Positions 1-64,000 of a DNA stretch of 64,000 nucleotides are shown piece after piece; positions within the stretch are counted from its first letter, which is position 1; each line of letters begins with the position of its first letter. A program made the position numbers and the translations under genes. The DNA is taken from assembly GCA_018389105.1 (NCBI GenBank), contig JACATO010001108.1, positions 62,001 to 126,000 of the forward strand, in the 5' to 3' direction. A model generated the notes under the pieces. The model had not been told where the DNA came from. It saw nothing but the letters and a program-made list of their open reading frames with translations, and ran no database searches. This DNA is from Nautilus pompilius. Taxonomy: Eukaryota; Mollusca; Cephalopoda; Nautilida; Nautilidae.

Positions 1-2150
1 ACAAAAGCTTAACAATGAGTTTTTTTTTTTTAAATAAAAATGTACGATGACTGAATAAACAACCAACTACTATAACAATAATAAAAAAAAATATCCAGTG
101 AGTGTATATAATTAAAAACACAGAGTAGCTCTTACACAGGATAAGGGGCGGGTAATACAATTCAAATGAATTGCCAGTAAAGTATAAGACCTAGTGACGG
201 CAGTTTTACGATCTCTATAATAATGGCAGGTATGTATTGATTGTACGTATTGATGGATATGAAAAATGTTACAAAAAAAGGATCAATGAGACGGCTAGAG
301 GATATTCCCTCTAGCGTTAAATTGAATATTGCCTTTCACTTTTTTAGAGTAGAGTTAGCTTTTAAAAATTTGGGTAAAACTCTGCCACAAATAGGGAAAT
401 TCCACTTTCCTTCGCAGAGACTCGGATCTGAATTCTTGCTGAATAGGAACTTTGCATGTTGTACACTTTCGCAAATATACTGAGATCTTGCAGAAACCCC
501 TACAACAAATGACATTCCATACATATGGGGGATGCTATAGAAATGCACTAAATCCATCAGAAAAAAGATTAACTCTCCAAATTAAAAGAAAAGTGGCTGA
601 GCGCCTGTAAATTGCCTTATTTGGCCCCCATTCCCTCCTCCAGGCAAGATGGACGAAGTCGGTCTGCCAGCCAATGAGACTTCACTAGTTTTTTTTTGGG
701 GGGGGGAGTTCTGTTGGTTAACATCTATTGAGCAAGATTAAACTAGTCATTTGTTCTGATCGTTCACAGCAATGACTTTATCATTAGCTAAAACCGTGAG
801 TCTCCATGTAATCAATTAAACGTGAAGCGGGGAGGTGATGTTGAAACAACAATTTTGTGCAACCTCTCCACTTGCTAATAGAAATGTGGAACCTGTGTTA
901 GAACTCTCTCTCCCCCACTCACCTTCAACAAGATGCAGTCCTGATGGCTGCTTTGGTGTGCAATGATGCTAATTTCCAGGTGTTTATATTTCTTTTGATA
1001 ATACAAGCGGCTGGAGCTGGTCTTGAAACCATGGCTGCCAAAGTAGCATGTATTTCTTTGACAAAAGCTGTGTCCATTGGGGACTGGCAAAATCAAATGT
1101 CTTTACAATAAATCAAAAGGTTTAGCTGACTGATGCTAAAAACTTTATAGACCTGCTGTTCTATGCGAGTCTAACTTGGTCAGAGTCTTTGAAATTGTTC
1201 TACTCTTCCTCTATAGATATTTGTACTCTGAGCCTTACTAGAAACTTCTGACAGCTATACCCTAGTGCACAAACCAATAGCATGTAAGACCAAATAATTC
1301 AGGTTTTTTAAAGCAGTTTTTATCAAACCTCACACCTGAAAAAGATGGATAATTTTAAATTGTAAATTTCAAGTTTAAAACTTGTTTTTGAAGCCGCTAT
1401 TATATAATTACATGCAGATGATCAGGAAGGCTCAGAATTTTCGAAGTACTTAATCAATGTGTCTATAAACATACACTGATTGTCAATCCTAATGCTACAG
1501 TCTTTTCATGACTTATCAGCTTAATGTATGTAAACCAAAACTGTATATAAAAAAAAACAACTATAATAAGCAAAAGTGAATAAAGATTTTGCTACCAAGC
1601 ACCTGACAACATGCTCAACAATTCCAGACAGAATGCGAGCAGAGAAACTACAAACTTAAATGCTGGTGGGGTTCGTTTACAGAGAAATCATGTAAACGGT
1701 TGTAAGTTGCCGGCATCCCATTTTAACGTCTGGGTGAGTAATAATGCGCTTGAATTTGTACTAAGATGCACGTCCTGAAGCGGAGATGTGGACATCTGGT
1801 TACCACGGTAAATCCAACAGTACAAGTCCAAAAAAAGAGGGGGCCTGTTGCTACTGATGAGTGGAAGGTACATCCTTAATAAATGCCTGGCAATTTACTG
1901 CTAAATCCACCAACTTGTCATCGATAAAAAGGAAATTTCTCAAGACCGAAATCCATCGATCCAGTTGCATTACAACAATATGACCCCCCCCCAGGATTGA
2001 AGTCTAGAAAGAAAAAAAAAAAAAAAGTTTTTAATTAATAAATGTGTGAAAATTGGTTATCATCCGCCTGGAGTTATTCTGTCACTTAGTCTCTCCATTC
2101 AGAGGTGGTTCTTGTGTTGGTTTCCTAAGTGAGGAACTCTGGAATTGTCT
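1..2150. other. 3' flank of the SVOP-like gene, no coding exon seen
   Basis: AT-rich sequence downstream of the stop codon at 2151 of the minus-strand transporter gene. The part next to the stop is probably its 3' UTR. An ATTAAA-type poly(A) signal can be read on the minus strand at about 2029-2034, but the cleavage site is not determined. The short ORFs here look random and share no recognisable domain. Homopolymer runs occur near 20-30, 690-708 and 2008-2026. Confidence 0.5.
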
Positions 2151-2845
2151 TTAGGATGTCATGACAAGTGACTGTTGAAAAGGTCCCTCGCTCTGGTTCG
2201 TGGCCAAGCAGTCTGTCAGCTTCTGGTCAGCGGTCTCTCTCTTAAAACGGAACAGTGTCACAAACTGGAGGACGAAGAACAGAGCCCACACCACTGGATA
2301 GAGCCACACAACGTGGCTCTGGAGAAGCATGGCTCCGAGAAATGGCGTGACCAGGCCCGAAAGATCATTGATGATGTACATCCAACCCAGCGCCGTGTTG
2401 CGTACTGTCGTCGGATAAAGCTCTGGTGTGAACGTGTTGAGGATCGAGTAAATGGGCACCATGAATGCATAGCATGTCATGATTGTAAACGTCTGCACGA
2501 ACATCAGCTTCGTTATGCTGACAATGGCAAAGGAAGCCAGCAGCACAATAGTGATGAAAGAAAAGAAGAGAAGGCAGCGAATTCTTCCCAGCATGTGTTT
2601 TTCGATGAGGATCATCGCAAGAATAAGGCCAGGGATCTCACTCACAAAAACAGTGAACATAGCAAAGTAGTTGTCCATGCCTAGCATGTCAGACATGTAC
2701 TGGGGTAGGTAAGTAGTCACGCCCCAGAAACCAGTTGCCTGAAAAAACCATACAAGCGACATCACCGTTGTCCGACTCCACAATTCTTTACAGAACAGGT
2801 CCTTTATCCGGCCCATCTCTTGTTTGGGTGGACAAAGGAGCTTCC
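2151..2845 (-). CDS. SVOP-like: SVOP-like exon 3 (residues 267-496, stop)
   Basis: Acceptor TTATTTAG precedes base 2845; the first two bases GG complete a Gly codon. It encodes a linker beginning KLLCPPKQE, the C-terminal transmembrane half and a Ser/Gln-rich tail, with TAA at 2151-2153. The motif PELYPTTVR is typical of SV2/SVOP and organic cation transporters. Confidence 0.88.
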
Positions 2846-5800
2846 CTAAATAAAGAAAATTTCAGAATTAAACTGATGTACAACGTATGCCACAGCACTA
2901 GAAAATCAAGGGAGCGTGTGATGACAAGTCAAAGAATAATTCAGGTTACATCATGCACCAAAAAAACTGTTTAATAAATCCTTGTTTCTGCTGGTTGGGT
3001 CAGGGGGTCAGTTCTGTGGAAGAACAAATCCAATTTAGTACATAATTTTAAAAAAATGAGAGAGAAGCTACATGCAAATAGAACACAGGAGCAGAAATGC
3101 TTTCCTTACCCGTTGGAGCAGCACAGTTGTTGATCACAGAAATTTTTTTTAAAACTTTCCAAGCTTCTTCTTTCTTTCCCTTGACCATGAGAAATCTAGG
3201 GGACTCCACATTAATGAAGAGCCGCAAGACGAGAGTGAAGAGAAAGGGTGTGGCACAAGCTCCCACGAAGTACCTCCAGCCGTATTTAGGCAGGATAAAC
3301 CAGGCCATGGCGCCAGCAAACGCCGCTCCTCCTGTGCCGCACATAGTAATCATTATCATGTAGTTGCGTTTCTGAAGTGGGAAAAACTCTGAAAATAAAA
3401 AACCCAGGCAATAACCAAGGAAAAACCTATTTCGGCATTGGAACAAGCAATTAAACTGCGTGGATGAATGGAAAAGTGAAAATATCTCCGTCCATCAAAG
3501 GAAGGTTTCATATTGTAGCTTTCAAGAAACTGTAAGCATAAACAAAACTCAGGATTTTATGCTAAGATGTAATTTCTGGCGCGTGTTCCTTTTATTGGTG
3601 CGCAGAAAATCTAACACTAGAATGTTTTCAACAATAATACAGTTTAAAAACTTAGAGGACAGCTCTCTACCACATTTAAACTGAGGCCCCTCTTAAACAA
3701 CGAAGCACCCCCATTTCACCAAGAATCCTTAAATGCTATTGATATAGAGATCTACTCAAAGTGGAATGATCATCTTATGATAACATGTACAAGGAGCCAG
3801 TGCATGAAATATTTTGCTATTTGCAAATAAGTCTTGTAATTGGGTGCTCAGACTGTGATCAAACAAAGAAACAGATGGCTTGACTATTAAATGCCTCATT
3901 TTTCGGTTACTGCTAGGCACAAGTTACCATTAGTCCCCAATGGCCTGGAAGGCTATCAGTGATCACGACTTACTCAGCAAACCATTGTAGCCTTTATCAA
4001 CTCATGGGAAAGCATTGAGAATTCTGCAAACTTGAAAAAGTAATGCAACGTTCTCCATAACTTTTGGTAGCATGAAAACTCTTGCATACAAAAGCCAATG
4101 CAGAAACAGCTGAAGCCAGCAGATGAGCATCCTCAATGCAAAACTGTTTGCAAGTTTCCTATGAAGAGTCCAAATTCCCAAAGTTTAATTCCAATGGCCA
4201 CATGAATGTGAAAACTTGGAAATTTATTTTATCTCACTTGTTTACAGCCAGAAGTGCAATGGTCTGGGGAACAGACTGAGCTGGTTAAGCAGCTTGCTAT
4301 ACTGTATTTCCCACTTATGTAGTTCTGCTATAAAAGTTGATATAGTCATCAAGCTGCTTCAATCTACAAACCCAATATTGATATCATTCTCATATATTAA
4401 AAAAAGAACTGGTCCCAAAACAGCAACGTTGTACTTCCCATCTTTTAGAAAACTGACGGGCAGCATGACAGTTCTGGTTATTACTAATACTTAAATACCC
4501 CCCTTCAAGCAAATTCCAATGAGAAGCTACATCAAAATATTTCACTCTACAGGTCAAATGCCAGCCACATTCCCACTGTTAAAATATAGACTTAAATTAT
4601 TCAGATGTTTAAAATTTGGTAAGATATATGTATATACACCCAGGTGACCAAACCTGTGGACTCACAATTGAAATTTTCCTTATTTCACATATAATCAATT
4701 TATTAGTACATTATAATGACTGTTTGAGACAAAAAAAAAACATATTTGACATTTTGATAAGTTTATTTTGGAACTTTTCAAAAAATCATATACACCATGA
4801 TTCCTGAGATATGTCCTTGGTAAATCCACAGTTACTGCCACCAGTGTGTGCATGTACATATAAGCGCTATATCTTTTTTTTTTCTTTTCAATCTTTTCTC
4901 AAAGACCAAGTTAAATTTTTCTGCTAATAACTTGAACTATAACTACTCAGCAATATGCACCTTATACCCACCAAACAATGAAGCTTCATATCTTTCTAAA
5001 AGGACACAATCAAATGTAGAATGGAAGTAATTTGTTAATAGTGTCCCATGACCTGCAAAATTCTTCATTCACAAACAGGTACTTAAAAAAAAACAACAAA
5101 AAAACAAACTATGTATATTTTGTTTCATTTCCATACAATACAAATAATCAGAGGGGTTAGAAATTTTAAAACTTATAAATGGTCCCTTTTGCCTATATGT
5201 TGTTTCTTTTTCCTTAAAAGTTTAATATTACATTTGTTCTCAATTTAGTTTTTCCCTTTTCAAACTGCTGACAATTTGAGATCAGTTTCACGTCAAATTT
5301 AAACATTTAACCATCCACATAACTAATGTCCATTTACATTTTTCATTCCCATAGGCCATTTTTTTGAACCTATCATTAATGGTTATTTATCTATTTTCAT
5401 CCACCTATAGGAAAATGTCAAAAGAGTTAGCATTTAAACTCGCAAGACTAATTACAAATACAGGCAGTCCCCGACTTATGAATGGTTTCGGTTCCTGTAC
5501 CCGGTTTGTAAGTCAGAACAGTATTAATTCCATGTGTTCGGTTACAACACAATCCTGCCCATACAAAACAAAATGCAGAAAACAGAGCAGCTAAGTTCCG
5601 AGAAACATACACAAAATGCTGCGGACCAGTGGACTGTCTGTCTGTCCGTTGTTGTTGGTGGGACGTGGAACCCCAACCGCCGAACAAACTAGTGCTGCAC
5701 CTGTTCATAAGCACCAGCAAATAGCCTTAAGTCGAAACTGGTTTTTGTGATGAGTATATGGGATCTCGTTCTTAAGTCGGTGACTGCCTGTATCTAACTT

Positions 5801-8800
5801 CAATTGAATAAACTACAGAGGATGCCTAAGTCAAACCAAAATCTGTAGGGGGAAGGGGGCAGGTGGCAGCACTACTTAGGTGCTTTTCAAAAACATTACA
5901 CACCAACAAGTTTCTAAATCTCCATTGGGGTGGGGGGGAGGAAACATAAGAGAAATTACTTTGAAACATCGGGAAACAGTAAATGGGCAACCAATAACGC
6001 TAAACAGTTATCCTAGCTATAACTGTCCCCTCCCCCCGACCAAACCATGAGAGAAATTACCCTGAAACATCGGGGGAAACAGTAAATGGGGACACCAAAC
6101 GGTTATCCTAGCTATAACTGTCCCCTCCCCCCGACCCAACCATGAGAGAAATTACCCTGAAACATCGGGGGAAACAGTAAATGGGGAACCAATAACGCTA
6201 AACGGTCATCCTAGCTATAACTGTCCCCTCCCCCCGACCCAACCATGAGAGAATTACCCTGAAACATCGGGGGAAACAGTAAATGGGCAACCAATAACGC
6301 TAAACAGTTATCCTAGTTATAACTGTCCCCTCCCCACGACCCAACCATGAGAGAAATTACCCTGAAACATCTGGGAAACAGTAAATGGGCAACCAATAAC
6401 GCTAAACAGTTATCCTAGTTATAACTGTCCCCTCCCCCCGACCCAACCATGAGAGAAATTACCCTGAAACATCGGGGGAAACAGTAAATGGGGACACTAA
6501 ACGGTTATCCCAGTTATAACTGTCACTTCCCCCCAACCCAACCACGAGAGAAATTACCCTGAAACATTGGGGGAAACAGTAAATGGGCAACCAATAACGC
6601 TAAACGGTCATCCTAGCTATAACTGTCCCCTCCCCCCGACCCAACCATGAGAGAAATTACCCTGAACATCTGGAAACAGTAAATGGGCAACCAATAACGC
6701 TAAACGGTTATCCTAGTTATAACTGTCCCCTTCCCACGACCCAACCATGAGAGAAATTACCCTGAAACATTGGGGGAAAACAGTAAATGGGCAACCAATA
6801 ACGCTAAACAGTTATCCTAGTTATAACTGTCCCCCCCCCCTGACCCAACCATGAGAGAAATTACCCTGAAACATCAGGGGGAAACAGTAAATGGGCACAC
6901 CAAACGGTTATCCTAGCTATAACTGTCCCCTCCCCACGACCCAACCATGAGAGAATTACCCTGAAACATCGGGGAAACAGTAAATGGGGACACTAAACGG
7001 TTATCCCAGTTATAACTGTCACTTCCCCCCAACCCAACCACGAGAGAAATTACCCTGAAACATTGGGGAAAACAGTAAATGGGCAACCAATAACGCTAAA
7101 CGGTTATCCTAGCTATAACTGTCCCCTCCCCCCGACCCAACCATGAGAGAAATTACCCTGAAACATCGGGGGAAACAGTAAATGGGCAACCAATAACGCT
7201 AAACGGTTATCCTAGTTATAACTGTCCCCTCCCCCCGACCCAACCATGAGAGAAATTACCCTGAAACATCGGGGGAAACAGTAAATGGGCAACCAATAAC
7301 GCTAAACGGTTATCCTAGTTATAACTGTCCCCTCCCCCCGACCCAACATGAGAGAAATTACCCTGAAACATCGGGGGAAACAGTAAATGGGGACACTAAA
7401 CGGTTATCCCAGTTATAACTGTCACTTCCCCCCAACCCAACCACGAGAGAAATTACCCTGAAACATTGGGGGAAACAGTAAATGGGCAACCAATAACGCT
7501 AAACGGTCATCCTAGCTATAACTGTCCCCTCCCCCCGACCCAACCATGAGAGAAATTACCCTGAAACATCTGGGAAACAGTAAATGGGCAACCAATAACG
7601 CTAAACGGTTATCCTAGTTATAACTGTCCCCTTCCCACGACCCAACCATGAGAGAAATTACCCTGAAACATTGGGGGAAACAGTAAATGGGCAACCAATA
7701 ACGCTAAACAGTTATCCTAGTTATAACTGTCCCCTCCCCCCCTGACCCAACCATGAGAGAAATTACCCTGAAACATCAGGGGGAAACAGTAAATGGGCAC
7801 ACCAAACGGTTATCCTAGCTATAACTGTCCCCTCCCCACGACCCAACCATGAGAGAAATTACCCTGAAACATCGGGGGAAACAGTAAATGGGGACACCAA
7901 ACGGTTATCCTAGCTATAACTGTCCCCTCCCCCCGACCCAACCATGAGAGAAATTACCCTGAAACATCGGGGGAAACAGTAAATGGGCAACCAATAACAC
8001 TAAACGGTTATCCTAGTTATAGCTGTCCCCTCCCCCCCTGACCCAACCACGAGAGAAATTACCCTGAAACATCGGGGGAAACAGTAAATGGGGACACCAA
8101 ACGGTTATCCTAGCTATAACTGTCCCCTCCCCCCGACCAAACCACGAGAGAAATTACCCTGAAACATCGGGGGAAACAGTAAATGGGCAACCAATAACAC
8201 TAAACGGTTATCCTAGTTATAACTGTCCCCTCCCCCCCTGACCCAACCACGAGAGAAATTACCCTGAAACATCGGGGGAAACAGTAAATGGGGACACCAA
8301 ACGGTTATCCTAGCTATAACGACTGTCCCCCCCCCCCACTCACGGACCCCGGCGAACAAAGCTGCTACCTATTGGAAGGATAAAGGCGACAGCAGCCAGG
8401 CCGCCCCTGCCGAAGGCCACGAGGGACCGGAAGAGCACGAGGACGACGAAGTTGGTCGCCACGGACGAGGCGACACCGAAGACGCTGCACACGAAAACCG
8501 CCAGGGCGAAGGTGAGCTGCCGTCCGTACTTGTCGCTGAGCACCCCCAGGAGGTACTGGCCGGCGATGCAGGCCACCCCGTTGAAGAAGGGGAGCCAGGG
8601 GAACACCATTTCCCGGAGGTGCCACTCCAGCTGGACGGGCTTGCTGAGGAAGACGAACACCATGAGCTCGCTGCACACGGCGAAGTAGGCCGTCCCGCCG
8701 AGCAGCAGGACCAGGACGTGGAACCGTCCGAACTTCAGGTCCGACAGGACGTCGTCCAGACTCCTCTCCTCCTCCTCCTCCTCCTCCATGTTCAGGCTGC

Positions 8801-8885
8801 TGTACTGGGGCGGGGGCTCTTCTTCCTCGGGGCTCGACGACCCCCCGCCGCCGCCGAGACAGATGTCTTCGTTGGTAGCAGACAT
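2151..8885 (-). CDS. SVOP-like: SV2/SVOP-like major facilitator transporter (gene span, 3 coding exons)
   Basis: Predicted polytopic membrane transporter of the SV2/SVOP branch of the major facilitator superfamily; substrate unknown. Joining 8885-8369, 3388-3110 and 2845-2151 gives 496 aa with no frameshift (splits G|AG for Glu173 and G|GG for Gly266). The N-terminal tail is Gly- and Glu-rich with an eight-codon acidic run near residues 34-40. The MFS motif A loop GVLSDKYGRQ lies at 114-123, an ESPRFL-type motif at about 234, and the second-half motif PELYPTTVR at 406-414. Hydrophobic segments fill both halves. The family is about 490-550 aa, so the gene looks complete. There is no long SV2-type luminal loop, which favours SVOP/SVOPL over SV2. 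The second-half motif A is weakened (LGRIR after IEKHM). Family call is firm; the exact orthologue (SVOP, SVOPL or a lineage-specific copy) is uncertain. Confidence 0.85.
3110..3388 (-). CDS. SVOP-like: SVOP-like exon 2 (residues 173-266)
   Basis: Acceptor TTATTTTCAG precedes 3388 and donor GTAAGG follows 3110. It encodes EFFPLQKRNYM, two membrane segments, LPKYGWRYF and VESPRFL, which is the central part of the transporter before the cytoplasmic loop. The splice phases fit both neighbours. Confidence 0.88.
3389..5460. other. Intron 1 of the SVOP-like gene, distal part
   Basis: Two kilobases of AT-rich intron. No domain-bearing ORF, RNA gene or clear repeat was recognised before the inverted-repeat element starting at 5461. 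Short ORFs here have no recognisable content. Confidence 0.5.
5461..5790. mobile_element. 330-bp MITE with terminal inverted repeats and TA target duplication
   Basis: The left end reads CAGGCAGTCCCCGACTTA at 5461 and the right end is its near-perfect inverse, ending at 5790. TA flanks both sides (5459-5460 and 5791-5792). No transposase is present. The termini and TA duplication point to a non-autonomous Tc1/mariner/pogo-type element. The superfamily is inferred from the ends only. Confidence 0.8.
5930..8337. repeat. Minisatellite, about 24 copies of a 91-103-bp unit
   Basis: Tandem copies of a unit containing GAGAGAAATTACCCTGAAAC, a GGGGGAAACAG stretch, AATAACGCTAAACGGTTA and a C-rich block. 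Two length classes alternate: a long form with GGGCAACCAATAACGCT and a short form with GGGGACAC. A distinctive variant (GTCACTTCCCCCCAA) recurs near 6520, 7018 and 7420, suggesting higher-order structure. The array lies inside the first coding intron and ends about 31 bp from the exon 1 donor at 8369. Confidence 0.95.
8369..8885 (-). CDS. SVOP-like: SVOP-like exon 1 (start codon, residues 1-172)
   Basis: ATG at 8885, an acidic, Gly/Pro-rich cytoplasmic tail, then the first membrane segments and the motif A loop at 114-123. The donor GTAGCA follows 8369. Coding GC content is much higher than in exons 2 and 3, consistent with a CpG-rich 5' end. The longer ORF in the next frame over 8365-9024 is an overlap artefact of this GC-rich exon. 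Confidence 0.85.
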
Positions 8886-9350
8886 GTTTATTTGTTGTCT
8901 CTCCGCCGCCTGTATCCGGTGTCCGGGGAAAATCTGTACCCGATACGAAACCCGCCCGGGGCCTCCCTCCTCTCTCCCCCTCCCTCACAGTTAACCGTCT
9001 GAAAAACCCCATATTTAAGTTCACACCTTGTTTCCCGAGGTGGTCGGCCCCCAGAAGGGCTTCAACTTATTCGTCTTCGCCTGAAATAAATTAATTAATT
9101 AGTGGGGAGGGGGAGTCAATACAGAGTGCCAGCTACGCTTTTTGTTGAAATGTGCATTTAAATCGTAATTCTTTCCCTTAAGTCCATCAAGAATAATGAA
9201 TAGGGTAAAGGGGTTTGGTGAGAGTTTATAGGGGGTGGGGTACTGCCCGCCCCAGGTTGTTGTTGTTGGGGGGGAGGGGGTTAATAATAAATGGCCGCCT
9301 CGGTTGGGAGGGATCCTGTTAGTGACACCGGTCCGAAAGAAATGGCTCGT
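8886..9350 (-). promoter_or_regulatory. 5' leader and CpG-rich promoter region of the SVOP-like gene
   Basis: GC- and CpG-rich sequence just upstream of the start codon (densest at 8886-9060), grading into G-runs and AT-rich DNA. It is the likely transcription start area. No TATA box at a convincing distance or defined start site can be read. Confidence 0.45.
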
Positions 9351-9449
9351 GGACGCGCACTCTCAATGTTAGCGGCAAATGTTTCGACTTTTTAATAAAT
9401 CTGCTTCGGTTCTGGCAGCAAGCACCCCCCAGAAAAACCACTGTTTACC

Positions 9450-9486
<37 letters not shown>

Positions 9487-10329
9487 TGGATTGTCGACCT
9501 CCAGTTATTAATCCACATCTCCCCCCCCCCCCCTCTACTGCATTCCCTTCCTTTTCAAGTAAGGATTAAGAGATTAGATGGAAATAAATCCTGTCAAATA
9601 AAACAATCGCAGTAATACCTCGGTGTTCCTGAAGCTTTGTTTCATATATTGAATAGTCTTCTCCAAACTGTGGTGGTTGGGGGGGGGGTGTGTGTGTGCG
9701 CCCCTTTGATGGGAGAATTCCAAAATAACAATGGAAGAGTTGGAGATGGCAGTACCCTGACCACCCCAACAAACCCAACTCGCTCTCACATGCATACTAT
9801 CTCATTATTAGTTTTATTTCTTTTTGGCTCTCGCATTTACTCACTCCTACCCAAGCAGTTGTTCATGATATCCTGTGAGAATAAAAATGGTTTTAGTCCA
9901 TCATCTTATGAAGTGGGTATCGAATAAGGAGGCCTAAGTCAGTGCCATCAGAACGCAGCCAACGATGTTGCTAGGCAGCACCTTCTTACTGAGGCATTCT
10001 GCGGTCAGTCATATCAAGGCCACCTTGAGATACTTGGATATCGCTAATCGTCTATTGCCCCTGTATCCCTTTCGTTCTTTTAATTATTTGAAAGGTTTTC
10101 CAGTTATTGCTTTTATTACTGAGTATCTCTGAAAAGATGGAGAAGTTTGTAACTGGTTACAAGAGGTAAGACAGACAGTGGAGCTATTTATGTAAAAAAA
10201 AAAACACAAAATGCAGAAAATACCTGTCATTTGGATTCACAAGTATAATGTTAGTGGAGAAGAGAGGCCTCAGTGTTTATTATGACTGTTTCGGCTGCAG
10301 ATAGCATGAAGCTTAATAAATTAGTGGCA
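9351..10329. other. Intergenic, with (ATA)n microsatellite
   Basis: No gene recognised. A pure AATAAT-type microsatellite covers 9450-9483, followed by a C homopolymer near 9521-9533 and a G/GT run near 9679-9700. Confidence 0.6.
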
Positions 10330-11640
10330 TCTTGAAACCATGCACCCTTAATATGTTGGTAAATCAGTAGACTTCCTCCAGAGGAAACCAGGATTTAATG
10401 CAGAGGCAGGCCTTTGTTAAAACAACTGTTGCATCAAGAGTTTTGTTTGCATACAGAATTGCAAGATGTAGGAGGTTTGTTGTTACCTGCTGCTAATGAT
10501 ATGGTTGAAGTAACACTCAGGGAATCGGGTGCCAAACAGTCGTGCAATATTCCACCTGTAGGTAACAGGGTTGGAAGAATAATTTCAGATATGTGAAGAC
10601 CCTGTGTCAGCTGATTGAAAACCTCTCACTTGATTAGCAGGTAGATGAGGCAATTGATGTAGTTAAGATGCTCATCTGATAACTTATGTACAATATGTTG
10701 CAGAAAATGAAATTAAAGAGGATATGTTGTTTAGCAAACCCACTGATGGAAGAGCTACATCATTTGAAAAGTTCAATATAATTGACAAATTTCTATATGA
10801 AAATGACAAAATGGGAGAACTGTTTTGGGCTTTGCACCAACGGAGCTCGGTCAATGTTGGGACTTCAGGCACTGGTGAGAAAGGGCTCACACACATACTT
10901 GCATCTGGTAATGAGTGGGCTGAATCAAGATGTTATCATAGTTGTCAACTACCCAAAAAGTAATCCATGGAAATGAAGGCTCTTTACAAAGTTGAGTGAA
11001 GATATAGGACAGGACAAAATACTTTGCTATATTATTATTTTAATCAGGAGTCTGCATTCAATATTTTTTGAAAAGCTGAACCATTTGAATAGATTAATGC
11101 ATGGTGCTCAAATAAGCACCCTGACCCAGAACAACAAAGTGAATGTATTCATGAGAAAACTACAATTATGGAAAATGATTTTTTTTACAGGTTCCCTACA
11201 TTATAAAAATTTCTTCACAGAAGTGAAATGGAAGCCAACACCGAACTATTTATTGAACAGTTGACCACTTCAGGACGTAGATGTCTCAAAACTTCAGTGG
11301 ATAAGAAATCCATTTGCTGCTACCGCATGTCCATGGATTGATGACTTCTGGATAACTCAGACTTGTCAAGTGACGGTTTGTTTATGACAGTCGTTTGATC
11401 CAGAAAATCTTTCAGAGTTTTGGGCTGCCTGCCAAAAGAGAAGCATCTCCTGTCAGACAGGACTACAAAAATTCTTCTACCTTTTTGTGTGAAATGGGAT
11501 TGTCATACTATCAACACTTCCTAACTTATGATTCATATTGTAAACAAAGACAATATATATTGAAATTAATGTTTTATTTTTTTTCTGTGCAGAATTTTAA
11601 ATAAAAACAGGCATAATAGAAACATAGTGCACTGTATATT
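10330..11640 (+). mobile_element. Decayed hAT transposase (ZBED5/SCAND3-like)
   Basis: Plus-strand fragments in shifting frames keep the order of a ZBED5/SCAND3-type hAT transposase. They are: an IPPVGNRVGRIISDM block (10540-10595), a short piece resembling the catalytic-core approach (LFSKP...GRATSFE, 10728-10765), CTNGARSMLGL (10834-10866), VVNYPKSNPW with RLFTKLSED (10945-11005), FEKLNHLNRLMHGAQ with TQNNKVNVFMRKLQLW (11065-11175), and a C-terminal STFLCEMG segment (11482-11505). Stops and frameshifts separate the pieces, so it is inactive. Terminal repeats were not found. The bounds are approximate. Confidence 0.65.
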
Positions 11641-13239
11641 TATACCTACTGGTGTAGTTTTGTTGCAGCCATCAACTCTCATTGTCTAACAAGCATCTTA
11701 GCTCTGTAAATGCCTTGGAGTAAGGATAGAAAGTGTGGAGAGATGACACAATCCATTGATGACAATAGTGTAGGTTGCAGCTTTCCTTCCTCCCTCCATC
11801 GATGAAGAACAGATTTATAAAGCAGTCATGAAGTCTTTTAGCTATTATTCTATCACTTAATTTTCTCTGCACATAAATATTTGGTATAAATTCACTTAAT
11901 AATAGTCAATTTTAGAAAGCTGAACACTTGATGAGAAGCAAAATAAAATGGAGGCAGGAAGATGACAGAACGGTTTGAGAGCAGTGAGCTGTAATGAGGA
12001 AGTTAGTAAGAATGCAACTGTGACAGAAGAGTCTTCATGTAAGAACCGGTCTTCCAATAGAAGAGACTGTTCATTTGAAGGGATGACTTATCAGAAAACA
12101 CTTTCTTGTCAAGTTTTATTTTACAAGGGGAATTAGGAAAAAATGGAGAATAATGTGGAGTCTTTCTGGAAGTCTGGAGGTTCCTGCATACAATCAATTA
12201 CTAACCCAATTGATTCAGATGCTGTGGGTGAATAACAAGGTTATGTAATGCAGGAAACTGTGTGGCTATTACTAGAAGTGGACAGGCATGTTAGATGGCT
12301 TTCGTGTCTCCATTTAAAACTACGATGCTCAGTCACAGCAACTTGATTGTTATAAGATGCCATTTCAGTGTATTTATCATTTTACTTTTGTTTTAAACAC
12401 AAAGCTAAAAATAATGGCAAAGAATAAAGTTTGCTATACCGAAAATCCGTATATCAAATATTCACATAATCGAGGTATCATTTTAAGCACATGCAGAAAT
12501 GTCCGCAGCTACATTTAACTTACTTAGCCTAGAACAAAAATAACTTCCATCTATTTAATCATTAAAAAAAAAAATCATCTTTAATTTTGCTACCTTATTT
12601 ATATCTATCAATATCCTTGTTTACCTGTCTAGCAGTTTCATAAGCAAGCTAGTTGGTTTTTTTTTTTAACTTTCTTATGGCCATCGCCACAAAAGAATTT
12701 TAAGGAACAAACCTAATTAAAAATTGTCAATTACCGTTTATGTTACAGCGGCCATAGGGGCTAGTCCACCATCCATCTAGAATTTTCAAGATGTGATTAG
12801 CTATAACAGAGAACACAAACAGAAATAACTGTTTAACTTCATCTCACTAGTATCCTGGCCTACATCATCATCATCAGCTAATCTTTTGGAAGTCCAGGTA
12901 CAGGAATTCCTGCACTCTAAGAATGGTCTCCACCAGCTTTTTCCACACACATTTAAGTACTACCAAGGAAACAATAGCCAGTCAATGTAGTACACGTGGT
13001 CATTCACCTATGTAGAACTCGTGAAGTAATAGGTGTTGGCCAAATTACAGTATACACACACGAAACAACCCCTGCTTGTGTATGCACATCCCACCCTCAT
13101 TTAAAATAAATATAAATTTTTAAAAAAAAATACAAACAAACTTCTGTCCCTATACATTTTTTTTACACAATGTGCTTGAGTTTCTTTTATTTTTGAATTC
13201 TTTAGTTTAAAAAAAAAAAAGAAAAGAAGTTGCTTTTTT
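11641..13239. other. Intergenic, between hAT relic and calumenin 3' end
   Basis: AT-rich DNA with homopolymers and no recognisable gene. The boundary with the calumenin 3' UTR is a guess. Confidence 0.5.
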
Positions 13240-13872
13240 TTTTTATTGACAAAATTGTAAAAACAAACTTACAAGAAAAATAAGACAACATTTACCAAGA
13301 CTGATGAAAAAACAACATGTCCCTAAGGGAGCATTTATTTTCTATTCTAACATTTCTAACAAGTACAGAAATCTGATGGAAGGATGTTGCAAAAATAAAT
13401 CTGTGTATCTCACAGCAGTATGCTAAATAATGAAGTGTTAACGTCATTGTACACTCTCGCTGTTCACTGAAAATGGATCTCAGTATTTTAAAAAAAACAC
13501 AAACGGACTAACAAACAGTCACCTTTTGATTATCTTGCAGGACTCATTATTGATGGGCTTAATGATCGGTTTTGTTAAGACTAGTGCTATCACAAGTTGT
13601 TCAGAAAGGCCCTCAACAACTTTCTAGTTGAGTATTGTTCCAACGTTCAGGAAAACGCAAGCAATCACAATCTGTCTCACATGCACACACTCGCAAAAGT
13701 AGACTTGTCCTAGAACTAGAAAAGCAGATGATCCTGGAATTCCAGCTTAGACGTCAGTCTCTCTTTCTCAATCAGGGGGGGGGTGGTGGTAAAAGAAGAA
13801 GCATGCCATTGTATGTCACGAAAACCTGTTTTGTTCTTCACTCTGCTGTTAATGCTTAAATCTCAATGCTCT
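13240..13872 (-). other. CALU: Probable 3' UTR of the calumenin gene
   Basis: Sequence after the stop codon at 13873. AATAAA is readable on the minus strand at about 13339-13334 and again at about 13246-13241; either could serve as the poly(A) signal. No coding content. Confidence 0.45.
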
Positions 13873-13977
13873 CTAGAACTCGTCATGTTGAGTCAACGCC
13901 TCCCCGAAATCTGTTGCTTGGCTGCCAACAAACAGGTCATATTTGTCCAGAATTTCCTGTTTACTCAGCTTACCATC
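13873..13977 (-). CDS. CALU: Calumenin last exon (EF6 end, HDEF, stop)
   Basis: Acceptor CTTTTTTCTAG precedes 13977. It encodes [27 protein letters not shown] and the terminal HDEF, with TAG at 13873-13875. It starts in phase 0 and completes the EF6 loop begun in either alternative exon. The block [18 protein letters not shown] is almost invariant in calumenins. Confidence 0.95.
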
Positions 13978-16900
13978 CTAGAAAAAAGCAGCAAAACATA
14001 AGAAATGTGAAATAATGCAGAATTTATAATAATATTAAATAAACAACTTGAGAAACTATGGACAAAGAAACCAGAACTTCAGTTTAAAATTATTCATATA
14101 TATATATTAGTAATTCAGTTCAAATTTTGTATGTTTTTAAAATTACTTTCCAAAGATCTGTTTTAGGCTGATCTCTGCTCATCCTACTTTCCACGAAGCA
14201 TTATCTCAAATAACTTCACTCAAAACACCTACACATACTCTGCAGAATCAATTTTTACTATTCTATAAGTCTGAAAATTGGTTGATCTGTACATTCTGAA
14301 AGCGAACGTTGTTACTTCTTTGGTCACAGTATCATCCTGCAACAATTCCCTGTAAAACAGACACAAAACAACATCCCTAGCTACAGAAGGTGTGGCATTC
14401 TATTTCCTAATTCTAGATTTCCCATAAATTACTGGATTCATATTATTTGCAAGTCTTTTATACAAGCCGTGTTAAGAATCACATGAAAATATCAACTTGT
14501 CTTTGTCATTCATATTAAGGAAAGCTTCTTACCAAGTAATAAGTTATTCATGACATTTTTCATGTCAGTACCTTTAAAATCTGAGAGAGAATAAATTAAA
14601 GATTACAGTAATTTAATTTCGAATGTTACTAATAATAGAGAGCATTCAAAACCTTCAGGCTTAGTTACCAGTACATAAAACACCTCTACTACAAATGAGC
14701 TTGCACATCAGAAAACATGGCATAATGATGCTAATGCTAATTCAAGTGATTGCTGCACTTAATTATTCTTAAAAGCCATTCGTGTACCAATTTAATTTTA
14801 CACACTCAGCAAATATGATGCTAAACATACAACAATATAAAAACAATATTGTAAGCATAGTAATCATTTCTTATATAAATAAAACACTTTTTCTTTCTTC
14901 CAACATGGCAGCCAGTGACAGCTACACAGATTCCCCGTTTTAAATCAACAGGTTAGAGTTATGCTCTTCGTAGACTTAATGTCCATCAAATTTGGAAATC
15001 AGAGCCTCCCAAAAAAAAATCGGCAAATCGCATCAACCCACAAAGATACCAGTTGACAATAAGGCATAAGAGCGGTTCAGAAGTTCCACCAAGCAGGAGT
15101 GTCCCATGACAACGGCAGTGTACGTTTGTCACCAATAGAATCTCAGGTCACAGGGTTGGGGAGACGGCTGTTGGGAACAAAGTGACACACACAGAAAAAA
15201 ATGGTGCAGCAGCTGATGTATCCCGACTTTCCAGTGCTACCCCCAATACTATCTAAGACATCCAGAACATAGACTTAAGCCTCTGTCATCCCAAGAGGGC
15301 AAACTCAATGAGACATGTGAAGGAATTTAAAAACAATATGGAAAAATTGCACGTAGGTGTGGGCTACAAAACCCAGAACCTAATGGCAGTGTTGTCACAC
15401 TACACATGATTTGTCACAAGTCAGAAACAACTGCCCAGTTATTAAACAGATTAATCAACAAACTGAGTCATCTAGCATTTTCTGGTCTAAACCCGATGTC
15501 ACCTGAGGCATAATAAACCCATGCATTCTCATTAACCCCCCCCCCACCACAAACTGAAAAGTCGAGATGGGTGCGTCAATAGCAACTAGAGCAGCGTAGC
15601 AGTTCAGTTAAACACTAAAACATTGGATACACACAAAGCATAAGATAGTTGGTAAAACTAGTTTAAAGTCTGTTAAATGGACCACCCTGGGCTTATGTAG
15701 CAATCTTAGTCACTTTTCATTTTCTGTAGTTTCCAAAAAGCAGGACAACCACACCACAATGAAATCATCTGAATCACCAAGTTCAGCATCACTGTCAGAT
15801 TAATCAAACATCGTAACTTGTTTTTGCTGCCTCAAATTTTTCACATTTTAAGAACATTTTAGTAATAATTACTGAACTCCCACCAGCTCCCAACATGGCT
15901 GAGGATCAGCGAGCATCTCTCCAGTTGATTTTATATTGCAACAGGTATTAATGTGATAAATTTAAACATCACTTGTTTGAAGGAAAAATATATATATATA
16001 TATATGAAGTTTTGTGAACTAATTAAAACAAATTTCTCAGTATTTTAAGACCATAATAATAGGCAGCGAATATCAGTATTATTTACTTTAGATTCCAAGT
16101 GAGAAATCATAAACAAACAGTCCCCAAAGAATTTGTTAGGAGAGATTCAGAATATAACACAAACATAAACAGTTTGTATTGCTCTCGAAGAAGCTGTGAC
16201 CTGGAAAAATTAGAGATGCTCAACCGCCACCCTGCTCACTGCTAAGCAAGACCTCATTTTGTTTTAAAGCATCTAGAAAAAGCATTTCTCAGCAGTCTCT
16301 ATAGTATGTGTTTGGGTAGATTACTCATCTTCTACAAACAGCAGGCAAAGGTAGCCTCCTTTCTTTCTTTTTTAAAAGGTGTAAGGAGTAGGAAATTGAG
16401 AAGGAATAAAGCATCCACTTTCTTGATTGGGGCTTGAATTACTTCCTCAAAATATATGTGAATACAGTATTAGAAACAATTATGGAAACACTAACAGAAT
16501 ATGCACAAATAGTGAGTAGTTGTGGCTAAAAGATGTATATTATAGATTCCCAGTGCACTATTACAGAAAATATTTTTTTAAAGAAAACAACAAAATAAAT
16601 ATTATACAGTGCATTAGTATTTGGTATGTGACCTCTTGTTTTCATGCTCTCATATAGGTTATCAGTGTGTGGCTGTGGGATGTTGTTCCAAATACCCTGT
16701 AGCACTTTCCACAATTCATTCAAGGTTTGGTTGACATCTGAATTTCTCAGTAGCCGTATAACTAACCCCAATGTAGCCTCAGTGATGTTTACACTAGGAC
16801 TTTGTGCCGGCCAAAACATCCTTGACGTATTCCATCAACCTCTTTATGGTCCAGATAGTTTTCCACCATGTTGGCAGATGATTTCCTGCCAATTGAGATG

Positions 16901-19900
16901 TCTTCATGAATGGCATCATGGATAAGATCTGCCTCTAACTGTCAAAAGGCAGTATTATGCAAATCTCTAACAACCTTGGCTGACATGTAGCCCAACACAG
17001 GTAGTGCTCCGCCCTATGCTTCAAGGTAGCTGTTGTACACTGAGTGTCATACTGCTCTCCATTCTGACTTCAAACAGTTCAAGCTTGGACTCCTCTGTTA
17101 AAAGCACTTTGTTCCAGGTTTGGTCATCTGTTTAATTTCTGCTTCCAATTTCATCTTTGCTGTTTGCTTACCTTTCCTCAGCAAAGATTTTCGGGCATCT
17201 ACAACTGACACTATTTCGCACCAATGCATATCTTACTGTTCTTAAAGAAATGTTAACATGCACACTTGTAGCTACTTTATTTGCAAAATCTCTACTAGTT
17301 CTTCATTTATCATGTAGAGAACACACCAAGATACTTAACATCACTTTTGTGGAGTTTGTGGACTTTCTTCCTCAACTGCATCTATTGTCAACAGTACCAG
17401 TTTTATGTATCCACTTCAGTCTTGCTTACAGCTTCTTTTGAAACATGAAACTGGATTGCAATCTGCCACATCCTTAATGTGTGATATTTCCTTCCCAGGA
17501 GCCACAGTATGTACCATACTATAATATCACTACCTACACCTACATAATCCCTCCACAGGGACACTTTCTGACCAATCACAGTGCACTACCAAACACATGA
17601 CCACTGTCAAGTTTTTCCTCTCTCTGTTTCTATAATTATTTCCAATACTGTATATACAATAATAAAGTGAATGATTAATATTTGCAGACCACTCTACCTA
17701 ATCTCCATCACAAGAGGTAGAAACTGACATTCTCCTCCTTTTCGCTGGGTAACAAGTTACCAGCACCACGTTTCAGTGTGCACAAGGAGCAGACAATTCA
17801 CAAATTCAGCTATCAGTCAGTCGAAAAACTGTTCCTATCTTGAAGAAAACAGAAACAAGAAGTGAATCATCTGCTTATTTGCTTTTGGTATAATTCTGCT
17901 GAAGACATACACATGGCGCAATCTGTCTGCTGTGACACACACGTTTGGTTAATTGAAGCCCAGCTGTGAGATCACCATGAGAGTGATAAGCTCTATGAAC
18001 TCTTACTGGGGGTATTTGAAATAAGACTAGTCATGAAAAACAAAGCAATATATATATAAGGTGGCCTTTTCTTTCTTTAATATAAGAAAAAAAAAATAGA
18101 TTTTTTTTTTTTTTTTTTTTGATTAATTAAACGAGTTTACAGAACAGATGGTGGTACAAAACAAATGCAAGCAAAGAATTCCATTATTTCAAATGTCACT
18201 ATATTAATTTTTTTGCAGCATGCTGTGGTTTTATTATAAACAAGCAGAGAGAAAGAGTTTTAAGATGGCATTAACTTAAATTTGTTTCCTTTGGAAAGAC
18301 AAACAAATTTCTTTTGGGGTGGAAGGGAGGAAAGACGCCTTCCTTTGTAAGCAGAGTACACCCTGTTCCCAACAGTTCCCAGTCCAAGAAAAGCATATCT
18401 ACCAACCTTGTCACTGTCAGACTCATGAATTAAGTGCTTGGCTTCAGCCTGTGTGTGATCGTAATCTTGTGGCAGGAGCCAGTCCTTCACTTCATCTTTG
18501 TCCATTTTCCCATCGGCGTTTTTATCACGAAGCCCCATAAACTGTTCTCGTTCATTTCTGACCCACTCCGGATCCTCCTCCCCCTCTTTGTCATTGGGCC
18601 ACATGTCACCTAGAAAGGTCGAATCACAAAGCCAACGATGAAACACCACAGTTGAAAGTGCATCAAAGATGAGACAACAAACTACACACCTTGTCAGCAT
18701 CTGCTGATTTAACCAGATGCACCGACTCTGTGTCACTGTGGTCACGCTCCTCTGGAATTATCCAGTCCATCACTTCATTTTTATCCAATCTTCCATCTTT
18801 ATTTTTGTCCCGGAAATTCAGGAACTGCTCCTTCTCTTTAGCAACCCATTCAGTGTCTTTTTCGTCGTCGTCGTCCTCGTCGTCTTCATCCTCATCCTCA
18901 TCATCATTCCCATAGATATCAGCTATGAACGCAAGTCAAAACTCGTGTTAGCACGGTTTCTGCATGCAACCGTAAACAACTTAAGTCACCGCTACTAGAC
19001 ACCTGTGAATCACATAAAATGACCAGGTTGGCCATACATCAAGAGAGCCTCAAACATTGGGTTTCCGGTGAGTAGGAGATAAGATTGACAGCATTTCATC
19101 AGAGGTAAAAAAGAGGAAATCCTGACATATCCCACTGGCTTTGGAGCATGTGCAGATTCAAGACAAAAATGGAAGCATTATTTTCTGGTATTTATTTAAC
19201 TATGATACTAGCCAAAAATTTGGGAGTAAACAAGCAATTTGGAAAACTTGTTATATTGAAATAATTTGTTAAATAAAAATTTAACAGTACATACCTTTAA
19301 AAACTGAAAACATATTTACACCCAAACACTACTCTCTCTCTTTTTAAAGTCCAGGCATCAAAACACTGGTGTCACTGAGTTCCAAGATATAGAGATGACG
19401 TGGCACTGCCACAAAGATGCTGTGCTATTCTTCTCACTTCTGTCAATTTCAACCCACAGAAGTTTGAGGGGAGGCAAATCTGGGGATTTTGCCAGCCAAA
19501 GCTCTTTTAAGGAGAGAATACCTGCTTATTCCTCCTGTTTCATATACACTCTTCATAAATGCTAAGAGCAGTACCCCATAATTATTATTAGAGGGTTGTT
19601 GATTATTATCTGTTTTGCTTGCTTAACAATGTAAAGTTACTGTAGATGATACTGGCTTTTGTCCTGCTTCACTTTTTTAATTCATTCTTACCAAGCAGTT
19701 TTCCTTTTAACAATCAAGACTAAAGGATCACACCAGGCTACTGTTGCTATTATACTGGCATAAGACATGTCCTGTCACCTGAGTAGTCAATTGTTTAAAG
19801 TACCCGTAGCAAGTCTTACAGTAGTTTACTTGTCTCACTATTTTGATGAAAGTAATGTTAGAGTATAAATAAGTTAAATACGTCATCGTTTAAATACTAT

Positions 19901-22398
19901 TTCATTATTTTTTTGTTAAGTTTTAACCAATAATTTCAATATAACACACATGGTTGAGTTTTTGTCCAAAGACTTAGCCAGTAGTGTATAGCTCCTGCCT
20001 TGTGAGCAGTATAATAAGTGGATATAAGGGGCCAATGAGCCATACCTCTATAAACAAGCATCTTTAAGCACATTCTGTCTTTTTCAAGTGAGATGCTACG
20101 TCAAACTTCCAGTATTTTCCCTCAACAAAGCTATCATCATCTTTGAAAAAAAAAAACAACAAACAAACAAACCTTTCTTCTGTAAAAATCAAAGTTTATA
20201 AAGATGCTTCAATATCTTCAAAACAGCCAAGTCTAGGGGAGGATGCCTGTAAGTAAGACTCCATGATTTTAACAGTCTAACAAATCAACTGTAATTAAGA
20301 AGAACAGAATACCAGGTCTGGACGATAGTCTCTCTCATCATACTCAGATGTGCGCCTCGTTAGCTGTCGAGCGAGAGCTGGACCAACTGACCTCGACTGG
20401 TTACCGTCTCCTCCACTATCACCCAAAGATGGGGCCCTTACTGCTGGTTCTTTAAAGTAAAAGCAGCCAAACCTCCGGCTGAGAAAGATGCTAAGAATGA
20501 CAACAAAAATTACCCTAGATCTTCTAACTAAAGATAACCGCCAACACAATGCAGCAGACGAACTGAAAAGTAGGTGTGAAAAAGAGATGCTCTGGACTGA
20601 TCTTACTACCTCAATGGTGTCAGCAACTGGGAGCAAGGCATCAAACAGCTGACTGGAAAACAAAACGTGGCAAATGAAAAGGATGTATTATGCCAAAATC
20701 ACTAATCACCGTTATAGCTGCTTCAAGAGTCAATGAGCAAACGCAGAGTCCTCCTGCTCCACCCAGTAAAGTCAGAGGTGGGCCACCGACTGGACTTACC
20801 ATCAGATTCATAATAGCAATCTTTATACGAGAGATATTACTGCTTCAGTAAATAAAACAACAGTAACACCACAATTAAAAAATACAAATTCACTTGCTTG
20901 TGCTAAAAGCAGAGTACCATTCAGGTACTGCTTCAATAGACCTCTGATGTTTTACATAGAATATCTCTCTCTCTTTTTTTTTCAAAGAATATAAAATCTA
21001 AATTTCTCAAAGTCTGTCTAAGTATTGTGGGGAAAGCATTCATCAGGTGAGCGAAGACAAGAGGATGCCTAAGTGTGGCACGTCCTCTCTGAAGTTGTCT
21101 ACAACAGTGGTGTACTACAAAATTTCAGAGCAGAGGCTCATCAGAACTGATCCAGTCAGCAGTAAAAAGAAATTCCAATAAGGCAACTTATTGAAGATCC
21201 TGATTAGGTGAAAAATAAATGCACAGAACACTTTTAGTTCAAAATAAATCATTAGAAGGAAACTTACTGATGTATTCTTCCAAGCTAACAAATCCATCTT
21301 TGTCTTTGTCAATGTCTTCTAGAGTTTCCTGGTGAGGAAGAAAATAAAAAAAAAAAAAGCCATTTGGTTCAAGACACGACAAAGCTGTGTAGAGTTCTGG
21401 CTTCATGTAAAACGTCTACAAGGGAGACCACCCTGGCGAGTGAAGTGCTGCAGCTGTCTGCTATAAAGCATCGCCTATCCTGCAACTTCTGACTGCCAAG
21501 GAAGGAAATTCCGAGTTTTCATTTTTTAGTTGGAGTTCCCTGAACTGGTGATGAAGAGTGAGAAGAAACCAAGGTGACCAGGAATCAAACTCAGCCTCCC
21601 TCCTCCCCAACCTCAGCAGTCTAACAGTCTTTCACCCTACTCCGAACTTCCAGTCTCCCCAGCTTCTCATTAATAATCGTAACAATTTTCATCTGCATGC
21701 CTACAGGTAGTCATAACTAAACTTAAAGAAGTTTTCCAAACCCAGTAAACATCTAACAAAAAAACAGCCTTTAGATCCAGGTCACCAGTACCCAGGTATA
21801 ATATAGGGGTCATAGGCCCATTTTAATCAGTTTGATTTGATGTACTTCCCACCATTTGTAATAAAACAGGTTAACTTCAGAGGTACACCACTTCCATGCA
21901 TGTTAAAATTAAAGAATAAAACAAACCAGAGAGTAGACGATTTGAATACTTCAGGGTGTAATGATCAAAGGAACTACTTCCCCTCTGACTAAAATCATCT
22001 TTTTTTTCCTTCAGCTGCTGTAAGTTCCACCATTAAATGCTGTTACATACTCACCATCACTACTACATCCTTCATGTGGTCAGCTTCCTCAGGATGAAGA
22101 AAATGCCGAAATTCTTCTTTCGACAAGAGGTGATCACCATTTAAATCTGCCTTTTCCCATCTTCGTTTGTCTCGAACAATCATTTCTTTATAGACATATT
22201 TTTCATCTTGAGGCTCAATATCTGAGAATAAAGCATCTTCATACCTTATACAAGGACTTAATGAATAACAGCAACACAGGCCAAGTTTTGGAGAATAAAA
22301 ACGTTTTCTAAACAAGGCATTATTAATCTCTGTGCTTCGGTACCATTAACAGCAAGTTCTTACATCTTGAATTTGTTTATGAATTAGGCATTTTAAAG

Positions 22399-22431
<33 letters not shown>

Positions 22432-24642
22432 TCAATAACTTGAAGTGGCAGGGACCTACCAAAATACTCTGTTTGACATCAGAAGTTGACTTTTTAATCT
22501 TAGTTACTGGTTTATATTCTTTGGTGATAATTGATACATAAGAATACTGAGGTCTTTTTATGTTCCCTTGCATTTTTGTTGTTCAGCTAAGTGTCTATAG
22601 TCTTATCAGCATTTCTAAGTTATGTGAAAAAAGTATTTGGAGAAATTTCAAACTGCTTTGCTATATTTTACTTTCTCAATCCTCTTTCAAATATGAGAAT
22701 CCCTGATACTGTCTTAATTTTGTGAGTCCACAGTTTGTTTATGTGGAACCATGTTGACATGCAAGTTGTGCATCTTATAGATAGATGGGCTGCACCTTGT
22801 CATTATCTGACAAATTAGTAAAGTAATTAGTGTCATTGGCAATCAGTGACTACAAAAAGATATTCATGGTTTCTTAACAAACATTTGGCAAATTGCAATC
22901 AAAAATCAATCATCCATTGTCAAGTGACAAACTATGAGTTATAAGAAATTAACATGAAATTATATTTTGAGGAACTAAAGAATGTCTCAACTCATCCAAC
23001 TTTGAGTGAATTAGAGTTTCCATAGTTTTTATAATGGGTGAGAAGCATTTTGTTAAGGCCTGGGTCTCAAGTTATTGAGTCTACTGTATCTATCTCCTGT
23101 ATGACTCAGACTGATGTTTTAGTTAGGCAAAGGTTTATTCACAATATTTAAAGTTTCTTATATTACAATAAATATACTAAATATACGTAAACACATCAAA
23201 GATTGCAGAGTCATCAGAACTGCTTAAAATCATGTCTGGGCATATATACACAGTAACATGGGCAATCCGTCAGACATTGAATTTTTAAAAATGAACTGCA
23301 ATAACATTGGTAGCTTGCTAAGGTACTGCAGATGTGTTCTAATAAAATGTATCCTTTATAAGAAAATTTAAATAAAGAGAACAATCTTAAATCAGACAAA
23401 TGAGCAACAAACAAGATGTGTGTAGACTCACCTTCTTCCTGAAAGCCAAAGGTCCTTTTCTTAAAGTTCTCCCATTTGAGCTGGTCAATTTGACCCTCTG
23501 ATTCAAACTCTTTCCACCTCTCCTCTGTATTTTTCACCATATATTTGTTTTGCACATACTTGATCCATTCTCTCAGCTCATCTTCTGTTACAGAGCCATC
23601 TTTATCTTTGTCCATCTTGTCGACAATTATTCTGTAAAAAAAAAAAAAGACTGAGCTCTTTTCAGGAGAACAGGCAGAATAAATCCAACCAGATCAGCCA
23701 GATCCATGAGACACACCTGTTAAGTCAAGATGACAATAGTGATAGTCATATGGATCCATTTTATTACATCCTAAATTATATTAAAAGAAATAAAACGATT
23801 CTGACTTTTTCACCCAAATGGTTAGAATTTTGCTAGCAGCAGCGAATTTTTAAAAAGTTAGCAAACTAGGAAAAAACTTTCAATTTCATGCTAAATAATT
23901 AACCAAAAAAATTTCTCTTATGCTTCTCCATCAAACATTAGGACGACCTGCTGTACTGAGAGATAAAATGTTGTCGACTAATGTGTTGAATTGGTAATTA
24001 TCCACAGGAGAAGCAATCACAGAAAACAGAGAGAATGGTCACCATTCTGCACCCTGTAGCTTCACAACACCCAGCAATAGCTGAGTAGGCTGCAGGTTAG
24101 CAACGCTAGAACATCCGGGTCTTCCTCTTAAGCGATGCGCACATCTACAAAAAGCACATTCTAATAGTCTCTCTCCTAATAGTTTGCAAAAAAGCAAGAG
24201 AAAGCCGTCACAGCCCTCTCAGACGCCACCACTCACCCTAATCTGTCCCTGCTCTCCTCAGGAGACAGCTTGTCAAACGCTTGAGCATCCTCGTGTCCCA
24301 ATATCGCCTCGTGGTCATAGTCGGTGTTGTGCTCACCTTCTTCCTCGTGGGTTTTTTCACTTAATTTCTGAAAGCAAATCAAATGCAAAAAAAAAATTCT
24401 TTAAAAACTCAACAATGGGAAGAAGGGCTGCTGGCTTCAGAACAGGGACATGGGGAGAGAACCACTACTATTTACTAGACTTTCCAGTTTAAAGAACAGA
24501 ACCAAATGTGAAAACCTTCCCGACGACGAAAAAAGAAACGAAGTACCGAAAACAAGCCCTGTCAGGCTACACACAGACTTCTCAACTAACCACAATTTGT
24601 TTTCTTACTGAAGAATTCGCACTTGTAAAAATTCATCGGGTT

Positions 24643-24673
<31 letters not shown>

Positions 24674-27600
24674 TGTGTGGTTGTGTGTGTGGTGTGTGTG
24701 TGTGTGTGTGTGTGTGCTCAAGCCTCGCTGGTACCTAAACCTGACCCGCCAACTGAAACCTGTACCTTGATCGTGCTACATGACAAGCATTAACTACACT
24801 CTCATTACTAATATAGCTGGACTGATTTTTATGGATAACTGCTGAAAGACAAGAAAGAAATATATATGTAAAAATCCATTTCAAATTAAAGAGAAAAATG
24901 CAGATGGAACTAAGTAGGTTTAATTTGTGAAATTTTTTATTTTAGCAGTCATAAGATGCACCATTATAAAACATAGTTATTACAATAAACATGCAATCTT
25001 TCATTTACCTGAGAGAGCATCAGTATCTGCATGTCATTAAATCTGCTTAGTAGGGAATGAGACAACCACAAATCACACGTATTTTAAAATTTTTTAAAGA
25101 TTAAGGGCACGGTAGTAATCCGGTGTGGACCGTGAGATTGCTAAGGTTGAGACCCCGAGTTAGATTTCCGTGGAGGGGGGACCGGCTCAGTCAGGCATAG
25201 CTCCCTGGCACGGTTTCTTCTCATTCTTAGTCACTAGGAGGCAATGCAAGTTTCCTTCCACATCTGAACAGATTAAGAGCTCTAGAGGGTTTTTTCCTGC
25301 CAAGGCCCAAAGCACCAGCATCCACATGACGCAGGGGGACTGGCAACGCTCCAAAGCAAATAACCATTGTGATCTGCTTCCTCACCAGGGTGGTCTCACT
25401 TGAAGACATCGGGACATTGGTGAATAAGGTTTGAGATTTGAAAATCCGAAACATTTTCTCTAGTTTAAAATGCAGTTTACATAAAACATTAAAAGATTTA
25501 GATAAAATATAATAAAATAGCCAACAACAACAGTAGAGAGAGAGCGAGAGAGAGAGAGAGAGAGAGGAGAGATGACGTCAGTACATAGAGAGAGAGAGGA
25601 GAGATGACGTCAGTACATAGAGAGAGAGAGAGAGATGGAGAGAATGATGGAGAGAGAGAGGAGAGAAGGATGGAGAGAGAGATTGAGAGAAGGATGGAGA
25701 GAGAGATGGAGAGCAGGATGGAGAGAATGATGGAGAGAAGGATGGAGAGAAGGATGGAGAGAATGATGGAGGAGAGAGATGGAGAATGAGGAGAGAGAGA
25801 TGGAGAGAATGATGGAGAGGAGATGGAAGAGAGATGGAGAGAGAGATGGAGAGAGAGATGGAGAGGAGGTGGAGAGAGAGATGGAGAGAGAGATGGAGAG
25901 AGAGATGGAGAGAGAGATGGAGGAGATGATGGAGAGAGAGATGGAGAGAAATGATGGAGAGAGAGATGGAGAGGAGATGATGGAGAGAGAGATGGAGAGA
26001 GAGAGGGAGAGAGAGATGGAGAGAGAGAGATGGAGAGAGAGATGGAGAGAATGATGGAGAGAGAGAGATGGAGAGAGAGATGGAGAGAGAGAGATGGAGA
26101 GAGAGATGGAGAGACTGATGGAGAGAGAGAGATGGAGAGAGAGATGGAGAGAAGATGGAGAGAATGATGGAGAGAATGATGGAGAGGAATGATGGAGAGA
26201 TGTGGAGAGAATGATGGAGAGAAGATGTGGAGAATGATGGGAGAATGATGGAGAGAGCGATGGAGAGGAATGATGGGGAGAATGAGGAGAGAATGATGGG
26301 GAGCGAGATGGAAGATTGAAATGATGGGGGAGAGAGATGGAGAGATGGAGAGAGAGAGCGAGATGGAGAGAGAGAGAGAGATGGAGAGAGAGAGAATGAT
26401 GGAGAGAGAGAGAGAGAGATGGAGAGAATGATGGAGAGAGAGAGAGAGATGGAGAGAATGATGGAGAGAGAGAGAGAGATGGAGCGAATGATGGAGAGAG
26501 AGAGAGAGATGGAGAGAATGATGGAGAGAGAGAGAGAGATGGAGAGAAGGATGGAGAGCGAGAGAGAGAGATGGAGAGAATGATGGAGAGAGAGAGAGAG
26601 ATGGAGAGAATGATGGAGAGAGAGAGAGAGATGGAGAGAATGATGGAGAGAGAGGAGAGAGATGGAGAGATGATGGAGATGTGAGAGAGAGAGGAGGAGA
26701 ATGATGGAGAGAGAGAGAGAGGAGGAGAATGATGGAGAGAGAGAGAGAGGAGAGAATGATGGAGCGAGAGAGAGAGGGGATGGAGAAGAATGATGGAGAG
26801 GAGAGAGAGATGGGAGAATGATGGAGAGAGGAGAGAGAGCATGGAGAGAATGATGGAGAGAGAGAGAGAGAGGAGAGAATGATGGAGAGAGAGAGAGAGA
26901 TGGAAGAGAATGATGGAGAGAGAGAGAGAGAGGAGAGAATGCTGGAGAGAGAGAGAGAGGAGAGAATGATGGAGAGAGAGAGAGAGAGCGAAGAATGATG
27001 GAGAGAGAGAGAGCGAGGAGAGAATTGATGGAGAGAGAGAGAGAGAGGAGAGAAATGATGGAGAGAGAGAGAGAGAGGAGAGAATGATGAGAGAGAGAGA
27101 GAGAGGAGAGAAGGATGGAGAGAGAGAGAGAGAGGAGAGAATGATGGAGAGAGAGAGAGAGAGGAGAGAATGATGGAGAGAGAGAGAGAGAGGAGAGAAT
27201 GATGGAGCGAGAGAGAGAGAGGAGAGAATGATGGAGAGAGCGAGAGAGAGGAGAGAATGATGGAGCGAAGAGAGAGAGGAGAGAATGAATGGAGCGGAAG
27301 AGAGAGAGGGAGAGGGGCGAAAGAGAATGATGGAGAGAGAGAGAGAGAGGAGAGAATGATGGAGAGAGAGAGAGGAGAGGAGGAGAGAATGATGGAGAGA
27401 GAGCGAGAGGAGAGAATGATGGAGAGAGAGAGAGAGGAGAGAATGATGGAGAGAGAGAGAGAGGAGAGAATGATGGAGAGAGAGAGAGAGAGGAGAGAAT
27501 GATGGAGAGAGAGGAGAGGAGAGAATGATGAGAGAGAGAGAGGAGAGAATGATGGAGAGAGAGAGAGAGGAGAGAATGATGGAGAGAGAGAGAGAGGAGA

Positions 27601-28458
27601 GAATGATGGAGAGAGAGAGAGAGGAGAGAATGATGGAGAGAGAGAGAGAGGAGAGAATGATGGAGAGAGAGAGAGAGGAGAGAATGATGGAAGAGAGAGA
27701 GAGAGGAGAGATGATGGAGAGAGAGAGAGAGGAGAGAATGATGGAGAGAGAGAGAGAGGAGAGAATGATGGAGAGAGAGAGAGAGGAGAGAATGATGGAG
27801 GAGAGAGAGAGAGGAGGAGAATGATGGAGAGAGAGAGAGAGGAGAGAATGATGGAGAGCGAGAGAGAGGAGGAGAGAATGAGGAGAGAGAGAGAGAGGAG
27901 AGAATGATGGATGAGAGAGAGAGAGGAGAGAATGATGGAGAGAGAGAGAGAGGAGAGAGCGAGAGAGGACGTCAGTACATAGAGAGAGATGGAGAGAATG
28001 ATGGAGAGAGAGAGATGACGTCAGTAAATAGAGAGAGATGGAGGAGAATGGAGGAGAGAGAGAGATGACGTCAGTACATAGAGAGGATGGAGAGATGATG
28101 GATGAGAGAGAGAGATGACGTCAGTACATAGAGAGAGATGGAGAGAATGATGGAGAGAGAGAGATGACGTCAGTACATAGAGAGAGATGGAGAGAATGAT
28201 GGAGAGAGAGAGATGACGTCAGTACATAGAGAGAGATGGAGAGAATGATGGAGAGAGAGAGATGACGTCAGTACATAGAGAGAGAGAGAGAGGAGAGATA
28301 TTAAACCTAAATCGGTAGCAGTACTCGCTCACCTTGTCGTATACCCTGTTCTTGTTTGCTTCATCTGGCTTTGGTATGGCTGAGCACCAGGTAGTGGCTA
28401 CTAAGGCCAAAACAAAAAGACCACTATACAGTTTCATCACCTGACTGTTGTCCAGCAT
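13873..28458 (-). CDS. CALU: Calumenin-like EF-hand protein, secretory pathway (gene span, 7 exon positions, one duplicated)
   Basis: CREC-family luminal calcium-binding protein. Exons at 28458, 24367, 23631, 22221, 21328, then either 18922 or 18609, then 13977 join without frame errors. From the Met at 28437 this gives 323 aa (downstream alternative exon) or 333 aa (upstream one); human calumenin is 315 aa. Residues 1-20 form a signal peptide ([20 protein letters not shown]). EF loops are: EF1 after 85 ([12 protein letters not shown]), a degenerate EF2 near 120-130, EF3 ([12 protein letters not shown]), EF4 ([12 protein letters not shown]), EF5 in the alternative exon, and EF6 split across the last junction (DGKLSKQE). 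The C-terminus HDEF matches the calumenin retention signal, which separates it from HDEL reticulocalbins. An in-frame Met at 28458 would add seven residues before the signal peptide. Confidence 0.93.
13978..16464. other. Calumenin last intron, part 1
   Basis: AT-rich intron. The stretch 14900-15480 is less AT-rich and may be an old repeat, but no family was recognised. A C-run lies near 15536-15545 and an (AT)n run at 15989-16005. Confidence 0.5.
16465..17650 (-). mobile_element. Tc1-like DNA transposon, 1186 bp, decayed transposase
   Basis: Ends are inverted repeats beginning CAGTATTRGAAAYAATTAT, with TA on each side (16463-16464 and 17651-17652), the Tc1 signature. On the minus strand the C-terminal transposase reads WPAQSPSVN...[14 protein letters not shown]...LYESMKTRG (16526-16819), matching the Tc1 block around the last catalytic acid. 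That acid's usual context (LNPIE) has become VNITE. Upstream fragments such as [10 protein letters not shown] and the N-terminal HTH part are broken by stops. It is inserted in the calumenin intron on the gene's sense strand. Confidence 0.88.
17651..18406. other. Calumenin last intron, part 2
   Basis: Non-coding, with A/T homopolymers near 18088-18120. The ORF reading through 18260-18406 is donor-side intron read-through of the alternative exon. Confidence 0.6.
18407..18609 (-). CDS. CALU: Calumenin alternative exon 6A (EF5, downstream copy)
   Basis: 203 nt, start phase 1 and end phase 0. It encodes [36 protein letters not shown] (EF5) and the start of the EF6 loop, ESDSDK. Acceptor CCTTTCTAG; donor AAG|GTTGGT, a weak match to consensus. 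It is the copy closest to vertebrate calumenin in this region (DPEWV, REQF, DYDH.EAE). It is homologous along its length to the exon at 18690-18922, only 80 nt upstream in sense orientation. Confidence 0.93.
18690..18922 (-). CDS. CALU: Calumenin alternative exon 6B (EF5 with acidic insert, upstream copy)
   Basis: 233 nt, same start and end phases as 6A. It encodes DIYGND, then a 14-residue uninterrupted Asp/Glu run followed by KD, then [24 protein letters not shown] (EF5) and SADADK. Acceptor GTTCATAG precedes 18922; donor AAG|GTGTGT, also weak. Codon pattern and EF-hand residues are intact, so it looks functional and not like a relic. Protein identity to 6A is partial, so the duplication is old. 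Confidence 0.9.
18923..21267. other. Calumenin intron upstream of the alternative exons
   Basis: 2.3 kb, mostly AT-rich. A minus-strand ORF at 20295-20663 has a charged tail but no recognised domain and no fitting splice phase. Nothing else supported. Confidence 0.5.
21268..21328 (-). CDS. CALU: Calumenin exon 5 (EF4)
   Basis: 61 nt encoding [20 protein letters not shown], the EF4 loop with canonical Asp/Gly/Glu positions. Acceptor TTCCTCACCAG; strong donor A|GTAAGT. The single leftover A joins to GT (Ser) or CT (Thr) in the two alternative exons. Confidence 0.95.
21500..21660 (-). mobile_element. SINE-like fragment (tRNA-derived, tentative)
   Basis: On the minus strand a GAGTTTGATTCCTGG box resembles a pol III B box, with TGTTAGACTGCTGAGG upstream as a possible A box. 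It is followed by GGTTTCTTCTCACTCTTC, shared with the element near 25105-25420. Ends are not defined. Confidence 0.4.
21661..22054. other. Calumenin intron between exons 4 and 5, remainder
   Basis: No feature recognised beyond ordinary intron sequence. Confidence 0.5.
22055..22221 (-). CDS. CALU: Calumenin exon 4 (EF3)
   Basis: 167 nt, 55 full codons. It encodes [20 protein letters not shown], the EF3 loop [12 protein letters not shown] and the family signature [15 protein letters not shown]. Acceptor TATTCTCAG, donor GTGAGT, phase 0 at the 3' end. Confidence 0.95.
22222..23431. other. Calumenin intron between exons 3 and 4
   Basis: AT-rich with a (CA)n microsatellite at 22400-22429. Nothing else recognised in 22430-23431. 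Confidence 0.6.
23432..23631 (-). CDS. CALU: Calumenin exon 3 (EF1 and degenerate EF2)
   Basis: 200 nt encoding [18 protein letters not shown] (EF1), then [18 protein letters not shown] and a second EF region reading [15 protein letters not shown]. The latter lacks the normal Asp/Asn ligands and is shorter than in vertebrate calumenin. Acceptor TTTTTACAG, donor GTGAGT. Confidence 0.94.
23632..24236. other. Calumenin intron between exons 2 and 3
   Basis: Plain intron; no repeat or conserved element recognised. Confidence 0.5.
24237..24367 (-). CDS. CALU: Calumenin exon 2
   Basis: 131 nt encoding [43 protein letters not shown]. The DYDHEA.LG and LSPEES.DRLG blocks are family hallmarks just before EF1. 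Acceptor GCTTTCAG, donor GTGAGT. Confidence 0.94.
24368..25533. other. Calumenin intron 1 of the coding part, 3' portion
   Basis: Contains an interrupted (TG)n microsatellite at about 24642-24716 and the SINE-like element at about 25105-25420. The rest is AT-rich intron. Confidence 0.6.
25105..25420 (+). mobile_element. SINE-like element (tentative)
   Basis: GGGCACGGTAGTAATCCGG followed about 35 bp later by AGGTTGAGACCCC resembles degenerate A and B boxes. A CGGTTTCTTCTCATTCTTAG core matches the fragment at 21500-21660 on the other strand. GC content is above the surrounding intron. Family not identified. Confidence 0.4.
25534..28298. repeat. 2.7-kb GA-rich satellite (GAGAGATGGAGAGAATGATG-type units)
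   Basis: Nearly uninterrupted purine tract on the plus strand made of GA dinucleotides with interspersed ATGG and AATGATGG. The unit length drifts through the array (about 12 bp at the left, about 26-30 bp from 26340 to 27950). Both ends carry longer units with TGACGTCAGTACATA. It sits in a calumenin intron, its right edge about 34 bp from the donor of the signal-peptide exon. The pre-mRNA therefore carries a very long UC tract. The long ORFs in it (such as 410 codons at 25610-26842) are repeat artefacts. Confidence 0.97.
27967..28270. promoter_or_regulatory. Array of TGACGTCA (consensus CRE) sites at about 50-bp spacing
   Basis: Perfect palindromic TGACGTCA at 28016, 28066, 28116, 28165, 28214 and 28263, plus a GGACGTCA variant at 27967. 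Two more lie at 25573 and 25605 at the far end of the satellite. The octamer is the consensus CREB/ATF site. Regulatory function is inferred only; the sites are part of a tandem repeat. Confidence 0.55.
28333..28458 (-). CDS. CALU: Calumenin first coding exon (signal peptide)
   Basis: Acceptor CTGTTTCAG precedes 28458. The preferred ATG at 28437 gives a 20-residue signal peptide and [15 protein letters not shown]; the exon's very first bases are also an in-frame ATG (MLDNSQV before it). Donor AAG|GTGAGC. The acceptor implies an upstream non-coding exon. Confidence 0.92.
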
Positions 28459-28578
28459 CTGAAACAGAAACAAATACAATATGATGCAAATGTAGCAAGT
28501 CAGTGGCATTTTATTAAACAATCAATTTCTTGCAATACATTACATTTTAGGTCAGGCTATAAATATTCTTTATATATA

Positions 28579-29958
28579 TCAGGTCATTACAAACGTTTTG
28601 TCAGTTTTTGTATTTTGCAAATTTGGGGTTCATATTTTGCCTGCTTGTGAAGGTATATGTAAGTAAGTTATATATATTGTTTTGTAGCGTGTGCTTCGGC
28701 ATACATTATGCAAAATCTACTCTCTCAAAAATCATAAAATGGATATTTGTTTCAGGGTTCTGAGTGAAGCATGGATAGAAACGTTTTTCATGCCATTTTG
28801 CTTCATGAGTTCAAACCAGGCCACAAAGCGAGCGAGGAAACTCGTAACATTAAACAAGCATGGGACGAGGACACAGAAAATGAGCACACAGTACAACGAT
28901 GGTTTACAAAGTTTCAATCAGGAGATGTGAGCCTCGAAGATAAGGAATGTAGCGGACATCCTACCAGCTGTGATGACAACCTTCTGAAAACCTCAAATGA
29001 AGCCGATTCAAGAAAAACAGTGAGAAATTGCTGGAGAACTTAATGTAAGCACTGCAACTGTTTCCTGGCATCTTGACGCAATTGGCAAAGTGAAAAAAGC
29101 TTCAGAAGTGGGTGGGTGCCTCACAAACTGGATGAACAACAAAATCATCGATTGGAGATCTGCCCTTCGCTTGTCATAAGAAACAAAAATGACCCATTTC
29201 TTGACCAAATCATTGTGTATGAAAAATGGCTCCTTTACGACAATCACAAACGATCAGCACGGTGGATCGACAGAGACAATGTGCCTAACCACTTTCCAAA
29301 ACACAGCCTCCAATCAAAGGAGGTTATGGTCACTGTCTGGTGGACTGCAACTGGTGTCATCCATTACAGCTGAACAGTACTGTTGTGAATTAAGCATTGT
29401 TCATCACAAACTCCCAACAACAGCCAGCATTGGTGAATTGAAGAGGCCCGATCCTGCTCCACAACAATGCCCGTCCTCGTGTTGCAAAAGTGACTCTTCA
29501 GAAACTGAACACGTTGGGGTACGAACTTCTCTCTTACCTAGCCTATTCATCAGACCTTTCTCCCACAGGCTACCACCTCTTCATACACCCCAACATTCCC
29601 CTCAAAACCACATTCATAATATTAATCTTTTATTTAATGGGCCATAAATACTAAAGTATTTGTAAAATCAAATTATTCCCCTATGAATGTACCGTAAATC
29701 TAGATCCTGTTGATCGATAGCTTCCTCCGTGTGAAATCCTTCTCCAACTAAGCAGCAACTGAAGCTGCCTTCCAACAGTTTATTGACTCCAGAAATCCAA
29801 ATTTTTTTCAAAATTGTATAAATGCACTTGTAACTATTTGGCAGAAATGTAGTGATTGTAATGGAACTTACTTTGGTTAATAAACCTCATGTTCAGCAAG
29901 GATATGAAGTCTCATTGTTGCATTAAAAAAACCCGACAAAATTTTTGTAACAACCTAA
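28579..29958 (+). mobile_element. Mariner element, 1380 bp, inactivated
   Basis: Inverted repeats TCAGGTCATTACAAACG... (left) and the inverse of TTAGGTTGTTACAAAAA... (right), flanked by TA at 28577-28578 and 29959-29960. Plus-strand transposase pieces follow the Hsmar1/SETMAR-type order: HTH region AILLHEFKPGHKASEETRNI (28780-28850), VQRWFTKFQSGD with SLEDKECSGHP, then KWLLYDNHKRSARW and VMVTVWWTATGVIHYS (29220-29372), and a C-terminal WQKCSDCNGTYF near 29860. Frames shift several times, so it is non-functional. Length and TA duplication are standard for mariner. Confidence 0.92.
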
Positions 29959-31600
29959 TATAAAAGATGGGGCATGCTATTTATTGCAAAACATCAAATT
30001 AACCATAATGCATTTAAAATTCTTTCTAACAGTATCTTTATCTTTGGAATTCTAGACTTAACAAATCGCAAGTTTATGATTTACTGATAGTTATATTCTG
30101 AAGTCCATATCTCAAACTATACAGGCACAATAGATGATCATGCTGTTGTTTCTGAAAGTACCCATTACCTTCAGTTTAGAAATGCAACTTAAATGAATAT
30201 ACTCTACCCACAATGATGCTGAGATCTTCACCCTTTGTAATCAGACCTTTCAGAGGCACCACAAAACCTATTCATTACTATGAACAGATTATTTTCCATA
30301 ACATTACTTCATTTCTAGCTGCTTGCATAGGACAAACAATACATGAAAATTTCATAATCCTAAAGGGTTGCTGCCAAACCAATACTTCTATATCTGTACA
30401 AAACCACACCACACATTTTTTTAAGTCCAATCCTGATGGTCTTTGGGCAAAAAGCTAATAAACCTCAGATCTTTAGTTCTTTAAAAAGGAAGATCCTGTC
30501 AATTACTGCTTTGTTGAATGTCTCTATCCATATAACTCAATAATCACCACTGATCCTATTCTGTGGCATTCTCCTGTCAAGAATTTCTTGCATCAAAGAA
30601 TTCTTGCTGCAATTTCAATTATCCAGTGTAGATTTAACATATGATGGTCAGTCAGGTCCATCAATTCTTATCCACCCACAGAAAATCAAACATTTCTCCC
30701 CCCCAATTTAGTTACAGAAGAGTTTAGTCACATACTGTCACCATTTATACATACCATGGTCAAAATAGTTCAATAAATAAACGATCAGTATGCATGCAAA
30801 AAAAAACAAACTTTTTCTAAGAGGTAGTGGCATTCAATGTATAATAACAGTAGACTTCTCCACTAGACTGCTCGTTTTTTTTTTGAGGTCACTGTTAACA
30901 ACGACACACTTGATTTCGGCAGGAAACATTTTTCAAGAGCAGCTCAAATTTCATAAATTATTAAATAATAAATAAGGCTCTCGACGAGAAGATTCCCTTG
31001 TTCTTTTTTGCTTTATTTACAATCACCGCATGTATTCAGATATGTGCTCGCCCGTTAAAAATTCTCTTAAGCGGAAAGTCAGGGTTTATTTGATTTTACA
31101 TCCAAACAGTCTTTTCAGGGCACTGACTGGCGCAGCGAGTTGTAAAATAATTAATGAATGAAATACTAACACACACACACATATATGTGTGTAAATGGCT
31201 GTACAGTAGGGACTTTCAAAACTATCCAAAAGTCCTAAACCATTTTACTCTGATAACAACAATTATCCAACAGCCTTCCTTGGAGCTGAAAAAGTCAAGT
31301 CATTCAGTTGTAAGGTTGCGAAATCTAGCTTAAGGCGGATTAACAAAATAAAGTAAGGGATCAGACAACAAACTTAAGCAGCAACAAGATGCTGATGACC
31401 CCCCCCCCCCGCCAGTAATAATGACATCACTGTCAGCTTCCGAAACCACACTATAAATAAAAAAGAAGGGGGGAGAGGAGGGAGAGACTCTAGGCGCAAC
31501 GAATGCAATAAAGGTTCGGTAAGTGACCACACAAGATCCCTCTGGAAGTTTGTGCTGAAGAGAGACACAGGTCAGTTAGTAACCCCCCCCCCACCTGGTA
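29959..31600. other. Calumenin 5' intron, no gene
   Basis: AT-rich intron between the leader exon and first coding exon. A short (CA)n/(TA)n run lies at about 31170-31190 and a C-run near 31400. Confidence 0.5.
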
Positions 31601-32373
31601 GGCAGACAGACGGTCGGCTCCTCCTCAGAGATAACCGGTTTAAACAAAACAGAATAAAATAACGATGCGGGGGGGGGGGATTTTTTTAAAACTCCAGGTC
31701 GGGGAAGAGAGATCACAGAAACATTATATAAACAGGTGGGTGGGGGGGTGGTGGACACGTTCCAATACAGAGACTACTCAATGGAGTAGGGGGGGGTGGG
31801 GAGACAGGAAATGCTTCTCTCGCTCCACTGCTGGGTTTTCTCGAGGCGAGGACCTGGGGCCGACTGTCAGATGCCCAGAAATATCCGAGTCCCCTCGACG
31901 GTTCCGTGATGTACGCACGTATGTATTACTTAAGAGGGCGGGCGGGCAGCGGTGACACGTGTTCCGGACCCGAGCACCGTTACTTGGGAAATAACGCCCC
32001 CCCCCCGGCAGATCCCCTGGAGGGAGGGAGGGAGGGGGTCGGTAGGGGAGACGATGGCCATAGAGATGGGGTGGTATTGGAGGTGAGACAAAAGGCAGGA
32101 GGAGCGGAGGACCCCCCCCGCAGATCCCCTGGAGGGAGGGAGGGAGGGGGTCGGTAGGGGAGACGATGGGGTGGTATTGGAGGTGAGACAAAAGGCAGGA
32201 GGAGTGGAGGAGGGGTTAGGGTTTTAAATAAAACCCAGAGAGGGGATGGGGTAGAGTGTACGCCCGCCCGCCCGAGGGGAAGGGGACGTAGGGCGGACCC
32301 CCCCCCCCTCCTCACCCCTCGCACGTTCCTACTGTTACCCCGCCACCAACGACAAACCAAAGCCGGTACTTAC
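31601..32373. other. GC-rich start of the calumenin 5' intron
   Basis: CpG- and G/C-run-rich sequence just downstream (in sense) of the leader-exon donor. Overlapping long ORFs on both strands here are composition artefacts. Confidence 0.55.
31997..32213. repeat. 112-bp tandem duplication with G-quadruplex motif
   Basis: Two copies of a GGCAGATCCCCTGG ... GGTGAGACAAAAGGCAGGAG unit, offset by 112 bp. Each has GGAGGGAGGGAGGGAGGGGG (32019-32038 and 32131-32150), a strong G4-forming pattern on the plus strand (template strand of the gene). Confidence 0.85.
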
Positions 32374-32480
32374 TGCGATCGGCGTATCCTCGTCGCACGG
32401 TTCACGGGATCGAGCAGCACCACGATAACAACCGCCGAGCTAGAACCCTTAACACTTTATGCGAGCAACCGGGCAGGGCC
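32374..32480 (-). other. CALU: Calumenin non-coding leader exon (5' edge approximate)
   Basis: A good donor GCA|GTAAGT on the minus strand at 32374/32373 in CpG-rich DNA, upstream of the coding exon's acceptor. The transcription start is not visible, so the upper bound is a guess. Confidence 0.5.
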
Positions 32481-32559
32481 CCCGAACAAAGAGCAAATGC
32501 CACGTTCACAAACTTACCGACTATCAGAGCCACTCAACTGTCAATGGCTTCTTTTTCAC

Positions 32560-32720
32560 TCCCACAGACGCCTCAAGTGAACCAATGAGGGGCGGCCGTT
32601 CGCGTCACGTGGCCGCGCCGACCAATCAGGTTTTGTCAACGTGGCCGGCGGTGCACGTTGGCAAAAAATACGTGAGCTGTAACTCGATACGGGGACATTC
32701 CGTTACCGGATGCCCTGGGC
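32560..32720 (-). promoter_or_regulatory. CALU: Probable calumenin promoter
   Basis: CpG-rich stretch with two CCAAT motifs (near 32582 and 32622), a GGGGCGG GC box, and an E-box in GTCACGTGG near 32606. CCAAT, GC and CACGTG elements are typical of housekeeping secretory-pathway promoters. A full ER-stress element (CCAAT-N9-CCACG) was looked for and not found. Confidence 0.45.
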
Positions 32721-33057
32721 GGAGAACTGCTATTTTATAAACGTCTGATGCAACACCAACGGGTACCTGGCTTGTTTCCGTGTGTTTGAGAAACGATTGG
32801 AGTCGAATTTTACGTTAAAAAAACTTTTTAAAATTTTTTTTTTTTTTTTAAATATGCGCGGAAAGGTCACAGAGTTCACCGTATCGGTTACGACCTGCTA
32901 ATCGTCGGTGCTATCTTATCACCTACTGACAGTGCCCTTTATAGCTTTAAGAATGATAGGCGAAAGCATATCATTACACCAGACCAACCCCGTTTTTCTT
33001 CGCTTACTATAAAACTGAAAACTTTCTAAGTCATTAAAAGTAGAAACAGCTTAAATC
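32721..33057. other. Upstream flank of calumenin
   Basis: AT-rich, with an A/T homopolymer near 32818-32850. No gene. Confidence 0.5.
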
Positions 33058-35372
33058 TGTCTCCCCAGCCCCTAACACATCCATCTCTGCCTACAGAGTA
33101 ATCATACATATTGTCTTCTCAGCCCCTAACACATCCATCCCTGCCTACAGAGTAATCATACATATTGTCTCCTCAGCCCCTAACACATCCATCCCTGCCT
33201 ACAGAGTAATCATACATATTGTCTCCTCAGCCCCTAACACATCCATCCCTGCCTACAGAGTAATCATACATATTGTCTCCTCAGCCCCTAACACATCCAT
33301 CCCTGCCTACAGAGTAATCATACATATTGTCTCCTCAGCCCTAACACACATCCCTGCCTACAGAGTAATCATACATATTGTCTCCTCAGCCCCTAACACA
33401 TCCATCCCTGCCTACAGAGTAATCATACATATTGTCTCCTCAGCCCCTAACACATCCATCCCTGCCTACAGAGTAATCATATATATTGTCTCCTCAGCCC
33501 TATCCATCCCTGCCTACAGAGTAATCATATATATTGTCTCCCCAGCCCTTAACACATCCATCCCTGCTTACATAGTAATCATACATATTGTCTCCCGAGC
33601 CCTTAACACATCCATCCCTGCCTACAGAGTAATCATATATATTGTCTCCCCAGCCCTTAACACATCCATCCCTGCTTACATAGTAATCATATATATTGTC
33701 TCCCCAGCCCTTAACACATCCATCCCTGCTTACATAGTAATCATACATATTGTCTCACCAGCCCTTAACACATCCATCCCTGCTTACATAGTAATCATAT
33801 ATATTGTCTCCTCAGCCCTTAACACATCCATTCCTGCTTACATAGTAATCATATATATTGTCTCCCCAGCCCTTAACACATCCATCCCTGCCTACAGAGT
33901 AATCATATATATTGTCTCCCCAGCCCTTAACACATCCATCCCTGCCTACAGAGTAATCATATATATTGTCTCCTCAGCCCTATGCATCCCTGCCTACAGA
34001 GTAATCATATATATTGTCTCCTCAGCCCTATGCATCCCTGCCTACAGAGTAATCATATATATTGTCTCCTCAGCCCTTAACACATCCATCCCTGCTTACA
34101 TAGTAATCATACATATTGTCTCCTCAGCCCTATCCATCCCTGCCTACAGAGTAATCATATATATTGTCTCCTCAGCCCTTAACACATCCATCCCTGCCTA
34201 CAGAGTAATGACATATATTGTCTCAGCCCTAATCATCCCTGCCTACAGAGTAATCATATATATTGTCTCCTCAGCTCTTAACACATCCATCCCTGCCTAC
34301 AGAGTAATGACATATATTTGTCGCCTCAGCCCTTAACACATCCATCCCTGCCTACAGAGTAATCATATATATTGTCTCCTCAGCCCTTAACACATCCATC
34401 CCTGCCTACAGAGTAATCATATATATTGTCTCCTCAGCCCTTAACACATCCATCCCTGCTTACATAGTAATCATATATATTGTCTCCTCAGCCCTTAACA
34501 CATCATATATATTGTCTCCTCAGCCCCTAACACATCCATCCCTGCTTACATAGTAATCATACATATTGTCTCCTCAGCCCTATCCATCCCTGCCTACAGA
34601 GTAATCATATATATTGTCTCCTCAGCTCTTAACACATCCATCCCTGCCTACAGAGTAATGACATATATATTGTCTCCTCAGCTCTTAACACATCCATCCC
34701 TGCCTACAGAGTAATGACATATATATTGTCTCCTCAGCCCTTAACACATCCATCCCTGCCTACAGAGTAATCATATATATTGTCTCCTCAGCCCTTAACA
34801 CATCCATCCCTGCTTACATAGTAATCATACATATTGTCTCCTCAGCCCTATCCATCCCTGCCTACAGAGTAATCATATATATTGTCTCCTCAGCCCTTAA
34901 CACATCCATCCCTGCCTACAGAGTAATCATATATATTGTCTCCCCAGCCCTTAACACATCATATATATTGTCTCCTCAGCCCCTAACACATCCATCCCTG
35001 CTTACATAGTAATCATATATATTGTCTCCTCAGCCCTTAACACATCATATATATTGTCTCCTCAGCCCTAACACATCCATCCCTGCTTACATAGTAATCA
35101 TACATATTGTTCTCCTCCTCAGCCCTATCCATCCCTGCCTACAGAGTAATCATATATATTGTCTCCTCAGCCTTAACACATCCATCCCTGCCTACAGAGT
35201 AATGACATATATATTGTCTCCTCAGCTCTTAACACATCCATCCCTGCCTACAGAGTAAGACATATATATTGTCTCCTCCTCAGCCCTTAACACATCCATC
35301 CCTGCCTACAGAGTAATCATACATATTGTCTCCCCAGCCCTTAACACATCCATCCCTGCCTACAGAGTAATG
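33058..35372. repeat. 54-bp minisatellite, about 43 copies
   Basis: Unit begins GTCTCCTCAGCCCCTAACAC, then ATCCATCCCTGCCTACAGAG and TAATCATACATATT. Variants switch CCCC/CCCT, CCTACAG/CTTACAT and ACATATT/ATATATT, and several units lack the AACACAT part. Because 54 is divisible by 3, the minus strand keeps an open frame of an 18-residue repeat over parts of the array; I regard this as fortuitous. Confidence 0.96.
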
Positions 35373-36129
35373 ACACACACACATATATACCAACCAAACC
35401 AAGGTTTATTCCTATAATTAACCCTAACCCTCTCAGCCTTTGCGCTTCTATGCCATTTCTTCGATTGTCAGCCACAGCCAATCCACGATCGATGGCTTCA
35501 AACTCCCTATTGGTATCCAAAAGGAAGATTAAAATAAAATGCATTAAAGAACAATCTCCCTCTAAGTTATTACGTGGATAAATACCTTCGGAATGACAAG
35601 CGAGCACTGCAAACAGGAAGGGACGTGCCACGTGTTCAGGAATGTGGTCGGATGGATGGATGGATGATGTGGGTGGGTGTGGTGAACTAACTTCTCTGTG
35701 CTTACTTTCTGTTTTGTTTTTTTTTACACACACGAGGGTAAAAAAAGGGGTCTGTGGAACCTTAGAAATGTTTATCTTTACCATAAACGTAGGTCGTCTC
35801 GCCGTTAATCGGTTATCACCAAATATGAAACTACGGCTCAAGTCAGTACAATTTAGGGGATTTAAAAAAAAAAAAGAAAAAAAGAAGAGAGAGAGAGAGA
35901 GAGATGAATGCAACACTTCCCCTGCATGAATATTTGCCTTAAAAACAAGGTACCTTTGTTTGAAAGATTTAGTCATCTTTTCTTTTGTGTTCACCTGGAA
36001 CTTCTCCAGATGTGTGTTCATTAGGGAAGAAACTGAAAGCTCATATTTTCCACATTATAAAGGCAATGAAATGCAACTCTTAAGTGCTATTGACAGCAAA
36101 CGTTTAAGCCAAAGAAGCAAATGATCACA
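35373..36129. other. Intergenic spacer between two arrays
   Basis: A minus-strand ORF of 226 codons (35341-36021) covers this spacer and runs into the minisatellite. It contains poly-Phe/Ser low-complexity stretches and no domain. No gene is supported. Confidence 0.5.
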
Positions 36130-36430
36130 GTGGAGAGAGAGAGAGATGGGTAGAGAGACGTAGAGAGAGAGAGATGGGTAGAGAGACGTAGAGAGAGAGA
36201 GAGAGAGAGAGAGAGATGGGTAGAGAGACGTAGAGAGAGAGAGAGAGAGATGGGTAGAGAGACGTAGAGAGAGAGAGAGGAGAGATGGGAGAGAGATGGG
36301 TAGAGAGAGACGTATAGAGAGAGAGATGGAGAGAGACGTAGAGAGAGAGATGGGTAGAGAGACGTAGAGAGAGGGAGAGACGTAGAGAGAGAGAGGAGAG
36401 AGACGTAGAGAGAGAGATGGGTAGAGAGAC

Positions 36431-36464
<34 letters not shown>

Positions 36465-36828
36465 GTAGAGAGACGTAGAGAGGAGAGGGAGAGAGAGATG
36501 GGTAGAGAGACGTAGAGAGAGAGAGAGAGATGGGAGAGAGATGGGTAGAGAGACGTAGAGGAGAGAGAGAGATGGGTAGAGAGACGTAGAGAGAGAGAGA
36601 GAGATGGGTAGAGAGACGTAGAGAGAGAGAGAGATGGGTAGAGAGACGTAGAGAGAGAGAGATGGGAGAGAGAGGTAGAGAGAGAGAGATGGGAGAGAGA
36701 GGTAGAGAGAGAGAGATGGAGAGAGAGGTAGAGAGAGAGAGAGAATGGGTAGAGAGACGTAGAGAGAGAGGAGATGGGAGAGAGAGGTAAGAGAGAGAGA
36801 TGGGTAGAGAGAGATAGAGAGAGAGAGT
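36130..36828. repeat. GA-rich satellite with GGGTAGAGAGACGTAGAG units
   Basis: About 700 bp of GAGAGATGGGTAGAGAGACGTAGAGAGA-type units with variable GA length. Distinct in unit from the larger GA satellite at 25534-28298. Confidence 0.95.
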
Positions 36829-39800
36829 CCTCGCAGTTATTAAAGTTGCCCCAAATGCTTGTTTATTTTTACTTTGTTCGTTTTTTTTGTCTTTACCGAT
36901 CCGTTAACAGACCCCCCTCTCTACCTACCTTGTTAAGAATCTAGTGAAATCATCTCAGAAGTCCATCTCGTTAGAAGTGCCAACCCGCTATTTATAGCTG
37001 TTAGTGTATTTAAAAAGGCGAGGGAGGAGGCAGGAAATATCAGGGGCAGGTGGAGGAAAACGAAACACAAAATTAAAAAAAAAATAAATAAATAAGTAAA
37101 TAAAATAATTCTAATTAGAAATGTAAGAGATCTGTTTAATTGTTGCGTGTAGTCCTTCAGAGAAAGTAAAATTGTGTATGGCCTGGTGACTATAAACTTG
37201 ATATATACCTTTAGCAAGGTTTTCACTATACACACCTACTGCTAGGAGTGGAGTGGATTTCAGTCAAACTCCCCTTCTGCATACCTGAAAGAAGAAATCT
37301 GAAATTCTGCAGATAACAGCAAAACACAAAAATAAAGTTGTGTTTTCTCTCTCTGCACACGTTCGTCGTAACTTCTTTCAAATCACATTCACTAGTAATC
37401 TCTTTTCTGTATCAAAATGGCTGAGATTGTGCTAATTCCAGTGACAACATTGCAGATCTAATACCAAAACACTCTAAATGCACAATTCAGATAACTCTGA
37501 CATTGGTGTTTTGTAAACAGTGGGAGTAAGTATTTTGTTCTGAATGGAATAGTTATGAAACTATTAATTAATCTTGAGTTCTGCCAAGTGCAGCCATTAC
37601 ATAAGAATTTAGGCAAGAGTTTACAATAAGTAATGTTATTGTTGTCATGTGATTTCTTTCTTACCTGGCACTGGAAAGAAATCTGTGACAGACTGAGATA
37701 AGCCAGATCTGCTATTGACTTATTGTGCACCATAAGCAAGAAACACCAATCCCAAAATAGTAGTATTTTGTGCCATTATGAAAGTATATTGGTATTTTTT
37801 TGTTCTATTTGTAATATTACATGCAGACTTCCACCGTTGTCACCAAGGTTAATTAAATTCAATGGGCAAACAATTTGCTGACAGTGGAACAAAGATCCCA
37901 GCTTGTCTCTAGGCCTAGGAGTATAATAAGGATGGCACTGTTGTGTCTAATGTACACCAAGTCACACAAGGTAGCATAACCTAGCAACGGCTCGAATGGA
38001 CCTGAGCAAAGTACTCACTCAGGTGAGAAAAATCTGTGAAAGACCGAGAGAGCCTGCCCATGCATACAGTTTCCAGTAACTTAACAACTTTATCTATAAA
38101 AAATGCATGTAATTATGAAAGCTCTACTAACACATCAAAAGTTATAGTTTAAAGCTGGTAATAATTAGAGATAACTTGAGTGGTGTGCATAGCTTGTACC
38201 AACAGATTCAAGGGTGAGGTCTGTGAAAAAAAAAGCAACAGAAGTGATGGGTGTGTAGCCTAAAAGCATGACCCAAGTATCCAACCAACAAGCAATGTTA
38301 TGAACAATCCCACATATATATTTTTTTTTTTTGCACTGCACTAATAATACAGACGATTACTATTACTGTTTTTGACTAGCGTTGATTTGGTAAATTAGTC
38401 TGTTTAGCTATTGCTAGACGCTACATCGTGTCATAGACCCATAGTTTTAATTAGTGGATGTTTGCAACAACAGTGGGACTACTAATTAGGCATATTGCCA
38501 CTCTAAAATTAAAGAAAAAATTTCCATAAGACATTTAGGAAACTAGTGACTTGGTTAAATCAAACTATTGACAGGGTTTGGTAGCATTAGTTTTATTTGT
38601 ATTAATTTTCAGCTGAACCAAATAGATCACTGGGGATCTTTCATGCAGCAGGTGGGAGCCAGCACCAAGCTCATCTACTTATGGATCTGGAGTCTAAGCA
38701 AGCTACTCAACCAGACACATGATCTTGCAATCCACATCAGAATTTATTTATCTACAGCTGAGACTAAAGCAAACAACAGATTTTACTAATGTCAAAAAAT
38801 CTCGATTTTAAAGCATTATTTTTGCCAAGATAAGAACTACAAGTTTCATAAATGTTTTATGAATGGATGTCAATGAAGCTGCAATTCCACTGGCCTGATA
38901 AATACTAGGCATGGTATATAGCCCTAAATGCAATAGAGGATTTTGCATTGATTGTGCATTATTTGCAGTTTTCTCCAGAGTCAAAAAGTCATTAACAAGA
39001 TGGACAAAAATATCTTCTGTGATGCTGAACCATATTGAAATGGAATATCATGAGATAGAGCAAAGCCTAATGGCGAGGATCTGGTGAACATACCATTGTG
39101 CAGATTCAATGAAGAAACTGTTGAACTCACAGAGAACTCTGAACTTCTGAAGATGATTGCAGAGACAGCCTTATCTTTCTGGTTGTCAGTGCAATTTACA
39201 ACGTAGCAACAAGGCATGCAAATCACCTGGTAAACCAGATAGCTTTCTTGCTCTATTGCATCTAATATTTGGCTCTTTGCATTTTTTGTGGATTCCATTT
39301 CCAGCATTTATGAAAAATCTCTTGGGTTTATCCACTAGAGAACATATTTTGCTTGAAATTTTGAAAGCAGTCCGAGTTTGGACTGGTTATTATTTACCAG
39401 TGTAGAGGCCAAGGATATAATAGTGTAAGCAAGACATTTAGCAGCAAAGAATCAGCAGACAAATTTAGGTAGAGAACTCCATTATCATTGTGTTCACTGC
39501 ACAGGTGCACGTTTCTTGAACCGAGTTATGGTTCCATAGTGCACTGACATTTCTATTAAGCATTTGGCTGTATCATAAAGTTTTTAGTGGTTATCGTTTA
39601 TGGCCTATCAACGGAAGACTATGAGGTGACAAGAGTAAAATGTTACTCTGGCAGCAAATAATAAGCATCGTCCCTTCTCTCAGGCTTAACGATCACATTC
39701 TTTTTTACAGTTTATAGGATGTTAGCACCCATGGCAGGCATTACAACAAAACTGTGACAGAGGACCGTTACCACGATAGCAGAGGTGAAAGACATGTACA

Positions 39801-42160
39801 GCCAACAACAGCACAATGTTGAAGATATCTTCAGCAACATATTCACATACAGAATGGCCAAGTCTGTTAGGTCAGAACCCCATATGCCAACGTCCCAGCT
39901 GAAAACGTTGACTACAGGTAATTTTGAGCCTAATACATTCAATATTTTAAATCTATGTACTCATTTATTATTCATTGTGATTGTTCCATGGTGAGCTATC
40001 ACTTAAATTAACTATCAGCTGTATTCTGTAGTTTAATTTAAAATGTTTTCCTCTTTGCAGAAGAAATCTTTCCATCCAAAAACAAATGGATGCTCAATTC
40101 AAGTCTTTTGACTACAGCCATAAAAATGGTGGGCTTAGTTATTGGTGTCATCTGTTCAAGAACCATTTGCCATAGCAATCAAGGTGTACACAAATGACCT
40201 ACCATCTCCCAAGATTTTGTACACGAGACTAATATATGGAAATTCAAGTGGAAAGATGATTGTTTAGGACAACATCATCTTGTGGCACTGCCGCTATTAA
40301 GGTGAGAAACCTCTTAAAGCTTCACAAGCGCACACTCGACTAAAGAAACTGCATTATTGTACTGTTGAATAATTTTGTATAATATTTCACGTTATTACTT
40401 TTTATCCAAAGTATTGCGCACCCCGTTTGTTTTTTTTTGTGTCACACCTGGAAGATTTAATGAGTACTCAACCACACCTGTCACCAGCTACAGGTGGTGC
40501 AGAGTAATCAAACTAATCAGAGTAAAACAAATTTCTAATAAATTTTGCAATGCGTCAACTCGTTAAATCCTTTCTGTTTATCCAGACTCAGATTGATAAC
40601 TATTTTGGTCGCAAAAGAAAAGCAACTGGTTTGGTAGTTTTAATTTTAATAACCTACCATTTATACTATCAATGCAATAAACTGTACATGGCAGTTTAGC
40701 TAAGCGTTGCATTTCCAGCACTCCCTGTAAACCAAGCATCCCAGACACAATTCCATTTTTAAAATATAGAGTCTCCCCTAATGCCAATGAAACACGTGCA
40801 ACCAAAGATGACAGTGCATGCTTTAATAAAATTTTAAAAACACATTTTAATACATATTAGGGATGGTCAACTAAAACCAGAGTGGGTGCAGATGCCATAA
40901 TGGCAATGCTATTTCAGCCAAGTTTTGTTTGAACATCCCTAATACATTCAAACTTAGAACCCTGCAGATCTGTACACAAAGGATGGCTACAGTAGCGTTC
41001 CAGTTTGGGGCTGGGTATTTATTCTAACGGCTCTTTCTGGCAGATAATAGCTGCTACAGTTCCATGGAACTACTTTCGAGACAGATAGTGATAGAAGACA
41101 TGACATCCAGAGAGAGAGATCAACAAAGAGGTAAGCAAATGGCTATAGGAAAGCTATTCTATCATCAATGGCTTATAGATGCTAATGATGATTCATCGGC
41201 TTTGATGAAAGATGAACAGAGTTTATATCCTGGCAGAAATTGTCTTTTTGCGTAAACGAACAGTTGCTGAACAAGCTGAGAAGCCACAGACCACAAATTA
41301 TTTTTTCTAACTCCTTTAGTTCACAATGTTGAGTTGATGACATCCCTCCTTGACTGTTCAGGTTGATAAGCCATTTCTTTTTTTCCTCATGAAGCAGGCT
41401 ATGCAAAAACTGTTAAACTGCAATCAGCTACACAATAAACAATCAACAACTGTAATTTTAGATATGGCTTTTATTTAATTAATCTTTACATTTCTTTTTC
41501 TTTAATTATAAGCACACCTTTCAGGTTTATTCACTTATTCCTTTTAACTCAAATGCTAAAAGTACATTCTGAACATGAAAGTAGAAAGAAAATTGGTTTG
41601 CAGGTTAAATATAGTTACAACAAACAACAAACCTAAAGAATGTGAATGCTCAAAACTCTCCTGGATTAAAATAAAGAAACCAAAATAATCTAGTTTAACC
41701 ATCACAGTTTTATATCACAGAAGTTTCATTCTGCCAATAAACGAACAAAGTAATGATCAGAATAGTACAATTCAAATTAATTTCTTAAATTGTTTTATAT
41801 ATTTTTATTTTACACACAACATACACTGTACAAACATCAATTTATAAAAAGCCAAGAATCTACTTGTAGAAATTTTGATACAAAATAAGCAGTACAATTA
41901 ATGAGATCGGAGAGAAATGCAAATGAAAAAAGGAGGCCATGTTTGTGTGCGTGCATCTGAGAGAGAGAAACTGACTTTAGAGTCTGCTGGTCATTGCTCA
42001 ATGAATGAAACAGTTACTTCTTTAAATTGCAGCTTTGGCAGGATTATTGAGAGTTTCATAAATGTATTTACAATATACATGTATGTATACACACCCACTC
42101 ACACACACACATGCATTCACACGTATGTACGAATACGTATATTCTGAAAATGGATCACAG
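36829..42160. other. Intergenic region between calumenin and VCPIP1
   Basis: AT-rich, no intact gene. Contains the possible hAT relic at about 38880-40260. Confidence 0.5.
38880..40260 (+). mobile_element. Possible second hAT-type transposase relic (DUF4371/ZMYM-like)
   Basis: The best part is 39700-39930 on the plus strand, where LAPMAGITTKL, a block with EVKDMYSQQQHNVEDIF, and EPHMPTSQLKT resemble the C-terminal half of DUF4371-type hAT proteins (a usual PR-CGRQ-type motif is degraded). Stops are frequent elsewhere. Ends unknown. Confidence 0.35.
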
Positions 42161-42220
42161 CCTCAGCATTGCACAGATATTTCTTTATTAAATGAATGTT
42201 CCTTTTTGTTTGCTGTTTTG
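42161..42220 (-). other. VCPIP1: VCPIP1 3' UTR start with poly(A) signal
   Basis: AATAAA on the minus strand at 42189-42184, only about 32 nt past the stop. Further AATAAA sites lie at about 41809 and 41474, so a longer 3' UTR is possible. Confidence 0.45.
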
Positions 42221-42268
42221 CTAAGATGTATCCATTTCTTCAGCACTGGAAGCCGATTTCTCTTCAAA
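42221..42268 (-). CDS. VCPIP1: VCPIP1 exon 16 (residues 1068-1082, stop)
   Basis: Acceptor TTTTTTCCCCAG, then FEEKSASSAEEMDTS and TAG at 42221-42223. It resembles the vertebrate C-terminus (SVEELEEMD ... DHS). Confidence 0.88.
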   Translation of the reverse strand, partial: FEEKSASSAEEMDTS

Positions 42269-45200
42269 CTGGGGAAAAAAGATAAAAAAAATTTTTAAAA
42301 AGGGGTATCCATACATTTTTTCTTTATATTAAAGGGTAATCATGAGGTTAATATGCTATTGAACAAAATCAAATTATTTTGGAAGTCACTTTCAGCTCAG
42401 GTCAGTCCAGTGGTGATCCTTGTCAGAAAGACGTACTTCCTTGGCACGGACGCTTCACCGGTTGACCACGTGGATTTCCTCTGGTTTCCTGCCATATCTA
42501 AGAACAAGCAGTTCTTTTCCAGGTATGTTTGGTAAAGATTCCACGGGCAGCTTGACAGGCCAACATCCTGACTACCGCCACTCACAAGGCACCAGCTGTA
42601 CCTAGGAACTTGTCTCGTCACCAAGACTGATACCCTACACACCCCCTATTCTATCTGTGAGAGATCTTTCAATGCATTGACAAGATTTGTCAAGAAGAAT
42701 GGAATATTTAAAAAAATTTTTAATAAACTCTTTTCAACCAACCTTATATATTTAGGATTTTAATATTACCAGAGTATTTGTTAGATTAAGTACAGGCTAA
42801 GTATCAATAAAATAGTTCCCAGGTACTCATCACTTGTGTGCTACGATAGATGACTAGACTTCATTGTACGTAGAAGATCTGGCTTCCCCTTTGAGCTCAC
42901 AAAAACATGTCAGCCATGACCCGAAGATAAACTGACAAAAAAAAGGGGGGAAAACAAATCAACCAGCAATGCTTCTTATTTTTATTAACCTAGAGATTGT
43001 CTTTTTAAAGGCTCTGTTTCCATCCAGAATTTGCAGTTAGAATAACTGATGAAACTGGCTGACTATCAAGTAAACAGTACATCTGATAGGTTCAGTTTAT
43101 CTGAAAAGATGAGAGGAATGGGAGCCTACACAGAACCCACAAATAATGGCTTGATAGTACACACAGGGGACGAGAGTAGGCTGTCCAGTAAAACCCTACC
43201 GAAACCATTCTGGTTAGTGGTGAAGCAAACCCATGGCTGCACAAGAGAAACCTCACTTGCAACCCAGACCCACGGGGAAACAAGCACCATCCCGCCAGCT
43301 ATTAAAAATGGTTGCGTATAAATTCCTCTTTCATAACCATGCAGTACATGGATTTTTGTTCTCACCTTCTCTTGTTCAGGGGCTGAGCTTTCATAATCAT
43401 CAGGGACCTCTTTATCTATGTTATTTGCCAGAAGACTGATTAAATCCACTTTACTTTTTGTTGAAGTAGAATTCAGAACACTGAATCCTGGTCCAAGTCG
43501 CTGGTAGTTAGAGTCCTGGTCTGTGTGTGAACCCTCTACGTGCTTTGCCCTTCCCTCACCCGAAGACATATCCAAACCAGCTGGAATGACTTTGTACTCT
43601 GGGAGAGGCCGCAAGGAATGGCCCTGTCCTGAAAAGGGGATCTGATTGAGATGCTGCTGCTGCTGTTTGTCGGATTTGGCCCCTACCACTCCACCAGTCC
43701 CTATTTTCAGACCACCTGTCCCATCCTGTTCTGTTCTCTGTTTTTTGGCTTTTGTTTCCACATCTGGTTCGATTGGAAAATGCCCATATGGCTCAAGGCA
43801 CAGCTCTAACCTGTCATCTTTGGCACTATAACGAAAAACCTGAAAGACGACAACAGCATTACTAGGGTTAGGCTACAAATATTAAACTTATTGGATAGAT
43901 ATCAATAAATACCCTAAATACTCAGGTTGCAGGCACTGCTTCCATAATTTTGGGGAAAAAAAAATGGCACCAACAGAGAATCATAGCATAGAAACAACAC
44001 AAATTATTGTGTTTGTTCTAAATCTCCTAAGTTTTTATTAAATTCCAGAGACAAATCTGCTGGTAAGCCACATTTTGCTAACAAATAAAATCTGAAATAA
44101 GCATAGGCACCATCTGAAAAGAAAAGATAAATCCATAATATTTTAAACTATCACTCATTTTCACTTCTCTTTGGGTTACTTCAGACTTTTGAAGAGAGTA
44201 ACTACTGGACTACACTGGGGTCAGATCGCTTGAGCAGTCACCTTATCAGGCAAAGCCGGAACAGTAATGTGTTTTTTGTCTTTCAGACCCAAGTCACGCT
44301 CCAGTTGTTGATAGATCAAACCACCTGGGGAAAACAGATGGGGTTGGTGCTGGAAATAAGACCATACATCTTTTCCTGAAAGCTTTGCTGCAAGAACTAG
44401 TGACTCAATCGCTAAGTCCAGGTGCTCAGGAGCTGAAATCAAAAAAATTATATTTCAAAATTCAGTAATACTGAATGCCAGTTAAGGCAGAAAATAACAC
44501 ATCTATCCCTAAAAGATAAAGAATACAAATTTAAGATACTAAAAAAACAAAGCAGGTAATATAATATTCCAAAACAAACAAACATACAGGTAACAGATTG
44601 TAAGGTATTTGTAATAAATTATTGTAACAAAGGTATAATATAAATAGAAGGCAAGATAAACTAAAAACTGAGCAGTATGCTTACAGTATAAATAAACGAT
44701 TCTATAACTGACATTATTTCTACATGGAAATTGATGTATTTCTTTTGTTTTAATTTAATATGAGAAGTAAATTAGCACACATCAGATTTTAAAATAATAT
44801 AATTTAGATAGATGGAGCTTTGTACATTTTGTGATTTCTGTATCTTCCAATCATGCTTTGTTTTCTAAGAGTATGTCATTGAACTTAAATAAATGACAAT
44901 CTAGTCAGAAATTATGCAAATACTGTAATAAACTAGTAATGTTAAAACCAATATCTTTTCTCTAATAACGTGCACTTTGTTGGGTAAACAATTTTTAACT
45001 TTAAAGTAAATTAAAATATAATTAATTGCTGCTACAAAAATAAATGGAGTTTAACTAAAATATTTTAAAGTTTTAGAACTTATTTTAATATCCCAAATAT
45101 CTTGAATCTTTCTATCTCTGCAAACTGTTAATACCATTGATAGAAAACCTTACATAATCATGTGACTTCTAAACATTTACGTACATCTGACTATGATTCA

Positions 45201-48200
45201 TGGAACTTACATATACTTTCAAGGCAGACAACCTCACAATTAATACACATGCGATGACTGATTAAACAATTTTATAAAAGTGTGGTTGGAAGTTGAAAGA
45301 TATCTGGTGTCAACAAAAGTTTTGTATTATCTTTGTAGCTCCTTCATCTCCACTGCTTTGATGTAGTGCACAGAAATGACTTCATTCTAAAAGGTGAATC
45401 AGATCATAACAAAAACCACTAGCCCTTAAACATTATTAGTGGGCACAGATGAGATTGGATAAAGTCTATGGACGGCATCATAAACTGTCATCAGTTTGCT
45501 TTCAAGCGGAACTGCTTTTGTTTAAAAAAAAAGGGCCTCCACCTAGCTATTATTCATAGTTGTGCATTCTGCTTATTTCAGGATTAATCAGTCTGCATTT
45601 TCGGAATCAAGTGAACTGAATCATAACTAAATAAATAAAAACACCTGTAATTCAGTTTTTTTAAAAACTGAACATTTACTATTTGTCCAGTAAACTAAGG
45701 CTCTTTTTTTATAAAGGCCCCCATTTTTTTCTTTATCAGTTTGTATGCTAATCCTTAGAGCCAGTAAGTTTTACCCCCATATTTTCATTAACAGGTGTAT
45801 GAGTGTCTGGGATAAACTTCATACGTCTATATCACCCCCACCAGTGACAACAGTCAACTCTAACCTTACACCTTCAGGGCCCATTTCCATTAAATGGAAC
45901 TGTTTAGTTCTAAATGGCCAGGTAACTATTAATAATAAAATCCATTACTGACTAATTTTGTTTGTTGTTCATTTAATCTTTAATTGTCATATTTATCAAA
46001 TTAAAGAATTTTTAAACACCTTTAGTCACACAATAATACACCTATTCTAAGTGAGTAGAAGTGATATCTGTAGATATTTTCATAGTAATACATCCACCAA
46101 TATATCATTTCTGATTTTGACTTTATTTTGGTAAAATCCATTCTAAGATTTTTATCTTTGCATAATTTATGCAAAATAAGCATGAACTTCATTTGAATAA
46201 ATTATAATATTTGATATCATTGATCCTGACTAACAAGCAAAGAGCTGCTGCAGATAACAATTTTTAAACAATTCTGAATCAATAAAAGGCCTAGTTAATT
46301 AGTTTATTAAGTCACATTTATTTTAAATGACAAAATAAAACAAACTAATCAGCAATTAAAATGGCAAACATTACTGTTCTAGTGTCTTGGCAAGTTAAAT
46401 AAAACAGACAACAGCCAATCAAAAACTGTTTTCAAAAAAAACGAAACATCTATCTGTGTGTCCTGCCAAGACATTCCAACCTTTCTTATGTACTGTCTAC
46501 TTTATTACTTGAAGTAACCAATCACAGATCAAAAGCTAAGTCATCATACCCTTTTTGGTCAGCTCTTCTAGTTCCTCCAGTAACTGGTCAGCAGACTGGG
46601 TGGCAGCTTCCTGGTCAGGCAGGGTCCAAGCTTTCCTTGGTGGTAAGGACAATGAATCCTGCTTTATGTTAGCAACTGAAGAAACAAGCAGCTAAGTTTA
46701 TAACATAGCTACAAGAATGAAAGGTTTTTAATTTATTATGTCAGCAGTAAAGTGTTCACATCTACATAAGAAACACTAAATTCTTTTATATCACAAGAAA
46801 GATTCCTTCTAAATAGCTTAGGTTTTTAAACTAAACCTATTTCAAATGGACCTTTAATTAGAAAATATGAAGTAAAAAAACAAGATATATAATTATCCCC
46901 TCTTAAACTTAATTTTTGCAGTTGCTAATTTGATCAAATGTTTAAGTTTATAAACCAGTAGACAGCACAAATTTGATTTGAAAGATGTGCCTCTTTAAAT
47001 ATTCATTCATCAATTTTCAGAGAATGAATTCTTACAAAATTAAAATCTCTAGAGAAAAAGTAAATTGGCTGACTTAGAAAACCAAGCACTCACAGCTTGT
47101 CTGGGACAATGTGACCTGTTGCCAGTGTATAGCTGCATCAAGATACAGTAAAGCTGTTAAAAGTATTTCTAACCAGATTCCTTATAGTTATTACCTTACC
47201 TATAACAATACAAGATTTATTTATGCAAAGTACCTACAGTATAAAAAATACTGGAGGTAAATGACAGAGACTCCATTATATCATTAGAACACATTTGTCA
47301 TATCACTGGTCAGAATATGAAGCTGCTCAGAGATTCATTCAGCTGAGAGCAGAACCATGGGATATATGAAAAGCCCCAAGAATCAGCAAATAAAGGGAGT
47401 GGCTGGTAGCCAGTTTGATCACCAGTCATAGTCAACTCAGTTCATTCTTGCTCTACTTTGCCTGCCACAGTCATGTGGGTTTCCATCAGGCAATCTCCAG
47501 TTCCCCAGTCTTCATCTAAAAATGAGGATTTCAAGAAAGAATTTTGCTGCTGCTGTTAACCTTGTTGGGCCTTCATGGAGCAGGATAATGCTATCGAGCA
47601 GATAACCACAGCACTACACTCCTTGTTAGAGTAGTCTCCCTTGTAGAGATGGTAAACCAAAAAAAGGGGGGGGAGATATTAAAGCTACTTTAGTAAAATG
47701 CGTATGATCAGAAGGTGTAGTGTTCAGTGTTTAAAAATCAGCAAATATTCATAGAATTTCAATGAAGGCCAGGGGGGACTGAAAGGGGGAAGAACTCTGT
47801 AGTGTTTTGTAGTTTTAGGCTTTAGGTAGCAGTGTAACAAGAGCAATCACAAAACTAATATTTTAAATAGTGACCACATATACTAATGAACTATTTGCTG
47901 CAGGGCAATTCTGTAATGTTATTTCCCAATTTAAAACTTAGCAAGGGAGGTAATGACATAGAGTTTCTTTAAAATTTAGTAAAGAAGGGTGCCATTTCAG
48001 ACAGTTGGATAAAGAATGTGGGCTACTGTTATTTTCTAAAATTGCCAAGTAAATACAAACTAATGCTGTACGACCTCACCTGGTTGGCTGGCTAGTGGTT
48101 CAAGCTCAGGAATGATCTCCAGTAACAATCCATCCCCATGCTTCAATGGTAAAGGCTGGTCACTGTCTCCATCAGGGGGAGATAATTCTCGAGGTGGAAA

Positions 48201-51200
48201 GCCCACACGTATCTTCTGACGATCTGGAGGCACGTTTAGTTTATCATCAATGAACTTTTGAAGGTATGCATATGTAATGTTAGATTCTAAGCTAAGCATT
48301 ACCTGGAAGAAAGAAAGAAAAAAAAAAAGGAGAACAGACTTTTAAGTGCAAAATGACCCAATTTGTGACAACGCCCTTCTGTCTTCTGTTCTATTAATTC
48401 ATTATCACCATGTTATAATGATAGCTGCATGAATGGGCATTTATTCTATTACTCAGGCTGCTGCAAGGAAGTATTTTGACTGTTCAGTAGTCCAGTGTCA
48501 CATGTTGCTAATATAATATTTAAGCCACTGAAAAATTCAAATAAGACAAACTTAACAAAAACATTTACCAGTAATTTTCTTTATGCAGCCATTAATTTTA
48601 CCCAAGGTTATATCTAAAAAACTAAGCTAAACAATCTACATTTCTTTTTCAAGAATTTAATTGAGAATTCAGAATAGGAAAAAAAAATGATTAACTTTAA
48701 TCCAGTAAACAATTAAATTTAACATGGAAAAGTTAAATGTTTTTGCTGTTCAGATTGATACACTACTTATTTCAATGCCTCTCTCCATCAGATTTATCAG
48801 AATCAACTCTGCCATCTCCTCCATCATCATCAGCAGCGCCAGTAATGAAAATAGCAAATCCTACCATATCTTCATTTTGTGCTCAACAGATTTCAAAAGT
48901 CAAATTTAAATTAGAAATCTAATTTTCCAATCTAAAAAAAAAAAAAGATAGATCAAATTTCAGTTTCCATTTTTGATAAACAACAGAGGGGAGGTAATCC
49001 ATCATGGTTAATGCATGGCTTTCGGATTATAGAGCAAACTGACCTACTATCAGCAAAATTTCTAAATTAATTTGCGCTCCTATTTAACTGCCATTTGCAA
49101 TTCATTTCATAATTTTCAAAAAAAATAATAAAAAAAAATAAAAAAGTAATTTACTTTCAGATCTGCAAATAGGCAATGATTTACAGTCATGTTCTCTTCT
49201 ATTGGAAACTTGAATTCATTTTTAATTTATCTGTCCAAAACCATATATATAGGAAGCAGCTCATCAAGGTTACTTGGGACTGATGTACAGCCACTGATCT
49301 TGAACACTAAGCTGACTAATCAAACCAACGGGGCCCGAGATTACTCGATTTAGCCTGTATGGCCAAATGCCGTGCAGTGCTTCAGGCTCTTTTTGTCATC
49401 ACCAAACTTCCTCCTTACCTGCCGACCGTCAGAGGTCGACAAACGGATTTTCTTCTCCTTCTCCACTGCCTCTGTTGTAGACGGCGGGGTCGTTTTGTGC
49501 TGCACACGGTCAGTCTGTTTAGTCAACGCCTCCTGTAAAAATTAACAAGGGCTTAGTTAAAAACAAAAACGCACAAGATGTTTTATATTAAAGCCTTTTA
49601 AATTAAGGTTCTCTATTATTTAAAATACTGATGTCATCAGAAGCAGTGAATGAGTTGAATTTTGAAAATGACAATTTTTATCAGTGTGTCACATTGTTGC
49701 AATTAACCCTAAAAAAAATCTCTCTTTACCGGGTTTTTCTTCAATAAGCCTGAGAGTGAGATCTGTTGACACTTTCTTTTTAAAAGAAAAGAAAAAACAC
49801 TCACCTGCTTGTGGTCAGCTCTAGCTGTTTCTGTGTGTGCCAGTCGTGAAGATGACTTCTGCTGCTGCTGTGAAGCATTTGCTGCAATCTGTTTCTGAAT
49901 CCTTCGTTCCGTCTCACTTTTTATCAGTTCCTCTTTGTGTAGAGTTTTCTGCTGCAACACAACATCGTTATTTGACTGTAGCCAGATGGGAAGCAGCAGT
50001 ATGAACTCTTATTATTGTGTGTTTCATTCTTAAAATTAGCTTCAGCTGTTCTCTTTCTTCTACATTGCTGTTTAATTCATTTTTTTAAAAATTTCATTTC
50101 ATTTCATTTATAAATGAAAACTGGAGAATTATGAACTATTTAAGTCTAGTGGTTGTACAGCTATTTGAATAGATATTGCTGTCCAGATTATAAGTATAAT
50201 TTGTAGAGTTGGTAGACAGTCAAGACCCTCCACTAAACCTAGGGAGAGGACTCCATCTCTCTCAATGGACAGGCAGATATGTAACCAAGAGATTTCTATG
50301 ATTTCAGGTGTTCTGCCAGTCATCAGGTAATGACAGAAGTTTCATAATGTTCTTTGGAGAGATCATTGTGTCCACCAGTTCAGGAACAGAGTAAACATGG
50401 GGCTACTGAGCTACATGCAGAATAGTAGGAAACATTACCAATGAAGTCTAATATTATCAGTCAGGAAAAAACTGGAGGAAATTACAAAAATAAAAAAAAA
50501 TATAAAATAAAATAATCATCTCATCTTTGTCTTTCTAATTACCCCACATACTTCTTTTATTGAGTCAGTCTCTCAAGAAGGTCATATTGATGCACTCTGA
50601 TATGCAGAGTCATCTTTTAACAAAGTATTTTTGTTAAGAGACCTTAGGATTATCCCTATTCACTTCCTCAGCAAACGTTTTGCAATAGCAAAGATTTATC
50701 ACAACTGCAAGCAATAACAGAACTTGGCAAGTCGCTCTTTAAATTTCTTCACACCTACACAGAAATCCATCTCTCTAAACAATCATTAACAGATCCTGGA
50801 CTGAGCAGTAATACGATCAAAAACTAACGAACTAACAATAGTCAAGTACTCTTGTTTTGTTTTTTTTTTCTCTTTAAAGTGAAAGTTTTACTTCCTTGGA
50901 GAATATTTCTATCTTGTCTAAATAGTCTGTGTTGTTACTAAAATGTCGCAATGATTCCTTAACAGTTCGCCTCACTGCTTGATTTCTTGGATAGGGGAAT
51001 TATTTGATAGTGCAATGTGTTTTTCAGAATAGCAAATTGTTTAAGTTGGGTCTGTCAGAATCAGACCCTGACACTTCTTTCTTAGGGGTTTTCATTTCTG
51101 AAAACCTGCAGTAATATGGCAATGTTCACCCTCCTACTGATTAATACTCTTGCTATCTTAACAAGTCTGCCATCATTTTGAAGCTGTTTTCACAATTTCA

Positions 51201-54200
51201 CAAATCATTTACTTTAATAAAAATAATTAACAGCTTTTGTTAAAGTCTGAAACAAAGAAACAAAACTACCTACCTGTTGTCCCGACAATATCATTTTTGA
51301 GGATGACATAGGAGACCAGTTGGAAGGTGGCGAGTCATAATCACTAACCTCAAGAGCAGCTTGCGGCTGCTCTTCAACTTCTTTTAATGCCGTCTGCTGC
51401 AATATTTTTTCTACGACCCATTGAACAAGACGTTCACTGCCAAATTCACCTAAAAGAAAGATCAGCACATTTTATGGTGATTCTCTGCTACTGGTCTGGT
51501 ATTTGTGATGTTAAATAGAAACTGAAGTGTGCCTCAGGCTGGCATGAATGTTGCTCCTGCCAGCTAGTATGACACCTGCTAGTTTTGGTGCTACCTTTAA
51601 CAATTTCTGGTGTTCTGCCTATGGTCGAAATGCACCAGGAGCAAACATTAGCTGATTTCATCAACAAAATGCTAAACAATCACATAAACTATAGTGGCAA
51701 AGACTGCAACAATCAGGGACCGGGCATCCCTGACAAGTCACCAAGACACATGCTCATGAACCCAATGCTGGTTCTCAACCCAGAACTCATACATTGACCG
51801 GCAAGAGCTCAGATATGAGCATAACAACAAAACAATGAACCACACCAGCAGACATTACAAACACGAAGCAGCAACAGGATGTGTTGGTGGACCACTCCTA
51901 CATGTGTTATACTCCAAGTCTGATGGGACCCTACACCTTTCCAATACTATAACTAAATGAACAAATGGATGCTAAAATCACCCTGAAACTTCTCACAGAT
52001 TTCAAGATGACCAGGTACTCACATATATGTTTTCTTGCCATAAACCTCACTATAGCTAGAGAGATCCATGGAAATACAAAATAAAGCTGGTTAATGAAAA
52101 CCTGAACTTCAATGAAGCATCCATAAAGCTACTTGTTCTTAGAAGCTTCTTGAAATGTCTTAAACAGTTAATTTTTTTTCAGATCTTTTATTTGAACAAG
52201 CACTGATCTGTATATTCTTCATAGACAGCTTAAGCTCCATTTACCAGGGTTTATTTATTACTACTCTTCCATGCAGTTTAAACAAACAAAACCCAATTTA
52301 AGAACTACAAATGTCAAATCCTAAGAAAACAAAAGTAAAAGCGAATAAATGAAACAGAAACGATGATAGGGCTTTAATAAAGACGGAAAATGTTTTAATA
52401 CAAAAATCATTGTAGATATACTAACCTGGGAAACGTTTTTGCACCAGATCCTGTGCTATTTTAAACACATTACTGTTCAGGGAGACATCTGACTCTGACT
52501 GGAACCACAACACCTCTTCTAACACAGTCTGGTTATTCCACTCAAGTGTAATGGGAAACCTGCACAGATTACAAAGTCTTCAATGGCTTTGCTTCATAAT
52601 CGTCTTTAGTATTATCTTTTAGTGACAAAAGTACAGCTTTCAATAAACTAAAGCAAGAAAGTTAGTTACCTCTGACACTTTGGGATTAGTAAACCAACTA
52701 CCTCATCAAAACCCTACTCAACAGTGGTGTTTGGTGGGAAATGGTAAGGTACAGACCGATCTCAGCTAACTACTCTAACAACACATTCAAAATACTTGCA
52801 AAATGAGCTTTGTACAAAGCATTTGGGGAAATATATATATAAGCGATAAATCCACTCTAGAATGACTTATCAAAATGCTCATAACAACACAACTTAGCGA
52901 TTCCAGTGAAATGAGGACCCATTTTTCCATTGATCAATGTGATAGATACACTCATGAAATTGGCTTCTAATACCTCAAAATCTATTAAACTAAACAAAAA
53001 AAATGTTTCTTTTGCTTACAATTGCATCAAAATGTTACTAATTAACACTTCATTATTTTTATAATCTAGGCTTTGAATGTTCCAGACTCTTGGTTATAAA
53101 TATTTCCTCCCAGTTTTAGCAAAACTTCTTTAATGACACCACACAAAATTCTACTCTGAGATGCGCGCAGTCAAAAGAAGGTAGAGATAATTGCTCGCTT
53201 TCGACAAGATGCCTGAAACTGAAAAGCTGCATGCATTTAAAAGAAACAGGTCTTCACTTATGTGCAGTACATTTTTGGCAACTTTACTTGGGATTACATT
53301 TTTTTTAGGAAGCTTTAAAAAAACAAAGTTTAATTAGTGTAGAAGTGTGCTTGTTTAAAGCTGACAGGTCAGGTCTAATTCAATCCCTAGTACATAGCGT
53401 GATTACCTCTTTGGCAGGTTGTCATATTCTTTACCATTCCAGTAGTGTTTGTATCCACAGGAACACTTGCTCTGTGTAGCCCGTGTTGTTGTTGGGTCTC
53501 CATTCTGGTACTGAATAGTTCCATTCCCATTCACCAGGCGGATACGGTCACTGCAATGTCCAACCAGGGTGTAGTATTTAAGTAACTTTTCTCAAAAAAA
53601 AAGTAGTGCATTAGAAAAAATAAACCAAAAAAACATTTGGTTGTTGTGATTTGCAAAATCTTGGTAACCAAACCCACCCAGGTATGTGGCATGAACAGGA
53701 TGAAGCTGGCAGTAAATCAAAGTTCACCAGTTTAGGGTAAAAAGGGTGGAGAGAAGAACAAGAAATGTGTAAACAAACTGGCATCCACAACTGTGGACTC
53801 GCTAATGAAAAATCTATTTTTTTATATAATCAGTTTTAAAATATATGCTTCATTAACATGTAAATGTAAGAAAATATGACAAAACATTACAAGAAGTTTG
53901 TGTTGGAACTTTCATCACACAAGACATTTTGGATTATATACAAAATATTTCAATGACTTCACAATTATGGCTGCCAGTGTACATTGAGGGTAAATAGTGT
54001 ACTGTATATTTTTTCTTTATCCATCGTCCAGGGACAAATAAAGAGTTCCTGTGTCACATGAAAGGTCTGAGAAGACTTAGAACAATTAATTATGCAGAGA
54101 AAACAAAAAGTATAAAATGAGAATAGACTCAACATACTTACCTTTTACAGAAGGAACATTTCAGCTTTGAAATTACAGCAACTTGAGCATCATTGTACCC

Positions 54201-57200
54201 ACAGCCGAAACCTGCAATAAAGTCAGTTGATATTAATATCCTAAAAACAAATGGCAAAGCTCATTCAACCTAAAACAGCACACACTGTTACCAGTCAAAC
54301 GGACAGCCTCACACCACAAAGGAAGATAACCTTAGTTGATGTTTTTCAGCATGTTTGTGCTGGCCATACAAACATCCTGTCTATCATCATTCATGTAATT
54401 ATAAATGTTAATTTAGCATAATTCTCTACAGTTACGACTGAAGCTATTTATTGGCCACAAAGATACTAAGTTTGTGCACTACATACTGAATGTATACCTG
54501 TTTTCAATATTCATTTATTAAAAACAGTTTTGGTATTACTCCTGAATGACTAATTCAAATTTTTGTGATTTTATTTGCTCTTTTTAATGTCAATGGTTGC
54601 AGATTTTTTAAAAAAAAAAAACAAACTGATGCTGCTGATCGATTCAACCATCTTGTCTGTGTAGAAGAAATATTTGGAATCTGATTGAAACAAAAACTAA
54701 CATTTGTGACAGTTTTTTTTGTTGTTGTTGTTGCAGTGCATCACAAGAATTAGAAATGCGTTATTTTGCCATCTTTCTTAAAGGATGCAGATTTGTTTTA
54801 GCAACTAAGAAGCAATTACTAACTTGGCAACTACAAGCCAATTGTCTCATTCTTACAGATATCTTAAGTTGATCTGTAAAACCTCAATGAGCCTTCAATA
54901 CTCTTGATCAGGGTAGCAAACATTTGAGCAGATTGCTAGCCATGTAATACAGGAAACCAGACAGAAACATCGTACAGACTTGGAATCTATCTGCCTGGGC
55001 AATTTTTGGAAGTCACCATTCATCTGAACACAAGATGAGTAAAAAGAACACTATTTTAGAATGGCAGTGATTTTTTGCTAGAATTCGTAAATATTTACAT
55101 TCTTCAAAAAATGGTAACTTCTGGACAAAAAGAAACAACTTGTTTATCACACAAGATGCAATTCTGTTGCATGTCAATTACAATTTTTTTTTTATATCTA
55201 GTTTCCCCCCTCCCTGTTCCAACAGTTATTTTCAGTACTGCTGTATATTCATTGGCATGCAAGCAATCAGAAAGTGCCCAAAACTGCAGGAGTATAGGCA
55301 GTGATATATCACTGTAGTGTGATGAATGTGTGGTGAATAATATGGCTCCTGGAAAGAAAATATCACATAACAAGCACATATAAATGAAAGTCTTAGCTAG
55401 TGAAGGTTACTCCATGTGGCAGATTGACTTCATGTTTCAGAAGTTGTTACTGAGGAGGATACATAGAACTGGTACTGTTGGCAGAATCTGTCAATAAGAA
55501 AGAAATCCCAAACTCTCTGAAAGTGACGTTAAGTACCTCAGGGTATGTTCTCCTTGTGATAGACAAGCCCCTAGAAATCTTGCAAATGACCTAGCTGCAA
55601 GTATGGGTGTTAACGTTTCAAGAACAATAAGACACACAATGGCAATAAGTGGTCTCAATGGATGTGTAGCTGCCAGAAAATCTTTGCTGAAGAAAGGCAA
55701 AATGACAAATGCAGCAGTGAAATGATCAAATCTAAAAGAAAAAAAGGTGCCCAAGTTCTGAATTGTTTTAAAAAAAAAAAAACCAACAGTAGCTTAAACT
55801 TTCAAAGGCTGACCAGCTAGTAGTATAGCAAGACAGTGTACAACAGTCACAGTAAAGTATGGGGGTGGTGGATCAACTGTGAAGCTGCATGGCAGATAGC
55901 TATAGGGAGGTTCTCATCTATCATACCATTCCCTCACAAAGACATCTAATTCAGCTTCTAACATAACAGTGAACTCAAGCATACAGCCAATGTGGTGAAA
56001 AAAGTCAAATGGCAACCAAACACCTTGTGGAAGGTGCTACAGGATATTTGGAACAGCATTCCACAGACACACTGAATAACTGTATAGGTGCATGAAACAA
56101 GGTGACATGATCTATGTAAAATAAAGAGCTCACATACTGAATACTGATGTACTGTTCATGCAGTTTTTGTATATTTTCTGTAATAATGCATTGAGGGTGT
56201 ATTACAAATATACTTCTCTCAGTTGCATTTACTCACTATTTGTGCATATCCTGTGTAGTTCTGTAAATATTTCCAGGAGTGTGTGTAGCATATGGTAACT
56301 GTACAATATTAGAAAGTTGAACTTAGAAAAATGTCAGTAAATTTAAATTCCAAAGAAATCTGTACTTCTTAAGCAGAGTTCTGTTACCAGAGATATTTTA
56401 TGATGCAGAATTTTTAAAAATCCATATCTAGATAAGAAACTTAACTGTTTCCTCAAAAGGTGGTAATACCAAAATGTATCTTTTATGAGTGCTCGGGTCT
56501 GAATTTATACTATAGAAAAATTCTGTTTATCTGTATTAATTGGGAATGCTGAGGATAAACCCACGTCTCTCGAAACTGAAAGACTTATGAGAGTACAAAC
56601 CATTAAACAAACAAATATGCATTAAAAATTAACCATTCTGTCTGTTTTCCCTTTCAAGTTTAACCAGTCTGCTGTTAAAAGGTTCGTGAGTATCCCGGCG
56701 AGTCGTCCAAATGTTGATTTTAGCCAAATAAAACTACAGCCATCACGGTGACAAGCAGAAAGCTTCAGCTCTTTTGTGACAAAGTCATGGCCATCTAATC
56801 CAAGACAAAAGATTATCTACTGCAGTAAATGTTCAGTAACTATGGGCCTTTCTCCCAAGAAACTGAACATCCATTTTTTTAAAAAAATGAGGCAAAAAAA
56901 ACAACAACAAACTGGATCATGAAATAAAATTGTAAACCATTGTCAGGATACATATAATAAGCATAGTCCTGTCATAAAATCTGTAGGAATGGTATTTTCT
57001 GGTGATTGTAATTTTAATACATTTTATCAGTCTTGTTTGCATTTTAGCTGAAACTAAAAGACAAAAAAAATTAGATAACTGGATTGTGGATAAACAGTTG
57101 GATAGTATTTTGTTCTGCCAGTGCTCTCATAATTGTAAAACAACAATGATGAAACTCACCTACTGTGAGCCTATACTGCTGTAGGGAAATGGGAGCTAAT

Positions 57201-59825
57201 CTGGAGAGTAAAACAATGAAAATTAAATTATAGGCTCACCTTCTACAGACAATTTGTACTGCTTCTGATCCTGCAAATCAAACTGAGTTAGAGCCTGGCA
57301 TGGAAGACACCGATACAGGCGCTTTTCCTGCACAGCAGTCTGACAGTTATGCAGCACAACTTCTGGCTTTATACCTGCCATACCTGAAACAACCGAGCAG
57401 CCACTACATCCACTAATCTTATACAGACCACTAAATATTAAAATTAAGCAACAGCAATAACAATGATTAAAGCATAGATACCACACATTTACTTTCAAAA
57501 AAGAGAAAAAAAATCTGTAAGGTCTAATCAAGGATGTTTTATAAAAGTATAATCCCTACCAATAGATAATGCGCTGTAAGTTCCCTCCCAATTTCTAGAG
57601 AGTTCTGGTAATAGTAGATTCTTTCTTCAATGTAGTTGGTGATGTGTGTTCTGACCCTGTGATCAGGGCTAGGGCTCTGCATGCATCACACTTACATCAC
57701 ATACTTCATGTCAATCACAAAAACGTTTGAAAGCCTAACTAAACCTTAGCCTCCTTAATCTGAGATCATGACGATACTTAATGTTGTAGCAAACCTACTT
57801 GGAAAACACGGGCTGAACTACAAAGAGAGGCCAAACTAAAGATTTACAGGAAAGCCAGAACTGCTGAAGTTTTACTATCTATAGCATGATTTAGCATATC
57901 TAAAACCCTGTTGGCTCTGAGATGTAATCTGATTCTTTGATATGTTGCTGCAACTCAGTCTGGTTTATTTCAGCCTGTTCAACACTAAGATATTTTCACC
58001 TGAAAACATTAAATCACATTTGCCATTTGTTCAATCAATCTATTAAAAATTCATATCAGACTACATACAATTCACATTACTGTTAACAGAAATTTTGAGA
58101 ACAGGCCTAAGAAGAGGGATACATCTAGTAACTCAAACATTGTGCTCTTGATGAAAAAAAAAATCTCTGAATTATCTTAGTTAAGTATTTCTCAATCCAA
58201 AATACAGAACCATCATAATAATTTGGAATACACATTAATTCTGTAATGTATGTACAATAGCAAATATGCAGAGCATGAACATTTTTAGGAGCAGAATCTT
58301 TTTGATAGTAATGACAACCCAGTTGGATTTTTCTACAAAACTCATGTTGCTGCTGCTGAGTTTGATCAAAGCAGAAGCAATGCCAAATATTTCTAAGCAT
58401 GCTAACTGTGTGGGAAAGCTCCACATGATTATATCTCCATGGTACTGCACATTACTGCAAAGAGTTGTATTCAAGGTTAGGGCAGGGCTAGCCTACACCA
58501 TGTTGAGCCTTATCAGAAACTAACAAGCATTTGCATCTCAGCAAGGGAGACAACTGAACAAAAAGTAGTCTGGATTAGTATGAACTTACCTAGTTTCTTA
58601 AAAATGTGTTGGTGGACATCGGCTACCAGACTAGGATGCACATTATGATTTTCAAGAAACTCAGTTTCCATGGCTGATACCAACTTCCGGATGTAAACGT
58701 CCTGTTATGTTGGATAATTATACATTACAAATTTAATAGTAAAAAAAATTAAATATGAAAACAAGTTTGTTTCCTATGCTACCAAGTTCCTCGATTTTTT
58801 TTTTCTTGTGCTTAGGAGAAGCCCTCTCTTCTTTAACAATAACAGTCCATGTTTACAGGTGCTGCTTAATCAATAAAACTATTTGGTGGTAATAACCTGC
58901 AGAACTTTAGCTTTAGATTTGCATTTTAAAAAGTCAGTTTCTAATGTCAAAAGGTAACAGACCTCCTTTAATATAAACACGCAACACCTGCCAGTGTGGA
59001 AATTTGCCGATGTTTAAAACTTAGCTTAATTCATTTCGCACTGGCTGACGCGATACGAGAGAATTAGTTTTGTTGTTTCAACGTTTTAGTATCTACCACA
59101 AAGACAGCGGGAATGTGCTACTTCTCGTCAGTCTAGTTTTGGGTAGAATTTAAATATAGAAGCTGACGACCATTATCAAGCATTTACAGACTTTCCTGCG
59201 GCATTCAGAAGTCACTGGTATTGACACAAAAACCTACTAAAAGGACCTAGTGATGCAAACCACCAAATCACAGCCGCTGACTGCTGTGCAGCAAACAGGT
59301 TCAGACCTTGACTGAAGGAGAAGGCACTCATCAGACCACCGTTAACAACAAGATCTCCAGCTTTAAACAAACGTTAAGGTTTCCAAAATAGAATTCACAT
59401 ACCTGAGTTAAATATTTGCCTCCTATCCATCTCTTTTCAAGTACATTTTAGATAACAACAAAGAATATACTGATCTGAATGTAAATATTTAAAGAACCAT
59501 ATTATTTTTTTTTTTACATGCAGGTTAATTACAAGAGATTGTGACAAGTTTCATGATGCTGTCTGAACCCAGAAAAATTCTTGGTATTTTAGTTACCTCA
59601 GTTTAAATTTTCTAATAAGATTTACAAATATACCAATAGATGTAGGGTGCATTTTCTTATACTCAGTACCAACCGTCAGACAGTGGTTTCCTCCAATAAC
59701 ACAGCAGCCAAACTGGTCAAAATCAATGTAGTCATTGATCAACCTGTCAGGCATGCCCCAAGCTTTCTGCAGCATGCGTCTAGGGAGACGCGGCAGGGTC
59801 TTCTCTGAAAAAAGAAAAGACAGAC

Positions 59826-59870
<45 letters not shown>

Positions 59871-62800
59871 TACTATATACATCTTACCATCCAGTGGCAG
59901 TCCATGAATAAACTTTAAAGCTTTTAGATCGATAAACAAACAACAAAATAAATCTAAAAAGTTAAATGTCATTAAAAACAACAAACCAAGTAACAGCAAC
60001 AAGGTAATGTTAACTAAAACTGTACATAAGTCTTTATTATTATTCAATATTAACCAGTTTGGAGTATATTGTATACTGCATCAAGATCATCTAGAATGTA
60101 TGAGCAAATGCCCCAAACAAAACAGTATATTCAGCCAAGCTAACACCAAGAATGATTATCACTAGAACAATTTTTAAGTCCATAATTATTACATTTTTTT
60201 TTTTACAGGTTACCAAGTCACTGAGGTTTAGTTGCTGTACATTACAGCTCAAGTTGCTCACATATTTCAAGACTACAAGACGTAACGACAACAGCAAGGT
60301 GTTTGTTTTTAGAGAGGGGGGAGGGGAAACAACTTCACATTTCTAGTAAATCCCACCTAAAATGTAAACCTGATGACCTTCTGCATGGGTCAGAAATGGA
60401 TGTTAATCACAAACCAAATCAGGAAATAGTAAAAAGTATCAATTCAGAAATGGTGAGAGCGAGACCTGGTTTAAATTAAGCGTAAATAAAAAAAAAAAAG
60501 AGGAGGGGCTGTAACTGACTTAAGAAAAAATTAACAGATTAACTACTCAGTTAAAAAAAGTCAATCATTAGACAGCATGGGATGCTGCATCATAATTTCC
60601 TAATTAGCCATTCACTGGTATGGAGAGAGACTTTTTTTTATTCCATTAATGATAAAAAGTCACTGATAATTCCGATATAAACAATCATAAGTGGTTACAG
60701 AGTTATATTATTATATCACTTTTAAAGTTCTAAATTGGTTGTTGGTGGACAGTACTTGTGAACACCAAGACCATCATAATTTCAATGTTAGCTGGTAACC
60801 TACTATTAAAATTTCTTAGTTCATGGACATTTGAAAATGGACCTTCAATATCACTGGCTCTGGTTGGTCTATGTATTTATCAGGTTACATTTACAAACCA
60901 TAGATGTAGACTTGGCATGCAAGACCTACTGGTACAGCAACAGGGAGGGATGGTGATACATGTGCAAGGAATAAACAGATTGTTTCTGTAATACAAGAGA
61001 AGAGATAATGTCAAGCATAGCTGATGATGAGATTCATCACAGTGTGTTGAATAGATTTTTAACATTTATTTTTTTGATTATTCTGTCTCCGAATAAAACA
61101 AAAAAACCTAAATTTGATGACTCAGTGTTTAATGTACAGCCCTGCCAGTATGTAGAGTTAAAAATGTGTCTTGAAGTAAAGACTGACCCCCCCTAATTAC
61201 ACAAACAATTTAAAAAAAAACACTTTCAATAGCAACAGCAGCTACAAAGCTACGTACAGGTAAATCAGTGAAACTCTTCCCTCAAACTAAATTAAGCACA
61301 ACTTTGATACTCTGCTAAGGGAGTCAACCTTTTCGATATTAAAATCGGGGCATGGAATAGCAGAAACAGACTGGGTTATGGGATGGGGTGACAGGGTAAG
61401 AGGAGATAAAGCAATAGTAAGCAGAATCACAGATCAGAAGAACAAGCCAAGGTCTAGATAAACTCACGTTTAATGCCAACCAAGGGAATATAATGATTTC
61501 TGCCCAGACTACTCCAAGCAATGCACAGTGGTTTGTTCAGAACACCCTTTGTTTTGCATTCTTCAGGTGCCACAAATCCTGGGAGAAAGACACCTGCCAA
61601 AAAAAAAGAGGAAAGTGTTCAATTAAAAGTAGAAATGCCAACAACTCCAAGAGCTCTGTTGGTAATGGTGTCTTCTCAGGCAAAAAAAAAAAATAAAATT
61701 AATGAAATAGCGAAACCTTGGTAGTGGCAAAGTGCAAAAACTTTTAAACTGATTTTGTTTTCCAAGCCGGTCATCGATGAACAAATATCACGAAATTCTC
61801 GGGGCAGGTGAGTTGTGAATGAATGTTTGCAGAGAACAGTCAGAACCAAGGTGGATAGGAAATGGTTTCCAAAATCTATTCACATCAGGAAGAGGGATCA
61901 GCGGCTGCTGCACCATCTGAGACTTTAAATAAAGTTCTCACTCGTACAAGTTCAAGGCCACATTCTCTCACCCATCGGTGGGGGGGGGGGGACCTCAGAA
62001 AATTCCAACATATGCAGCAGTCTGCAACTTTACACGGAACACTGTGCAAAATTTATGAGCGAATTGCATCTGTGTGGTTGTGTCTGGTTGTCTTCACTGC
62101 TGCGTCGAAACCACAAGGTGTTCAGGACTAATTTCTGCAACTCTCTCTGCCCCCCCCAAATTACAACTACAACTTTTCTTCAAAAAACTTGTATCTAGAA
62201 GGCAAAAGAAAAAAAAGCATCTGCATATAAAACACTGCTTTTTCCACGCGCATGCAAACTGGAAAATATATAAAAGGAAATCTAGTCTACCAGCAAAACA
62301 CGTGATCAAACTGAGAGAGAGAGAAAGCTCTAACCCTAGCCCACCCACGAGTGAATTTCTGTATAATCATTAAGTGTGCGGAGTAATGACCACTGCTGCA
62401 GAAATAGAGGGAATTCCCGAGTGTTTTCTCGAATGAGCTTGATGCGTTCCATGTACTGAAGCATTTTCTTCAGACAGAGGAAAATCAAGAGACAAACATA
62501 CAATTCCATCATTACTCCTCATGAAAAATTAAGTTCCCAGCCCCCTAAAAAGATAAGAACATCGTACACAGCATAGTTGTTTTTGTTTTTGTCAGCTGTA
62601 CTCCTCTCCTAAACGAAAAACGTTTGGTCTCAAACCACAAGCAGCAGCAGATCCTTTCATGGTACCCTAAATATTGCAAAGGAAGAAACTGCCTGGAAAA
62701 GGAAGTTTTAGGAAAATAGAAAAATTACCCGAATAATCCCCAAGGCAATCCATACCGCTGACCGAATCCAGCAAAACTATTGGCCGCTTGAGAACACTAG

Positions 62801-63626
62801 CCAAACCAAAAATGTGGATGTTTCTTAGTCCAAGAGGTTCTCCATCAGGCGGTATGAAGTCTGGAGCACACTCAGCAATTATCTCGCTCCACTCTGACAC
62901 GTCGATAAAATCTTTAAAATGCATCTTGTATTTATCTAGATGTTCCTGGAAGTGGTCTTGGAGATTCTTGCGAAGAGAGTGCCAGAAGAGTTCACGTCCA
63001 ACAAGGGCTCGAGAGATAGCATGCACCAGGCAATGGCCGTCGCCATCTGCATGAATGGGCACCAATCTCTCTTCGTCGTCATTGCTCAGTTTGATTTCTT
63101 CCAGAGTGTCTGCAAGATAGTTCAGGCTACCTGTCCGGTCCTTCCCATAACCATTGACATTCAAATGTTCCTCATCGATCAAGAATGACCTGTTTCCTAA
63201 GATGCTACAATCAAAATTATTTGGTTTCCCCATGTCAACCAGTTTCTTAGCTTTACCTGAATTTTTTTCCATTCCATAACACGTCAGCAATGGGGAGATA
63301 AGTTTGCAAACGTAATTTGAAATGCCTAGCACTTTCACATTTTCTGGACCCTTCCTGCTATTCACTTTCCCATAAAGCACATTTTTGAAAATACTGTGCA
63401 GTACAACATCGGGGTCAGTGACTTCCTGCACCTTGATTAGAGAACCTCGCTCGTGGCGTTGCCCGCAATCAGTACACTCGATACTGGTGTCATAGCTCGG
63501 AAAAATCAACTTTGCCTTGCATTCTTCATCGGGACAAAAGCCAGAGAGCATCTTCAACTGAAACTGGCTAAGTTGTCCCATCATTTTATTCTCTTCTGGG
63601 CCTTTTTGGCTAACCATAAATTAAAT
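42221..63626 (-). CDS. VCPIP1: VCPIP1 (VCIP135) deubiquitinase orthologue (gene span, 16 coding exons)
   Basis: OTU-family cysteine protease that, in vertebrates, binds p97/VCP and p47/syntaxin-5 complexes and supports Golgi and ER reassembly by deubiquitination. Sixteen exons join in frame to 3249 nt, 1082 aa plus stop (human protein 1222 aa). An N-terminal zinc ribbon has Cys28/33 and Cys48/51. The OTU core has DGDGHC at 191-196 (Asp193, catalytic Cys196) and GRNHYIPLVG with His330. More Cys pairs lie at 445/448, 486/489 and 520/522 (zinc-binding inferred). FPITLEW starts near 540, KTLHKEEL is at 644, a UBX-like fold covers 730-790, and DVWSY is near 866. The tail keeps GGVVGAKSD and GQGHSLRPLP, then a short acidic end. 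All signature blocks follow the vertebrate order. The 140-residue shortfall lies mainly in the middle linkers and tail. Confidence 0.97.
42269..43365. other. VCPIP1 intron 15
   Basis: Contains less AT-rich pieces (42380-42640 and 43110-43320) that could be old repeats, but no family was identified. Apparent ORFs there lack domains. Confidence 0.5.
43366..43839 (-). CDS. VCPIP1: VCPIP1 exon 15 (residues 910-1067)
   Basis: Begins VFRYSAKDDRLELCLEPYGHF, with FPIEPDVE, then GLKIGTGGVVGAKSD, a Gln run, and PFSGQGHSLRPLPEYK, matching the vertebrate C-terminal region. Acceptor TCTTTCAG, donor GTGAGA, both phase 0. Confidence 0.95.
44242..44432 (-). CDS. VCPIP1: VCPIP1 exon 14 (residues 846-909)
   Basis: Encodes LVLAAKLSGKDVWSYFQHQP, FSPGGLIYQQLERDLGL and LPDK, matching the DVWSY ... 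GGVFY block of VCPIP1. Acceptor GATTTCAG, donor AAG|GTGACT. Confidence 0.94.
44433..46549. other. VCPIP1 intron 13
   Basis: Very AT-rich 2.1-kb intron with no recognised repeat or gene. Confidence 0.6.
46550..46675 (-). CDS. VCPIP1: VCPIP1 exon 13 (residues 804-845)
   Basis: Encodes ANIKQDSLSLPPRKAW, then a helical Glu/Leu-rich stretch (LLEELEELTKK). IKQD aligns with VKQED of the vertebrate protein. Acceptor TTTCTTCAG, donor G|GTATGA. Confidence 0.88.
46676..48079. other. VCPIP1 intron 12
   Basis: A less AT-rich part at 47330-47640 may be an old interspersed repeat; no family named. Confidence 0.5.
48080..48302 (-). CDS. VCPIP1: VCPIP1 exon 12 (UBX-like domain, residues 730-804)
   Basis: Encodes VMLSLESNITYAYLQKFI, LNVPPDRQKIRVGFPPREL and LKHGDGLLLEI, the ubiquitin-like/UBX-like fold. 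The usual loop GFPP.EL is intact. Acceptor CTTTCTTCCAG, donor GTGAGG. Confidence 0.95.
48303..49418. other. VCPIP1 intron 11
   Basis: AT-rich; nothing recognised. Confidence 0.5.
49419..49532 (-). CDS. VCPIP1: VCPIP1 exon 11 (residues 692-729)
   Basis: A Thr/Lys-rich linker ending KEKKIRLSTSDGRQ, which matches the strand leading into the UBX-like domain. Acceptor TTTTTACAG, donor GTAAGG, phase 0 on both sides. Confidence 0.93.
49805..49951 (-). CDS. VCPIP1: VCPIP1 exon 10 (residues 643-691)
   Basis: Encodes KTLHKEELIKSETERRIQKQ and a Gln/Ser-rich helix. The acceptor is TTGCAGCAG, so the exon can start at 49951 or, three bases later, at 49948 (NAGNAG). Donor GTGAGT. Confidence 0.93.
49952..51273. 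other. VCPIP1 intron 9
   Basis: No recognised element. The small ORFs here are not conserved domains. Confidence 0.5.
51274..51449 (-). CDS. VCPIP1: VCPIP1 exon 9 (residues 584-642)
   Basis: Encodes EFGSERLVQWVVEKILQQTA, an acidic/Gln linker and SSKMILSGQQ, matching EFGSE.LVQ.VV and KIILTGQ of VCPIP1. Acceptor TCTTTTAG, donor GTAGGT. Confidence 0.95.
51450..52425. other. VCPIP1 intron 8
   Basis: The portion 51500-51950 is less AT-rich and may be an old repeat. No gene recognised. Confidence 0.5.
52426..52559 (-). CDS. VCPIP1: VCPIP1 exon 8 (residues 539-584)
   Basis: Encodes FPITLEWNNQTVLEEVLWFQ then SESDVSLNSNVFKIA, nearly identical in pattern to vertebrate VCPIP1. Acceptor TGTGCAG, donor GTTAGT. 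Confidence 0.95.
52560..53406. other. VCPIP1 intron 7
   Basis: AT-rich; no feature recognised. Confidence 0.5.
53407..53550 (-). CDS. VCPIP1: VCPIP1 exon 7 (residues 491-539)
   Basis: Encodes IRLVNGNGTIQYQNGD, KCSCGYKHYWNGKEYDNLPK. Cys520 and Cys522 match the vertebrate KCGCGFKHFWDGKEYDNLP. Acceptor CATTGCAG, donor GTAATC. Confidence 0.95.
53551..54141. other. VCPIP1 intron 6
   Basis: No feature recognised. Confidence 0.5.
54142..54211 (-). CDS. VCPIP1: VCPIP1 exon 6 (residues 468-491)
   Basis: 70-nt microexon-like exon encoding FGCGYNDAQVAVISKLKCSF and CK. Cys486/489 pair with the later Cys pair as a likely zinc site. Acceptor TTATTGCAG, donor GTAAGT. Confidence 0.9.
54212..55199. other. 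VCPIP1 intron 5, 3' part
   Basis: AT-rich, no gene. A (TTG)n run lies near 54719-54736. Confidence 0.5.
55200..56290 (+). mobile_element. Second Tc1-like relic, same family as 16465-17650
   Basis: Plus-strand matches to the copy at 16.5-17.7 kb include GGCTCCTGGRAAGRAAATATC, TGGTACTGTTG and the tail CTATTTGTGCATAT near 56237. Translated pieces read NPKLSESDVKYL, DLAASMGVNVSRTIR and ARKSLLKKGK (55500-55725), then a weak HTEQ-type C-terminus. Stops and frameshifts abound. Terminal repeats are eroded, so bounds are approximate. Confidence 0.75.
56291..57239. other. VCPIP1 intron 5, 5' part
   Basis: AT-rich; no feature supported. Confidence 0.5.
57240..57383 (-). CDS. VCPIP1: VCPIP1 exon 5 (residues 420-468)
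   Basis: Encodes MAGIKPEVVLHNCQTAVQEK, RLYRCLPCQAL and YKLSVEG. Cys445/448 match the RLHKCLLCGAL block. Acceptor TTGTTTCAG, donor GTGAGC. Confidence 0.94.
57384..58589. other. VCPIP1 intron 4
   Basis: No feature recognised. Confidence 0.5.
58590..58701 (-). CDS. VCPIP1: VCPIP1 exon 4 (residues 383-420)
   Basis: Encodes DVYIRKLVSAMETEFLENHN and VHPSLVADVHQHIFKKL, matching the vertebrate HPSLVADVHQYF block. Acceptor CATAACAG, donor GTAAGT. Confidence 0.95.
58702..59673. other. VCPIP1 intron 3
   Basis: No feature recognised. Confidence 0.5.
59674..59804 (-). CDS. VCPIP1: VCPIP1 exon 3 (residues 339-382)
   Basis: Encodes KTLPRLPRRMLQKAWGMPDR, LINDYIDFD and CCVIGGNHCLT, matching LLPKAWGVPQDLI ... 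GGCVIGG. Acceptor TTTTTTCAG; donor ACG|GTTGGT is weak. Confidence 0.95.
59805..61467. other. VCPIP1 intron 2
   Basis: Contains a (TA)n(CA)n microsatellite at 59825-59868, about 20 bp from the exon 3 acceptor. Otherwise AT-rich. Confidence 0.6.
61468..61593 (-). CDS. VCPIP1: VCPIP1 exon 2 (OTU His, residues 297-339)
   Basis: Encodes VFLPGFVAPEECKTKGVLNK then PLCIAWSSLGRNHYIPLVGIK, carrying the OTU catalytic His330. Acceptor TTTGGCAG, donor GTGAGT. Confidence 0.96.
61594..62728. other. VCPIP1 intron 1
   Basis: No feature beyond a G-run at 61979-61990. Confidence 0.5.
62729..63617 (-). CDS. VCPIP1: VCPIP1 exon 1 (start, zinc ribbon and OTU Cys, residues 1-297)
   Basis: ATG at 63617, nine bases inside the exon (acceptor ATCTTTTTCAG before 63626). 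Cys28/33/48/51 form a zinc ribbon; DGDGHCLVHAISRALVGREL carries Asp193 and Cys196; GLRNIHIFGLASVLKRPIVL follows. Donor GTAATT. The acceptor shows that a non-coding first exon and the promoter lie beyond the right edge or in its last few hundred bases. Confidence 0.97.
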
Positions 63627-64000
63627 CTGAAAAAGATTATAAATTATGTTAACCAAGAGTTTAAAAATAAAGGAAAGTGATAATTCCAACAAGCACTACT
63701 CATTCCTTTTTCCAATAATAACTGGATTTGTATTTATTTTATTCAGCTAATGCTCATCGCCAACCTGAACCTATAAAGTAACTGTCAACTAAACATGTAT
63801 TTAACAATCCGAATACTATCTGAAGTGCAACAACTCTGTTATTACTCAATGCAGGATGAGCCATAGAGGCTGTGACACTGAAATTTCCAAATTAATATAA
63901 CCCCTTTTTTAGCAAATCTGCATCACCCTAATCCACCTGTTTTTCATTATAAATGTGTTGACTAAACGCACAGTCAATTCAACATAAATACTAATGCTTT
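63627..64000. other. VCPIP1 5' intron
   Basis: AT-rich sequence before the first coding exon; no leader exon recognised before the window ends. Confidence 0.5.

Follow-up and report, generated by a model that had tools for sequence, protein, structure and literature searches.

Exon 6 of the calumenin-type gene of Nautilus pompilius was very probably duplicated in tandem long ago, and its sequence suggests that the two resulting exons, 6B and 6A, serve as protein-coding alternatives that are spliced one at a time. A preliminary description of this DNA had proposed that EF5 and the beginning of EF6 are encoded by two alternative exons whose separate use is enforced by the reading frame, and the gene model, a constraint test, and searches of the animal's own genome all agree with this proposal.

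Gene Model and Reading Frame of the Exon Pair

The gene was located by tblastn with human calumenin in the window (the whole stretch of 64,000 nucleotides that was analyzed), and its model was completed by reading the flanks of the matches. Judging from homology along its length, its EF hands, and a C-terminal HDEF, the gene is of the calumenin type and belongs to the CREC family. The EF-hand pattern is matched by five of the six expected loops, the EF2 loop (23432-23631, minus strand) being degenerate. The human protein matched 6A at 60% and 6B at 41% identity. The gene consists of the following elements.

28458-13873, minus strand: calumenin-type gene (tblastn and reading of flanks)
28333..28458, minus strand: first coding exon, with a signal-peptide-like start judged by eye; an AG acceptor-like site lies directly before the ATG, and the 5' end is provisional
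24237..24367, minus strand: exon 2 (tblastn and gene model)
23432..23631, minus strand: exon 3, EF1 and degenerate EF2; single version of this region found
22055..22221, minus strand: exon 4, EF3 region
21268..21328, minus strand: exon 5, 61 nt, EF4 loop, one-base remainder at its end
18923..21267, minus strand: intron 5, 2345 nt, with a CTAAC branch-point candidate (A at 18948)
18922-18690, minus strand: exon 6B, 233 nt, phase 1 to 0, 77 residues after the split codon A-CT (T); acidic insert, EF5, and first 4 residues of the EF6 loop
18610..18689, minus strand: intron between 6B and 6A, 80 nt, GT-AG
18609-18407, minus strand: exon 6A, 203 nt, phase 1 to 0, 67 residues after the split codon A-GT (S)
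13978..18406, minus strand: intron after 6A, 4429 nt
13873..13977, minus strand: coding part of exon 7, phase 0 start, from the remainder of the EF6 loop through the terminal HDEF and the stop codon

The homologous exons had been placed 80 nt apart, and their coordinates and lengths were reproduced exactly. Within the window, tblastn aligned 6A with 6B at 50% identity over 62 ungapped residues (E = 1.1e-22), and identity across the whole alignment is 51%. Both are neighboring internal exons of similar length (77 and 67 aa), preceded by AG and followed by GT, with conserved splice sites and reading frame and without an in-frame stop.

The claimed phase match was also borne out, as exon 5 leaves a one-base remainder and exon 7 begins in phase 0 at 13977. 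When the exons were joined in silico, 6A alone gave a complete ORF of 330 aa from ATG to HDEF and stop, and 6B alone gave one of 340 aa. Inclusion of both exons shifts the frame and leads to a stop 40 codons into 6A, just where the preliminary description had it, 80 nt upstream of the last junction. Omission of both shifts the frame as well, as had been stated, with a stop 2 codons past exon 5, and retention of the 80-nt intron results in a stop shortly after 6B. Mutually exclusive splicing would be made safe by this reading frame, both exons or neither giving a frameshifted message. A stop upstream of the last junction is expected to trigger nonsense-mediated decay, which would be the predicted fate of the message that carries 6B and 6A together.

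The prediction of mutually exclusive exons, as outlined in PMC3228551, uses similar length, conserved splice sites and frame, and homology. Exons 6B and 6A show all three features, their length difference of 10 aa lying within the 20 aa allowed for neighboring exons; on the fly X chromosome, 90 of 16180 exons (0.56%) that are not annotated as exclusive share such features (PMC3228551). At the level of transcripts, exclusive exons are recognized by junction reads from each exon to both neighbors and by none, or only frameshifting ones, between the two (PMC5740500).

The stop in the double-inclusion message also bears on a different reading, in which 6B is mainly a poison exon: the frameshifted message would be degraded and thereby tune the calumenin level, while the 6B protein isoform would be unimportant. 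In its favor are the position of that stop, which precedes the last junction by 80 nt, and a 6B donor that outscores the 6A donor; however, a pure poison exon has no need of the full frame, the canonical EF loops, and the low pN versus pS found in 6B. We consider this reading improbable.

Selection on the Two Exons

Among the 62 ungapped codon pairs of 6A and 6B, 31 encode identical residues, and nucleotide identity amounts to 58.6% of 186 aligned bases. Over these codons pS is 0.99 (saturated) and pN is 0.29, and the differences at codon positions 1, 2, and 3 number 25, 12, and 40, respectively. For comparison, 2000 copies of 6A were simulated under a simple neutral model with uniform substitution and the same nucleotide divergence as observed. 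Of the 2000 copies, 140 were free of stops, and the best of these 140 had 24 of 62 identical residues versus the observed 31, so that the protein resemblance of 6A and 6B is more than chance. Since synonymous sites are saturated while the protein is conserved, the pair has long been maintained by purifying selection at the level of the protein, a result that comes from a pairwise test (6A versus 6B only) and is compatible with a recent loss of use of one exon.

A recent loss is the essence of a second alternative, according to which 6B is a recently disabled copy, a pseudo-exon that is no longer spliced. Identity to human CALU is 64% for 6A and 48% for 6B, and 6B has a long branch in the exon tree, as would be expected of a decaying copy. 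Against this, 6B is free of stops, its GT and AG are intact, it has a CTAAC branch-point candidate and canonical loops, and synonymous saturation together with a conserved protein favors long retention, which makes the pseudo-exon very unlikely. By the same identities, 6A is the conventional version, closer to human calumenin. With 47% identity to 6A, 6B is about equally far from 6A and from CALU, and a date for the duplication is therefore not derivable from these distances. In the exon tree, built from 6A, 6B, and three human sequences, the human ones group at 56% support; the grouping of 6A with 6B only reflects this clustering and does not date the duplication.

Predicted Effect of the Exon Swap on the Protein

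If 6B and 6A are used as protein-coding alternatives, the two isoforms would share Ca2+-binding EF5 and EF6. In both exons the EF5 loop is canonical, and so is the EF6 loop, of which each exon encodes the first four residues and exon 7 the rest; the Ca2+ ligands of EF5 and EF6 are, as read from the translations, retained in both forms. The 6B form would differ by gaining a polyacidic segment: 6B carries a 10-residue acidic insertion before EF5, and in the EF4-EF5 linker before the EF5 Trp 18 of 24 residues are acidic in 6B versus 7 of 14 in 6A. Helix residues differ between the forms as well. Through the polyacidic segment this form may bind additional Ca2+ at low affinity or interact with other partners in the secretory pathway. 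Structure predictions for the single exons, made with a two-sequence alignment, were of low confidence (mean pLDDT 58.6 for 6A and 59.9 for 6B); they place two helices around the EF5 loop in both exons, which at this confidence adds little.

GAN codons make up most of the acidic stretch, 16 of the 17 codons from 6 to 22 of 6B being of this type. According to PMC9177970, EF-hand codons raise predicted exon inclusion, centered on the Ca2+-coordinating residues, and GA-rich motifs that encode acidic residues are bound by splicing factors; the effect is not uniform, the Glu codon at loop position 12 being splice-repressive. From these findings and the GAN codons an SR-protein enhancer in the 5' part of 6B may reasonably be inferred. 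The choice between 6B and 6A would then be made by splicing factors acting on this GAN-rich part and on unequal splice sites.

Splice Signals

Donor sites were scored with simple patterns based on human 5' splice-site frequencies. Across the whole site, the donors of 6B (AAG/GTGTGT), 6A (AAG/GTTGGT), and exon 5 (TCA/GTAAGT) scored 5.04, 1.92, and 1.75 bits, respectively, while the other four donors of the gene ranged from 5.7 to 8.02 bits. The preliminary description had contrasted weak 6B and 6A donors with a strong upstream donor. This contrast is not upheld when whole sites are scored, the exon 5 donor being no strong site and being outscored by that of 6B; it holds only for the intronic half, where exon 5 reaches 5.35 bits versus 1.62 for 6B and -1.51 for 6A. 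In keeping with the description, the 6B and 6A donors both score below the other four donors of the gene. Acceptor pyrimidines (12 of 20 positions in 6B, 14 of 20 in 6A) are within the range of 11 to 18 found at the other five acceptors, and 6B is preceded at a distance of 25 nt by its consensus CTAAC branch-point candidate.

Within the 80-nt intron, the best-placed yTnAy candidate has its A at 18639, at distances of 50 nt from the donor of 6B and 29 nt from the acceptor of 6A; two further candidates, at 18663 and 18670, are 26 and 19 nt away from the same donor. As elsewhere in this gene, these branch points are pattern matches only. A steric limit of about 50 nt has been proposed for the distance between donor and branch point (PMC5740500, PMC7969005). 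Steric hindrance of 6B-6A splicing by the short intron is thus possible, and exclusivity may be helped by candidates whose distance from the 6B donor, 19 to 50 nt, does not exceed this limit. Since the best-placed candidate is right at the proposed limit, double splicing may nevertheless be physically possible.

A search for RNA pairing that would support exclusive splicing found none: pairing of the inner 65 nt of the 80-nt intron with intron 5 was matched or exceeded by 25 of 60 shuffles and pairing with the 4.4-kb intron by 13 of 60, and four local RNA folds gave z values between -1.13 and +0.57. Two further candidates were rejected. A stem-loop upstream of 6B appeared only in the short fragment 18980-18945 and was absent from a longer one. 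The hexamer TGCATG that starts at 18968, an Rbfox-type motif, was discarded as a signal, the window containing 21 and 30 copies on its two strands versus about 16 expected per strand at equal base frequencies.

Genome Context and Origin of the Duplicate

The assembly of the animal's own genome (728 Mb, 2558 contigs) was searched with 6B and with the whole 6A-form protein. The 6B query returned two matches at E<=0.001, 6B itself and 6A (all four candidates scored), and the whole protein returned ten, eight in the calumenin gene and two at one CREC-like locus on another contig, C308 (all 13 scored). The assembly thus holds one calumenin locus. The CREC-like locus is 33% identical to 6B, below the 50% between 6A and 6B, and its EF5-EF6 match continues across the 6/7 junction without an intron, which makes it an unlikely source of 6B. 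The duplication would most simply be internal to the calumenin gene. Although the CREC genes form a family and neighboring duplicates can be assembly errors, it is highly improbable that 6B was borrowed from a CREC paralogue or that it reflects an assembly error, because 6A resembles 6B more closely than does the only CREC-like paralogue found, and two exons alike at only 58.6% of 186 aligned bases are no collapsed or repeated read.

No processed message copy that would reveal the splicing was recognized among the own-genome matches. Pattern matches in a viral contig collection (99) and in prokaryote genome contigs (61) included none that could be confirmed, which is no surprise for such a gene in viral and prokaryote collections. 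Sequence searches of the PDB listed general EF-hand proteins, without calumenin or reticulocalbin.

Several other features were recorded in the window. An AG-rich repeat of simple and minisatellite type occupies about 2.8 kb (25535-28298) of the intron that follows the first coding exon in the calumenin gene, and upstream of that exon lie pieces of a Mos1/mariner-type transposase in two separate ORFs (28768-29373, plus strand; Pfam HTH_48 and Transposase_1). At 33044-35258 (plus strand) several ORFs are built of one tandem repeat with units like NTSIPAYRVIIYIVSSAL. An N-terminal exon of a VCIP135/VCPIP1-type deubiquitinase is found at 62667-63620 (minus strand; Pfam VCIP135_N and OTU), and a match to an OTU1 UBX-like domain at 48060-48341 (minus strand) may belong to the same gene. 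Three ORFs of the major facilitator/sugar-transporter type (2151-2861, 3048-3494, and 8340-8984, within 2151-8984, minus strand) are probably exons of one gene.

Comparison With Known Systems

The exchanged exons of vertebrate CALU cover EF1-2, whereas the Nautilus gene has one exon there (23631-23432) and its pair at EF5 to the start of EF6. A duplicated exon in the EF1-2 region was sought by tblastn and in the own-genome search, and a single exon was found. That vertebrate CALU has an exclusive exon pair, as the preliminary description had stated, agrees with the literature: between human isoforms 1 and 2, exons 3 and 4 are "exchanged" (PMC3325945), and the two exons are separated by a 73-nt intron (PMC7969005). 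A 2025 review gives another account, in which there are two copies of the gene that differ in exon 2 (PMC12516920). The human and Nautilus pairs are alike in gene family, in consisting of two exchanged exons, and in the very short intron between them (73 versus 80 nt); the vertebrate isoforms are, however, of equal length (PMC3325945), while the 6A and 6B forms differ by 10 aa. No description of an EF5-6 swap in calumenin was found among the papers listed by searches of open-licence PMC text, in keeping with the earlier statement that it is undescribed.

In alpha-actinin, the alternative exons 19a and 19b of ACTN1 change an EF hand, as 6B and 6A do, but there Ca2+ binding is lost in one version and the two exons occur together in a brain form (PMC4435478), whereas 6A and 6B both keep canonical loops and their joint inclusion breaks the frame. 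The mutually exclusive exons 4a and 4b of OGDH resemble the Nautilus pair in their short intron with branch points near the 5' splice site, and exon 4b, which contributes a DxDxD Ca2+ site, is skipped upon SRSF1 depletion (PMC7969005, PMC9177970). OGDH is a different protein, and its branch points were mapped by experiment, while those in the 80-nt intron are matched by pattern.

Since the exchanged pair of human CALU is a different one, the Nautilus pair looks like an independent exclusive pair in the same gene family. If 6B is used, exclusive exons would have arisen independently in different parts of the gene within one family, which would agree with the convergence of tandem duplicated exons in vertebrates, arthropods, and nematodes that is described in PMC9741552. 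More tentatively, calumenin may have gained mutually exclusive exons independently in two animal lineages at two places, the polyacidic swap at EF5 providing a high-capacity Ca2+ form for particular tissues, e.g., secretory or mineralizing ones. The two isoforms would also allow an EF-hand protein to be compared, in natural variants, in the presence and absence of a polyacidic neighbor segment.
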